Source: Berberis thunbergii (lineage: Eukaryota; Streptophyta; Magnoliopsida; Ranunculales; Berberidaceae). From it: a DNA stretch of 64,000 nucleotides. Of this stretch, positions 1 through 64,000 are shown in pieces. The DNA lies in assembly GCA_003290165.1 (NCBI GenBank), contig QNQO01000506.1, forward strand, positions 434,001-498,000. Reading direction: 5' to 3'. Position 1 is the stretch's first letter, and each line of letters starts with the position of its first letter. Made by a program: the position numbers and the translations under genes. The notes beneath the pieces are model-generated. The model ran no database searches. It saw nothing but the letters and a program-made list of their open reading frames with translations, and was not told the origin of the DNA.

Positions 1-59
1 ATTTACTTAGGTTAGTTAAATCCACATCAGCTTTAACGGACAGCAGTGGAAGTTTGGTA

Positions 60-1100
60 AAAGCAAATATTTTTTATTGATAATATTTTTTGATGTGCTC
101 TACATTCCATGGTCGTTTAAGTCCGTCACCGTTTATGTCTTCCAACCAGTATATCCTCTGCCTATTGACCTTGGTCACCCTATAGGTTCCTTCCCAATTT
201 GGGTTAAGCTTTCCTGCACCCGCTTCTTTTGTGTTTTGCTAGATTTTTCTGAGTACCTAGTCCCCCACTCTGAATTAGCATGGCTTGACCTTCTTGTTGT
301 AGTATTGTGCTATTCGTTGCTGGTAGGCAACTATCTTAGCAGAGGCTAGATCTCGCTTCTCCTGGAGGAGGTCTAGTTTGATGTGCAAGGCTTCATCGCT
401 ATTGTCTGCTCTGAACTCCTCCATTCAGAAGGTGGGCACTTCAAGTTCTACCTGAACTATGGCTTTTGACACGTATTCTAGGGCGAAAGGTGTTTCTCCT
501 GTAGGGATTCTTTTGGTTATTCCTCTTGGCTGCATCAAGTTTTTTTTTATCGCCTCCAAGATTGTTTGGTTAGTAATCATTGCTTGGTCATTGGCTTGTT
601 GGTGCCTAGCAAGGAGAAATGGTGACTGATGTTCAAACTTTCGCATAGTTTTTTAACCTCGGTACCTTCGGATTGAGTTTCGTTGCTGCTGACCAATACT
701 CTTGGGATGCCAAATCTGCAGACGATGGTTGCCTACATGAATTTCTCTATTTGAATTTGTACTATCTTGGATAGTGGCTGTCACAAGAAGGAACTTTTTT
801 CTGGTTGATGTTGGTACCGATCCAACGATGTCCATCTCGCATTGGCGAATGGCCACGGACTAGTCATCAGTATCAGTGGCTGGGCAGGCATGTGCGTGTA
901 TGACGTGAACCTATGACATTTGTCGCATTTATGGACGGTATCTTTGGCGTCTCATTGCATCGTCGACCAATAGTACCCTATGGTTAGAGCTTTGTGGGTG
1001 AGGGTTCTCCCACCCGGATGATTTTCGCATATCCCGCCGTCCATCCTTCTTAGGACCTAATCTACCCCAAGAGGGGACAACATCAGAGTAAGGGTCCGAT
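60..1100 (-). pseudogene. Gypsy-A integrase remnant
   Basis: Read on the minus strand in shifting frames. An HHCC-type zinc region (HPGGRTLTHKAL, then CDKCHRF) lies near 900-1030. The core start (WPFA, MDIVG-like) is near 830-860. The later-core motif RHQQANDQ followed by ILEAIKKNLM and TGETPFAL lies at 425-620. A C-terminal stretch typical of Gypsy integrases (NPNWEGTYRVTKV, then LEDINGD and PWNVEHIKKYY) lies at about 90-210. Integrase inserts retroelement cDNA into the genome. At least four frame breaks make this copy non-functional. There is no chromodomain after the C-terminus. Confidence 0.8.
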
Positions 1101-1149
1101 CACTGATCTCCTGTATAACTTATTGTTTAGGAGAGTGTATCGCATTGCT

Positions 1150-2153
1150 CTATATTTTAGTATTTTCGCCTTTTTGCCTCCTTTTTGTCCCTAGAAATGG
1201 AGGGTTTCTTCTCTACTTTAGTTTTCTTCTTTGTTGTTCTCATCTCCTCCAATGTGATGTAACTCTGGGTGCCCTTCAAGAGTTCTGCCATATCCAAGGG
1301 GTTCCAAGGTGAGAAAGTCGTAAAAATTTCATTTTCTTAGGCCCGCGGAAAAAGTCGTCACGACTGTGTCATCACTGCAGTTGTCAATGAGCGTCAGCTC
1401 TTCGTTGAAGCACGTGACGTATTCCCTTAGCATTTCGTTAAACTTCTACCTCATAGAAACTCATTGGCCAACGTCTTGAATGAGTTGATCGACTTTGGCG
1501 GAAGGATGTGGAACCACATCATTATTACTGATTTCTTCTTACTAATAGGGAACGTTATGCGCATCACCGACTCAGAACCTTTTTTTAGCGCCATTAAATG
1601 TCGATAATGATGCAAGTGATTGAACAGGTCATCGGTCCCATCATAGAAATCGAGATTTGGAGGGCTGAACTTCTTTGGCAGAACTTTGTTCATGATGCGG
1701 TCTACAAACGAAGGAACAAAGAGGTGGTACAACACGTCTGACTCATGAGCCCCTTGGCGAAGGGGGTTCTGCGGGGCGAGCCTGTCTACTCTGAGAGTCA
1801 GATCTGCATTGACCGTGCCACCACCTCTAGTCTAGTGAGAACTAGCAGGCACTTGAATCTCATGTGCCTGCTTTCTATTGTCCTCTGGAGATTCAGGTCT
1901 GTGATGTTCCTGATCTCCATTGGTGGGTGGAGGGTTTTGATGTATGAGAATCTCAACTGCTTTAGTGATGATTTGCTATATTTTGTGATGACAGCAAATC
2001 CATCTTAGTGTCCATTGTTGTTGTTGTTGGCACGGGGGTGTGAGCCTGCTGCCCTTGGGTCACCAGCACTGCTGGAAGCGGTGCTATAGCGCTAGTCTGA
2101 GCATTTGACGTGTCCCCTTGTTCACCATTGTTGCGTGATTTGGTAGTCACCAT
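1150..2153 (-). pseudogene. Gypsy-A gag remnant
   Basis: The N-terminal piece (MVTTKSRNNGEQG, from 2153 downwards) is rich in S/T/P and low-complexity residues. The conserved retrotransposon gag motif (LDFYDGTDDLFNHLHHYRHL, then WFHILPPKSINSFKTLANEF) lies at 1451-1735, followed in other frames by LLKGTQSYITLEEM and a lysine-rich tail. Gag forms the cytoplasmic particle that packages the element RNA. No intact CCHC knuckle is visible. Frames change several times. The same motifs, closely matched, occur in Gypsy-B at 27190-27430 and 37610-37900. Confidence 0.8.
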
Positions 2154-2216
2154 CTTTTAGTATTCTGAAGAGAGATGATGTTAGTCATTGGTTAGGAACT
2201 TTGCTGGCCAAACTGA

Positions 2217-2790
2217 TGCAACCGATTTTTGCTCCCTGCTTGACCTTGACCTGCACAAGGAACGCACGTGAGTCACGGACCACCATTGTGATGGTCGATG
2301 TCACTCCGATGATAAAGTCAGTCAGGGATCTAAGAAAGGCGTAATAATGTTGTAAACAGGGAATTTGTAACGTACCTTAGCTTACCAACCTCATATCTTA
2401 TTTATAGTGTTGGAGTCCTGGTTCGACCAGGCCATCGGTGGCGTAGTTTAGGGAAGAAAATCTTCGCGGAGATCCTTATCTAATTAGAAATTGTGTTGTG
2501 AAGGAAATTTTCCCTATTAGACTTGTGCTCCTAGATATGCAGGAGATAGTTCTCAATCAGAGTATTGTCCATAGACAAAAAATTTTATATGCGATATATA
2601 CTCTAGTATTTGCTTCTTAGTTGGAAACAAAGTGTTGATGTCTTGCTTATCCGAAGTTGATCCTAGAGATACTTGCCTTAATAGGGTTTGCAGGTATACG
2701 CATGGTTTTAGCAGGCTATAATGATTTGGGTCCGTCTAGCGGACTGAGCTATAAGAGTTTGAAACCGCTTGAGCCGGATCAGTGTTGGGC
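2217..2790 (-). repeat. Putative 5' LTR of Gypsy-A
   Basis: On the minus strand this segment precedes a leader reading ATCAGTTTGGC, the junction wording common in plant Gypsy elements; the plus-strand Gypsy-B has the same junction at 26615-26640. A TATAAATA box lies at 2399-2406 (minus), as expected of an LTR promoter. The outer end and the target duplication were not found, so the right border is approximate. Confidence 0.5.
2399..2406 (-). promoter_or_regulatory. TATA box in the Gypsy-A LTR
   Basis: TATAAATA on the minus strand, inside the putative LTR and about 180 bases before its internal end. It would drive transcription into gag. The element is too damaged to produce particles. Confidence 0.4.
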
Positions 2791-3499
2791 TGACGCCTGG
2801 GCTTGTTATTCCTTGATATCATCATGACATGTATACAGTGTAGGAGAGATAATGTTTCTATGTATCATCAAATTATATTACAGTTATATTATTGTAACCG
2901 AGAAGAAAAAACAACTTGTAAAACTAAACTAGGCCTTATCCATCACAATACATGTTTTCTTTCCAAAGAACGACACTTTGAACTTTCATTCTATATTGCA
3001 ACGAATGATATTTAATCAGAAATTTTAATAATAGAGAGATGAAGAAATTGGGGAGGGGGAGATGTGGTGGATCTCATCTCAGATCTGAACTGAGTTCAAC
3101 TCCAAATTAGAGAATTTAGACTCTCAAAACATATCCAAAATTGAAAATTGGATTGAATTCAAATTTCTCTAGCTGATATAACTAGGAAGTGGTTATTTTT
3201 TTATCCTTCATTAAACTTATTTTTATCTCTTTTAAGAATAAGAACTTGTATACAGGTGATAAGTGTACAATAGTAAAGTTGAATAAAAATACTTAATACT
3301 TTTATGTTTGACTGTTATAGACATGCAGATCTTATCCAACCAGATAATCTTGACCCGATCCGAATAGAGTAATTGCTATCTATTCAACAACGATTCCCAT
3401 GTTGTTATCCTTTCTTAAGTCAAAACTATTTGATCCTATTTTAAAGCACCATAGTATAAACTCAACCATCTTCGTCAAATTCATGCAACCAATTCACAC
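2791..3499. other. Intergenic, no gene recognised
   Basis: AT-rich sequence between the Gypsy-A LTR and the CACTA-1 terminus. I see no long ORF with a family signature, no terminal repeats and no tRNA-like fold. Confidence 0.6.
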
Positions 3500-3589
3500 A
3501 TACACTACACCAAAACAGTGTTTTTGTAACTGTTTTGAAGTGTAGCTGAAAATATTAGAATCACCTATCAAATGATACTATTCTTGGTG

Positions 3590-3910
3590 ATCCTAAATTT
3601 AGAATCATGTTGAAAGTGATACTATTTAAAATTAGTGTCATTTGGCTAATGATACTATTTTTTATTAAATGATTCAACTTTACAAATTTGCATCTCAACA
3701 AAGATGATACTAATTGTAAAAGAGAATCACATACTTAAAATTAGTATCATTTGGCTAATGATACTAATTTTTACTAAATGATTCAACTTTACAAATTTGC
3801 ATCTCAACAAAGATGATACTAATTGTAATGAGATCACATAGTGCATGATGCTAATTTTTGTTAGATAAAGCAATTGTATAAATTAGCATCACATAATAAA
3901 TTATACTATT
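3590..3910. repeat. CACTA-1 left subterminal repeats
   Basis: A roughly 100-bp unit containing AATGATTCAACTTTACAAAT and CATCTCAACAAAGATGATAC occurs twice (about 3630-3720 and 3735-3830), with shorter GATACTA motifs around it. Subterminal repeats of this kind are where the TNP1-type protein binds in CACTA elements; that role is known for the family and inferred here. Confidence 0.7.
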
Positions 3911-4244
3911 GAAAATACTGTCACTACATGATTCTTGCAAAATCTTTGAACAACACAGAAGAGTGAAGTTGACACTATGACAAAATGAAAATTTTATTCA
4001 GTTTAATCTCTTACAGCTTACAAAAAAAATGCCCAACTTACAAAAAAACATGTTTTTACCCTTCAAGGTGCTATTCAGCTAATGAATTAGCAGATATCTT
4101 ACTGAAAATATTAGAATCAACTTAGTCATTACAATAACAAGACCAACATCAACAAAATTTATAGGTTCTTTCAACATAACTGCTCATATGAAAACAGTAA
4201 GATAGTCATTGCAATAACAAAATCAAAAATACAATCAGGTCTGG

Positions 4245-4370
4245 TCACCAACATCCAGACAATCCAAAGTTGTTCATGCAGTGTTGGTGAAATGCTCTGA
4301 CAGACTCATATTGATCATTCTCCATTGCATACTTTGAACTCGTAGGTCCTTGTGCATTATTCCCTGCAAA
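4245..4370 (-). other. Possible last exon in CACTA-1, unidentified
   Basis: A short minus-strand open stretch (NNAQGPTSSKYAMENDQYES ...) ends at a stop at about 4245. Upstream on its strand it runs into hydrophobic intron-like sequence. It lies downstream of the TNP1-like gene in the same orientation and could be its last exon. There is no recognised domain. Confidence 0.25.
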
Positions 4371-4508
4371 TAAAGTAAAATAAAGCTCAATCAAAATGCT
4401 AAATATGAAATAGAGTGCACAAATGCAGACTAGACTAAGATCATCCTTCTTGAAATCATAAAGTTTTGACAAGAATATCATAAAATAAAGTGAGGTTTTA
4501 ACCTTCAA

Positions 4509-5487
4509 CTAAATAGTAAATTACTGATCCCAACATCTCCAACTAGAGACCCGAACCATAAAAAGTGTAACACATTCAGGAGAGAAATTAGTCAAATCCA
4601 TAATTCAATATTATTGCCAATATAACTATTTTTCCCATATCAGTAATATTTGATAGAATAAAAAGACATGTATAGAATGGAACGTGACAATGGCATAGGC
4701 AAAATTTGAGTGAGAAATGCACTTGAAGAGCCAGTCATGAATGCAACTAATGTGTATGGTGCGTACATGAGTATGCTTGTAATGCTAGCATCGAAAGCAT
4801 GTAGTAAGAAAGCATATTTTCTGCACAAACAAATTCTTAGAAAACATCGATAGAAAGCGCAGACATTAGACTGTATGCATCAGTTAGCTAAATGAGTTCA
4901 TTCAATAAATTCCAATAACTTAATGCTAACATGTACAGACTACACAGGAAACATCACCGGAAAGTGCATGCTTTTGACCGTCTCATTTTAGACAAATCTA
5001 GCTAAAGAACTGCTGAGCACCATAGATAACATCGATGTACATTAATTAAAGCACTACAGTCACACCTTTTCAATACGAAAAACATTATTCTATCAGCCGA
5101 ACAATTTCATTCTGTTTATATGCTTGGGAGCTAGAACTTGTTCTATTTGAACATCCATTCAGCTCCTTTAAATGGTATCCTAACAAGTTATGATGTTGCA
5201 TGCATAAACTACAATACATAAAAAGGTTTAGAATATGCCATACCTAGAAGTTGTTCTATTCGAAAGTCCATTCAGCTCCTTTAAATGGTATTCTCTCTTT
5301 GTGTTTTCGTCTTGGAAGTTCCAAATAAGACTAATCCTGGAATGGACTCAAAAGTTCAGTTTGACTCTGCTCAGTACTTCCAGACAGAAGAGTTACAATT
5401 CATAACCTGCAACTTTCAACAGACAAATGGTAAAACCATATACTACAGCTGAATTTATATGTGAGAAAAATTGAAACAAGTACTAAC
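4509..5487. other. CACTA-1 internal sequence without recognised gene
   Basis: AT-rich. Two near-copies of a short block (GCTCCTTTAAATGGTAT, about 5161-5177 and 5275-5291) are visible. It probably consists of introns or UTR of the minus-strand transposase gene. Confidence 0.5.
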
Positions 5488-7225
5488 CTATGTATATTTG
5501 ATTAGTGCCTTCAACCACACTACATATCCACCCTTTCCTATATCTCCCAAACATGTTGCACCTCCTTGTCTTCCCAAGTACAAAGCAACATTATTATTCA
5601 TAATAGAATCAACCAAAACCTTCTCTTCTAGCTCTTCAACTTTCCGACCATGACAAACTCCACGGGTCTCATCTATGACCACCCTCCGTTCTGCTACTAC
5701 TTCATATTCCATACTTAGTAATTCACAAAAAATTTCAGCATTCCTAGGTTGTATATTAGTATTGGAGTTAGATGTAGAGGCAATATCGCATGTTGCATTT
5801 CCTTTAATCACATGTATCCATTCAGTAAGGCCTACAATACACAAACTTATCAACATACAAGTACAAATTTATGAATGCCATGAAACTTACTTATAAAACA
5901 ATCAATCTTCCAGACTTATTATTTACAATAAAAAATAAAATAAATATTGTATGCAACATAGTCATACCATCATTTGTTGCATCTGTGTGGTCATAGTCAC
6001 CATATGTGATTCCATGGACGTCATTCGAGATGCAAGACCATTATTTTCATTCTGAATCAACTGAAGCTTCATTAATGCAGGAAGTGAAGATTCAATTTGT
6101 GTTCTTGACACACTAGATCCAACACCACGAACATGCCCCCTAGAATCTTTACCAAACACCTTCCCTAAAGGATCATCTTCCAATGAATAACTGGTGTTCT
6201 CTCCCTGGTCAAACTGAATTTTCTTTACTTGTTCCTATATTTCCATAAATCTCGGATTAAATATTGTTTCCCAAATAAGACAATAGTATCACATATCATT
6301 GTAAATAATCTCAAAACCATAAATTGTAAAAATATGAGTCATGTCTCATATTTACCTCCTGAAGATTAGACAACCAACAAATAGAACGAATATTTTAATA
6401 AACGTGTTAAGCATATATGTGCCTTGAGATGTCCTTAAGGAAAGAACAATAACTCACAAACTCACCATAATTGGGCCAACATCTTCTGGGACAGTCCCAT
6501 CTTTTTTGTGTGAGCTTCAATCCACACATATGTCCGTGTAATTGGCTTTGGATTTGTCCATTTCATTTTCTGCAAATTCAAAGGTAATATGTCAACCTTT
6601 TAAATCACATTTTAAACATATTTTAGCTTAAAGGTATAAACAAAAGTACATACCATGTTGTATTCTACCCTAGCATAACCAAAACGGCCACTGTTGTGGG
6701 TACCTTGAATTTTTGATCTACTTTTCATGTTTTGCTTTCTTTTCTCTTTGGCAGCTATGGTAGACTCATTCTTGATAAATCCTTTCCAATGCTCCAGCCT
6801 AATATCTACAGGTCCATTAGCCTCTCTTTCCTTATCCGTGAGAAAAAGATCATAGAAATTTTTACGTAAAGTTGACTTAAATCGCCTAAATGCTGCTGCC
6901 ATTCCGCGCTCACACTTTTTCTTATAGTAATCTGGCAGATCATATTCTTTCTGGTAGAGATTCCAATGTTAGTAACATGTTATTCATGATCAAATTAATA
7001 AACTGCAATAATAAATGATAACTCTACCCTTAGATCAGTCCAAATGTCTTCCATGTAATTTTTGGGCACCCTTTTCCAATTTGTGTAAGTAATTGGAATG
7101 TGGGTCCGAACAAGTCTACCAACTTTACCTTTCAATTTTCCAGCCTCACTCCCCACAGCTTGGCCATGCTCGTTCAATTCGATATGGGTTCGTTGGATGG
7201 AAGATGATCCGGATGCTCCAAACAT
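5488..7225 (-). pseudogene. TNP1-like CACTA protein (plant transposase, Ptta/En-Spm, Transposase_24), multi-exon and frame-disturbed
   Basis: In minus-strand order: an N-terminal GKVGRLVRTHIPITYTNWKR and WTDLR block (7225-6995); then AFRRFKSTLRKNFYDLF, RLEHWKGFI and THNSGRFGYARVE (6902-6640); a KPITRTYVWIEAHT/KKDGT motif (about 6470-6560) needing a one-base frame change; a coiled segment (6183-5962); and a C-terminal DATCLGDIGKGGY-like end (ATCLGDIGKGGYVVW) at 5856-5488. The order W..VP....IW / FK..LRK / HW..F / H..GS..FA / THKKDGT is that of Transposase_24, the DNA-binding accessory protein of CACTA elements. AG/GT borders are plausible between blocks, but the single-base break suggests the copy is damaged. 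Confidence 0.65.
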
Positions 7226-7274
7226 ATATCAAGAGAATTAAACACGTTCCTGCAAAAAAATTAAGACGAAGGCA

Positions 7275-7510
7275 TCAAAACAATGCACTTATACACTGAT
7301 ATAACAGAGTACAGAATTCCATACAGATCACAGAGTATTTTCTCATAATTGCATTGTCTGGAAGCAAAATATAACAGAGTACAGAATTCCATGCATTGTC
7401 TGGAAGCAAAATATAACAGAGTATTTTCTCATAATTGCATTGTCTGGAAGCAAAATATAACAGAGTATATATAACAGAGTATATAGTACAGAATTCCATA
7501 CATATCACAG
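7275..7510. repeat. Short tandem/interspersed repeats in CACTA-1
   Basis: The words ATAACAGAGTACAGAATTCC and GCATTGTCTGGAAGCAAAAT recur three to four times with varied spacing, as does CACAGAGTATTTTCTC. No gene is seen. It lies between the 5' end of the TNP1-like gene and the captured gene's promoter. Confidence 0.7.
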
Positions 7511-7915
7511 AGTATTTTTGTTTCTTTACAATCTTCAACTTTCTCTCATCTTTTGACCTTGTAGAACTAAATATTTACTTGAAAAATTGTGTTCATACAG
7601 CAGCATGGTACAAAAGCTAAATACACAAACCTTTCTTTAGAACCTCAATTATCCATACCGACAGCCTTCGCTTTCATTTGACGATAAGACCAAGCTTATA
7701 AGTGAAAAACAAGGGATGATTAAAGCGAAAACATAAATAACATAATACTTTGACATATTCATATGGTTTAGTATAAAACCAAACATTTCATAGTGAGGCT
7801 CGGCCAGAATATCTTTTAGATCGTTTTCCTACATCAGCATGTCCTGTGTCATTTGTTCCTCAGTTCAGGACTTTGACCATAAAACTTCATATCCAACATA
7901 CTGCATCTTTAAACA

Positions 7916-7923
7916 TATAAAAG
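7916..7923 (+). promoter_or_regulatory. TATA box of the captured membrane-protein gene
   Basis: TATAAAAG lies 69 bases before the ATG at 7992. It is followed by a pyrimidine-rich stretch typical of a plant 5' UTR. This favours 7992 over the upstream in-frame ATG at 7839, which lies upstream of this box. A second TATAAAAC at 7772 could instead serve the longer start. Confidence 0.5.
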
Positions 7924-7991
7924 AAGCATTGTTATCCCCACAACTCCACACTCATCCTTCCTCCCTCTTCGACCCTCTCAAAGCTAGAATC

Positions 7992-8813
7992 ATGGACAGA
8001 GAAACAGAAAAGTTTCAGTTCCTAGGCTTTTGTGGAATCTATAGAGAAACATACAAGATCACATTTCCACGAAAGATTTTATCTCAAATCACCATGGCCT
8101 TAATTCTTCCTCTATCTTTCATTTTCTTGGCTCAGATCAAAACATCACATTTCCTCTTCACAAACATCCTTCGTTCTGAACAGAATAGTCCTATGGACAA
8201 CGACTTGGTCATTCACATATCATCTGAATGGATTACTTTGTGGCTAACAAAGACTGCATACATTCTTTTGATCCTAATAGTCTCCCTCCAATCGACATTT
8301 GCTATGGTGTACGCAGTTGCATGTATCTACACTGCACAAGAAGTAACCTTCAAGATGGTCATAGCCATTATCCTAAAAGTATGGAAGAGGCTTTTGGTCA
8401 CTTTCTTATGGTACTTCATTATCTTAGGCTACAACCTTGTAACTCTACCAATCATTGTATCAATCGGTCTAATTATAGATCAAGGCCCCATTTTCATTCC
8501 TACTGTTTTGATTCTTTCCATCCTTTACTTCATTGGATTTTTCAGGATACAGCTAACTTTTCAAAAACTAGTTGTACATGGAGAAACACTAGGCATGATA
8601 AATAGAGTATTTTATGGGACTGTGTGCGTGGTGTTGTGTTCAATATTGATTCACCTAGGTCTGGTGATTCAGACAGTCATCTACTTCACATGTAAGTCAC
8701 ACCACAATGAGGATGTTGAAAAATTATGCTTGGCAGATCACTTGGAAGTTTACAGAGGAGAGTATTTACCTCTGAAGGAGTATGAAGGTCAGTCAGAGCA
8801 GTCTTATGTTTGA
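7992..8813 (+). CDS. Multi-pass plant membrane protein of unknown function, carried inside CACTA-1
   Basis: A single uninterrupted ORF of 273 codons from the ATG at 7992; the open frame extends upstream to an ATG at 7839. I chose 7992 because MDRETEKFQFLGFCGIYRET resembles the start of a plant family of uncharacterised integral membrane proteins, and because of the TATA box at 7916. Hydrophobic segments are seen at about residues 30-50, 85-115, 130-165, 168-190 and 210-235 of the shorter form. The soluble tail includes LADHLEVYRGEYLPLKEYEG. From memory, relatives carry an extra stretch before the LVVHGE motif, so an internal in-frame deletion is possible. An AATAAA lies at 8960. There are no introns and no stops, unlike most genes here. 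Function is unknown; it has no link to transposition. Confidence 0.6.
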   Translation: MDRETEKFQFLGFCGIYRETYKITFPRKILSQITMALILPLSFIFLAQIKTSHFLFTNILRSEQNSPMDNDLVIHISSEWITLWLTKTAYILLILIVSLQSTFAMVYAVACIYTAQEVTFKMVIAIILKVWKRLLVTFLWYFIILGYNLVTLPIIVSIGLIIDQGPIFIPTVLILSILYFIGFFRIQLTFQKLVVHGETLGMINRVFYGTVCVVLCSILIHLGLVIQTVIYFTCKSHHNEDVEKLCLADHLEVYRGEYLPLKEYEGQSEQSYV

Positions 8814-8959
8814 AAAAGTAATCTATTAATCTATCAAATTCAATACAATACATCAATTCAATGTCAGAATTTTTAAGAGGATCATCTATCAAATGTGGGT
8901 TCTGTTATGCTATCATTCTTGATTTTGGTTGAAACAATGCTACTTGATTGTTCACCTGT

Positions 8960-8965
8960 AATAAA
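8960..8965 (+). terminator. Poly(A) signal AATAAA
   Basis: It lies 147 bases after the stop codon of the captured membrane-protein gene, in a T-rich context. It is consistent with the gene having been captured together with its 3' end. Confidence 0.4.
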
Positions 8966-11480
8966 CTTATGGATTCTCTGTTACCCTTGTTAGTAAATAA
9001 TGATACAATATTACTAGTACTGCTTGGCTGACACCAATCAGCAAGTAACACAGAGAATAGAGTTGATAAAGCAACTGATAAATATGGCTTTGAAAAGGTT
9101 ACATAAATAATAATAATGAAACAAATCAGTATATCATAGTTCAGACAATAGAATTACGGAAACCAATATGCAAAAACTCCATAGCTACGAAGTGGTGGTG
9201 GTTAGTGGTGACAATAGACACCAATTTGGGTGAAACAATAAAGGCCAGCAGGGGTCAGTGGTACAAACAACAGCTTCAGTGTGGAGATTTCAAGCCTTAC
9301 AAAATTGGGGGTGATTGGGGGAGACAAGAAGCATGGAAGTCTTTCAAACACCAAATTATTGAGCCTAACATAGCACAAGATGAGAAGGTGAGACCAATGA
9401 ATGAAATACTCACATCAATCAACAGGGATAAAGACACGTAGATGAAACACAAAGGACTTGTCCTACCAGTGGCAATGCAGAACCTAAGGATCTACACAGG
9501 GAAGATCTCATTGACCCGACCCATGAATTGGGACCTGAATACTCCAAGGAAGGTACACCTGAAACCTCTCATGATAGTTCGAGATCAGTGAACAGTTTCA
9601 TGAACTTTAAGCTCAAATCCCTATGAGATTTCTACCAAAAATACTCAGTTGTGAAATTTCTAGTCAATTATTTTGTGCTTGGTATTCATAGTTACTGTAG
9701 TAAAGATGCACAAAGCTGTACTCTGATTCCTGGACATCATGGTCAATAGGTGCATGTCAAGGCAGGCCAGATGTATGTATATGGTAGGGTTACGGCAATG
9801 AGATCCCATAAGGATTTGCCCAAATGGGTAAGGCAACAACTTTGGACAAAGCTCACCAGTACTGACTACCGAGGCCAAAGGCTGGCTCAAACACAACTCA
9901 AATCCACCCTGACACTCAATAGGTGGTTAGTTACCTGTTTCTGTGACTCTACACAACATACGGATTCTGTCCATATAGGATGCCAACAATGATTGCTCCA
10001 GTCTTATTTGTTTTGGCCGAATTAATAACAGAAATAACCACAATACGAGCTAATCAGCAATAGAAGGAGCATATAAAATATCCACACAAGTAAAAAAAAA
10101 TTGTAAACAAATTTGCATTTTCATCAGCAAATACTTCAACAGCATAGCTAAAACAGAGAGCCAAGGGACAACAACAAATAATGACTCATGTCATACGTAA
10201 ATTTTAACAAATGCAGAAGCCTCCAGAAAAAAAAAGAACTTATCTCTATAGTTAGGAGAACTAGGCCTCACTACACTACCCTAATAACCTTTAGCAACAA
10301 TAAACAGTTGCACTGCACTATCACTACCGAACATTGATTTTTCTGGATAAATTGATTCTTCATATATACAATTCTAAAAGTACTCCATATAAACAAGATT
10401 ACTCCACGTCCCAAACCTATATATAAACAAGATTTTTCAATTCGCATTTTCTATGTTCTTTTACTTTTATTTTTCTATCATTCTATACCTATTGATGTCT
10501 TTTAACCCGTGATTTCTGGTCAGTCAAGCTGCGGGAATGTGCTTTGTACATGTTGCATATGCACTACTCGTTTTACAATGTATAAAACCAAACTGTAACG
10601 AACAACAACAACGATAAAAAGTTATGCAAGTGCTTTGTACACGAGCAATGGAGCCATTAGCCAATTTTATGTTTTTGAATGTTAATGTCAGACTTACAAT
10701 TTATAAACATCTCATAAATAAAACCATGGTTTATTTTGAATTTTTGTAATAAAAAATCAAATATATTTTGTACATTTCAATGAATTAGATTATCGTCACA
10801 CAGATATTTCTCATATGTTTCATCACCTAAAAAGGGAATTAGAAGAAGAAAACAAATAAATATGCTCAAAATGCTGACCTAGTAAGTAATAAATGAATAA
10901 TCAAATGGAATACATTTTTGCAATCGATACTTGAATGACAATCAAATTTTGGATAAACTTGAATGCTGACCTAATCGATTGGAGAAGATAAAGTGCGAGA
11001 TCGATTGGAGAGCTGGAGTAGATTAGAAATCGATTACTCTGAGAGTCGATTTATGAGCTCGCTTGTTTCTGAGATCGATTAGAGAGATGGAGAAGATTAG
11101 AGAGCCATCGATTGTACAAATGTGAAGAAGAATAGAGATAAGAAATCACCTTGTTAACCCTAAATTGTTTCTGAGATCGATTAGAGAGCCATCGATTGCT
11201 CAAATGTGAAGTCGATTGCAGACGAGTGACTCAATCTGCTACAAATGCGAAGATGAAGATGCCTTTCATCGAAAAAATTGTTCTACTAATAGGTATTCAA
11301 GTATTTCATTGCTATTTCAATCTGCAACAAATGTGAAGTTGATTGGAGAAGTATTTCAATGAAAACCTTTCATCGACAACATATTACCTTTCATTGCTGA
11401 GCGTTTTCATATCGGATTCCACTCTGGATGCAAACCTTGATTTTGCAACACGAAGTTTATCAGTTGATTGGAGAGTTTAT
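8966..11480. other. CACTA-1 right half, no confident gene
   Basis: There are short plus-strand open stretches at 9205-9441 (SRGQWYKQQLQCGDFKPYKI region) and 9750-9992 (KAGQMYVYGRVTAMRSHKDL), with no family I recognise; they may be further captured exons. From 10970 to 11350 the word GATCGATTGGAGAG and variants recur (GAGATCGATTAGAGAG, GTCGATTG), consistent with right subterminal repeats. Nothing else is supported. Confidence 0.4.
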
Positions 11481-11482
11481 TC

Positions 11483-11612
11483 CTCTAAACACCGAGAGTT
11501 TTTGTTTAGAGTTTATCAAATGAGGGAAGAAAGAATGGGCATCTGAGTTTTTCTCTAAACACATAGAGTTTTTGTTTAGAGTTTATCAAATGAGGGAAGA
11601 AAGAATGGGCAT
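11483..11612. repeat. Tandem duplication of a 60-bp unit near the CACTA-1 right end
   Basis: Copies at 11483-11542 and 11553-11612 share TAGAGTTTTTGTTTAGAGTT and GAGGGAAGAAAGAATGGGCA, with only two to three mismatches and a 10-bp spacer. It is probably part of the subterminal repeat region. Confidence 0.8.
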
Positions 11613-12024
11613 GAGTTTTTGTTCTAACGTGGGTGTGCTTAAGAGTTTTTCCCCTCCCAATCAGTAACACTTTTTACACGTGCATATCACATGACAGTTT
11701 AATAATGTCACAATTTTGATTAGAAACAGAAAAAACATGATACAATATAATACAATGAGTATCAATAAAATTATGATGCTAATCATGGTTACAGATTGCC
11801 AATAATGGTGTAGTGATACAAATTAAGCATATTGTTTGTTTGTTTTTTTTTAATCAAAATTGGGATGATGACCCATTTTATTCATTTAAAAATTCACCCC
11901 CGAAGGCTTAACTAAAAAGCCAAAAAAAACTCTCACAAAAGATAGGATTCACCAATACAAGCCTAGACAAAAAACAAAATCAGTTTTTGTACCTTTTGTT
12001 TTCTTTCCTAGTTCTAATGGATTT

Positions 12025-14114
12025 TCAGGGACATAAGCTGATATCTTTGGTGTGGCGCCTCTTATTCATCTTTCCGTCTGACATAGCCCTTAACTCCAAA
12101 TCATTGTTCGCTGCCTGTGGACCAAGCTCAGATTCTGAGTTGACTTCATCACTATCCTCACTAGTACTTTCGAGTGTACTGAGATCCAATTTCGGCAGTA
12201 GTAGCCTATTTTCTTTGAACAAAGATATAGCCTTATTCAAGTTGCTTCCGACTCTTTTATAATCCAGGGAAGTTTTGATAGCGTATTTGTCAAAATGTCT
12301 CTTTAACCTGAGCAAAGATTGAAAATCATCATCCGAGGGTTCCTGCACTTGCTGACCCTGCATAGCATCCCCTAACTCTGTGCTAGTAGCACCGAAAAAA
12401 GATTGGGGCGAGGCCACGTCCGCTACCTTGGTGCAGGGCGCTGGATTGGTGCCTGCCACGTCCACTACCTTGGTTCAGGGCGCTGGCTGGGGCGAGGCCA
12501 TGGCCCCTGTCTTGGTGCAGGTCGCTGGCTGGGGCGAGGCCATGGCCCCTGTCTTGGTGCAGGTCGCTGGTTGGGGGGTAGTCACAACCCCTCTTGAAGG
12601 GTAGAGCATTAGCTGGTGCGAGACCGGTTCTGGATGAAAATTATACCGTCTCAACACCCCCGCTGTGAAGTATGCATCGCTCGGCCTCCCTGAATCATCA
12701 TGCATCACTGTATCGCATGCCGCGTCTCGCGGCACTGCCACAAGAATATTCTTAAAAGGCTATTGTTGGTGTTCCCTAAGTCGACAGCATCCTCCTGTAG
12801 CAACGACTGTGCTTGTGGATCAATAACATTCTCAATATCCGAAACTGTATACCCCGTCTCCAAGAGGCAATCCTCCATAGATTCTGGTACAACCGCGACA
12901 CTGTCATGAGCCATTGTCATGCTCACTAGCTGCTTATCCTCTTGAGCTCCCTCGTCTTCATCGATATTCTCTATAAGTGACTCAAATTTGTTTGACAACA
13001 CCACCGTTGCCGGAGCAATGGCCATTGGCCTCTTATCCCCAATTTCCTCGATAATCTCCGCACCCTTGTCATTTTTTACACCACTCGGACCCACTTCTTG
13101 GATGGGCAATTTTTCTTTTTTGGTAACTGGTATGTATAGCTGCTTGATAGTATTGGGTTCGACTTTTGGTTTGACCGCCTTCGCTGCTTTACCGAGGTCA
13201 GAAACACTCCCACCGCCCGTTAGGCTCAACTTTTTTCTACAAAAATCCTGCTGATGCCCTATCAAGGAGCAAAAATCACAGTATTTGAAGCCTGGATATT
13301 CTATCTTCTGCCAGAAGCCCCTATTATTAGCCCTGTCAATCCAAACTCTAGTTGGTAATTTCTCCGCCAAAGTCATCTCCACGCAAACACGGGCAAAACC
13401 CGGGCGCGATAGGCATCGAGTATGATCATCCATCCGCAAGAAACCACCAAAAGAATTCACAATTGCTTTTAAAATAGGGGGATGAAATAAATGCAAAGGT
13501 AAGTTAGGAAGCTCTACCCACAATGGCACCGATATCGGGTCCTCCTTCAAACTGAAACCATCATGCCAACGGAAGGCTTTGAACCGAACTCCACGAATCA
13601 AAAGGGAATCTCTCGAAAGAACTTTCTTGGCTTCCACCTCGGATTGAAGTCGAACTAACACGTGTAGTTGATTCAGTAAACCAAGCAAAAAATTGCCTAA
13701 GATACCCCAAGTTCTGTGAATCGAATCTCGAATATCTGCCAATGTTGGTCGATAGCTAGAGAACTTTAGAACAATCACATGTTTTTCCATGAACGCTTCA
13801 CCACGTACTTCATCTGTGGCCCTAAGTCCAATTGTTGGCGCTCCATCTTTGCGGAAACGAGTTCCTTCCACCTGATCCTCCGCAACTTCGTCCACCAAAA
13901 TCTTACCCCAGAATCTGGGCGAAAGAGGGTTTAGCCGAACCTGCGGTTCCCCCATTACCAAATCCCCCCGCCGTGGAGGGAGGGGTGGTGGCAGGAGGCG
14001 CTGACATTGCATCCAGTAGACGACGTGTCTAGCCCTGCTGCCAGCGTCAACCAAATAAGGACGACACAGCAAACTATTGTATTGTCGGTATTGGCGGCCG
14101 GGATGGCTGGCCAA
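12025..14114 (-). pseudogene. LINE ORF1 protein (DUF4283 plus CCHC zinc knuckle), frameshifted
   Basis: ORF1 proteins bind LINE RNA to form the cytoplasmic RNP. Residues of the 469-codon frame (14114-12705): DUF4283 core at about 100-260 (MEKHVIVLKFSSYRPTLADI; FKAFRWHDGFSLKEDPISVP; VWIDRANNRGFWQKIEYPGF), then a knuckle CDFCSLIGHQQDFC (CX2CX4HX4C) at about 275-290. An acidic, disordered C-terminal part follows. The frame shifts near 12720 into MAVPRDAACDTVMHDDSG, then again after the 42-bp repeats, ending at 12025. The start could be 14114 or the internal MGEPQVRLNPL at 13955. It is broken by at least two frameshifts and one stop. Confidence 0.85.
12455..12580. repeat. 42-bp tandem repeat inside LINE-1 ORF1
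   Basis: About 2.5-3 copies of a 42-bp unit (GGCTGGGGCGAGGCCATGGC ...), which on the minus strand encodes the 14-residue unit PQPATCTKTGAMAS, with a more diverged copy at 12410-12455. The in-frame unit length means copy number can vary without breaking ORF1. Confidence 0.85.
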
Positions 14115-14660
14115 AAAACCACTTCAAGGGAGCGCAAACCTCTCACTGTCACCAAAAGGCAGGAGCAGTTGAGGCTGTCAAATAGAGCTGCGGCTTGTAG
14201 AACGGCTTGTAGGCGGCGCAAAAGCCAATCTCCGCCGACCAGGAAAGGCGTCGAAACCTAGGTGTTGAGCCTTCACTTCGATCAATGGCTAGGAGTGAAT
14301 CCAAAAATATTGGGACGGCCAAGATTGAAGGATCAAAAAATTAAAAAACCTATGCCCAGAATACCCCCCAATATCGCCTCAGAGCTCAACCTTCTCCCAT
14401 TTTAGCTCCTCCTTGATATTGTTTGTTTTGTTTATTCAAATAATAAAGATAATTCTCTGTTTAACCGACACCTCAACCATTTGAAATGAGAACAACATGG
14501 AACAATGATTTTGTCAAATTTATTGATGATTACATGGAAAAAAAAAAAGGATTCATTAAGGAACAAAGTCATGAACCCTGTCTTACATTATTCAGACAGA
14601 CTTAAGTTAACACCAACCAAGATGCTTGAGATTGTATCTGCTTGGGAATCAAGGTTGTCA

Positions 14661-16374
14661 TCAATGTTGAGCCACCACCTGAACAATAGTAGTTCCAGAC
14701 TGGAGTCCGAACCTACAAGCTTTGCAGAGAGGTGAAAGGAGGGATGGAGTACGGTACTTATCCTCGCCTCCCATCAATGGCATGGAAACACCAACCTTGA
14801 CTGAGCTAACATAGTCTGGCCTATATGTTTGACCTAGAACTCCTTCGGCAAACTCAGTCAGTTTGACAAACCTGAACTCAGTTTCCAAGTGAGAAAACGA
14901 GTCATCTGATGGTAGTCTGTAGTTGTGAACCCTGTTTTCTTCAGCGCCAATGGGTGTCACCTTTACATCCACATCAACTAGTCCGGTTACAGTCACTTTC
15001 ACGCTATTGGTATCATCTGTACGCTCTACTACCACATCTCTCACTCCATCTGTAGTCCTTCATTCAGCCTCTCCATCTGTGGGTACTTCACTTGCCTGAC
15101 CATCCCACATGATAGCAAGAGCATCAATACTGTCATCCCAATGAGGGTTCTCTTGGCAGCAACAACAAGGGTGTGAGAGTTGAACATAATGGAGAGAGCT
15201 TGCACCCAGGTGAAGTCACGTGTTCTGCCCTCTGGTCTTGTACCAATGAAGTGGGCATTGATGTGGAGTTCATCATCGGAGAAAAGAGCAAAGTCACCTC
15301 CCTTGGATCCATGGAAGTAGAACATCCTACCATCACCACCAACAAAGCGAGGGTCATAGCAAACTGAGCCATAACCTTCACAGGTAGGTCTCCTAGCTGC
15401 CAATGCAATTCACAGCGATTAGAAACATAAATCGCATAAAATTGAAGACTATATAGAATAATGAGGCTGAGAACTTACATCTGCAAGAAGTCTCACACTT
15501 GCTACTGCAGTCGACGAAGCAACCCTTAGCCTTCTTGTCCTTGGGTCTCCTTTCTGGGCATTCAGCAGGGCACTCAAGAGTCTTGTAGAAGCAACTCCCC
15601 GTCATCTGGCATTTGCATCTTTCCTGTCTTGTTCCCTCCTTTGCTGGCAATACTTCATATGGAGCTGACTTTCCATTTCCATTGCCATTGCCATTGCCAC
15701 TCCCACTGCCATTGCCATTTCCCTTGTTATCGCCATTCCCATTTCCAGGCACCTTTGCTGTTACCTTTGTTATTGTCATTGCCTTCACCATTACCCTTTC
15801 CTTTACCTTCACCTTTACCATTTCCGTTTCCGTTGCCATCATCTCCACTTCCGTTGTTGTTGTTATTTCCATTTTCATTTCCATTGCCATTGCCATTGCC
15901 ATTACCGCTTCCGCTACCACCACCATTTCCGTTGCCATTACCGTTTCCATTGCCATTACCACTTCCACTTCCACTACCATTTCCATTTCCATTTCCATTG
16001 CCATTGCCATTACCATTACCATTGCCACTTCCACTTCCACTTCCACTACCAATTCCATTTCCATTACCATTGCCATTGCCCATTCCCATTCCCATTACCA
16101 CTGCCATCACCATTGGCAATGATGCCACTGTTGCCGTTTCCATATCATTGCCATTTCCGTTTCCATTTCCACTTCCGCTTCCATTGCCATTTCCGTTGCC
16201 GTTGCCATTTCCATTTCCATTTCCACTACCGCTTCCACTTCCATTGCCATTTCCATTACCGTTGCCATTACCACTCCCTCCGCCGAGTAAATCATCCCCT
16301 AGAACAGAGGAGACTGCAATTGAGATGAGCAGTACAAAGAAGGCCATCAGAAGATAAGACCTCATCTTAGTCAT
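14661..16374 (-). pseudogene. Root-cap/LEA-related secreted protein gene, broken copy (RCP-1)
   Basis: Two exons on the minus strand: exon 1 16374-15479, donor GTAAGT; exon 2 about 15396-14661, acceptor GCAG. It encodes a signal peptide (MTKMRSYLLMAFFVLLISIA), a long Gly-Asn/Gly-Ser repeat, a Cys-rich block (CYYKTLECPAECPER-like, here CFYKTLECPAECPERRP) and the root-cap family domain (CEGYGSVCYDPRFVGGDG; FYFHGSKGGDFALFSDDE; THFTWVQAL-like, here RDFTWVQALSIMF). Compared with the intact paralogue at 41481-42817 it has a net frameshift in the repeat near 15750, another near 15150 and a frame break with a stop near 15060. Family members are secreted and expressed in root cap or seed. I call it a pseudogene; sequencing error in the repeat cannot be excluded, but three separate breaks argue against it. 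Confidence 0.8.
15660..16290. repeat. Gly-Asn/Gly-Ser coding microsatellite (6-bp based)
   Basis: An array of the hexamer GGNAAT/GGNAGT (minus strand), giving GNGNGN and GSGSGS runs over about 600 bases. On the plus strand it makes long PLPLPF and HCHCHF pseudo-ORFs. Between about 16085 and 16145 the reading frame is shifted and then restored, so residues there (METATVASLPMVMAV) are out of the repeat frame. Confidence 0.9.
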
Positions 16375-16518
16375 CTTTATCTATACGTCCCTTTATGCAA
16401 GCGAGAAGTAGAATGGTTTATGTATACTGGGAAAAAGATGGAATGTAATTACAGAAACAGATGGAATGTAATGAACTGAATGTGCTGAGGATGGTTTCTG
16501 AGGATTAGATTCAGGAGC

Positions 16519-16526
16519 TTTATATA
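16519..16526 (-). promoter_or_regulatory. TATA box of RCP-1
   Basis: TATATAAA on the minus strand, 145 bases before the ATG at 16374. The placement resembles that of the intact paralogue (TATA at 42939, ATG at 42817). Confidence 0.5.
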
Positions 16527-16531
16527 TTGGA

Positions 16532-16918
16532 GAAAAGTGGTACTAAAAGCAGACCAAGCGAATAGTACCCTTTGATTATGGCTTTCTTTCTCTTCTCTTT
16601 CAAACAAAATCAGCTGAACAAATTTTTTCTATTATTATTCTATCTAGTTGTTTTCGAGTATAAGCAAAGTATGTATGTTTTCTTGATCATTACTACAATG
16701 CGTGCATTTTTTTTTTTTGTTTTTTTTTATTACATGTTTTACCTGTTACAAATTAAACAGAAAAGACAAAAACCAAAAAAACAAGAGAGAAGATTTCTGT
16801 TTTATTGGTTTCAGTTCCAACTTCCAAGAACTACAATGTCTAGATCAAATGAGGGATGCATGATATTAACATAACAGGAACTTTAATGGTTCTAATGTAT
16901 ACCAGTAACCCTACATGC
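16532..16918. other. Upstream region of RCP-1, no gene
   Basis: T-rich sequence with long T runs at 16704-16727 and an A/C-rich stretch at about 16760-16790. Nothing recognisable. Before LINE-2 inserted at 16937 this was joined to the sequence from 24995. Confidence 0.5.
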
Positions 16919-16972
16919 AAACTAAGGATGGTTGAATCTCATCCGTTCAACTTTAGGGGCGGCTAGGGTTCA

Positions 16973-17356
16973 TTGGCTGCAACACAGCCGGCCAAAGGGG
17001 ACTCCCCTGCTGCTGGCAAGGAAGAAGACGGCTCCAGTTTCGAGGCCAAGCTTATGACTATCAATCCAGGACGTGCTCCAGAAACCAGTCCAGAGAGCAA
17101 TCCAGGAAGCCATTCCCAATCCAGGAAGCAATCCAGTTCTACTGGAACAACCGACTACTGCATTCAACGCAGCCATCAACACTAGTGCTGCCTGGAGACA
17201 TGCAACATCACCAACGACGATGAGTTGGTCTTCCTTGTTTGAAAAACGAACACACAAGAGCAGTTCCAAACTGCACTATATCAAGCCCACAGAAGTAAAG
17301 GGTGAGCAGATCGTTCACATCAAGAAATCAGATCATGCACCACGTATTGAGGAGTG
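16973..17356 (+). pseudogene. LINE-2 ORF1, 5' part before the chromovirus insertion
   Basis: Starts MAATQPAKGDSPAAGKEEDG. The frame changes once near 17150 and continues (SWSSLFEKRTHKSSSKLHYI, PTEVKGEQIVHIKKSDHAPR) to a codon split by the chromovirus at 17356. The reading frame resumes exactly at 22958 on the far side. It is the low-complexity N-terminus that precedes DUF4283 in plant L1 ORF1. Confidence 0.75.
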
Positions 17357-17652
17357 TAATAGAGACCTTGACCTTTTGATTGGAGATCAAACCACCTAGA
17401 TCCTTTGATTGGGGATCAGCCACCAAATAAATTAAATAAAACTTGTATTGCTTACCTAAACTCTATTACATCATATGTATTTATAACTGAAAGCAAAATA
17501 ATACTTCCTAATTGAATTCAAACCTAATTCTAAAAATAATACTTCCTAATTGAATTCAACCTAATTCTAATCAAACAATAATTCCTAATTCAAAAATAGA
17601 ACTAAGACATTCTAATCTCAAGTAACTACTAAATAGGATTGGTATCCTAACA
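17357..17652 (-). repeat. 3' LTR of the chromovirus
   Basis: 296 bp. Contains a TATAAATA box (minus, 17478-17485) and two copies of a 38-bp repeat (AATACTTCCTAATTGAATTC). The inner end is preceded on the minus strand by a purine-rich tract (AGGCGGCGTGGGA). Confidence 0.92.
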
Positions 17653-17681
17653 TCCCACGCCGCCTGAAACAAGGCTTGTCC

Positions 17682-18848
17682 TCAAGCCTGAAAATCTGGA
17701 AAACGGACACGAAACTGCTCGTAGTCCTCCCAAGTAGCTTCCTCCACAGGACGGTCGGTCCACTTGATAAGCCAGCGTGTAACGGGCTTATTATGGCGTT
17801 CAATTAATCCTCGATCAAGCAGTTTCTCCGGGACCCACGAGGGTTCATTGGCAAGAATAGGTAAAGTAGGGTCTGGAGTAATACCAGTACCTAACTTCTT
17901 CTTTAAAAGAGAAACATGGAAAATGGGGTGGATACGAGACGCAGTCGGAAGATCAAGTTTGTAAGCCACAGAACCGATCTTTTCAAGGATGCGAAAAGGC
18001 CCATGAAACTTAGGAGAAAGCTTAGAGTAAGTCTGAGATGCAGCCGTGGATTGACGATATGGTTGCAGGCGTAAGAAAACCCAATCGTTAACTTCAAAAT
18101 GGAGCTCAGTGCGTTTACCATCAGCATATATTTTCATACGTGCCTGAGCCTGATGAAGGTTATCTTTGAGAACTTGCAGAGTGCGATCACGGTCCCGTAA
18201 AGCAAGGTCAACAGCATGAACCGCGGTGCTACCAGGTAAATAGGTGGAGATCGTCGGAGGGGCCCGACTATAAACAGCTTCGAAGGGAGTCATTTTGATG
18301 GCACTATGATATGTAGTATTGTACCACCATTCAGCCCAAGGTAACATTTTGTCCAACGACTAGGATGATGACTAGCCAAAACAGCGAAGATAACACTCTA
18401 AGGTACGATTGGTAACTTCAGATTGACCATCAGTTTGGGGATGATAGGCGGAACTACGACATAATTGAGTATCTTGCATCTCAAAAAAGGCCTCCCAAAA
18501 AGTACTTAAGAAAACCGGATCACGATCGCTCACAATAAAACGAGGCATACCATGGAGGCGAGTGATGTCCCGCACAAAGACTTCGGCAACTGATGAAGCG
18601 GTGTAAAGATGAGCCAAAGAACTGAAGTGCGCATACTTGGAAAGACGATCAACAACTACCAAAATCGTCGATTTGCGATTAGATATTGGTAATCCATCAA
18701 TAAAATCCATAGAAGTATCTAACCAAATATCATCGGGTATTGGTAAGGGATTAAGTAACCCAGGAGGAGAAAGAGCTTCACTCTTATTCCGTTGGCAGAT
18801 ATCACAATGAGAAATAAACAACTTGACAGCAGCTTTCATACCAGGCCA
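17682..18848 (-). pseudogene. Chromovirus integrase core, C-terminus and chromodomain
   Basis: Zinc-finger second half CDICQRNK, then catalytic core motifs (WLDTSMDFIDGLP; VVVDRLSKYAHF; ITRLHGMPRFIVSDRDPVF; SSAYHPQTDGQSEVTNRTLE), matching the D,D,E arrangement. An in-frame stop lies near 18362. The C-terminal region (LSPKFHGPFRILEKIGSVAY; HPIFHVSLLKKK) and a chromodomain (VTRWLIKWTDRPVEEATWED) end at 17682. Chromodomains steer chromovirus insertion toward marked chromatin. Confidence 0.9.
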
Positions 18849-19470
18849 CTAAAAATTATGGTGAAGACGTTTATATGTGCGGAGAAAACCGGAATGGCCG
18901 CCAGATGGCGAGGAATGGAACTCATGTAAAAGTTTGGAACACCAACACGATGATGGAACTACCACAAGGTGACCTTTATAGCGAAGAATACCATGCTCAT
19001 ATGAATAATGTAGTCGAGGACATGATTGTTGACAACTATCAATAATAGTACGCATGGAAGGATCGAGATGACACTCCTTGCTAATTTCATCAACACTGAA
19101 AAATGCCGGGGAAGATAGAGCCAACAAGGAACCGTCGGAAGGCAAACGAGAAAGTGCATCTGCAGCTTGATTGACGGAACCAGAGCGATAAATGATTTCA
19201 TAGTCATAGCCAAGTAATTTAGAGAGCCACTTTTGTTGTTCAAGAGATGAGAGTCGTTGGTCCAGAAAATATTTGAGACTACGATGATCTGTATAGATTT
19301 TGAAGTGCCGACCCAGGAGATAAGGCCGCCATTTCTGTACGGCAGCAACAATAGCCAACATTTTCTTATCATAAATGGACATGTTCAAATTGCGTCCAGA
19401 AAGACCTTTACTAAAATACGCAAGGGGACGACCGCTTTGCATAAGTACCGCACCAATGCCACCATGAGAG
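18849..19470 (-). pseudogene. Chromovirus RNase H and integrase zinc finger
   Basis: RNase H features: RPLAYFSKGLSGR, NLNMSIYDKKMLAIVAAVQK, FKIYTDHRSLKYFLDQRLSS, AADALSRLPSDGSL. The integrase N-terminus follows (HEFHSSPSGGHSGFLRTYKR). A stop falls in the LHHNF/WPGM motif at 18849. RNase H removes RNA from the RNA-DNA hybrid during replication. Confidence 0.88.
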
Positions 19471-20305
19471 GCGTCACATTCAATATAAAATTCAGCATTG
19501 AATCAGGGAGAGCCAGTACGGGGGTAGAAGTCAAGGCAGTTTTAAGAGCAGAAAAGGACTTGGAGGCATCATCACTCCAGATAAAAGAATCCTTCTTTAA
19601 TAACTGGGTCAAAGGAGCACTAATCTTACCATAATCGCGAACAAATTTACGGTAGTACCCGGTGAGGCCAAGAAACCCACGAAGATCCGTCAAAGAAGAA
19701 GGACACGGCCAGTTGACAACACTCGCAATTTTATCATCGTCAACTGCAACACCAAGACCAGAAATAATATGTCCAAGATACCCAATAGAAGATTGAGCAA
19801 AAGAACACTTGGACGCCTTCGCAAAAAGCTTATGAGTGCGCAATAGCCCAAAAACAATAGAAAGATGGTGTAGGTGATCAGAGAGTGATGCACTATACAC
19901 CAATATATCATCAAAGAACACGAGGACAAAGCTACGCAAGTGAGGACGAAAAATGTCATTCATCAAACTTTGAAAAGTGGCTGGGGCATTGCTTAACCCG
20001 AACGACATAACCAAAAACTCATAATGACCATCGTGCGTGCGAAAAGCCGTCTTGGAAATATCCGGTTCATGAACCCGAATATGGTGATAACCTGAGCGTA
20101 AATCGAGCTTAGAAAACACCGATGCGCCGTGCAATTCGTCCAATAATTCATCCACAATCGGAATCGGAAAGCGGTCCTTAATAGTGATTTTATTAAGGGC
20201 TCGATAGTCAACACACATGCGCCAAGAACCATCCTTCTTTCGAACCAAAAGAACAGGGGAAGAATAAGGGCTGGTGCTGGGACGAATAAGGCCTGCAGCC
20301 TTCAA
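19440..20305 (-). pseudogene. Chromovirus reverse transcriptase
   Basis: An open frame of more than 260 codons with RT motifs in order: LLVRKKDGSWRMCVDYRALN, FPIPIVDELLDELHGASVFS, KLDLRSGYHHIRV, FLVMSFGLSNAPATFQSLMN, and the catalytic FFDDILVYS (FxDD). It then passes toward the thumb and RNase H (GFLGLTGYYRKFVRDYGKIS). The YxDD tyrosine is replaced by phenylalanine, a common variant in Gypsy elements. A frameshift near 19480 separates it from RNase H. Confidence 0.92.
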
Positions 20306-21058
20306 TTCAGATACAACTTTATCAATTTCGGCTTTTTGAAAGTGAGGATATCGATATGGCCTAACATTTACAGGAGAAGCATCTGAGAAAATCGGAATGT
20401 GGTGATCATGTGCTCGGCCGGGGGGAAGGGTGGTAGGAGTGCCAAAGACATCTGAAAATTGAGCAATCAGCGGTTTGAACGACAGCTGGAATAGAAGCGC
20501 CCAGGTAAACTGCCCGAGTTAACTGTAAAAGAATGCCGTGACGTTCTGTCGTAAAGAATGATGGACCGGGGGTACTATCCATGAACATGACCATAGGATA
20601 ATTGTCGCCGATTAATGTATAAGTACGATCAGCCACCGAAAAGGACATAATCAGTTTGGAAAAATCCCAAGTAATAACACCCAAAGAGCGAAGCCAGTCA
20701 GCACCGAGAACCACATCACAGCCAGTGAAACCTAGAAGGAAGAAGTGTCTGTGGAACTCATAATCTTGTAATTTAAGGGAAACATCCCGACAAGAACCTG
20801 GACTATTCAAATGGCCACCATCCGCAATCATGACGCGTAAAACACCATCTTTGTGGATTGGAAACCCACATTTGTTTTGCAAAAGACTGGTGCAAAAAAT
20901 TATGAGTTGAACCAGAGTCAACTAAGACAGTGACAGTCCTGTGTTTTAATTGTCCAGTGAGACGCATGGTTTCAGGCCGCGGAGATCCGAGAAGGGCATG
21001 CAGAGAAATCTCGAGAGGAGGATCGGATATGGTATGATCCAGAATAGGAGGCGCAACA
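20306..21058 (-). pseudogene. Chromovirus aspartic protease region
   Basis: The active-site motif TVLVDSGSTHNFL lies at about 20890-20935, followed in another frame by the second half (FFLLGFTGCDVVLGADWLRS; ITWDFSKLIMSF). The DSG triad is present. Protease would cut the Gag-Pol polyprotein. A frame change falls just after the active site near 20860, so the domain cannot be made in one piece. Confidence 0.85.
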
Positions 21059-21958
21059 TCAGAAACCGTCGACTTCTTCCTCATGACCCTCGAGGAGCAA
21101 AACGTGGGGCTGAGGACAACGATGGCCGCGCTTATATACTTCATCACAGTTAAAGCAAAGGCCCTTGGCACGACGTTCCTGTTGTTCAGCCCATGACAAA
21201 CGTTTAACACCTGGTGGTAAACTAGGAACTGGCTTTGAAGAATTTGCAGCAGGCACAGAGTTAGCAAAATGTCGGACATGCCCTTTTGATCGAGTAGCAT
21301 TAATGGCATCTTCTTGACATAAAGCCAACTCAAAAGCATGTGTAATACTGGTAGGGTGTAACATCCGAACGCCTGCTTGAATATCAACACGCAAACCTGA
21401 TAGAAAAATGCTAATCTAATGTGGTTCAGACAACCCGGGCACCAAATTAGATAGTTTTTCGAACTCGGTAATAAATGAGCGAACCGTGCCTCGTTGTACT
21501 AACTTGGAAAGAGAACTACACGGGTCGATATGTTCGCGAGAACCAAAGTGAGAGCAAAGATCTTTCGAAAATTGTGGCCACGTTAGTGTGCCGAGTGATT
21601 GGCGAATCCATCGATACCAAGAGTTGGCATCACCCTGAAGGTGAAGAGCGGCAACGGGTAGCATCTGCTCGCTGGAAAGGCCATTGAGTTCCTGGTACTG
21701 CTCGGCCTGAAATAACCAACCATACGGATCAGTTCCGTCGAAACGGGGTAAATCAATACGGAGGCCCTTGCCCGAAATAGGAATAATTGGCCGTTGTGGA
21801 TCCGGTGGGACGTATGGTGCTGGCCGACCTGGTTGGAGATTTCGTAATGCCTCTAGAATAGTGGCATTGGTGGTCTCAAGTGAGTGGAGGTGGGAAGAAA
21901 GCCCAGCAACTTGAGCAGAAAGATCATTGACCTGCTCTTGCAATTCATCAACCGTCAT
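21059..21958 (-). pseudogene. Chromovirus gag
   Basis: Begins MTVDELQEQVNDLSAQVAGL (coiled coil), then the gag core (RIDLPRFDGTDPYGWLFQAE; VAALHLQGDANSWYRW; WPQFSKDLCSHFG). A stop follows at 21416. The frame then continues with GVRMLHPTSITHAFELAL and the knuckle CFNCDEVYKRGHRC. Gag packages element RNA in the cytoplasm. It is disrupted by one internal stop. Confidence 0.88.
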
Positions 21959-22618
21959 GATGAGTGAAATTTAAAGAAATCAGGGAGCGAGGAGTATGAT
22001 GGATGAACAACAAGATGAAGCGCTGAGACAGAATTCGGGGAAGCGCGGAGACAGAAATCGGTGAAGTGCTGGATCTGGAAGTTGAAGCGCTGAGACAATA
22101 AGTTGATGAGTATGATGAAGCGCTGAGACAAGAAGTTGAATCGCGATGAACCGGATGCACTGGTCTAAAGCGGCGAAGAACGATGCTCGGAATCGCTGAA
22201 GAACTGTGGAAGCTATGAATCGACAGTGGCTGCGCTGAAACTGGATGCTTTGGATCGACAGTGGATGCTCTGAATCGATGAAACTGGGTCTGCTGAATCG
22301 GTGATGAACGGTAAATCGATGAACCTGGAATCGGTGATGGAACTGGATTTGCTGGATGCTCTGGAGGCGCTGAATCGATGATGATGCTGGTGAAGCGCTG
22401 GATCGAAGATGAAGTCGCGCTGTTGCGAGGGTTGGTGGCGAAGGGGTGCTGATGCGAGGGCGGATCTGTTGGTGATAGCGGTTTTTGCGAAGGCCACTGG
22501 TAATTCTTTTTTTTTTTTTTTTTTTTTTTTGAAGAACTGTGTGAGGGTGTTGATGAGGGTGAAGAACGAAATAACAAGAAAAAAATTTGGTCAGAATCGA
22601 TGATGCTCTGATACCAGA

Positions 22619-22952
22619 TAATAGAGACCTTGACCTTTTGATTGGAGATCAAACCACCTAGATCCTTTGATTGGGGATCAGCCACCAAATAAATTAAATA
22701 AAACTTGTATTGCTTACCTAAACTCTATTACATCATATGTATTTATAACTGAAAGCAAAATAATACTTCCTAATTGAATTCAAACCTAATTCTAAAAATA
22801 ATACTTCCTAATTGAATTCAAACCTAATTCTAAAAATAATACTTCCTAATTGAATTCAACCTAATTCTAATCAAACAATAATTCCTAATTCAAAAATAGA
22901 ACTAAGACATTCTAATCTCAAGTAACTACTAAATAGGATTGGTATCCTAATA
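22619..22952 (-). repeat. 5' LTR of the chromovirus
   Basis: 334 bp, identical by eye to the 3' LTR except for a third copy of the 38-bp repeat and the outer terminal dinucleotide (TA instead of CA on the plus strand). Near identity indicates recent insertion. Confidence 0.92.
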
Positions 22953-24512
22953 GAGTGTGAGCACCTTCTCATTGATAACTTTGTCGGGAAAAGATTGGCC
23001 TACAGTTTCGTTAGAGACAAACTGAAACAACTCTGGGGCTTGAAAGGGCGAGTTTGAGATGCAGTATATGGTGACAGAGCCTTCGTTTTTCAGTTCCCTA
23101 ATGAGGCGGATCGCGAAAAGGTGTTAGATATTGGGCCACTACACGTCGCCAACAGGCTATTCCTCATCAGGCCATGGCAGCCTTATATGGAAGAAAGCAT
23201 CGAGGTTCTGAACACAATGCCGATCTGGGTGGTGAATCTACGTCGAGTTCCCCTTTTCCTGTGGAGCCCTGCTGGATTGCAATCCATTGCAAGCGCTTTA
23301 GGTACCCCGCTAATGCTCGACAAAGCGACCGAACTACGTACTCGGTTATCTTATGCAAGAATCTGTGTCGAAATCGAAGCCAACAGCCTGTTCCCTAGTT
23401 CCATCCAGGTTGTTATCGATGATGGGAAACTGATCAATGTAGAAGTTGAATACTCGTGGCGCCCCATCAAATGTGGCCACTGCAAAGGCTTTGGTCACGC
23501 CTCAGCACACTGTCCCAAACACATGAACCCTAAGGCCAAGCCAACCAAATATTGGAGAGCCACAACCACCATCAGTAAGGAGAAGGAACCAGATGCAGCT
23601 CTGCAGGAGGATGGCTGGCAGCTTGCAACAGGCAAGAACACTTACAAACCCAGAGGGAACCAAACCCCACAGAAGGTTGCAGAGCCCAGCAGGAACCAGG
23701 AACTTCACGGGGATCCACTTCAGGAACCAACTAATCCTAACTCCATTGCGGAGGAACATCAACTTATGGGCCTGGAAACAGCAGCTCCACAACTCTTGTT
23801 AACGAGTACTGCCCCGCAGACACACCCCATAACAGAGACGGCTTCCCTTGCTGAGGATCTAGCTGATGCTCCGCTTGACATGCCACCTATGGAGGAGGCC
23901 TTACGGAACACTACACGGACTGATGGGACAAAGGCGACGAATGACAAGGACCAGGTACGAGACGACCCACTGCAACAAGCCAACCGAGCATTACATAAGG
24001 ACCCGCGATCACTAGTTACCTTCGACAACATCCTGACCAGGCAGGAGAGTTTGGTTGTTGTTGCTAAGGAGCAGCACTTAAAAGATTTCAGGGATGACTG
24101 GAGGGATGCAGGTTACTCACCCAATGGGATTGAAACGGCGATTCAGGCTGAGGATTCAAACGCTGAAGTAGCAGCAGAGCCAGATATGTCTACCCCCATA
24201 TCTAACTCACAGGAAAACCCAATGCACGTAGTGGAGGTGCTTCGTGCACTCGGTAGTATAAGAGGACTGGGGGAAGATCCCACCACGCTCATGGATTGCC
24301 TAACACCCCAAGCCGTTAAGGGTCTGCATTCAGCAATTGCAAGAATTGGCACGGATGCATTGGTCGCTGAAATTCATTCTTCGCTTGAAGAGAAAGCAAC
24401 AAAGGTGGGGCACAACACTAGTGAAGAAGAACGTGAGGTTGTCCAGTCTCCCACGGCATATGTTCCTCGAAGGTCCTCTCGAAGCAAGAAGACAAATCCT
24501 AAATTCAGGTAA
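22953..24512 (+). pseudogene. LINE-2 ORF1, main part (DUF4283 plus CCHC)
   Basis: Continues from 17356 in frame (EHLLIDNFVGKRLAYSFVRD), has one stop near 23060, then stays open for 463 codons from 23121. DUF4283 features: FVFQFPNEADREKVLDIGPL, NRLFLIRPWQP, MPIWVVNLRRVPLFLWSPAG. The knuckle CGHCKGFGHASAHC (CX2CX4HX4C) lies at about residues 115-130 of that frame. A long polar tail follows, ending in basic RRSSRSKKTNPKFR. It is the RNA-binding ORF1 of a plant L1 element, close to intact apart from the insertion, the stop and one frameshift. Confidence 0.88.
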
Positions 24513-24958
24513 CTGATGATGATCCTACAAGTAGAATGCTCATGCTTATTAGCACCTTGTATGGATGCTAGATTAGTGCTAGCATTCAATGGTGTTTTTA
24601 TCATGATTCGATGTGGCTCGTATCCTTACGACGCCTTCTCATACATCCTAGGGCCTACGTTAGGTATAAATCACGTCATGAGAGTGATTAAAGAATTGAT
24701 TGGTACTTCCGAGGAAGAAAAGTTATGGCAGGTCTATCATGCAACTACCTTAGTAGCAGAACATTTTGCAGGGTTACACCCCAACTTGGAGGCGGTGATT
24801 CTAGAACTAATTAGGTTCTTTGTTGAAGATTTGAAGCAAGTTTATTATCTTATGGATGTTGTAATGAGTGATCGTACTATCGAATGTACCTTGTAACGGT
24901 TCTATTTTTCTATTTTTCTGTGGTCTGGGGAGCCCATTTACACCCCGCGCTTGCCTTT
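24513..24958 (+). other. LINE-2 3' region between ORF1 and poly(A)
   Basis: Contains an open stretch of 126 codons (24516-24896; GVFIMIRCGSYPYDAFSYIL region) with no recognised domain. It is not the start of an L1 endonuclease. The tail ends with GGGGAGCCCATTTACACCCC and the A run. Function unknown. Confidence 0.5.
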
Positions 24959-24994
24959 CAAAAAAAAAAAAAAAAAAAACTAAGGATGGTTGAA

Positions 24995-26050
24995 GTTCTG
25001 TAGCCATTAGAAATGGAAAATGATTTGAATCATCGGTTTCTCACCTAAACTTTTGTCTAAAGTGTTCAAATTTCGGAAACGTAATTCGGTAAGAAAATTC
25101 ATCAAGTTTAGCAAGCTCTAAATACTCTGAGTTGAATCATACCAGTTAGGAAAAGTATATTCTGTGACTCAATAATTAATATATTGGTTAAAAAGTTCAA
25201 GAAATTTTCTGGTCTAGATGTCTAAATCCCCATGCAATTCTGTACTCAGCTTCTGCTTAATTTCTGCCATCGAATGAACTCATATGATCACTCTTGGCTT
25301 AGTTCATTGACTATTTTGAAATAATTCCACTGAAACTAGTTGACTAGACGAGTTTCATCAGGATCTACGAATCCCCGATCCATCCTTTTCTGTAGATATC
25401 TGTTTTCTTCAGATGTACCCAACCATTTTTTATCTCCAGGTTTACAAATCTTCTATATATTATAACCTTAAAGAGCTTGATTGACGAAGCTTGAAAGGAA
25501 ACAGGCTTTAACATAGTAGCTCTGCCTGTACAAGTAAAGCTTTGTTTCAAGAACTCAGGTAAGCAACGAATCAAACGACGGAAAGGTGGAAGAAGAGTAA
25601 CGTATAAAAAGCTCCAGACAGCTGCAAGCCCTCAAGATGCTCACTACAATAACCTTAAGCATCATCTATGAGGTCAAATGCTTTGAATGGCCAATGGGCA
25701 CATGGGAAAAGTGTTATTCACACTTTTACTCCAAAGGCTCACTAATCCTACAATCATGGATGGGTCTTTTAAAGTTTCAAGTTATATGGGAAAAACCAAT
25801 TTCACATCAAGCTAGTATTTCATTTCATGCATTGGCAACTAGCTTTTCATGCGGGCTTTAAAGATCGGGTTAAAAGTGCACTGCTATTGGGTCACTTAAT
25901 TTTTCTTACACCCGCAAGTGTTAGAACTTTTTTTTTTTTTATTTAGTTTGTGTGCGCGGGCATGCATGTGCCAGTGAAATTATTCAATATAGGTAGATCA
26001 TTTTCAAAAGTTTAGTATATTTTGAGTTTTTGTATGCATGTTTAACAAAT
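24995..26050. other. Intergenic, no gene recognised
   Basis: AT-rich sequence from the LINE-2 right flank to the Gypsy-B region. The left part was contiguous with 16532-16918 before LINE-2 inserted. No ORF with a family signature; a T run lies at 25929-25940. Confidence 0.5.
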
Positions 26051-26431
26051 TTTAAGCCAAAAATTTAAGGTTTTTTATGAGACATCAAACAATCATCCGA
26101 TCACAGATGTATACGCAACACAGGTCAACCCTCGTACGGAGAGGTCGCAAATCACTGTTCAACCCATAATTTAGGCGCCCAAAACCAAATTATGCGGGCT
26201 CAGGATAGAGCAAATTTTGGAGCTTGGTCTAGGACAACAAGGCTCGAACACAAATCTCTGAATTGTCACAAACCCAAGATCCATTTGCACAGCTCTTGAT
26301 CCAAACAAGTATTGGGTCCTAAACAGAGCCAAGTGTCGAACGGAACTCAGTCATGGATGGGTAAGATCCTGAGCGAGATTTTCCTCCATCACGCCTTGAC
26401 AGTAGAGTCAATGAATGAGTGAAATACTCCC

Positions 26432-26439
26432 TATATAAG
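26432..26439 (+). promoter_or_regulatory. TATA box in the Gypsy-B LTR
   Basis: TATATAAG about 180 bases before the LTR end, the same relative position as in Gypsy-A. Confidence 0.4.
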
Positions 26440-26699
26440 GTGAACGAAAGGGATGAGAAAGGTACGCACTTACAATCCAATTTTACAATCTACATCCATC
26501 CTTATTCAATCACATGACTTTAGCATCGAAGTGCCTTCAGCCACCACAACGGTGGTCCTTAGCTCATTGTTGTTCATTTTGAAGGTCAGAAATTGACAGG
26601 GACGGATTTGGATACATCAGTTTGGTGTCGTCTGTGAGAATACGACAAGTTTTCCTTAAAACAAAGACACAAGCTTTTTTTAACCAGCAAAGTCTCGAG

Positions 26700-27491
26700 A
26701 CATGGTCACTAGCACCAGATTCCGAGCTAACATTGTCAAGCCAGAAAACGTTCTAGCTAAGGAACCCGACCGCCAAGCCGGGTCGATCCAATTGAGGAAG
26801 CAGAGTTGTCGAAAGGGCCAACCGTCGGGGCTGAACCCCACATCGATCAAATTTTGCTCCATATGAATCATCTTATGCTGGTGGTGGAAAGGCTTACCAG
26901 GGATTGACAACCACCATCAGAGAATGGCAAAAATTCGAGGAGGTCCCTGACTCAAAAGGACGCTCAAGAGCATGTCCATGAGAGCGGCAAACTCCCTGTC
27001 GAAGATCAAAATGTTGGTCAGGAGGGAATCCAAGGAACGAAAAAGGTAGAGGGAATCATGCCTCGAAGGCAGACATGACAATAGTCGATAACCCACTTCG
27101 TTTGGGAGCAACCAATCCAGACGTGCTGTATGATCTTACTGTCCCTTTGTTCTCTGAGTAGATCATGAGTGCGCCATTGCCAAAGAAGTTCATTCCCCCA
27201 AAGCTCGAGTTCTATGATGGGACATCCGATCCATTAGATCACTTACGCCATTAACACCATGGGATGGCATTGAATGAAAGTTCAACCAAGATCCATCGCT
27301 CAAGTCATGGCAAAGGCGTTCATCACCCGATTCATAGGGAGCCAACGAATCATGAAGGGGCGCCACTATCTGTTTAGCCTCAAGCAGAAGCACGGTGAAA
27401 CTGTCAGGGAGTATGTCACTCGCTTCAACATGAGCTGACTCTAATCAACAGTTGCAACGGCGACACATTTATCCTCCGTGAGGTCAATTTT
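26700..27491 (+). pseudogene. Gypsy-B gag, 5' part
   Basis: N-terminus MVTSTRFRANIVKPENVLAK at 26701, a stop-ridden linker, then the gag core at about 27165-27300 (APLPKKFIPPKLEFYDGTSD, then PLDHLRH). Frames change repeatedly. It continues at 37606 after the inserted element. Confidence 0.75.
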
Positions 27492-27872
27492 TTACGCCGG
27501 ACAGAATAGTGATGATCCTGCAGGCTAGTTCAACAGACAATTCACAAGGAATGATACAAAAGATTCGCCCAAAAACACAAAGAAATAACTCTATTGTTCA
27601 ATTAAATTACTCAAATCAAAGGTCTATTACAATATTGAGGAGGAGCTCTATTTATAGTGTTCAAATAACTTGAATAATAAGCAGCCTATTCCTAAAAGAA
27701 AAAATAGAATCAAATACTAAAATAACAAGCAGTTTATTCCTAAAATAAAAAGTAAAGTCTAATCCTAAAAGGAAACTAAAAAGACTCCTAATTAAATTGA
27801 AAGATTACAAATAAGTTATTTAGTAATTAACTTTGAGAGCAAATTAGGAACTCTACAAACCCTCCTGCATTA
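27492..27872 (-). repeat. 3' LTR of the gene-carrying element
   Basis: Aligns along its whole length with 37228-37605, with scattered substitutions and small indels (for example AACTTGAATAATAAGCAGCC against AACATGAATAATAAGCACAT). It is preceded on the minus strand by a polypurine-like tract (AACCCGGGGCGAC). Confidence 0.9.
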
Positions 27873-28050
27873 GTCGCCCCGGGTTGGAAAGAACTCATCC
27901 TCAAGTTCACAATAGCTTCATCGGAATCCTCTGGCAGCAGCCCAGGAGGAAGATCCTCTGGCACCAGATTAGAAAACTCTGCTAGCTCTTGCTGGCGTAC
28001 TGGATTGTCTTTTATTTCCCTTCTTTTTGAGCTCCATTTGCAAACCTAGC
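27873..28050 (-). pseudogene. Residual pol sequence of the gene-carrying element
   Basis: In one minus-strand frame it reads QELAEFSNLVPEDLPPGLLP, the linker that precedes RT in chromovirus pol. This joins directly to AIVNLRMSSFQPG, the wording that usually ends chromovirus pol next to the 3' polypurine tract. All catalytic pol domains between these two points are missing, which defines what was lost. Confidence 0.65.
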
Positions 28051-28109
28051 ACATATTCCTTTACTATAATAATCAATTCATTGACTTCATCAACCTATTC
28101 TTTTCTCTT

Positions 28110-28621
28110 TCTACCATACTCATGAGAGATATCTTCCACCAGTATCTTTGCTGCTGATACCCCTAGAGATACAACACTTGCCATTGAATCAACATTATCA
28201 TGATGAAAGGTATCATAGTAAGCAAGGAGTCTTTTCTCTGCCCATCCCAGGATAAAACTCAATGTTGAGCTCAAGATTTTGGAATACAATGGATCATGTG
28301 TATCCTTTGCATCTTTGGCTACTTCAGCCATCCGATTGTCAGCAGCATATAGCAAGTCGGTCTCCACTTGGCCAGTTGCAACAAACCGGTGAAACAAAAC
28401 CCACAAAAAAAAGGTTGTGGAGCACTTGGTTTATGCCAAGCACCATCGTAATACTTGCATCAGTTCACTGTTCTTTCCAGTTTCTATAGGTCTCTCCAAG
28501 GCCCCTCGTATGAATTGGCGAAGACGTTGCACAACAGGATCAAATTTATCTAATGGGATATGAGGATGTAGAAGCAACCCAGCTTCTAGAACCTTCAAAT
28601 TTCTACTTTGCCAGGCTTCAT
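28110..28621 (-). pseudogene. Captured fragment of a PATROL1/MUN-domain (DUF810) protein
   Basis: Motifs: YEAWQSRNLKVLEAGLLLHP, LRQFIRGALERPIETGKNSE, then WVLFHRFVATGQVETDLLYA, AEVAKDAKDTHDPLYSKILS, STLSFILGWAEKRLLAYYDT, VVSLGVSAAKILVEDISHEY. These belong to the plant Munc13-like family that includes PATROL1, which acts in vesicle delivery of a plasma-membrane proton pump. Between MQVLR and the QVLHNL/WVLF motif about 70 residues usual in the family are missing, with a frame change at the joint, consistent with a deletion or skipped exon. No introns are visible. Confidence 0.83.
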
Positions 28622-28855
28622 ATTCTCGTTGTCCACATGAGATTGATCCAATAAATAATTTTCCAAACAAACCATTAAAAAAACTCCTAGAAAGCTTGTG
28701 CATTGTTCATCTGTTCAGCATGCAGTTGGATTTGGCCACATGGAGAAACTGAAGATCTCACCAACTTGTCGGGAATCAAGAATAGTTCGACCTCTGCATT
28801 TGCAGTATCTTCGTCCAAATTAGCCTCAATTAAGAGAACAAATACACAACAGAAC
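28622..28855 (-). pseudogene. DCL2: Captured Dicer-like fragment, second part beyond Copia-1
   Basis: Continues the 34925-35315 fragment once Copia-1 and one copy of its AGAAC duplication are removed. Motifs: FVLLIEANLDEDTANAEVEL, FLIPDKLVRSSVSPCGQIQL, HAEQMNNAQAF, FFNGLFGKLFIGS. This is the linker toward the PAZ domain of Dicer-like proteins. One stop falls between QAF and FFNG. It changes into DUF810 sequence near 28622. Confidence 0.75.
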
Positions 28856-29803
28856 TGTTGAGAAATATGCTGTAAATTCGAAAATAAAAGAAGGAACGAT
28901 GGTACCAATTTTGCTTGGGTTGAGTCGCGGACTAGGTCGCTCTCTTTAAGACGTTTCGCGGCTCTGCCCAAATTGTGCAAGCAGTTTCGTAGCCCCGCCG
29001 TCCCTAGGATAAAACAGCCCAGAATCTTCTCTGTCTCGGAATAAAATTGCACAATAATTGAACGGTATACAAATCACCCTAAATCTCCTTATTTGCTCCG
29101 AATCACCAGGAAATAAAGCAGCAACAAACAAGAAGCATAAACAGAGAAAGCTAGAACTGTTTGCAATAAACTCTGTGCGAAAACTGTTTGCTGGAAGCAG
29201 AAACTCGAAAACCTTTTTGCAAGAACTCTGTACGAAGCATAAACTGAAAGCAGAAAATCGTTTTCTTGAACTCTGTTATTTCTCTTTTGTTTTTGTTTTG
29301 TGTTGTTAAACTCTAAACAAAGAGATGGTATTTATAGGTATAAAACATACAATCAAAAAACGAGATAAAGACTAGGTTCATTGGCAGGATCAAGTCGTGG
29401 GTCGTGGAGAAGATATGGTGGCGGATTTTTTGCCAAAAATCACGGAGCCAAAGAGACCGTTTGGACTCAGTCCTCTTCAGAAAAAATTTTCGTTTAAATA
29501 AAATTTCAGCAAAAAATTGTTTTGCTATCTAAATGACCCAACCCGCCCGACCGACCGGACGGACGGCGGCGGCGGTGGGCGCGAGGGCCTATCTCTCCCC
29601 TCCTCATAAAAGAGTGGTACCCCCAAGGGGTCCAAACCCAAGTCCTAACTATCTTCTTATATACTCTACCTCAAAGAGATATATAGTAGATATGGGACTA
29701 TAAAATAGAGAGTGGCTCAAAGATCAACATAGGAGAGGGAGGTCCAGGGTTCAAAACCTGGTAAACACACATTTGTTTTTATTAAAAAGCCAAATTTGCA
29801 ACA
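28856..29803 (-). repeat. 3' LTR of Copia-1 (long version)
   Basis: Matches 34286-34924 at both ends but keeps about 310 bp lost from the other copy, chiefly around 29200-29440. A polypurine tract (AAGTGGGGGAT on the minus strand, 29804-29814) lies next to it. Within 29720-29775 is a tRNA-like T-arm wording (GGTCCAGGGTTCAAAACC). Confidence 0.9.
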
Positions 29804-30342
29804 ATCCCCCACTTGGATTTTTAAAAAACAATTTTCATCGAGCAATCTTTAAAATATAAGATTGTACATAAACAAAAGTGTCTTTTGACTTGAACTCTTG
29901 CGTAGTGTTCATGCTTTAGAATATACTAGAGTAACTCGTAGTTTTGAACTCTATCTCTAACAGACATTACACGCACAACCTTACCAGGGTGAAGTCTAAA
30001 AAGCCCGTGCTTTACGGCCATGCACATATATCCCAGTGTAGTGAAGGCTCTAGGAATTTTGCCCACAAATTCCATAGGAAGCCGCCAAACTTCCACAATC
30101 ACTTAGGTGAGTCTATCAAGAGTACTCATGTAGCTAGGTACTCCACTCCACATAGAGTATAGACCTCATTAAGAGTTTTTAACTCATCCTACTATCGCTT
30201 CAGGAGTTCATGCTTTAATCTAGGAATGAGATTGCTATTTTGTCAGCATGATTCACATCATATCATTCACGACTTGTTATTACCCATTGAACCTATTTCT
30301 TGGGATCTCCAGTCTATAGGTTGGGTTACCATCGTGAATAAC

Positions 30343-31815
30343 TCATAAAACTAAGGGCATTAGTCCCATTCCTTTCGAGATTTTGAAAACTTTCTCTCTG
30401 GCTAATCCTTTCGTCAAAGGATCAGCTAAGTTTGCATCAGTTCGTACATGATCCGCTCTCACAGCACCAGTAGATAGAAACTCTCTAACTGTGTTGTGCT
30501 TACGACGTATTTGTCGTTTCTTGCCGTTATAATAACGGTTCTGTATTTTTTCAATAGCCGCGGTACTATCGCAATGGATCAAGACAGCTGGAATCGGTCT
30601 TTCCCATAAAGGGATCTCTGCTAGCAGGTTTCTTAACCAACCTGCTTCTTCACTAGCCGTGGCTAGTGCTATAATCTCTGACTCCATCGTGGACTGTGCT
30701 AAAATGGTCTGTTTCTTTGATTTCCAAGAAACAGCTCCACCAGCTATATTGAAAATATAGCCACTGGTGGCTTTGGAGTCATCTGAAAGGGTGTTCCAAT
30801 CAGCATCGCTATATCCTTCAAGGACAGCGGGAAACTTCTGATAATGTAATCCGAGGTTCTTAGTCCTCTTCAGGTACCTCATGACCCGTTCAATTGCATG
30901 CCAATGCTCTATACTAGGTCTACTTGTAAATCTGCATAGTAATCCAACAGCGTAAGCTATGTCGGGTCTAGTGCAATCGGTAGCATATCTAAGACTACCA
31001 ATGATGCTCGCAAACTCTGATTGTCTAACACCGTCACCAGTGTTCTTGAACAACTTTACACTAGAGTCATAAGGAGTACATGCAGGTTTACAGTCAGAGT
31101 AATTATATTTATTTAGGATCTTCTCGATATAGTGAGATTGATCCAAAGAAATTCCCTTTTCAGACCTAGTAATCTTGATACCAAGGATTACACTCGCTTC
31201 TCCAAGGTCTTTCATATCAAAATTTGCACACAATAAAGCTTCCACTTTATTCACGGCATGGATATTAGAACCAAAGATTAGTAAGTCATCCACATACAGA
31301 CATATTATAGTGCAAATGCCATTTTAAGCTTTATAGTAAATGCATTTGTCACTTTCGTTCACTTTAAAGTCATGTGCGATAACTAGATTATCAAATTTTT
31401 CCTGCCATTGTTTTGGAGCTTGTTTCAAACCATAAAGTGACTTATCTAGTTTGCAAACTTTATGTTCTTGTCCTGGAATAACAAAACCTTCAGGTTGGTC
31501 CATGTAAATTTCTTCTTCCAAATCACCATTAAGAAACGCAGTCTTAACGTCCATTTGGTGCAAAACTAGGTTATGTATTGCAGCAAGAGAAATTAACACT
31601 CGAATAGATGTAATCCTGGTTACAGGAGAATATGTATCAAAGAAATCAACATTTTCTCTTTGTCTATACCCTTTGGCTACGAAACGAGCCTTGAACTTGT
31701 CAACATTACCATCGGGTTTCAATTTCTTCTTAAATACCCATTTACATCCTATTGTCTTACAACCTGGTGGCAAATCGACTAAGTGCCAAGTTCTGTTAGA
31801 CTCAAGAGAGTACAT
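30343..31815 (-). pseudogene. Copia-1 reverse transcriptase and RNase H
   Basis: RT motifs: TWHLVDLPPGCKTIGCKWVF, FKARFVAKGYRQRENVDFFD, YSPVTRITSIRVLISLAAIH, MDVKTAFLNGDLEEEIYMDQ, then a stop at 31324 and, in the same frame, the catalytic [10 protein letters not shown] at about 31300. RNase [74 protein letters not shown]. Apart from that stop and a frameshift before it (31815-31896) the domain is well preserved. Confidence 0.92.
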
Positions 31816-31895
31816 TTCATCATCGATAGCCTCTTCCCAAAAATTGGCATCTATAGAGGATAGGGCCTCTTGAAAACTAAGGGGATCCTCTTCGA

Positions 31896-32852
31896 CTAAA
31901 AAGACATAGTAATCGAGGCCAAAGTTTTAGAAGTTCGTTTCCGTTTACTTCTTCTTGGCTCAGATTCTGTGGCTTTATCAGTTTCATTTACCCTGATCAA
32001 GGGTAAGTTGTTTGATGATGTTCCCCCACTATTCCTCGAAATAAAAGGAAATTTATCTTCATAAAAGTCAACGTCGTTTGATTCTATAATAACTTGATCT
32101 TTAAGATTATAGAATCTATAAGCTTTGCTATTCATGGCGTATCCTATGAATACGCATTCATATGCCCTACTAGCAAGCTTGTTCCTTTTAGGATCAGGAA
32201 TTCTAACATAAGCTAAACAACCCCAAGTTTTCAAATAAGACAGGTTTGGTTGTCTATTTTTCAGAATTTCATAGGGCGATGTTTTACTTTTCGATTTGGG
32301 GACTCTATTTAGCACATAACAGACTGTTAAGATAATTTCTCCCCACCAGTGCGATGCAGCACCGGAGTTAAGCATTATGGCAACTACTAACTCGGTAAGA
32401 GTTCTATTTTTCCTTTCAGCTTTGCCATTCATCTCAGGAGAATATGGTGCAGTTGTTTGATGAATAATTCCTTGAGAATTATAAAACTCTATGAAAGTAC
32501 TGCTATCATATTCAGTGCCTCTATTACTCCTAAGTCTCTTAATCTTTCTATTATATTGATTTTCAACTTCAGTCAAAAATAATTTAAACATGTCAAAGGC
32601 ATCACTTTTATTTTTCATTAAATAAACAAAAGTATAATCAGAACAGTCATCAATAAACGTAATAAAATAATGTTTTCCATTTCTAGTCAAGATACCATCA
32701 AGTTCACATATATCTGAGTGTATCAAATCTAAAGGTTCAGATTCTCTAACTACAGATTTATGTGGTGTTTTGGTTATCTTAGCTTGACTACAATAGTTGC
32801 ACTTTTCAAAATCATTTAAGGACAATTTTGGAATTAGTCCTAAGTTACTCAT
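31896..32852 (-). pseudogene. Copia-1 integrase
   Basis: Zinc-finger second half CNYCSQAKITKTPHKS, then core motifs (LIHSDICELDGI; YFITFIDDCSDYTFVYLMKN; LRSNRGTEYDSSTFIEFYNS; HQTTAPYSPEMNGKAERKNR), then the GKT-like C-terminal block (YLKTWGCLAYVRIPDPKRNK). The second catalytic Asp context, usually SDRG or SDNG, reads SNRGTEY here, so this aspartate is replaced by Asn. It ends in RRSKRKRTSKTLAS and a stop at 31896. Confidence 0.88.
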
Positions 32853-33325
32853 GTTTTAATAATACGTTTATTAACATGACAAAGTCTAGCATGCCAGATA
32901 TTGAAAGTGCACAACATGTAAGCAGAACTAGAAATTTTATTCACTTCAACATTTAACTTAAACATCCCATCAGTAGCATACCCTTTCCCCACAAATACAT
33001 TATTTTTTGTGATGGTATATAAATCAGCCCCTATAATTTGAGTAAACCCAGCCTTGTTCAGAAGAAAACCAGATACTAGATTCTTTCTCATCTCTGGAGT
33101 ATGCAAGACGTCTTTCAGGATAACTGTCTTTCCAGAGGTAAACTTCAGTTCTACTGTTCTAGTTCCAGCAACTATAGTAGAGTGGGAATCACCCAACAAC
33201 ACTTTCTTGTCCTCAGCTTCAGAATAGGACTTGAACATTCCTCGATCATAGCATACATGTCGAGAAGCACCAGTGTCAACCCACCATCCCTCGGATCCAC
33301 CAACAAAATTGATCTCAGAGATCAT
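32849..33325 (-). pseudogene. Copia-1 protease
   Basis: The active site WWVDTGASRHVCYD lies near the start of a 158-codon open frame, then KKVLLGDSHSTIVAGTRTVE and VLHTPEMRKNLVSGFLLNKA. The DTGA catalytic triad is intact. The frame ends at the start of the integrase zinc finger (WHARLCHVNKRII). Confidence 0.88.
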
Positions 33326-33339
33326 GGCAATAAGTTGGT

Positions 33340-34258
33340 CTTCGGTTAGATTCGTCTGAGGTGCAGGGCGAGATCCATTCCGGCAGTTCCTGGCAATATG
33401 CCCTGGCCTACCACAGGTGTAGCAAAGGAACTGTGTTGAATCATTCTTGGAGGGATGTTTCTGTCCATTCTGATTTCGCGGAGGATTCTGATTCTGATGG
33501 TTGCAGTTCTAATTGTTTCGGTTCTGCTGGTTCCGATTCTGATGGTTCCGGTTTTTATTGTTATTCTGATTTTTCATTGTCTTTCCATTAAGTTTCAGAG
33601 AAACAGGAGTAGACTTCTTATGGTTTGAAATAATCAGAACTTCCTCTTTTTGATCTTGTTTCCTGGCTTCCTCCTCAATACGAAGTCGGGTTATCAAGCT
33701 TTCTAGGGAAAACTCTTTAGTTTTATGCCTAAGGACATTCTTAAAATCTTTCCAGCTAGGGGGCAATTTGTCTATCACAACAGCTACTTGAAATTGCTCA
33801 TCTAAAGTCATTCCCTCAGATATAATTTCATGAGCAATCTTTTGAAGCTCATGTGATTGGGTTTCCACAGATTTATCATCAGTCATTTGAAATTTCAGAT
33901 AGCGATTGACAGCATATTTCTTTGTGCCAGCCTCCTCAGTGTCATATTTCTTTCTAAGGGCTTCCCAAATATCTTTTGCAGTTTGTTCAGTACAGTAATA
34001 ATCATAAAGATCACCAGACAGACCATTCAGGATAAAATTTTTACATAAAAAATCATTTTCAATCCAACGGTCGAATTCTTTAATTTGGGTTTCAGTAGGC
34101 TCAGCAGGCATGGTAGGTTTTTCAGTATCACAAACATATGCAACCTTTTGTGTTGTTAGAAAAAACAACATCTTTTGTCTCCATCTTTTAAAGTGTTGGC
34201 CCTCTAAACAAAAGGGCCTATTAAGGTCTTTAGCAGCAATTTCAGTAATTGAATTCAT
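33340..34258 (-). pseudogene. Copia-1 gag
   Basis: Begins MNSITEIAAKDLNRPFCLEG at 34258. UBN2-type gag motifs follow: FKRWRQKMLFFLTTQKVAYV, FLCKNFILNGLSGDLYDYYC, ELQKIAHEIISEGMTLDEQF, VAVVIDKLPPSWKDFKNVLR, and an Asn/Gln-rich basic tail. A stop lies near 33509. The knuckle CYTCGRPGHIARNC follows at about 33385-33430. Gag forms the particle. Confidence 0.9.
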
Positions 34259-34285
34259 GGCAGATGTAGAAATACGTCTTAAAAT

Positions 34286-34924
34286 TGTTGAGAAATATGT
34301 TGTAAATTCGAAAATAAAAGAAGGAACGATGGTACCAATTTTGCTTGGGTTGAGTCGCAGACTAGGTCGCTCTCTTTAAGACGTTTCGCGGCTCTGCCCA
34401 AAATTGTGCAAGCAGTTTCGTAGCCCCGCCGTCCCCAGGATAAAACAGCCCAGAATCTTCTCTGTCTCGTTCAAAAATTGAACGGTATACAAATCACCCT
34501 AAATCTCCAGGAAATAAAGCAGCAACAAACAAGAAGCATAAACAGAGAAAGCTAGAACTGTTTGCTGGAAGCAGAAACTCGAAAACCTTTAAAATCACGG
34601 AGCCAAAGAGATTGTTTGGACTCAGTCCTCTTTAGAAATTTTTTTCGTTTTGCTATCTAAATGACCCAACTCGCTCGCCCGGACGGACGGCAGCGGCAGG
34701 CGCGAGGGCCTATCTCTCCCCTCCTCATAAAAGAGTGGTACTCCCAAGGGGTCCAAACCCAAGTCCTAACTATCTTCTTATATACTCTACCTCAAAAAGA
34801 TATATAGTAGATATGGGACTATAAAATAGAGAGTGGCTCAAAGATCAACATAGGAAAGGGAGGTCCAGGGTTCAAAACCAGGTAAACACACATTTGTTTT
34901 TATTAAAAAGCCAAATTTGCAACA
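34286..34924 (-). repeat. 5' LTR of Copia-1 (internally deleted)
   Basis: 639 bp, with the same ends as the 3' LTR. Deletions remove most of the segment equivalent to 29200-29440. The gag ATG lies only 28 bases inside this LTR, and no standard primer-binding site is recognisable in that gap. Confidence 0.88.
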
Positions 34925-35315
34925 AGAACTCATCAACCTGCTCACAAAAGAAATTTATTCTATATGCATTCAAACTGAAGCCATCGGCTTTATCTCCCCA
35001 AGTTCCAGCTAAAGCACGCACAGTTGTTGTCCCATGGAGTTCCTTCCTTTTGGTTGTTCCAACACCAGAAGCACGATCTTTAGTTTCTCCATCTAGACTT
35101 TTCTCCAGAGTCTCTTCAACATACAGAAGAAGGTGATCATCAAGAGCACCTGCTTCATGTAATTTTCTACAGGCCTCTAAGCATGCAAGCTGCTTAGTGA
35201 AATGGATGGTTTTTGTAAAAGGGCCAACTATTTTTGGCATTACAGCATTAGGAGGTAAATTTAAAATGCACTCACCGGAATGCTGCAACACAATGCTATA
35301 CTTCTTCTCAAAGTA
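34925..35315 (-). pseudogene. DCL2: Captured fragment of a Dicer-like protein (DCL2-like), dimerisation-domain region
   Basis: Directly follows the SPP fragment in the same reading frame. Motifs: SIVLQHSGECILNLPPNAVM, PKIVGPF, KQLACLEACRKLHEAGALDD, then KRKELHGTTTVRALAGTWGD and LNAYRINFFCEQVDEF. The LACLEACRKLHEAGAL...HLL motif is the Dicer dimerisation domain (DUF283), which follows the helicase in plant Dicer-like proteins. The GTTKRKELHGTT stretch fits DCL2 best, from memory. Dicer-like proteins cut double-stranded RNA into small RNAs. Neither helicase nor RNase III domains are present. Copia-1 interrupts the fragment at 34924. Confidence 0.75.
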
Positions 35316-36246
35316 ATCTTCGTCTATCTTCAATTTCTCATAAGCAAAATATACGTCGTCAATCGTGGCAACTTCATAAAGCAAAGGCAGCTCCTTGATG
35401 CAAGATATATCCTTTCTCGGAACAGAAGAAGCTTGCAAATGAGCTAGTAATCCAAGCCAATATGCATTTGACTGTGATTCTGCTTCATGTCTCATCAGCA
35501 GGGTTCGCTTTGCTCTGTCCAACTCCCTTTGGGCAATCTTGTTGATGTACAAACCTCTAAGAACATTCTTGCATGCATCAACAGCTTTGTAGACCTTGGC
35601 AGGAGTTGAAGTCACTGAGATCACATACCACCAAGGTTCAGCCTATCAAACAAGCTTAATTCGAAGGACACATCATAAGTTAATCCTAAAGAATCCCGAA
35701 CTGTGGTAAAGAGCCTAGAGTTAATGATCCCTACTAACAAGTCCAGCGTGATGCCAAAGAAGAGTGGATGACTGTTAAGTTTTCCTCGCAGATCCCTATT
35801 CACATCCTTCGACTCACGTACTAGTGACTCCTCCAAATTTGATTGTTCATCTATATGCAAATTGCTAACCAACTCAAACAGATCTTGCCCTTCAAAGGTA
35901 AAACCCCATCTATTTGGTGCAGGGCCAGCAATATATGCACAGGCCCTCTCATTAGTATCCTTCAAGAACACTTGCTGAAACTGCAGATCAGAGGGCGACC
36001 GTCGAAACACAATTGGATTAACTTCAGGTTCCCCAGCAGTTCTTGTCGCTTTAACTGTACCCGGGCAATCAAGAATGCAAGATTCTGTTTCAGTTCCCTA
36101 ACGATGCTTACCTCCATATTGTCACCCACAAACTGATTCATAACAGCATCTTTGACAGCCTGCAGTGCCAATTTTTGTAAGGATTGTGGGGTAGGCTCCA
36201 TAAAGCCCTAATCACCATTCAGCATTGCAGACATGACGCCGGGCAT
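35316..36246 (-). pseudogene. SPP: Captured fragment of chloroplast stromal processing peptidase (SPP, M16 metalloprotease), C-terminal part
   Basis: In the host, SPP removes transit peptides from proteins imported into chloroplasts. This intronless piece matches the C-terminal half of SPP from memory: SAMLNGD, MEPTPQSLQKLALQAVKDAV, MNQFVGDNMEVSIV, then after a frame change TVKATRTAGEPEVNPIVFRR, SPSDLQFQQVFLKDTNERAC, AYIAGPAPNRWGF, and after another change YVISVTSTPAKVYKAVDACK, RELDRAKRTLLMRHEAES, AYWLGLLAHLQASSVPRKD, ending KLKIDED. Two frameshifts and a stop (GD*GF) are present. The HXXEH zinc site lies in the N-terminal half and is absent. The lack of introns over about 300 residues suggests capture from spliced RNA. 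Confidence 0.85.
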
Positions 36247-36264
36247 AATAGCATTGGTTCTCAA

Positions 36265-37175
36265 CTAATCGTCCCATGAATCACCCTTTGGAGTCAGTAG
36301 ACTCTTACGAACGATCAGAGTCTCATGGCCATCTCCATATTCATCATCATCATACACAGGCTCTCCAAGCTCCTCAATGTCGTCTACCACATCTTCTTCA
36401 ATCAGGACATTGTTACCTTTCTGAATAGCAGACTTGCACTCAGTCGCTCTATGTCCATGTTCATCGCATCTGAAACATCTAATATTTGAGTTAGAATTAA
36501 CCTGCGGTGGCTGCTGGGTACGACGAGATTCTTGAGGGCGAACTGGCCGACTGCTTTGATCACTTATGATCATTGGCCTCATGTTCTGTTGTTTCTCCAC
36601 AGCAAGTGCATGCTGGTAGGCTTCAGAAACGGTCATCAACGAGTGAAGTCGCTGAAATAAGGGTTGAGTGTAGCTTAAAGGAAGGAAGTGACCCTTCATC
36701 TTCTCCCAATTAGTGATTTTGGCCTTGCCCTGCCTGTCTCGTGCTCGCTTCAACTGCTCCCACCATGCTGATGTTTTGCCTTTGAGTTTTTTAGCAACTA
36801 ATTTCACCTTGACATGATCTTGGACTTTCTTATACTAAAAATACACTCAACTTCATTCAACCAATCCACGAATCCTTCGCCCTGTAACGTACCAAAAAAA
36901 TCGGGTAGATCCACTGTGAAACCAAGATTTTCATGACGATCCTCTCGACCACGACGCTCCCAGAATCGAGCACTATTGTGATACAGGTTTTCGAAACTGG
37001 AATCAGAATCGTGATCTTCCATCTCATGATTACCAAAATCCTACGCCGTTAGACGCTGGGTTAACTCTGCAACTTGCCTCTGTAAATCCTCAATCACCAC
37101 ATCCTAAACGTTACGATCATGGTTTAAGGCTTCCTCGTTCGGAACCTGCCCGCGACGACCACGACCACCAGCCAT
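36265..37175 (-). pseudogene. gag of the gene-carrying element
   Basis: Starts MAGGRGRRGQVPNEEALNHD at 37175, then a coiled stretch (IEDLQRQVAELTQRL) with two stops. The core is FTVDLPDFFGTLQGEGFVDW and LNEVECIF; then KLKGKTSAWWEQLKRARDRQ, WEKMKGHFLPLSYTQPLFQR, and the knuckle CFRCDEHGHRATEC. The order and motifs are those of chromovirus gag. It ends with SLLTPKGDSWDD at 36265, just where the gag-protease linker would begin. The peptidase fragment starts about 20 bases further on. Confidence 0.85.
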
Positions 37176-37227
37176 GAAAACTGATGAAATCTCACCCCCA
37201 AGAAGATGTTGAAGCTCTGATACCAAC

Positions 37228-37605
37228 TAACGCCGAACATAATAGTGATTATCCCGCAAGCTAGTTCAACAAACAATTCACAAGGAATGATACAAGAGAT
37301 TCGCCCAAAAACATAGAGAAATAACTCTAATGTTCAATTAAATCACTCAAATCAAAGGTCTATTACAATATTGAGGAAGAGCTCTATTTATAGTGCTCAA
37401 ATAACATGAATAATAAGCACATATTCCTAAAAGAAAAAATATAATCAAATACTAAAATAACAAGCATTTTATTCTAAAAATAAAAAGTAAAGCCTAATCC
37501 TAAGGAAACTAAAAATACTCTTAATTAAATTGAAAGATTACGAATAAGTTATTTAGTAAATAACTTTGAGAGCAAATTAGGAACCCTAGAAACCCTCCTA
37601 CATCA
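37228..37605 (-). repeat. 5' LTR of the gene-carrying element, with adjacent primer-binding site
   Basis: Matches 27492-27872. On the minus strand its inner end is followed within two to three bases by TGGTATCAGAGC (37214-37225), complementary to the initiator tRNA-Met end used by many plant LTR elements. Confidence 0.9.
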
Positions 37606-37912
37606 ATTTTACAACTTCCTTACTTTGGAGCCTCCAAAGGACATATCAAACTTACTAAAGAACGTGCAAAAGTACATCACTCTTGAAGAGATGACATCGG
37701 CCAGGGAAGGTGAAAATGAGGCCAAGCAATCCCTCAAGACCCGAGACAGGGGAGATGCAAAGAGGCGTGAGGAGGATGACAAATCCAAAAGGAGGCAAAA
37801 CAACAGCAGGGTCGAATTTGACAAGGTCACCAACTTTAATATAAGGTACCCCAACTACATCCTGCTCAACACCAGTTTGTCAAAAATCTTCTCCGCCATG
37901 AAGAGATGGGAG
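37606..37912 (+). pseudogene. Gypsy-B gag, 3' part
   Basis: Resumes with FYNFLTLEPPKDISNLLKNV, then QKYITLEEMTSAREGENEAK, a charged run (RDRGDAKRREEDDKSKRRQN) and NYILLNTSLSKIFSAMKR. The LEPP..S.LL...Q.YI..EE order matches Gypsy-A and plant Gypsy gag in general. It ends where the hAT-like terminus starts at 37913. Confidence 0.8.
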
Positions 37913-38200
37913 CAAGGGAGGAGCTACTACCAGAGTAAGGGGGCAATTCCCCCCCCCCCCCCCCCCCCCCCCCAACGTAAATATTTTTTTCTACTACCAT
38001 TATGAGGTGCTAGAATTTGATGTTCTCTGTTAGTTTCTGCCTCTCTCAAATCACCTAAAATTCTATACTGCCCCCCTCAATTCTAAATTTTTGCTTCTCA
38101 ACTCCTATTTTTATTATAATTTAGTAGATATATTTCCTAGTAATTCTTTGGAAAAAAGTTGTAATAAGAAAATAAACAAAGAAGGGAAAAAACAATCATT
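37913..38200. mobile_element. hAT-like transposon terminus (hAT-B), partner end not found
   Basis: Starts CAAGGGAGGAGCTACTACCA, then GTAAGGGGGCAATT and a C run of about 24 (37949-37972), then CTGCCCCCCTCAATTCTA near 38068. The same arrangement (CAGGGGC...GTAAGGGGGACAATTGCCCCCC ... GCCCCCCTTTA) opens the complete hAT at 39539. No matching right terminus or 8-bp duplication of GATGGGAG was found, so it is a fragment or has been overwritten. Confidence 0.5.
37949..37972. repeat. Poly(C) tract
   Basis: About 24 consecutive C within the hAT-like terminus. A homopolymer this long is also a likely site of sequencing or assembly length error. Confidence 0.9.
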
Positions 38201-38455
38201 TTGTGGATTTTGATATATCAATACCTATATAATCGTGAAAAAATTTATAATTCTTTTACAATATTATATAATCGTGAAATATATCATTTCTTCTCATGTT
38301 CTTTAGAAGGTTCTACTAAGTTGGTGTTGATCTTCAACATCAACTTATGGTCTATCTGCCAATGTGGTTTATTATTAAAGACCCTTTTTGGCTTGATGAC
38401 CGGACCTGCCTCTTTGGGCTTCTAGGATCAGGCATTTTATCCATGATAAGAGTGA
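38201..38455. other. Unassigned sequence
   Basis: Contains two copies of TATAATCGTGAAA (38226-38240 and 38266-38280) and a short open stretch (MWFIIKDPFWLDDRTCLFGL) with no recognised family. Confidence 0.3.
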
Positions 38456-39190
38456 AGTGTTTGTTTAATGCAGAAGGATCTGAGTCAGATGATGATGAGC
38501 TGTTAGATAGCACATTATTAGGACTAAGATATCTTGAATTAGCAAATCAATGCAAGGATGACAAGAAATCATAATTCTATTTCTAATTTGGCAGTTTTGG
38601 GTGCGTTTTAGTATTTTGGCCATAACTGTAGCTACGAGTATCAGAATCACGCAAACGACCCCAATTCTGAAAACTTTTTTCAACGCGCATGACGTGGTCA
38701 ACAAGCTATGCTCATTTCACATCTTTTCGAACTTGGGTCGTTTGCGCGATTCTGATACTCGTAGCCAAAATTATGGCCAAAATACTAAAACGCACCCAAA
38801 ACTGCCAAATTAGAAATAGAATTATGATTTCTTGCCATCCTTCCGCTGATCTGCTAATTCAAGATATCTTAGTGCTAATAACGTGCTATCTGACAGCTTA
38901 TTATTCAACGAGCTTATTATTCTGATCTTCTCTTTTCAATGAGCATAGCTTGTTGACCACGACGTGCGCATTGAAAAGAGTTTTCCAAATTGGAGTCATT
39001 TGCACGATTCTGATACTCATAGCCAAAGTAATGGCCAAAATACTAAAACGCACCCAAAACTGCCAAATTAGAAATAGAATTATGATTTCTTGCCATCTTT
39101 GCTCTGCTAATTCAAGATATCTTAGTGCTAATAACGTGCTATCTGACAGCTCAACATCATCTAACTCGGATCCTCCTGCATCATTGTTCC
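38456..39190. repeat. Triplicated repeat, one copy direct and two inverted
   Basis: A block reading GATATCTTGAATTAGCAAAT ... GGGTGCGTTTTAGTATTTTG ... GTGGTCAACAAGCTATGCTC occurs forward at about 38515-38725. It occurs again in reverse complement at about 38726-38890 (partly deleted) and 38930-39150. The forward copy and third copy could pair as a hairpin with arms of about 210 bp. An open stretch (ELLDSTLLGLRYLELA) is encoded by the plus strand in the first copy and by the minus strand in the third. Gene identity unknown. Confidence 0.85.
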
Positions 39191-39268
39191 TCATGATGGA
39201 TGATCTTTGCCACGTGTACGATCATGATCAGAGGACTATTTGATGTATCATAAGAGACAATGAGAAAA

Positions 39269-39370
39269 CCCGAACAGTTAGAAGCATCATCATCATCATC
39301 AAAGCCCATTCCCGAACAGTTAGAAGCATCATCATCATCATCAAAGCCCATTCCCGAACAGTTAGAGGCA
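39269..39370 (+). repeat. 42-bp tandem repeat, about 2.4 copies
   Basis: Unit CCCGAACAGTTAGAAGCATC plus (ATC)n and AAAGCCCATT. In the open plus-strand frame (39260-39448) it encodes the 14-residue unit EQLEASSSSSKPIP. It contains an ATC microsatellite (5 repeats). No gene is recognised around it. Confidence 0.85.
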
Positions 39371-39538
39371 AACTATGAAAATTTTGAAATCTGCACCAAC
39401 CGAAGAACTAATTGCTCAGCTGGTTCTATTTCAGTTTTCGGGATATGATACAGGTTCTATTTCTTTTTTTGGGATCTGACACATTAATTACTTGTTATTG
39501 ATGCACTTTCTTATTATCTTGCACGATTGCTGTAAACT

Positions 39539-41021
39539 CAGGGGCAGATCTATGTGTTAGGTAAGGGGGACAATTGCCCCCCTTATCTTTTAAAAAAAAT
39601 TTAACTAAGTTACCCATATTTTTTTCGTTGCCCCCTTTAAAATTTTATGCTGCCCCCCTTTATTTGAAATATTGACTTCTAACTCCACTAAAAATTAAAA
39701 CAACAATTTTTTTTTAAACTCCACCGTCACCAATCCCACTTCAATACTCCATTTTTTTAATATCCATTTTTTTTTAATTTCCACCCTCTCTCTTTATTTT
39801 ATGTTTTTAATATCTCTCTCTTAATTCCCACCAACTCATTTTAACTCATTCACCCCTATGCACACAGAGAGCAACAAAGAAACCATAAGAAAAGTACCAT
39901 ACATGGTGGGTTTGCTTTGGGATGCATGTGATCATATTCAAATTAAAATTTTTAATTGGGTTGGGGATTCGAGGGAAATTATACATCATCATTGGTTTTC
40001 TTTTGTTTTGTTAAAAAAATAAAGAAAAGAAAAATTAAGATTATCTTACCTCAGACTCAACTAGCATATGGTGGTAAGAGTGATAAAATATTAGTTAACA
40101 TATTACATTAATTTAGGGGTTGGGATCTGATCTGCTTTGTTTTCTCTCTGATCTTTCAAAATCAAAAGTAATCATTTAGGTTTGGGGCGATCGGAAAAAC
40201 ACGATGGTCATAGGTTGATTCGGCTAAGCTGTTGTTTGTCTGCTTCACCTGAGCTAGCCCAAAAAAGAAAATTCTCTCTCTATATACACACACATATATT
40301 TCCCTTCCGAGAAGACATACAAGAATAAGAAGATAAAAGAGAGTGGGTTGGTTGTGTAAGTGTTATCCTCGGAGGCTCTGACTCAGGACTGAGTTTCAGA
40401 GAAGAAGAGACAAACGGACAGACAAAGCAAGAGGAGAACAGGAAGGAGGATTCCAAAAATAAAATTGTTGTCCGACAAATTCACTTGAATCCATCCAGTC
40501 CAGTCCAGCTACTACTCCTTGGACTATACCGTCATGCTGCCTCAAAGCCAGAAAGAAAGTTAGATGTCTGCTCCTCACCAACTCCCATCTAATACCACCA
40601 TTCATGCTTCTGTTTTCTCCAAGTAAAAAAAAAGGAAGCTCTTAATTAGCTAGGTACAGTTGAATTAATCAGGCCATGTATATTGTTTTTTTTTTGAAAG
40701 GCGAGCTGGGTTTTCAAGGATCCCATAACCTATTAACTGGGCGACCTAGCGGTCAACACCAATTAGAAAGTAACCATGCCGCAGGTGGGATTCGAAGCTA
40801 GGACGTGGGGGACAAACCCACACAGCCCTAACCACTAGACCATAACACCATTGGCACCATGTATATTGTTTGTATAGTTGAATTAATCATCTTTCTTTCA
40901 CAATCACGCCATGTCACCCTGATTGCAAAATATGGTTGTAAAAAACTCAGTTTTTTAATATTTTCGTAAATAGTTATGTACTATTTGCCCCCCTTTATCT
41001 GCAATCCTGGCTCCGCCCCTG
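39539..41021. mobile_element. Non-autonomous hAT transposon, 1.48 kb, with 8-bp target duplication
   Basis: Left terminus CAGGGGCAGATCTATG; right terminus on the minus strand CAGGGGCGGAGCCAGGATTG, a short imperfect inverted repeat. The target duplication TGTAAACT flanks it exactly (39531-39538 and 41022-41029), 8 bp as for hAT. No transposase ORF is present, so it depends on another hAT. A SINE sits inside it. Confidence 0.9.
40689..40856 (-). mobile_element. tRNA-derived SINE with 15-bp target duplication, nested in the hAT element
   Basis: On the minus strand it begins with a tRNA-like head: an A-box-like TGGTCTAGTGGTTAGG, then a B-box-like GCTTCGAATCCCACC about 35 bases later. It has a short body ending ACCCAGCTCGCCTTTC and an A tail (T run 40689-40695). 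Both sides carry CCATGTATATTGTTT (40674-40688 and 40857-40871). RNA polymerase III promoter boxes and an A tail are diagnostic of SINEs. Full length is about 168 bp. Confidence 0.9.
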
Positions 41022-41029
41022 TGTAAACT

Positions 41030-41480
41030 GGCATTATTATGACTGTTTCATGAGCATCTCCTAATTGTAAATAATTTTTTTCTATGAGTTCAGTAGAATA
41101 TATGGATTGAATTCATAGTGATTCCTGGTTTTCCAAATTTTCGTGTATATCAAGTGCTGTATTTGGTGTGGTTTGGTTTCTTGTTAGTTTCTATTTGCTG
41201 GTTTTCATTCGCACATCAGTTATTTTCTAACTCTATTCTGTCCTTCTAATCCTGCTCTGTCCTCTAGTAAGTGTTTGAAAAAGGTTCAAGGGACATCATA
41301 TTTGCAAAAAAATTCTGCTTGCAAGACATGTGAACTTTAAGTAACTTGATTCACAGTACATATGTTGGAATTAATTTAATTTATTTGTTTTAAAAATGAA
41401 AGTTTTGCATGGGCTAGTGATAGCTTCCCTTATTAGCATACTTCAGAAATACAAAAGCTCAGTCCAAACAATGTTTTCAG
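41030..41480. other. 3' flank of RCP-2, no gene
   Basis: AT-rich sequence between the hAT right target duplication and the stop codon of the root-cap-family gene. No feature recognised. Confidence 0.5.
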
Positions 41481-42817
41481 CTAATACTGAGCCACCGCAT
41501 CAATTGTAGCAGCTGCTGTGCCCTTGAATCTGCAAGCTTTGCAAATAGGTGAAAAGAGGGATGCAGCGCGATATTTGTCCTCTCCTCCCATCATTGGCAT
41601 GGGAACACCAACCTTGACTGGACTGACATAGTCTGGCCTGTATGTTTTGCCTAGCACTCCCTCAACTAAGTCTGTCAGCTTGGTGAACCGGAATTGAGTT
41701 TCCAAGTGTGCAAAAGCATCATCAGATGGCAGTTGGTAGTTGTGCGCTTTACTCTCTTCAGCTCCAATAGGTGTAACCTTTACATCCATCTCTAACAATC
41801 CACTTACCGTCACTCTCACATTGTTTGTCTCATCAGTTCGTTCTACTATTAATTCTCTCCTTCCAGCATGTGTACGCCATTCAGCTTGGTCGTCAGCTGG
41901 TATCTCAATTGATTGACCATCCCATCGGACAGTGAGGGCATCTAGTTTGTCGTTCCAATGAGAGATTCTTTTAGCAGCTAGTACTAGAGTGTGAGACTCA
42001 AACATGACGGATAATGCCTGCACCCATGTGAAGTCCCTTGTCCTACCCTGTGGTCGGGTTCCAATGAAGTGTGCATTAATTTGGACATCATCATCAGAAA
42101 CAAGGGCAAAGTCTCCTCCCTTGGCTCCATGGAAGTAGAACATCACACCATCACCACCAATGAATCGTGGATCATAGCATACAGAGCCATATCCTTCACA
42201 TTTAGGTTTCCTATCTGCAAATTACATGAAAGTTATGATTAAGTTGGAAAACCTTCAGACTCCATATGCCAAAACTTGTTATTTTGTAAAGGAATCTGTA
42301 TATACGGTTAAGTGCTCATCTGACCAAGCCTTTAGTGTCATCTATTGCAAGTCATATACACTAAGAGCGGGACAGTTAACATGTAATTGGTAATAGTAAA
42401 CTTACATTTGCAAGTTGTTTCACACTTGCTACCACAATTGATGAAGCATCCCTTGAACTTCTTGTTCTTCTTAGGCTTCCTCTCTGGGCACTCAGCAGGG
42501 CATTCGAGTGTCTTGTAATAGCAATGTCCTTTTGCCTTACAGTGAACTCTCTCCTGCCCAGTCTCCTTCTTTCCTGGCAATTCGTCATAGTCTGTCTCAT
42601 CATTGTCTTTTCCAGCATTGCCTTTATCGTTCCTATCAGTCTTTCCCTTGTTATCTGCCTTGCCAGTCCCTTTCCCGTTGCCATTACCATTTCCACTACC
42701 AGTAACCGTGCCTTTACCATCAGTCTTCCCTTTGTCATCTCCCACAGCTAAGTTGGCACTCATGGAGACAAGCAGCACAAGAACTGCAACCAAAAGAATA
42801 GACTTGCGCCTATCCAT
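41481..42817 (-). CDS. Root-cap/LEA-related secreted protein (RCP-2), intact, two exons
   Basis: Exon 1 42817-42406 (donor GTAAGT), exon 2 42214-41481 (acceptor TTTGCAG); the joined frame is open, about 381 residues. Signal peptide at residues 1-26 (RRKSILLVAVLVLLVSMSA, then NLAVGD). A Gly/Asn/Lys-rich linker follows at about 27-80, shorter than in the paralogue. The Cys-rich block is HCKAKGHCYYKTLECPAECP, then FKGCFINCGSKCETTC. The root-cap domain starts at about 138 (CEGYGSVCYDPRFIGGDG; FYFHGAKGGDFALVSDDDVQ; GRTRDFTWVQALSVMFESHT; RTDETNNVRVTVSG; YQLPSDDAFAHLETQFRF; CKACRFKGTAAATIDAVAQY end). Family members are secreted and linked to root cap or seed tissue; the molecular function is unknown. 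It is the tandem partner of the broken gene at 14661-16374, now separated by 25 kb of transposons. Confidence 0.9.
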
Positions 42818-42938
42818 TTCTTACTATTTATTAGTCTCTCTATTCTTTCTCTTGTTTCGGTATGCTATAAGCGTTTGTAGCTAGGAGTAGTAGATGATGA
42901 GCGATTGAGGATATGGACTCCTTGAGAGTTCATGGAGG

Positions 42939-42946
42939 TATTTATA
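42939..42946 (-). promoter_or_regulatory. TATA box of RCP-2
   Basis: TATAAATA on the minus strand, 122 bases before the ATG at 42817. It would give a 5' UTR of about 90 bases. Confidence 0.6.
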
Positions 42947-43107
42947 GCACATTGCAGGAGAAACAAAACCTTGACATCGATCGTGCATATTCCACAGCTG
43001 TTCCCTTCTCCCATGCATAAAGCAAAGTTAACTCATCGCTGCTTCCTTATCATTATTTTAGTTTGGTGTCATATTAGAGCAAAGTGAACTTAGTTCATTT
43101 TATTCAA

Positions 43108-43289
43108 AGGTACCAACATAAACTAATTACCCTGATGGACAATCTACTAACAGAAACATGTGTATCAAACATTCCCTTTCATTGGTTAATATTAAACTGA
43201 AGGTACCAACATAAACTTACCCTGGTGGACAAACTATTAACAGAAACATGCGTATCAAACACTCCCTTTCATTGGTTAATAGTAAACTA
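43108..43289. repeat. Tandem duplication, unit about 92 bp
   Basis: Two adjacent copies (43108-43200 and 43201-43289) share AGGTACCAACATAAACT, CAGAAACATG, GTATCAAACA and CCCTTTCATTGGTTAATA, with about 8 differences. It lies upstream of RCP-2, about 170-350 bases beyond its TATA box. Confidence 0.88.
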
Positions 43290-43416
43290 ATCCTATAATT
43301 TGACACTTCAATAATAAGAGCATGACTAGGCTGCCTTCTGATGCTGTATAATTTGAAATGAACTGATACTTGAAAGATTTTTCTTTTTAGGAAAACATAT
43401 GAAGTATGTTTTTTAA

Positions 43417-43800
43417 AACATCCGTCGCTAACTGATGTTTTTTTTTAAAAATTTAATATTTTTTTTTATATTAGCGACGGCAATTTGGCCATGGCTAACA
43501 ATTTTTTTTTAAAAAAAATTTAACATTATTTTTATATTAGCGACGGCATTTTGGCCGTGGCTAACAGATTTTAAAAAAAAATTAACATTATTTTTATATT
43601 AGCGACGGCATTTTAGCCGTAGCTAACTGATTTTTTTTAAAAATATTTAATATTATTTTTTATATTAGCGACGGCATTTTAGTCGTGGCTAATTGATTTT
43701 TTTTAATTTAACATTATTTTTTATTTTAGCGACGGGCATTTTGCCGTGGCTAAATGGTTTTTTTTTTTAATTTACATTATTTTTATATTATCGCTAAATG
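43417..43800. repeat. CACTA-3 left subterminal array, unit about 65-75 bp
   Basis: About six units, each TATTAGCGACGGCATTTTGG, then CCGTGGCTAAC and a T/A-rich spacer. Each unit contains an imperfect palindrome (TTAGCGACGG ... CCGTGGCTAA). Confidence 0.85.
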
Positions 43801-43839
43801 GTTTTTTTTAAATATATATATATATAAATATATATTTCG

Positions 43840-44090
43840 ATCTCTCCGAGATCTCTGAGATTTTTAAAATATATATATATATATATATTTAAAAAATATC
43901 AAAAATCTCTCCGAGAAGATCTGAGATTTCAGATCTCGAGAACTCAGAACTTTGAGATTCTCCGAGATCAGAGATCTCATATCTCCGAGATCCGAGATAT
44001 CAGAGATCTCAGGTCTCAGATCTCCGAGATCTCAGGTCTCAGATCTCTGAGATGAGAGATCTCAGATCTCCGAGAGAGAGGTGGCGAATG
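43840..44090. repeat. GATCTC-rich palindromic block
   Basis: Dense alternation of GAGATC, GATCTC and CTCCGAGATC motifs between two runs of TA dinucleotides (43819-43841 and 43868-43888). The words are self-complementary and can fold back at many registers. No coding signal. Confidence 0.75.
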
Positions 44091-44409
44091 AAGGGAGGGG
44101 AGAGAGAGGCGACCGGGATCGGTGTCGAGGGAGGCGACCGGGATCGGTGTCGAGGAAGCGGCGGACTTCTCCTCAGTGGGTTTCTTCTCTGGAAGATGAG
44201 AGAAAAAAAAATTTTTGAGAGAAATTTTTTGTTTAAGTTGGTTTGAAGAAAAAATTGAAATTTATATAGAGAAAGGTAATTGAAGGGGATTGGTTGTGTT
44301 AGTTTCACGCGGATCGATGACGTGGTTTGGTTTAGTGCGTTGGATTGAGCTAAATTTTTTGGTGTTATTAACGGTTGAGATGAGATTTCACGCAGATCGG
44401 TGATATTTT

Positions 44410-44560
44410 TTTTAAAAAACCAATTAGCGACGGCATACCTCTTTACTGTTTTTTTTAATCCAATTAGCGACGGTCTACTTGCCGTCGCTAACCTCTTTAA
44501 TGTTTTTTTAAACCAATTAGCGACGGCAATTATGCCGTCACTAACCTCTTTAGTGTGTGT
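44410..44560. repeat. Second CACTA-3 palindromic cluster
   Basis: Three units of CCAATTAGCGACGG ... GCCGTCGCTAACCTCTTTA (about 44420, 44460 and 44513), about 55 bp apart, directly before the minisatellite. Confidence 0.8.
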
Positions 44561-44574
44561 GTTTTTTAAAACCT

Positions 44575-47050
44575 CTTCTTTGATCTTTTTTTATCTGATC
44601 TTCTTTGGTCTTCTTTAATCTTATTTGATCTGATCTTCTTTGATTTGATCTTCTTTGATCTAATTTTCTTTGATCTAATCTGATCTTCTTTAATCTGATC
44701 TGATTTTCTTTGATCTTATTTGATATTCTTTGATCTGATCTTCTCGGATCTGATTCGATCTTCTTTGAACTTCTTTGATTTTCTTTGATTTTCTTTGATC
44801 TTTTTTTATCTGATCTTCTTTGGTCTTCTTTGATTTTATTTTGATATTCTTTGATCTGATCTTCCTTGATCTTCTCTGATCTTCTTTGAATTCTTGATCT
44901 TCTTTTATCTTTTTGATCTGATCTTCTTTGATTTTCTTTGGTCTTCTTTGATCTTCTTCGATCTTATTTGATATTCTTCGATCTTATTTGATATTCTTTG
45001 ATCTGATCTGATCTTCTTTGATCTTCTTTGATCTTATTTGATATTCTTTGATCTGATCTGATCTTCTTTGATCTTTTTGAACTTCCTTGATCTTCTTTGA
45101 TTTTCTTTGATCTTCTTTGATTTTTTTGATCTGATCTTCTTTGATCTTCTTTGGGTCTACTTTGATCTTCTTCGATCTTATTTGATATTCTTTGATCTGA
45201 TCTTCCTTGATCTTCTGTGATCTTCCTTGATCTTCTTTGAATTCTTTGATCTTCTTTTATCTTTTTTGATCTGATCTTCTTTGGTCTTCTTTGATCTTCT
45301 TCGATCTTATTTGATATTCTTCGATCTTATTTGATATATTCTTTGATCTGATCTGATCTTCTTTGATCTTATTTGATATTCTTTGATTTGATCTTCTCTA
45401 ATCTTCTTTGATCATCTTTGAACTTCTTTGATCTTCTTTGATTTCTTTGATCTTTTTTTATCTAATCTTCTTTGATCTTCTTTGGTCTTCTTTGGTCTTC
45501 TTTGATCTTCTTCGATCTTATTTGATATTATTTGATCTGATCTTCTTTGAATTCTTTGATATTCTTTTATCTTTTTTGATCTGATATTCTTTGATCTTCT
45601 TTGATCTTCTTTGATATTCTTCGATCTTATTTGATATTCTTTGATTTGATCTGATCTTATCTTCTTTAATCTTATTTGATATTCTTTGATCTGATCTTCT
45701 CTGATCTTCTTTGAACTTCTTTGATATTCTTTGATCTTCTTTTATCTTTTTTGATCTGATCTTCTTGGATATTCTTTGGTCTTCTTTGATCTTCTTCGAT
45801 CTTATTTGATATTATTTGATCTGATCTTCCTTGATCTTCTCTGATCTTCTTTGATCTTCTTTGAATTCTTTGATCTTCTTTTATCTTTTTTGTTCTGATC
45901 TTCTTTAAGTCTTCTTTAATCTTCTTTGATCTTCTTTCGATCTTATTTGATATTCTTTGATCTGATCTTCTTTGATTTTCTTTGATATTCTTTGAACTTC
46001 TTTGATCTTCTTTGATTTTCTTTGATCTGATCTTCTTTGATCTGATCTGATCTTCTTTGATCTTATCTGGTTTTCTTTGATTTTCTTTGATCTGATCTGA
46101 TCTTCTTTGAACTTCTCTGATCTTCTTTGATTTTCTTTGATCTTCTTTAATCTGATCTGATCTTTTTTTATCTGGTCCTTCTTTGGTCTTCTTTGATCTT
46201 ATTTGATCTGATATTCTTTGATTTTCTTTGATCTTCTTTGATCTGATCTGATTTTCTTTTATCTGATATTTTTTTATCTGATCTTCTTTGGTCTTCTTTG
46301 ATCTTAGTTGATCTGATATTCTTTGATCTGATCTGATCTTATTTGATCTGATCTTCTTTGATCTACTTTTAACTTCTTTGATCTTCTTTGATCTTATCTG
46401 ATCTGATTTAATCTAATCTCTTTGATCTACTTTTAACTTCTTTGATCTACTTTTAACTTCTTTGATCTCATCTGATCTTCTTTGATCTGATCTTTTTATC
46501 TTCTTTGATCTAATATTTTTTGATCTACTTTTAACTTCTTTGATCTTCTTTGATCTGATCTGATCTAATCTTCTTTGATCTTCTTTTAACTTCTTTGATT
46601 TGATATTCTTTGATCTTCTTTGATCTGATCTGATCTGATTTTCTTTGATCTAATCTGATCTTCTTTGATCTACTTTGATCTAATCTTCTTTGATATTCTT
46701 TTAACTTATTTGATCTGATCTTCTATGGTCTTGTTTGATCTTCTTAGATCTTTTTTGATTTGATCTTCTTTGATCTAATCTTCTTTGATATGATCTTCTT
46801 TGATCTTTTCTGATCTTTTTTTATCTTCTCTGATCTTCTTTGAATTTCTTTGATCTGATCTTCTTTTATCTTCTTTGATATTCTTTTATCTGATCTTATT
46901 TGATCTGATCTTCTTTGAATTTATTTGATCTGATGTTATCTTCTTTGATCTCATCTTCTTTGATCTGATTTGATTTTTTTTATCTGATCTTCTTTTATCT
47001 TCTTTGATATGATCTGATTTTTTTTATCTGATCATCTTTTATCTTCTTTT
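44575..47050. repeat. TTCTTTGATC/TGATC minisatellite, about 2.5 kb
   Basis: An irregular array of TTCTTTGATC and TGATCTGATC with variants (TTATTTGATATTCTTTGATC, TTCTTCGATC, AACTTCTTTGATC). Higher-order repeats of about 60-140 bp can be seen, for example the blocks at 44990-45060 and 45330-45400. The plus strand is strongly pyrimidine-rich. No ORF longer than shadows. Confidence 0.92.
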
Positions 47051-47129
47051 TATTCGAAAATGTGTTATTGGAGATTTTATCCAGTTTATAAATATATAGC
47101 GATTTTGTTTTATATAATTAAAAAAAAAA

Positions 47130-48045
47130 TCACATTTAGCTACGGTATTTTGACCGTAGCTAACAAATTTTTTTTGTAAACATTAGCTACGGCCCTAGTG
47201 CCGTCGCTATATTGTTTTCTTATAAATTTTTTTTTAAAATCACAAAAACATTAGCTACGGCTGTATTGCCGTCGCTAAGTTGTTTTGTTATAGTTTTTTT
47301 TTTTAAAAAATCACATTAGCGACGGTATGTGGACCGTAGCTAACAAAATTTTTTTTTCTAAACCTTAGCTACGGCCCCAGTGCCGTCGCTAAGTTGTTTT
47401 GTTATATTTTTTTTAAAAAAATCACATTAGCTACGGCCCGCGTGCCATCGCTAAGGTGTTTTCCTATAATTTTTTTAAAAAAAATCACAAAAACATTTCT
47501 AAACATTAGCTACGGCTGTATTGCCGTCGCTAAGTTGTTTTCTTATATTTTTTTTAAATAAAAATCACATTAGCTACGGCCCTCCTGCCGTCGCTAAGGT
47601 GTTTTCCTATAATTTTTTTTTTTTAAATTACAAAAACATTTCTAAACATTAGCTACGGCTGTATTGTCGTCGCTAAGTTGTTTTGTTATATTTTTTAAAA
47701 AAAATCATATTAGCGACGGTATGTGGACCGTAGCTAACAAAAAAAATTTCTAAACCTTAGCTACGGCCAAAGTGTCGTCGCTAAGTTGTTTTGTTATATT
47801 TAAAAAAAAAAATCACATTAGCTACGGTATTTTGACCGTAGCTAACAAAAAAATTTCTAAACATTAGCAACGGTTTGAATGCCGTCGCTAATCCTCGTAT
47901 TAGCGACGGTTTTAAACCGTCGCAAAACGGTTAGCGACGGTTATTTTAATTTATGTACCGAAACCGTGGCAGAAACCATAGCGACGGTTTAATGCCGTCG
48001 CAAACCGTTTAAATAGCCGTCGCTAATTTCCGTAGCTAATTTTGG
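47130..48045. repeat. CACTA-3 right subterminal array of short palindromes
   Basis: About fourteen units at 40-75-bp spacing, each TTAGCTACGGNNN..NNNCCGTCGCTAA or close to it: 10-bp arms and 7-8-bp loops. The loop words vary (CCCTAGT, CTGTATT, TATGTGGA, CCAAAGT), while arms alternate between TTAGCTACGG and TTAGCGACGG. The last units (47890-48040) carry TTTAAACCGTCGC variants. Confidence 0.88.
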
Positions 48046-48060
48046 TTTTTTTTTATAGTG

Positions 48061-49815
48061 TGACTTATTTGTTATTTTCTAATTAGCATATTTTCCATTT
48101 TTACGTTGATTATATGTTTTGAATACATTGATGTGTGTTGTAATTAAATTTCTGAACTCGACAAGAATTTGTATTTCTTTCTGACTACGCTTTAAATTTT
48201 TCCTTGATTCGCTGTATATTATCTCTTTCTTTCAATTTGTTAGTGACAGATGTAAGAATGCATCTTTTTCTCTTTTTTAGCTAGGCAAGCAAAGGATTTT
48301 CTTGATAGAACTGACTTAATTAGTATCTGTATCGGTAACTGTATGTGTTGGATGGTCAAGCAAGGCTTTTTTTTTTTCTTCACCGAAGCTTAAGGAAACA
48401 AACACAAATGCTGGAGAAAAGTGTCATGCCAAACCAGCACGTCTGAAGGACTAAAATGCTGATGCCTCAACACATTCCGAGGACCATCTAACAGGACTTG
48501 GGAGGACACCTCTACGCGGTTGCGTGGCCAGATATGAACTTCTCTCTTTTTATCTCAAAGGCTATATATAATAGAAATAAATATTTTGCTTCAGAGAGGA
48601 GATTGCTTACAATTGCTAAATGCTCAGCTGCACTTAAAGGTCCAGATACACTTAATTGGTTAACTACTTGATATAATAACACAAGATAGCGCATGAGAAT
48701 ATTTTATGATCTATTCCCTTCTGAACTTGCGGAATCCCTATACAGGTGCCCCTTTTCTTCTTATTTTGATATAGATCATTTCTTATTTTTAATTATTTAT
48801 TATGATTTATATTTTGTGATGTTACCATTGAAATTGGGTCTATCAACCCCTTGTAACCAAGATTGATTATGGGGATTCTTTAGTGCTTGCTCTTCCTGCT
48901 GCCCCTGAAGAAGGCTCGTATTTTTGCCATTTTATAATTTGGTATTCAGCTTGTTGGTTTTAAGCCATAGAGATTTGGACATCAGGTTTATCAAAATAAA
49001 TAAAATTAAATCATACCAATTGCAGACTGCAACATAAGTTTAAATATATGAACAAATCGAAAAAATCTTATCAATGAATTTGAAAAAGTCTCAAATATTA
49101 TAACTGCAAGTTGAAGGCACAATCTACTGTCTGTGCTTTGCTTTTTTTTTTTTTTTTTTTTTGCCGGGGTGCCCTAATTTATGTTTGTGGTGTCAACATC
49201 ACAGACCTTCTGGATATTGCTTACAAACCAAAACTCATTCCCGCCAATATACTCTTGATAATGACACAGAAAGAAACTTCAATTCGATACGCTCACAAGT
49301 CGCATGAACTGAACCCCTTCTCATTTCCTTTAGTTCTGATCTGAGGTACAATTTGCTCTCCCATTTCAATTTCTCATCAATTTTCATAATTTTACTGCAC
49401 CTTTGCTAATCTCTCATGCATTTTTTTGTTTTGTTTCCCCTTAAAAGTGTCGAATTTGGCTTTCTTTGCTCTAATCCGGAAATCGGCACTCCCTATTTAG
49501 CTCGGAGTACTCAGAAATGGTCAATTTCGGTTGAAATAAAGACTCTGTACAAAGTGTCTGTGTCTTGAGTAGTCTGAGTACAAGAATGTCTCCCCAGTGT
49601 CTGATTTCACATGGAGATTTAAATGAAGATGAAGATAAATAGAAAAGGGTCTACTGCATTATCATCAATTTTTTGTGTTTGAACTTCTTAAATAGTTGTG
49701 GATTATGTAGAGTCTATGTTATTCTTTTGTGTGATGATTTCTTTACCTTTTTACAATTTACTCCGCAAATGGTTTTTTGGGTTGGGTTATCTTCTTGTTA
49801 CTTCCAGGTTCTAGC
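48061..49815. other. Intergenic or host intron sequence, weak exon candidates
   Basis: AT-rich. A stretch at 48685-48738 reads MRIFYDLFPSELAESLYR and ends with CAG before GTGCCC, resembling an exon border. No family recognised. T runs at 48368 and 49143. No transposon ends identified. Confidence 0.3.
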
Positions 49816-49820
49816 ATCAT

Positions 49821-50033
49821 TATTGAGAATATATTACGAATATCCTGATTGATTGAGAATATTTTTATTAGGAAAGTTGCTTATAGAGTCAATATTGTAT
49901 AATAGTTTTAAGGAAATTAGCAGATTATATTGTGAATATTCTCTGGATTAGTTTGTATATAAACAGGTGATTGTGAATGAAAAAGAAAAGACAATACACA
50001 CAAATCAATTCCTTTGTGTCTAATATTTCATCA
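49821..50033 (+). repeat. 5' LTR of Copia-2, with adjacent tRNA-Met primer-binding site
   Basis: 213 bp, TATTGAGAATATATTACG ... TAATATTTCATCA. The first dinucleotide is TA, not the usual TG, in both LTRs. It differs from the 3' LTR at GAGAATAT/GGGATAT and CAGGTG/CATGTG. Confidence 0.93.
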
Positions 50034-50209
50034 TGGTATCAGAGCAAAGAGTATCATAAAGGGAGGAAATGTACCTGTGTACGATTGGAACGATTGGATC
50101 TTCCTCTAACTGGGCCTTGTAACCTCGGAGTGCAGTCTCAAAGGGCATCAGTGATCCTTCTTCGAATAAGAAGGAACGAAGAAGAAGAAGAAAGATCGAA
50201 CCGCTGATC

Positions 50210-50420
50210 GAACCCCTAAAGGGACATCGACATCGACCCTCTGATTGAACCTCTGATCGACATTGACCCTCTGATCAACTCATATTGAACCTCTGATCGA
50301 CATCGACCCTCTGATCAACTCATATTGAACCTCTGATCAACTCATATTGAACCTCTGACCTGATCAAGAAGGAACTCTGATTGAAGAAGGAACCCTCTGA
50401 TTGAACCCCTAATCGAAGAT
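50210..50420 (+). repeat. Minisatellite in the Copia-2 leader
   Basis: About four copies of TGAACCTCTGATCGACAT and CGACCCTCTGATCAACTCAT in a unit of about 40 bp, within the untranslated leader between the primer-binding site and the first coding sequence. Confidence 0.8.
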
Positions 50421-50965
50421 ATTGTGTAAGAAGTGTGGAGATTCTGGAGAAGCTCTGATCGAAGAAGACGAAACAGGTGGGTGTGTGATTTGAACCCTTG
50501 CGATTTGAACACTGATCGAAGCAGTTTTGAACCTCAGTTGTACACTGATCGAAGAAGAAATCTCCTCCTCTCTGGTTTATGTTTGATCGTACCTGATCGA
50601 AGAACCTGATCGAGGAACCTCTAGCTGTGATTGAAACCTCAGAACCTCTCGTTGTCATCATCCCCTAACAAATCGAAAGGGTTCATCGTTGCCATTTCTC
50701 TTCAACACACAAAAACCCTAATCAGAGACTCAACACTCCCAACAGCAACCCTAAAAAAAAACCCCTCCTTTAGTTCATTCTTATTATCTCCATCGCTCGC
50801 TTTAGATCTCTGCTGCTTCTGTAACAACAATCAATCGATGAGATTAGAGAAGCAGATGAGAAACCCTAGCCGCAACTCAATCTAAGTGACTGAGTGAGAG
50901 AGAGAGAGAGAAGAAGAAGAAGAAGCCTCAGAACCTCGCTCTGGTTCTTGTTTATGTTCCTGTTT

Positions 50966-50968
<3 letters not shown>

Positions 50969-51008
<40 letters not shown>
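50969..51008 (+). repeat. Poly(A) tract inside Copia-2
   Basis: An unbroken run of about 40 A in the internal leader. It could reflect an internally copied poly(A) or replication slippage. Length may be unreliable. Confidence 0.9.
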
Positions 51009-51010
<2 letters not shown>

Positions 51011-51092
51011 TAGAGTTTATCTTCTGTGGCTGTCGTGAATACAGCTTTGATTCTTTCTACGGCGGTTCGAGATTTCTCTTTGAACATCGCTC

Positions 51093-52560
51093 ATGGCTGG
51101 CAGTGCCAACACTGCTCAGATAGGTTCTTCTGGAGCAGGAGTGACTCAGACAAATGCATCTCCACTGCCTGGGCTGAATACCACCTAGTGGCAGACACTT
51201 CTTCAGATGCTGGGTGGGTCAAAATCTGCCACGACCGATAAGATGATTGGTACGCCTTGGATTATTGACACGGGAGCTTCGAATCACATGACTGGCACGA
51301 TCGGGGATCTCCTTGACTTAAGGGAGATTGCTCAATGTCCCGTGGGATTGCCAGATGGGAGTAGCGCTATCGCCACTAAGGAGGGGACGATCCTTCTTGA
51401 CAGAATATTCTGTTTGCAAAATGTTCTTTATGTGCCAGGGCTAACTTGCAATTTAATTTCTGTGTCGCAATTGACTGATCATTATAACTGTTTTGTCCAA
51501 TTCACTAATGATCTGTGTGTTATACAGGACCGCACTTCGAGGATGCTGATTGGTGCGGGTGAACGACGCGATGGACTCTATTACTTCCGGGGGCTGCCAC
51601 AGGATCACGCAATAAAGGCCAATAGTGTGGTGTCTCTTGATCTATGGCACCAGCGACTGGGTCATCCATCTCTACAGGTAACAAAGTTAGTTCCCGACGT
51701 CAGTTTTAGTGAAAAGAAAAATCGCTTGAATAAAAACTGTGACGTCTGCCAGAGGGCAAAGCAAAGTAGAGATAAGTTTCCTGTTAGTGAACATAAAGCT
51801 TCGACTATTTTTGAACTTATTCACACTGATTTATGGGGACCTTATCGAACAACTTCTTCCTGTGGTGCTTCTTATTTTTTTACCATTGTTGATGATTTTT
51901 CCCGTGCTGTATGGATTTATTTACTTGTTGATAAGAAAGAGGTCTCCCGTACTCTTCAAATGTTTTTCTCGATGGTTAAGAGACAATTTGATAAAGAGGT
52001 AAAAATTTTGAGGAGTGATAATGGCACTGAATTCACTTGCCTGCGACAATATTTTCTTGATCATGGGATTGTTTTTCAAACGTCCTGTGTGGGAACACCT
52101 CAACAAAATGGGCGGGTTGAACGGAAACACCAACATATTTTGAACGTAGCTCGGGCGCTGCGTTTTCAGGGCTCTCTTCCTATTGAATTTTGGGGAGAAT
52201 GTGTCTTGACGGCTGGATACTTGATAAATAGGACTCCCTCCTTGGTTTTGAATGGGAAAACACCTTATAGTGTCTTGTATGGCAGCACACCAACTTACGA
52301 TCACTTGCGCATTTTGGGGTCCTTGTGTTATGCGCATGTGCAGACAGGGGATAAGTTTGCCAGTAGAAGTCGAAGGTGCGTCTTTGTTGGGTACCCTTAT
52401 GGAAAAAAGGGGTGGCGTTTGTATGACTTGGAGAAACAAGATTTCTTTGTTTCTCGTAATGTTGTATTCTCGGAAAGAGTTTTTCCCTTTGCAGATAATT
52501 TTAATTTAGACCACGATGGTCTGCCTAATATCGAGGCGGTTCAAGAGGACTTTGAGGAGA
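51093..52560 (+). pseudogene. Copia-2 gag stub, protease and integrase
   Basis: A gag N-terminus (MAGSANTAQIGSSGAGVTQT) reaches a stop (NTT*WQ) and the pre-protease stretch WQTLLQMLGGSKSA; no UBN2 core or CCHC knuckle lies between. Protease active site: WIIDTGASNHMTG, then VLYVPGLTCNLISVSQLTDH. Integrase: WHQRLGHPS, CDVCQRAKQSRDKFP, LIHTDLWGPYRTTSSCGASY, TIVDDFSRAVWIYLL, LRSDNGTEFTCLRQYFLDHG, TSCVGTPQQNGRVERKHQHI, then the C-terminal block LRILGSLCYAH and CVFVGYPYGKKGWRLYDLE. Catalytic D, D and E are all present. Frame open from 51207. Confidence 0.92.
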
Positions 52561-52569
52561 CATCTACAC

Positions 52570-52800
52570 CTGTTTTGAGGGGGGTGCCGATGAGTGTGTA
52601 CAGCCGGATGGGACTGCTGGGCAGTCGGCTAGTGCCGAGGAGTTTGTTCAGCCAAATAGGACTGTTGGGCAGTCGGTGTGTGCCGAGGATGGGCAAATGC
52701 TGGTGTCGAGGCGTTTGTACAGCCGGATGAGGCTGCTGGGCAGCCGGATGAGGCTGCAGGGCAGCCGGTTTGTGCGACCCAGGAGGACAACCCGGACGCA
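52570..52800 (+). repeat. Minisatellite in the Copia-2 integrase-RT linker
   Basis: A variable repeat of TACAGCCGGATGGGACTGCT, GGGCAGTCGGCTAGTGCCGA, with units of about 57-63 bp early and 21 bp late (CGGATGAGGCTGCTGGGCAG). The preferred frame changes across it, from 51207-52730 to 52678-53280. Confidence 0.85.
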
Positions 52801-54554
52801 AGTCAGGAAGATGTGTTGGGCAGGGGTCAACGCAGAAGACAAGCCTCGATACGACTCCGTGATTATGTTACTCATACCATTCGGAAAATGAGTCCATCCG
52901 TACCTCCTTCACCCGTACCACGGCATTCCTCAGGTACACCCTATCCCATAGCACATTATGTGAATTGTGATAATTTTTCTATGCGACATAGACATTTTCT
53001 TGCAGCCTTGACAACAAATCGGGAACCTGTGTGCTATTCTGAGGCCGTGAAAGACAGCCGCTGGAGGGATGCCATGCGACGAGAAATTGAGGCTCTTGAG
53101 ATTAATGAAACCTGGGTTGTAACAGAATTGCCACCAAGAAAGAAAGCTCTCAGATGCAAGTGGGTATACAAAATCAAGTATCACTCTGATGGTACCATTG
53201 AGCGATTGAAGGCTCGGCTGGTTATTCTTGGGAATCATCAAATTGAAGGAGTTGATTATACAGAGACTTTGCTCCAGTAGCTAAAATGGTTACAGTACGG
53301 GTTTTTCTTGCCGTTGCGGCTGCCAAGAATTGGGAAGTCCATCAGATGGATGTTCATAATGCATTTCTACATGGTGATCTTACGGAGGAGGTATACATGA
53401 AATTACCACCCGGTTTTCAGGTGGGGACTTCTGGAAAGGTGTGCAAGCTTAGGAAATCATTATACGGGCTGAAGCAGGCACCCCGCTGCTGGTTTGCTAA
53501 ACTGTCGACTGCTTTGAAGAATTATGGTTTTCGGCAATCTTATTCAGATTATTCTTTGTTTACTCTACAAAGAGGTGCGGTTCAGCTCAGTGTTCTTGTC
53601 TATGTCGACGACCTTATCATCTCTGGGCGTAATCCGGGGGATATACAGAAATTCAAGGGTTACCTCAATGTTTGTTTCCATATGAAAGATCTGGGTCCTT
53701 TAAAGTATTTCTTGGGGGTTGAAGTGGCACGCGGACCAGATGGGTTTGTGCTTTGTCAACGCAAATACGCGCTAGATATCATCTCTGAGGCCGGATTGCT
53801 AGGGGCAAGGCCCGCGGCGGTGCCATTGGAACAGAATCATCGACTCGCCTTGTCCAAGAGTCCAGAGCTCGCTGACCCGAAGCCTTACCGTCGCTTGGTG
53901 GGACGACTAATTTATTTGTGTTTCACTCGACCCGAATTATCTTATAGTGTTCATGTTTTATCTCAATTTATGCAACATCCTCGGGCGGACCAATGGGAAG
54001 CTGCTTTGCGGGTGGTTCGGTACTTAAAAGGTAATCCAGGTCAAGTATACATTTGAGTAGTAAGTGTGACTTGCAGTTACATGGGTGGTGTGACGCTGAT
54101 TGGGCCGGATGCCCTTTGACTCGGCGGTCCCTCACTGGTTGGTTGGTGTTCCTTGGGAACTCGCCGGTATCTTGGAAGACAAAGAAGCAACATACAGTAT
54201 CTCGCTCCTCCGCAGAGGCGGAATATAGGTCTATGGCTATGACTACATGTGAGTTGAAATGGCTTAAAGCTGTTTTAGCTAGCCTCGGGATGCCTCACAC
54301 ACGTCCTATGTCTCTTCATTGTGATAGTCAGGCGGCTCTCCATATATCTCAAAATCCTGTTTTTCATGAACGGACAAAACATATTGAGGTCGATTGTCAC
54401 TTTGTCCGTGATGAAATTGTTGCTGACATATCAATCCCACATTTGTCCATCCAATGAGCAACTCGCTGACATTTTCACAAAAGCATTGGGCAAACGACAA
54501 TATGAGTATCTACTTCGCAAGTTGGGCATACGAGATCTCCATGCACCAACTTGA
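52678..54554 (+). pseudogene. Copia-2 reverse transcriptase and RNase H, frameshifted
   Basis: RT motifs: WRDAMRREIEALEINETWVV, CKWVYKIKYHSDGTIERLKA, then one lost T in ETF/APVAK gives a stop at 53278. Next frame: VRVFLAVAAAKNWEVHQMDV, FLHGDLTEEVYMKLPPGF, CKLRKSLYGLKQAPRCWFAK, catalytic VYVDDLIISG. A second break lies near 54056. RNase H: LHGWCDADWAGCPLTRRSLT, SRSSAEAEYRSMAMTTCELK, LHCDSQAALHISQNPVFHER. A third break near 54440 precedes the end EQLADIFTKALGKRQYEYLL. At least three frameshifts. Confidence 0.92.
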
Positions 54555-54561
54555 GGGGGGG

Positions 54562-54773
54562 TATTGAGAATATATTACGAATATCCTGATTGATTGGGAT
54601 ATTTTTATTAGGAAAGTTGCTTATAGAGTCAATATTGTATAATAGTTTTAAGGAAATTAGCAGATTATATTGTGAATATTCTCTGGATTAGTTTGTATAT
54701 AAACATGTGATTGTGAATGAAAAAGAAAAGACAATACACACAAATCAATTCCTTTGTGTCTAATATTTCATCA
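54562..54773 (+). repeat. 3' LTR of Copia-2
   Basis: 212 bp, about 98-99 percent identical by eye to 49821-50033. It directly follows the polypurine tract. Confidence 0.93.
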
Positions 54774-54778
54774 ATCAT

Positions 54779-55391
54779 GATGTTAATCGTTTTAGTTTGA
54801 CAGTTTCCTTAAAGTAGATATTACTTAAGCATAGGGTGACAATCTTCATGCACCTGTACTCAAGATTTAGCCATTCTATGATTGAATCCAAAGTTCCAAA
54901 CTAACATTTCTATGCTTCATTAATTGGAAGAAAACTTGTAAAAAAAAAAAAATTTAAACAAGAAAACTGTATCATCCTAGTGTCTCCATTTTTTTAAAAT
55001 TGTCACTCCATAATATTCATTTTTTTTTCGGTAACCCCTCCCACCCTAGATGCCTCCGACAGGTTTTGAACTTTGAGCTTGTGATACCATCCCCCACAAC
55101 ATACCACTTGTGATATTCATGTTGTTTGCAGCATAAGAGTTTCGTAATCGGGGAAAATTGTCATGGTCAATCTACTCTCCGGCCTCGCAAATGGTGAGAT
55201 TTCTCATTATGATGACTTCGTCAATGATATAGTGATTGATTAATAAATATGCTTCTTTGACTTCACTAATGAATAAGGCTCTGTAATGCTGATGCTACAT
55301 GAGCATGCATATTTTTATTTTGGTTAACATGAACCTATGTTTCAAGATATTCATGCATACTTCATTTTCTTTTTCCTTTTTCTTTGTCAAT
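54779..55391. other. Intergenic, contains a small SINE
   Basis: AT-rich sequence between Copia-2 and CACTA-2. Apart from the SINE-like insertion at 55021-55112 nothing is recognised. Confidence 0.5.
55021..55112 (-). mobile_element. Short SINE-like retroposon
   Basis: On the minus strand it has a B-box-like AGTTCAAAACC preceded by TGGTATGTTGTGGG (weak A box) and ends in eight A (T run 55021-55028). ATATTCAT flanks both sides (55013-55020 and 55113-55120). At 92 bp it is short; it may be 5'-truncated. It differs from the SINE at 40689. Confidence 0.6.
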
Positions 55392-55399
55392 CACTACAC

Positions 55400-55668
55400 C
55401 AAAAATGGTCATTAGCAACGGTTCTAAACCGTGGGGGTAACCCATTGGCACGGCTTAAAACCGTGGGCTGTAGGGGCGTCGCTAAATCCTCAGTCACGGC
55501 TAAAAACCGTGGCAAAATATATGTTAGCCACGGTTTTAAACCGTGGCCAGGAATAGCCACGGCTTGAAACCGCGGCAAGTCATAGCCACGGTTATAAACC
55601 GTTGCAAAGCTTTTAGCCACGGCTCTGAGCCGTTGCAACAATTAGCCACGGTTTAAAACCGTGGCTAA
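55400..55668. repeat. CACTA-2 left subterminal palindromes
   Basis: About nine units of AGCCACGGTTTTAAACCGTGGC and variants with 10-bp arms around TTTTAAA or CTTGAAA, for example at 55533-55553 and 55642-55667. Confidence 0.88.
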
Positions 55669-55669
55669 A

Positions 55670-56869
55670 TTTTTTTTATTTTTTATTTTTTTTTTGCTAG
55701 CAAATGACTTTTTATTACATCTTATAAGTTTTATTTCTAGAAAATAAAAATTTAAATGTGCCAAACTTAAACGAATAGAGGCAAAGTAATGTAATTAATA
55801 AGATTATACAATTACATCAAATGTGCCAAACTTTGCTTCATGCTGTGCATGTTTTGTCATTTGTCAGTTGACCAAATTATACAGTTACATCAAATGGTCA
55901 AAGAATATGCAATACATTCATTCTCGTGAACTTAAACGAATACACATTGTGGTGATCATTTAGGCAAACGAATTTCAATACATGAGTTTACCCCATTGTT
56001 CCAAATGTTCATAACCTTCTTGGAATAGTTTCCCTTACTGGACAAACTGTAAGCAGAACTTGAATACCAGTCTGAAACGATTCAGAAATGCAGTGACCCG
56101 AACCTATCACCTCGAACAGCAGCTAACACCTGCAAAGCTTCATCTTAGTGTATTAAAATAATCTCACAATGACACAGAAAATGGACTGAAAACCAAACCT
56201 AGTTCCTGTAACTTACATAGCAACATTGATGGCAACACTGAGCCAAGGCGACCTAACAACTTACTGTGGCTTTAAAGCTAACTTGTTCATAGCAGCATTG
56301 ATTCTTTCTTCAGTGACAACTTTGTGGCTGTCATACAAGTCTAATATCTCCATAGAGATGTTCTTTACCTGTAAACCGACACATAAAGGCAGCATTTATT
56401 ATTCTACAAACTGGGAAGACCCAAACCACTACAATTTCATACATGACCACTACAATTTCCTACTGTGTGTGCTTTAGCACAATCATGTTGTCAGGTGCAG
56501 CAAATGGATTCTTAGTAGTTTAACACCAAAACCAATACCTTACAACACCAGCAACCAACTGCTTAGACTTGGGAAGATTTCCTCAGTAGACCAACTAAAG
56601 AGTGAGTGAAAATCTCCCTATAATACCATGTGCAGGACATAAACAAAAACTGGATTGGCCCATCCACCAACTGTAAAACGGACACCATAAAACACATGCA
56701 TTTTTATAAAAGAGGCATATGATTTTGTGCAACAATAAGATGTAAAGCCTCCCTTTGTTCCTGATTCCTAAATTATGTGGCACAAAGACGCTTCAACAAC
56801 AGCATGTTCAGTAAAATTATTCAAAAAACTTCTTAGGAATATTTATGAAAGAAATGACTACTTTTAAAA
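55670..56869. other. CACTA-2 internal, no gene recognised
   Basis: AT-rich sequence with short open stretches only (for example MMATLSQGDLTTYCGF at 56226). It probably includes the 3' UTR of the minus-strand coiled-coil gene. Confidence 0.4.
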
Positions 56870-57920
56870 CTAAAAAATCGAACAATAGTCTTCAGAAATG
56901 ACATGTAAGAAATCATCACGAACCTCATCCTCTCGCAAATGCTCTCGCCGTGGATTTGCTGCCATGTCGCGTCTATCACCGGAATGCCTGTGATGGATCT
57001 CATTTATCAAGGTATCAACGCCACAACGTATATCCTTGATGACTTTCGAGCGTGCATCAGCAATGTGGTCATGCAATTCACGCTGTGGAGAAGTGGAGCA
57101 GCCAGCAGACGGCAGAGAAGAGAAAGAAACAACTTTAGAATTAGCCTTTCTGGCTCCCCTAGAAGAAGGAATAACTGTGGAAGTTGCGGAAACAGTCCTT
57201 TCTGGAAGTGGAGCCACAGAAAGAAATCTGGAAGACCCGTCTTGCAAACTCTCAGCATGAACCCCCTTGTGTGCCACTTTCTAGAAAATAAAAGGTGAAG
57301 GCACAACTTCAGAGTAATATCAACCAGTCTAATTAATCGTGATTGTTCTGTTATAGAGGTTGTTTAACATTTCTTTTGAATGATCTTAATTCTATTTTTA
57401 TTTTTTTAACTTGATTCATGTTAGCCAAGGGTGAAGGAATACCCACTAAGATTAACTGCACATGTTCACACCAGGCATCTATCCAAGATGCGTTCAACCT
57501 CTGTGGTGGCTTGAACGTGTGACCATGAAGTGGGAATAGTAAACTTCAAACCTTACCTGTGGGTGGTGTGCGTCACATATTGCATCGAAATCTGCCTGCA
57601 CTTTCTTTAAGTGCAAGCGGGCCACTAATTCAGCTGCTTGAACTGCATCTTTTCCTACTGCCAACTCATCTGTCAGCTCAATAACGTCCTGTCGAAGACC
57701 GTTAAGGCAGTCGTTGTACTCCTGTGCAACAACCCTCCACTCTTCCTATTGCAAATGCACATAAAACACTAGAATAAATCAACATGCCCATTGTCTAAGG
57801 AGCATCACGACTAATATACAAACATCTAATATACCTGTGTCAACTCTCCAGCATCAGGCAAGTGCATGTTCAGATGGTTACAGCAATCTTTCGTGAGTAT
57901 GAGCTTCAAGTTGTTGCAAG
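56870..57920 (-). CDS. Unidentified spliced gene encoding a coiled-coil protein (3' exons), inside CACTA-2
   Basis: Three exons whose borders fit GT/AG: 57920-57835 (ends LPDAGELTQ, donor GTATAT), 57745-57557 (EEWRVVAQEYNDCLNGLRQD, IELTDELAVGKDAVQAAELV, ARLHLKKVQADFDAICDAHH, donor GTAAGG) and 57280-56870 (KVAHKGVHAESLQDGSSRFL ... HDHIADARSKVIKDIRCGVD ... stop at 56870). The second exon is exactly 63 codons, and the last two joints keep one open frame. The middle exon is heptad-like, suggesting a coiled coil. I do not recognise the family. It could be a captured host gene or an accessory protein of the transposon. The 5' exons were not found. Confidence 0.45.
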
Positions 57921-58813
57921 CTATATAACAAAAACAGATAGGGAGAAGGTAAAGATCATGCTCATATAAGCCTACAATACAAATGGATACTGGCATCATT
58001 GTTTTAAAAGCAAATTACCCGATACAAAAGTAGCGATGAGAAACAGAAATGGGATGCTGGCGAGAAGGTTCCCAAGTAGAAAAACAATTGGTCCTGAGTG
58101 CTGGTTTGATTCCTCGCTGGCATATATCTAAAGAACAACAAGAAATAGGTTATTGCATTACAGAAAACAGGAAAAGAAAAAACAAAAACAAAAGCAAATG
58201 CTTAATTATCTTCATGCAAGAAAAGCTTTTTCCATTCCAGAAAAGATTTTTCTAAAAGTAATTACGTAGATTGCAGTTCACGCAATGAAAACCATATTGC
58301 ATCATCAACAATAAACATGTCTGAGTCTGCTTGGATGCAGAAAATCACAAAACTTAAAAAAAGCACATACTTGTGCGTTCAGCATAACATTTAGCAAACA
58401 TGAAGAACAACACATCTTGTTTTACATCGTGAATTATGAGATGGAATACCCTCTGTCAGGAAATCAAACTCCCACCAGTCAGGAAATATGAAACATCATT
58501 ACCTCTGAAATGTTGCTTCCGTGACAGATTGTGGGATCTTAGCTACAAAGATCCGAGTTGCTTACTTTGTAGATGATCTCATCTCTTCCTGTCAACAAAT
58601 AAATATGAATACCGTTCAATGAAAAAAAGTCTAAAGGAAAATAAGACAAATGTGGTACTGGTAACTTCTGTTTCCAAGATAGTGCTCACTTGCAAGTGCA
58701 GTCTGTAACACAACATGAAAATACAGCAAACATAAATGATGAAATGCCATTAAAGAAATTAACTGATCACTAATTATAGAAAAGTAGCAGAATTAACATA
58801 TAACATATCTCAC
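57921..58813. other. CACTA-2 internal, between the coiled-coil gene and SMC5 exons
   Basis: No confident exon. It could contain further exons joining the two minus-strand gene pieces (for example a short stretch near 58560-58590), but nothing is recognisable. Confidence 0.35.
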
Positions 58814-59574
58814 CTTCAAATTATCTATCTCAGCTAAACACTTTTTCATTTCTCTGTCGTCGGCTTCCAATTTTTCAATCTGCAAAGTGATGCTTCCAAT
58901 GATTAAGGCAACCCCCAAAAACAAAATAGAATAGAATTTGCGCAATGATTTACCTTGCGCTGTCGGCTCTCATATTCTTCCAGGATATTGTGGTTTAGAA
59001 ACAGAATAGAATTTGCTTGAGAGATATTATCTTGAATTGCAGCTTGCAAATCCTCAACAGTACCAGGTAACTGCAGTAAATATGAACGTGGTAGTTGATT
59101 TCCATCTCTATTAAGAGTGAAAGAGTCAAAACTCAAAAGTAAAAGTATGCTTCATATTCACCCAGGACAAACAATTACTAGGAATTACTAAATGGAGCGA
59201 CTAAGACTACTTTAAAAAAGATAGGCACTAAACAGCAGAAGGTAATCAACTACTGTAATTACAGCATGGAATTTGCCCTATATGACTCGATTAACAAGGA
59301 GGCCGAAGGAAAGCTGCCAAATCTGCTCTGTGTCTTGAGGCATTTTGCCTTCAAAGGATAAGGTAAAAATGCCAGCACATTAAGAGTTAGAGAAAATTTC
59401 CCATTTTACAAGGAAATTAGGAAAACATTCCAGTCTATGTAATAGAGTGCACATTTACAAAGAATCTTATAAAATTAATCACCAAACCTCAATAAACTCA
59501 TGGGCAAGCTCTGGGGTAATTATGGCGATTGACTCTACATCTCTCTTTGCAAGAGCAAGTTGTTCTCTACGAGT
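58814..59574 (-). pseudogene. SMC5: Captured SMC5 gene segment: three exons with introns
   Basis: SMC5 pairs with SMC6 in a chromosome-maintenance and DNA-repair complex. Three exons on the minus strand: 59574-59488 (TRREQLALAKRDVESIAIIT, PELAHEFIE), 59070-58954 (LPGTVEDLQAAIQDNISQAN, SILFLNHNILEEYESRQRK) and 58879-58814 (IEKLEADDREMKKCLAEIDN, LK). Lengths are 87, 117 and 66 bases, all phase 0, with AG acceptors and GT donors. They encode the C-terminal coiled-coil arm just before the ATPase C-lobe; the order and spacing match plant SMC5 from memory. The ATPase head exons are absent. Retained introns show capture at the DNA level. Confidence 0.87.
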
Positions 59575-62080
59575 CTATGCCTCTTTTTTACCTGTAGCAT
59601 GAAGCAAAATTATAACCATAGTAATAATTCATAACAGAGAATAAAGATAACAGTCAAATGATCACCTATCAACGAAATCCTACTTGAAACAGATTATAGG
59701 AATGATAAGTTCATCTACCACATGATAATTATGAAATTATCCTAAGAAAACATGATACTTCGTTACTTACCATAGGAATTTCTTAGTTTTCTTTTGAAAA
59801 TAGAGTGAAACGAGGCATGGTACATTTATTCCCCCAAAGAACTAGCTACGATTGAAAAAAAAAACATACACATGCACCAGCTCAAGCTAAGACCACAAAA
59901 AATTTGTTTTGAGAAGTGATATAAAATATAAACTCTGAAGAGCCTTCAAACTAACTATATATTTTTTATCTCGTGTTCCAGAGGATAAACATTATCAAAG
60001 GACAAACATGAAACCCAAAAACACAACTAACACAAGGTGTATGGAACCATCACCTGAACCACAGACAAAGAATTGGAGCAAAAAGGTGTATTATGTTGAA
60101 AAAATTAAGTATATATTGTAAGACACTGTGAATACAAATCTCCAAAATAAACCAGAACACTTTTACCATGTGTGTGAGACAAAGGACAATCAGAAACCTT
60201 TCGTCTAGATCATTGGAATGAGACCACATCAATAATAGATTCAATAAATATGTATATGCACGCAGTGTGCATTGAAAACACATGAACACCAAAAGCATGC
60301 TACCATGAGTTACAGCCTTAAATTACTGATTAAGCTTGCTGCTTTGGCATTTTCTTCTTATAATTCTAATTTTTCATTGTTTTGCATCATGTAGCAGCTA
60401 TAGTAGCATGTCCACTTAGATTACAATCCATATAAATGCACAGTTCATTCAAGAACAAGGCTTTTTCTCGACCAAAACAATGTTCCAAGGCAAGCCTTGG
60501 ACATGTCAAGCAACCACAAAACAATAATATTTTAAATCTTCCTTACCTCATCATGGCAGCAGGACCGCCACAAAACAATAATATTTTATACTTGGATCCT
60601 ATATTTTCAAAACTCACTCAGATTAAAAGGGCAATCATAGTGGCAGAAAGTACAAATCATGACTGACAAAATTAACCACAATTTAAAGCAATATGAAGCT
60701 GATCTACAACATGATAGGAAGAAGAGAATCTACACCATGCAATGACAGAAACAAAAGAAAAATGTTCAAATTACAAAATTGCATTATCAACCTAAACATA
60801 ATTTACAAACTGATTTAAAAAATAATCTGCATAGCTTGATAAAATAGACGGGATGACCCAAGTGGCACCTGTTAAATACTTGGCTAACATTGAGATGTGA
60901 AGAAACTAAAAAAGGTCATACCATAAGAGATGCATCAGCATATAGTGTCCAGTGTCAAAAGGCACAAATATCCATGTTTGCTTAAGATATTGTTGGAAAG
61001 GCATCATGACTTGCATGCAAGGATGCACGGACTCGGACTCGGACACGGATATGACACGGCGACTCGGCAATTTAAAAAAAAAGGACTCGGCGACACGGTC
61101 AAACTTAATATTTTTAATATATTTTTTTTAACATATACATGACTTCGAATGCTTACATGCAAATAAAAGGAACAAAAGGCCCAAGAATTAGTTTGAGGCT
61201 TGGCCAAAGGTGTCTAGTCCAAGAATAGTTTTAAATGGCCCAATTTCAAAAGCCCAACTCAAGGCCTAAGTTGGGTATTTGTTATATAGTAAGACCAGTA
61301 GCATTGGCTTGCTATTTTGAAAAGAAGACCGGGAATGAACAAGAAGAAGAAGAAGAAGAAACGAAAGAAGGTAAGCCTCTCTCTCTGGTCTTACTACAGA
61401 GACTTACCTTCTTTCGGTCTTCTTCTCAAAACAAAGAGGCTTACCTTCTCAACATAAACAAGACTCTGAATCAACACTCCTTGAGAATTGTTTTTTTTTT
61501 GTAAAAGGCACAACATCTCGAACAGATAGGCACTTGCAAGTGGATAGAAATGGGTTTTGTCCACATACTAATTGTACAAATGAGACTTCATATGAATAAG
61601 TGTTGTAAAAAATGCCATTCGGTGTTTTTGAGTCAAGCTAGAGCTTTTGATGTTTTAACACAAAACTAAAGCAGATTATTAATTAAGGGACTTGGTGTGA
61701 AAGATTCTGAAACTTAAGGAACATGTTCAAGAAATGACATAATGGGTATTGTTTGGATTCCAAGAGGAAGAAGATCCCAGTTCAATTTGAGATAAAAACT
61801 GACAATTTTGAGGTCCTAAAACACCATTAACACATAATTACAACAAAATTTAGTTTTTAAATGGATTTCTATTTGAGTACAAGATCCAATAAAATTATAC
61901 CAAAACCCCATTGCCTCATATAGATATTAACACAAAAACACAGAATCTAAGCAAAATAAGAAAAACCCATCAACAAAAACTGAAACTTAAGAGACTCCAT
62001 TAAAAGAAAAGATCAATTATTGCAAAAAAAATATTGTTCGAGTACCTGGAGTTGAGGAAGTTAAAGTTGTTGAGCTTCTA
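59575..62080. other. CACTA-2 internal, no gene recognised
   Basis: Probably includes SMC5 intron sequence at its left. At 61015-61100 there is a short CG-richer block of ACTCGGAC and ACACGGCGAC words. At 61355-61450 there is an inverted repeat (GAAAGAAGGTAAGCCTCTCT and AGAGACTTACCTTCTTTC). No ORF with a known signature. Confidence 0.4.
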
Positions 62081-62084
62081 TGGT

Positions 62085-62860
62085 TCACTTGAGCTGATTT
62101 GAAGAAACAACAATTGTATTAAAAAAAACATCATGGAAAAATGAATGAATGAATGAATGAAATGATGATAGGAACCCCAAAAATACAAAAAACAAAAGGT
62201 AAAATAAATTAAAGACACCAGGTTTGAACACAGACATTGTAACACCTATACACTGTGATGTCCTCTGACCAAATGTGTCTATGGACTTCCTGTGAACTGG
62301 TTGTTTCTGTCCCACCACCTTCCTTCCTGACCCTCTCTTCTTTGTTGTCTCCATAGCCGCCACACATTCATTTCCTCCTCCTCCAGTTGGGGAAATTTGC
62401 TGGGGTGGGGGTGTTGTAATACAACTTGATTGAGATCCAGGACTCATTGACAAGCTAAGTGACTGCAAATCTCCATACCCCATTGCACAGACTGACCCAG
62501 AACCTCCTCCTTCATCACCACCCACCGTGAACCCCCCATCCAACTTTTGCTCCATTTCTTGACAATAATTCCTTGAAACCCAGTTCCTAAAACCTCCTAC
62601 CCCATCTTCAGACACTTGAGGGAGTGAGGGATTGCAAGCAACAAAATGGTTTTCCTCGGCAGTGTTGTGGTTATCTAGTTGTGCTTGGTACATTTCATGG
62701 TTGGTGAGAGTTGAGAAATAAGGGTGGTGGTGGTGGTGGTGGTGGTGGTGGTGGTGGACCTTAATCTGATAATGTGCAAGACAATTTTTTGTGTGAATGG
62801 AAACAACTCTCACCAATTCAAAGAAGCAAATAACTAAGTGGAACTGAAACATCTTACCTG
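62085..62860 (-). pseudogene. Captured exon of an AINTEGUMENTA-like (BABY BOOM-like) AP2 transcription factor, cut inside the first AP2 domain
   Basis: AIL/PLETHORA proteins are nuclear regulators of meristem and embryo growth. On the minus strand the piece reads a His run (11 His, 62722-62757), HPYFSTLTNHEMYQAQLDNH, NHFVACNPSLPQVSEDGVGG, RNWVSRNY, GDLQSLSLSMSPGSQSSC, ITTPPPQQISPTG, KKRGSGRKVVGQKQPVHRKS and IDTFGQRTSQ. It then leaves the family: where the AP2 domain should continue YRGVTRHRW it reads CIGVTMSVF and runs into hydrophobic intron-like sequence (62085-62250). The break is at the usual exon border within YRGVTR. The euANT wording fits BABY BOOM best, from memory. The frame is open for 352 codons from 63143, but sequence upstream of about 62760 is not AIL. 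No DNA-binding domain remains. Confidence 0.83.
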
Positions 62861-63214
62861 GAAGGAGATCTGAACTAATCTGAGAGCAGGGCGAGAACCT
62901 CTTCTCCTCGCTGGAACCCCTCCTCTTCGCTGGATCTGAGATCAGGGCAGAGAGCTCCTCGCTGGATCTGAAGCTCTCGCTGGATCTGAGAATCTGCTTC
63001 GGTTCTTCATCTTCTTCTTCAGTTCGTCCTTCTTCTCCTCTGCGCCAAACCTCTCTCTGATTTAGGTCGAAATAGCAAAAAAAAATTCGCCAAATTTTTT
63101 CCCCAATTTTTTTCGCCAGAGCGCGAAATGACTCTCCCCCCATTTTCGCCAGAGCGCGAAATCATGCACTCTCCAAATCTCTCACTCGCAGGAGCGTGGC
63201 ACGTGCAAAGCGAT

Positions 63215-63415
63215 TTAATTTAGCAACGGTTTCTGGCCGTTGCACAATATAGCAACGATTTTTGGCCGTGGCTAATGCACCCACGGTTTAGAGCCGTGGC
63301 TAACTATTTTTTAGCCACGGTTTTTGGCCATTGGCCACGCTATCCACGGTTTATAGCCGTGGCAAATAAACCAACGGCTTAGAGCCGTGTCCACCTCCCC
63401 GTAGCTAAACAAGCA
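63215..63415. repeat. CACTA-2 right subterminal palindromes
   Basis: Six or so units of the same design (TAGCAACGGTTTCTGGCCGT; CACGGTTTAGAGCCGTGGCT; CACGGTTTATAGCCGTGGC). They match the left array in motif but not in order. Confidence 0.88.
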
Positions 63416-63431
63416 TTTTGGTGTAGTGAAT

Positions 63432-64000
63432 GTAACTTAAATTTTTAAGAAAATGCAATCTTTTGTTTATATTCAGGAATATAGTTGTGCGCACCAGACT
63501 GGAACCTTTCATTTATCCAGCATGACTTTGTTTAAAGATGGAGCGGAGAGGGTTGCACGAAGCCAGAGTCTATGGAAATAAGCTCGGTTCTTCACTATCA
63601 CAACAGGTGCGCTTCTTTTGGTTTATGGTAAAAGAGTTCTTTCCACTGCCCAAACGATATTCTTAAGAAACAATGTTGCATTTCTTTACTACATTGTGGT
63701 ATATTATTAAAATTTGAGAACTATGTTAGAAGCACTGTGATGAATCGAAATGCAAAAATTTTATGGTTAACACTGCATGTACATTACAAGAAACACATTG
63801 CTATAGGTTTCCAGTTCTATCACTTATAAAACTAATTGTACATCAGCCAGCATAATGCCATGTTTTCAAATTTTAATATTTCCTCTAATTTCTGAAACAC
63901 ACTCCTCGTTTACCATGTTTTTCAATATGATTAGTCAGATGTTAAATATTTTCAATTCGCTATTATGTTGGTTCTTATACTGGCCTATAACCCTGAAGTG
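63432..64000. other. Flank right of CACTA-2, one weak exon candidate
   Basis: AT-rich. A stretch at about 63473-63606, bounded by TTCAG and CAG/GTGCGC, includes MERRGLHEARVYGNKLGSSL but no family I know. Nothing else recognised. Confidence 0.3.

Follow-up and report, generated by a model that had tools for sequence, protein, structure and literature searches.

The window, a stretch of 64,000 nt from Berberis thunbergii (GCA_003290165.1, contig QNQO01000506.1, positions 434,001-498,000 of the forward strand), raises the question of how a single LTR element came to hold pieces of several unrelated host genes, and whether, as an earlier note on this DNA proposed, those pieces took the place of its pol region. 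The element occupies 27492-37605 on the minus strand, with both end positions exact (Table 1). Its LTRs pair over their length (375 alignment columns, 28 differences, K2P 0.079), a 5-bp target duplication flanks it, and a primer binding site, which we take to be of the tRNA-Met type, adjoins the 5′ LTR; on these points the earlier note was right. In other copies of the family the LTR ends are TGATG...CA. A LINE-type processed pseudogene was rejected because LTRs and a 5-bp duplication are present. The region is rich in repeats and includes a nested Copia element.

Table 1. Features of the Berberis element and its flanks, in window coordinates
Feature	Position	Strand	Remarks
Target-site duplication ATTTT, left copy	27487-27491	.	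flanks 3′ LTR
3′ LTR (element sense)	27492-27872	-	92% to other LTR
3′ block, read by eye as short pol remnant (EDLPPGL...SFQPGA)	27873-27994	-	common to most fetched family copies
Coatomer alpha (COPA) tail, fourth host-gene piece	~27994-28096	-	common to L033, L035, L038, L041
PATROL1/unc-13-like piece	28088-28631	-	parent C13:2643953-2644688, 96-98%
DCL3 piece, downstream part	28622-28855	-	parent C4:4289584-4289722 + 4289817-4289912
DCL3/PATROL1 joint, 10-nt microhomology CAACGAGAAT	28622-28631	-	
Nested Ty1/Copia element, outside cargo	28856-34924	-	duplication AGAAC at 28851-28855 + 34925-34929
DCL3 piece, dimerisation-domain part	34925-35275	-	Dicer_dimer 7.1e-11; parent C4:4287961-4288176 (96%) + 4289447-4289582 (99%)
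Spliced DCL3 PAZ-region piece, 42 nt, out of gene order	35277-35318	-	
Stromal processing peptidase (SPP) piece, 8 parental exons joined	35309-36236	-	
19-nt end of family LTR (GCTATTATGCCCGGCGTCA)	36234-36252	-	directly before SPP
Gag remnant, broken frame, CCHC knuckle	36253-37213	-	
Primer binding site TGGTATCAGAGC	37214-37225	-	adjoins 5′ LTR
5′ LTR (element sense)	37228-37605	-	
Target-site duplication ATTTT, right copy	37606-37610	.	flanks 5′ LTR

The cargo is host cDNA from four genes, SPP, DCL3, PATROL1/unc-13-like and COPA, with every piece oriented in the element's sense direction. Three of these had been recognized before, with the Dicer-like piece taken for DCL2; its best match is DCL3, and the COPA tail had been missed. 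The SPP piece lacks the seven parental introns, the DCL3 piece joins parts of three exons with two introns (~1270 and 94 bp) missing, and the PAZ-region piece likewise spans an intron of the C4 parent. The PATROL1 piece lies within a single parental exon, and the intron-free state that the earlier note gave for its three pieces is informative only for SPP and DCL3, in neither of which an intron was found. Exon by exon, identity to the parents is 88-99% for SPP, 92-99% for DCL3 and 96-98% for PATROL1, which rules out chance. The parents lie on different contigs (SPP on C9735 and others, DCL3 on C4, PATROL1 on C13) and are not neighbours; for DCL3 and PATROL1, more than 200 kb separates the parent from either end of its contig. 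It is highly improbable that a DNA transposon of the Pack-MULE or Helitron kind gathered the fragments and then landed in an LTR element: such elements are known to gather gene fragments, according to the available part of PMC13317346, but the cargo here is spliced, with the introns of SPP and DCL3 gone, and in sister copies the host pieces join element sequence directly.

The identifications differ in kind. Against 7vg2, the downstream DCL3 part matches residues 722-770 (E 1e-7) and, weakly, 773-794 (E 0.096). The PATROL1 piece has no Pfam match, and its matches include plant "putative protein unc-13". When searched alone, the COPA tail matches solely coatomer alpha chains (E 0.018-0.11), a further 16 rows match at 755-866 or 754-866, and the cargo of the sister copy L035 also contains a segment scoring COPI_C 4.3e-12; searches of the genome contigs did not find a COPA parent gene.

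A further contig, C8158, which probably represents the other haplotype, repeats the window structure at ~99% identity, and the sister copy L033 carries SPP, PATROL1 and COPA in the same order. An assembly chimera, or a stack of unrelated insertions, might be suspected in a repeat-rich region with a nested Copia element; with the same structure on C8158, the same order in L033 and a single pair of duplications at the element's ends, we give this very little credence.

Did the captured genes replace pol? In the window element the gag remnant, the host pieces and the Copia insertion account for the interior. Its gag region yields a zinc knuckle and a weak Retrotrans_gag match, with reverse transcriptase and integrase absent, and we conclude that it is non-autonomous. 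In cargo-free copies the stretch from LTR to LTR consists of gag, ~525 bp and a short 3′ block, which likewise leaves no room for reverse transcriptase or integrase. Pol was therefore probably gone before capture, not exchanged for genes as had been supposed, and loss of the two enzymes looks, from the copies compared, like a family trait. For a "protease" remnant the search, run on separate unaltered pieces, stayed below threshold (E 0.073), and the remnant is therefore named by eye. The 3′ block finds no match in L042, and L043 ends short of it. In the window the gag that had been reported is present as a remnant with its frame broken, the SPP piece runs across three frames and the PATROL1 piece is frameshifted. 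These frames make it most doubtful that the fused pieces are a working chimeric gene under selection, as proposed for Bs1, for which their common sense orientation might otherwise be cited.

Next, we consider the joints. The earlier note had the pieces meeting within a few bases of each other and suggested looking for exon borders at the joints. The joints are real, with two additions: the 19-nt LTR end stands before SPP at joint 36253, and the joint near 35318 holds the PAZ-region piece. None of the window joints tested against the parents falls at an exon border. Since SPP is entered inside an exon, its joint was not made by splicing, and in L033 the sequence GGCGTCA precedes the same SPP base as in the window. 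At the DCL3/PATROL1 joint, 10 nt are exactly common to both parents. The PATROL1 and COPA matches have 9 nt of overlap, with 6 nt exact in L035, the gag/LTR-end and LTR-end/SPP joints have 3 nt in common each, and the SPP/PAZ joint has 4 nt; the PAZ/dimer joint has none, with 2 extra nt. Strong microhomology is confined to one or two joints. The earlier proposal that spliced RNAs were copied by template switching is partly supported: the cargo is spliced and the 10-nt joint points clearly to switching, the other joints less clearly. A circular, back-spliced DCL3 RNA was rejected as the source of the reversed PAZ/dimer order because that joint is off exon borders. From the PATROL1 piece 189 bp are missing internally, at ~28446/28447, with 1 nt common at the edges of this deletion; exon skipping was rejected as its cause, the absent 189 bp being contiguous parental coding sequence.

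How, then, do captures begin? In two sister captures, of LON and PATROL1, the element is left at the same base, at a splice-donor sequence downstream of gag (GGCAGTGAG|GTAACAG). The host gene is entered at an exon start in each case, ...GGACAG|CTTGGAAG for PATROL1 and ...TGTTAG|GTCATAGC for LON, where the first exon base is A in all eight LON copies checked versus G in the parent. The donor-like GAG|GTAACA is present in 9 of the 11 cargo-free copies checked. The common donor-like exit base together with exon-start entry is evidence that splicing began these two captures. The published model of LTR-mediated retroposition (PMC5408686, in its available part) would instead have all joins, the first included, arise when the enzyme switches template to free host mRNAs that happened to be packaged, with no splicing from the element. 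In its favour, the window joints that were tested fall within exons, and one of them shows 10 nt of microhomology; the common exit base, donor-like in most cargo-free copies, and the two exon-start entries, one base of LON aside, speak against it, and we consider it unlikely.

The family sample comprised 30 gag-related places and is biased; 13 of them carry host cargo. Even in this small sample there are pieces of 13 unrelated genes, two named by eye (NO VEIN and BMS1), and the cargo includes LON, TOPLESS-related, ROS1, carboxypeptidase, 2-oxoglutarate dehydrogenase and mannosidase pieces. For the NO VEIN piece Pfam gave no match, and for the ROS1 pieces none to a glycosylase; the latter were identified by a PDB search. 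LON cargo is found on 21 contigs apart from the parent's two. A PATROL1-TOPLESS chimera is present at two sites with separate duplications (CACCA and AACGT/AACGC), which indicates that this cargo has moved. The window shares 7/347 differences from the PATROL1 parent with L033 in the second half of the piece and 2/185 with L012 in the first half; for SPP, the window and L033 share 0/125 and 3/145. Such counts do not clearly tell a single common capture apart from change within the parent gene. An origin of the window's first PATROL1 half from L012-type elements was rejected, with 98% identity to the C13 parent versus 95% to L012 and few common changes, and a supposed TOPLESS bit in L033 proved on translation to be PATROL1 sequence, also present in L012.

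From these results, we think it probable that spliced host RNA was joined to an element transcript and that template switching, integration and recopying followed. The element transcript would first be joined to host exons; in the two sister captures this would occur by RNA splicing from the fixed donor-like site to a host exon start, the simplest route being read-through of an intronic element, whereas in the window the LTR end directly before SPP suggests read-through past the LTR. After packaging, reverse transcription, presumably with enzymes supplied in trans, would switch templates, sometimes at short common sequences, adding host pieces before switching back to the element's 3′ end. The chimera would then integrate with a normal 5-bp duplication and be recopied, and its cargo would spread and reshuffle.

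The family may be a natural exon shuffler. In a bolder form, to which we give an even chance, a gag-only LTR family would be a standing exon-shuffling system, in which the fixed donor traps exons whenever a copy is intronic and template switching among co-packaged family RNAs recombines and multiplies the cargo, repeatedly fusing and spreading pieces of unrelated genes. If so, Pack-MULEs and Helitrons would have in it a counterpart that works through reverse transcriptase. The usual illustrations of exon shuffling by LTR elements are single ones, Bs1 among them. This family offers many captures, and its copies can be dated, its parents identified and its joints read, so that the order in which pieces were captured and the mechanism, including whether RNA splicing starts capture, become directly testable. 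We speculate that where cargo derives from silencing genes (DCL3, ROS1), it could give rise to small RNAs that act back on host genes.

Several known systems can be compared. In retroviral oncogene transduction, read-through and splicing are followed by a template switch back; the steps proposed here are the same, in a plant element with no infectious virus. LTR-mediated retroposition was reportedly described by Tan et al. in 2016. In it, the switch of template to host mRNA takes place at microsimilarities (PMC5408686, available part), whereas the Berberis elements hold several genes each and two first joints look spliced. Capture of several genes by one LTR element is already known. Maize Bs1 carries pieces of three host genes, not the one that the earlier note gave it (PMC13317346 and PMC5408686, as far as available), as exons only (available part of PMC4717578). 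Like Bs1, the window element combines pieces of unlinked genes, intron-free in SPP and DCL3; unlike it, the element draws on four genes, has broken frames where the Bs1 type would call for a transcribed and translated hybrid reading frame, and has sisters with other combinations. Soybean GmaRetroS15, a small TRIM element, holds intron-free fragments of three host genes (available part of PMC4717578), whereas the Berberis elements retain gag remnants and two of their captures use one exit site. TR-GAG elements have LTRs and gag without most other proteins, and their transposition was shown in Arabidopsis (available part of PMC8704663). The cargo-free Berberis copies resemble them in having LTRs and gag without reverse transcriptase or integrase; however, the family keeps a further remnant after gag, the window lacks a single open GAG frame, and cargo is not mentioned in the available part of PMC8704663. 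In pepper, spliced NLR genes were amplified in mostly non-autonomous LTR elements (available part of PMC5664825), an expansion of one gene family, whereas Berberis mixes unrelated fragments in each element. A maize survey, under its own conditions, came across no LTR element that combined fragments of two or more standard nuclear genes (available part of PMC2774510), and the open-access literature yielded reviews, surveys and single cases but no such gag-only capturing family. Beside these systems, what looks new, judging from the copies compared, is one gag-only family that captures repeatedly, reuses a donor site and reshuffles its cargo.

The two LTRs that bound the element pair with each other, as the earlier note had claimed, with 28 differences over 375 aligned sites (K2P 0.079). 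At 1.3e-8, a substitution rate used for pepper (PMC5664825) and one that may not suit this plant, the insertion would be about 3 million years old. We searched an assembly of 2.24 Gb in 11,732 contigs, in which the window is C506:434001-498000 and contig C8158 carries a near-identical copy of the element in the same flank. Many fetched loci of the gag-related family likewise form near-identical pairs on different contigs, and from this pairing the assembly probably holds both haplotypes.

Features of the window (window coordinates) and host cargo of other family members (L, individual fetched loci; C, contigs)
Feature or cargo	Place	Strand	Description
LTR element	27492-37605	minus	LTRs ~380 bp; ATTTT duplication on either side
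3' block	27873-27994		short stretch before 3' LTR, read by eye as pol remnant
Nested Copia	28856-34924		inside element; own duplication AGAAC
Dimer piece	34925-35275		part of DCL3 dimerisation domain
PAZ piece	35277-35318		42 nt of DCL3, misplaced
Repeats adjoining element	38468-39181		inverted and direct, 86-91%
Long tandem array	44574-47055		shifted copies ~74-80% identity
Two related gene-like stretches	14647-16278, 41466-42589		73-76%; one beside glycine/asparagine-rich tandem repeat
Copia-type frames	49821-54773		flanked by two 213-bp repeats, 98.6%; probably a young element
Gypsy-type frames	17357-22950		flanked by two ~330-bp repeats, 88.6%
LON	L009/L010		Pfam 3.8e-12
PATROL1 + TOPLESS-related WD40 piece	L012/L015/L020
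ROS1 + LON	L034/L036		ROS1: PDB 4.3e-25
PPR-DYW + DCL3	C7098		PPR-DYW 7.4e-8
Serine carboxypeptidase + NO VEIN-like + COPA	L038		carboxypeptidase 4.7e-11; NO VEIN-like by eye
2-Oxoglutarate dehydrogenase + COPA	L041		dehydrogenase 2e-17
COPA	L035
COPA start + alpha-mannosidase	L037		COPA weak, E 0.0082; mannosidase 3.1e-10
SPP + PATROL1 + COPA	L033
BMS1-like + PATROL1 + COPA	C415 and C7793		BMS1-like by eye

We compared 34925-36262 with the whole assembly. SPP, named from matches to plant 'stromal processing peptidase' proteins, was matched exon by exon on several contigs at 88-99% identity (query positions 27-154, 150-294, 289-416, 407-549, 547-670, 667-748, 750-852 and 850-954), so the piece is eight parental exons joined and, as proposed, has no introns. 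The Dicer-like assignment also holds, with the type being DCL3 from a PDB sequence match (7vg2) where DCL2 had been suggested; residues 643 to 794 are matched in order across the nested Copia, the last stretch weakly. The DCL3 parent on C4 matches query positions 989-1204 at 96% and 1203-1338 at 99%, and the match continues at 94% and 92%. The next piece, with plant 'putative protein unc-13' entries among its matches, is from a gene we take to be PATROL1 and matches a parent on C13 at 98% and 96%. Two PATROL1-like loci, L057 (C1013) and L058 (C2543), appear to retain the intron preceding the exon used by the captures, so several parental-type copies may exist. COPA supplies the last host piece, which leads into the 3' block; at L035 it lies within a longer cargo that gives a COPI_C match (4.3e-12) and coatomer alpha matches; the COPA parental gene was not found among the assembly matches.

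The earlier note asked whether the joints coincide with exon borders; none of the window joints comparable with a parent falls on one. At the DCL3/PATROL1 joint both parents have CAACGAGAAT, and 9 nt are covered by both the PATROL1 and the COPA match, 6 of them exact in the L035 copy, which stands in for the true COPA parent. GATT is common to both sides of the SPP/PAZ joint, 3 nt are common at each of the gag/LTR-end and LTR-end/SPP joints, 1 nt at the ends of an internal PATROL1 deletion, and none at the PAZ/dimer joint, which has two extra bases. On these sequences, one joint has clear microhomology and a second likely has it; elsewhere the shared bases are little more than chance would give. 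The LTR end is a run of 19 bases between gag and SPP that matches family LTR ends, with one mismatch against L005/L011 (one place), L017, L019, L021 and L022; SPP is then entered inside an exon, and in L033 GGCGTCA precedes the same SPP base. The simplest source of these bases is transcription that read through past an LTR, and a switch of template to an LTR is a less simple possibility.

Of 2335 candidates with related gag, 40 were scored and listed, and we examined sequence at 30 places: the window, C8158 and 19 + 9 further places from this list. Host cargo is present at 13 of the 30 (the window, C8158, L009, L010, L012, L015, L020, L034-L038 and L041) and absent from 17 (L011, L013, L014, L016-L019, L021-L027, L039, L040 and L042), in a sample that includes several allele-like pairs and is biased because the list is nearest to the window's gag and 5 of the 9 were chosen for a cut-short gag match. 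In 4 of the 10 remaining listed places (C142, C6117, C127 and C125) a cargo match lies beside the gag match by coordinates, and L033 (C5638) and L032/L043 (C7098) are further family elements reached through cargo matches. The captured genes total 13 with the window's included, NO VEIN-like and BMS1-like being named by eye.

Cargo-free copies run LTR, gag, a ~525-bp stretch, short 3' block, LTR; in L042 the bases fetched show neither a 3' block nor an LTR beyond the ~525-bp stretch. This stretch was read by eye as a protease remnant; searched in separate pieces without alteration, it gave a match at E 0.073 only. It contains GAGGTAACAG in nine of the 11 cargo-free copies checked among the 17 (L011, L013, L016, L017, L018, L021, L023, L027 and L039), while L042 has GAGGCAACAG and L025 GAGATAACAG. 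A slash marks the joint or, in a parent, the exon start: L012 and L020 have ...GGCARTGAG/CTTGGAAGACGC, and in the PATROL1 parent the exon starts ...ATGGACAG/CTTGGAAGACGC. Upstream element sequence was checked at 8 of the many LON-cargo places listed, and all 8 read GGCAGTGAG/ATCATAGC or ATCATAAC; the parental LON exon starts ...GTGTTAG/GTCATAGC, from which the captures differ by one base, at the first position. L009 itself lacks the stretch that follows. Random switching would be hard put to explain why two unrelated genes both join the element at one base and both begin where an exon begins; splicing at the first joint would account for this.

The PATROL1-TOPLESS cargo of L012 is found again in L020 (92.8%), and the two sites have differing flanks and each its own duplication, which points to movement of the cargo. 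Beyond the two contigs of the parent, 21 others bear LON cargo, several of them probably as alleles. A LON-matching stretch recurs x7 and x8 at ~2531-bp spacing on C3:1011111-1026647 and C4756:80842-98904, a pattern that suggests the ROS1-LON element repeated in tandem. LTR divergence, given for 14 copies of which four had one LTR within the stretch, is 0.060 to 0.105 in ten sister copies including L012 and L020, similar to the window. Cargo common to different copies may stem from one capture or from several. In the second half of PATROL1 the window and L033 share 7/347 differences from the C13 parent; for the first half the count is 2/185 between the window and L012, one also with L020. In SPP the window shares 0/125 and 3/145 differences with L033. 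The parent gene itself may have changed.

What appears new is that the cargo is family-wide, linked to splice sites and reshuffled, for which we found no description in the open-access literature. A maize survey reported 425 gene-bearing LTR elements, none of which combined two or more standard nuclear genes under its conditions (PMC2774510). Bs1 holds three gene pieces (PMC13317346, PMC5408686), GmaRetroS15 holds three without introns (PMC4717578), and TR-GAG elements are able to move (PMC8704663). Given these precedents, we conclude that the element in the window adds one more example to a kind already known.
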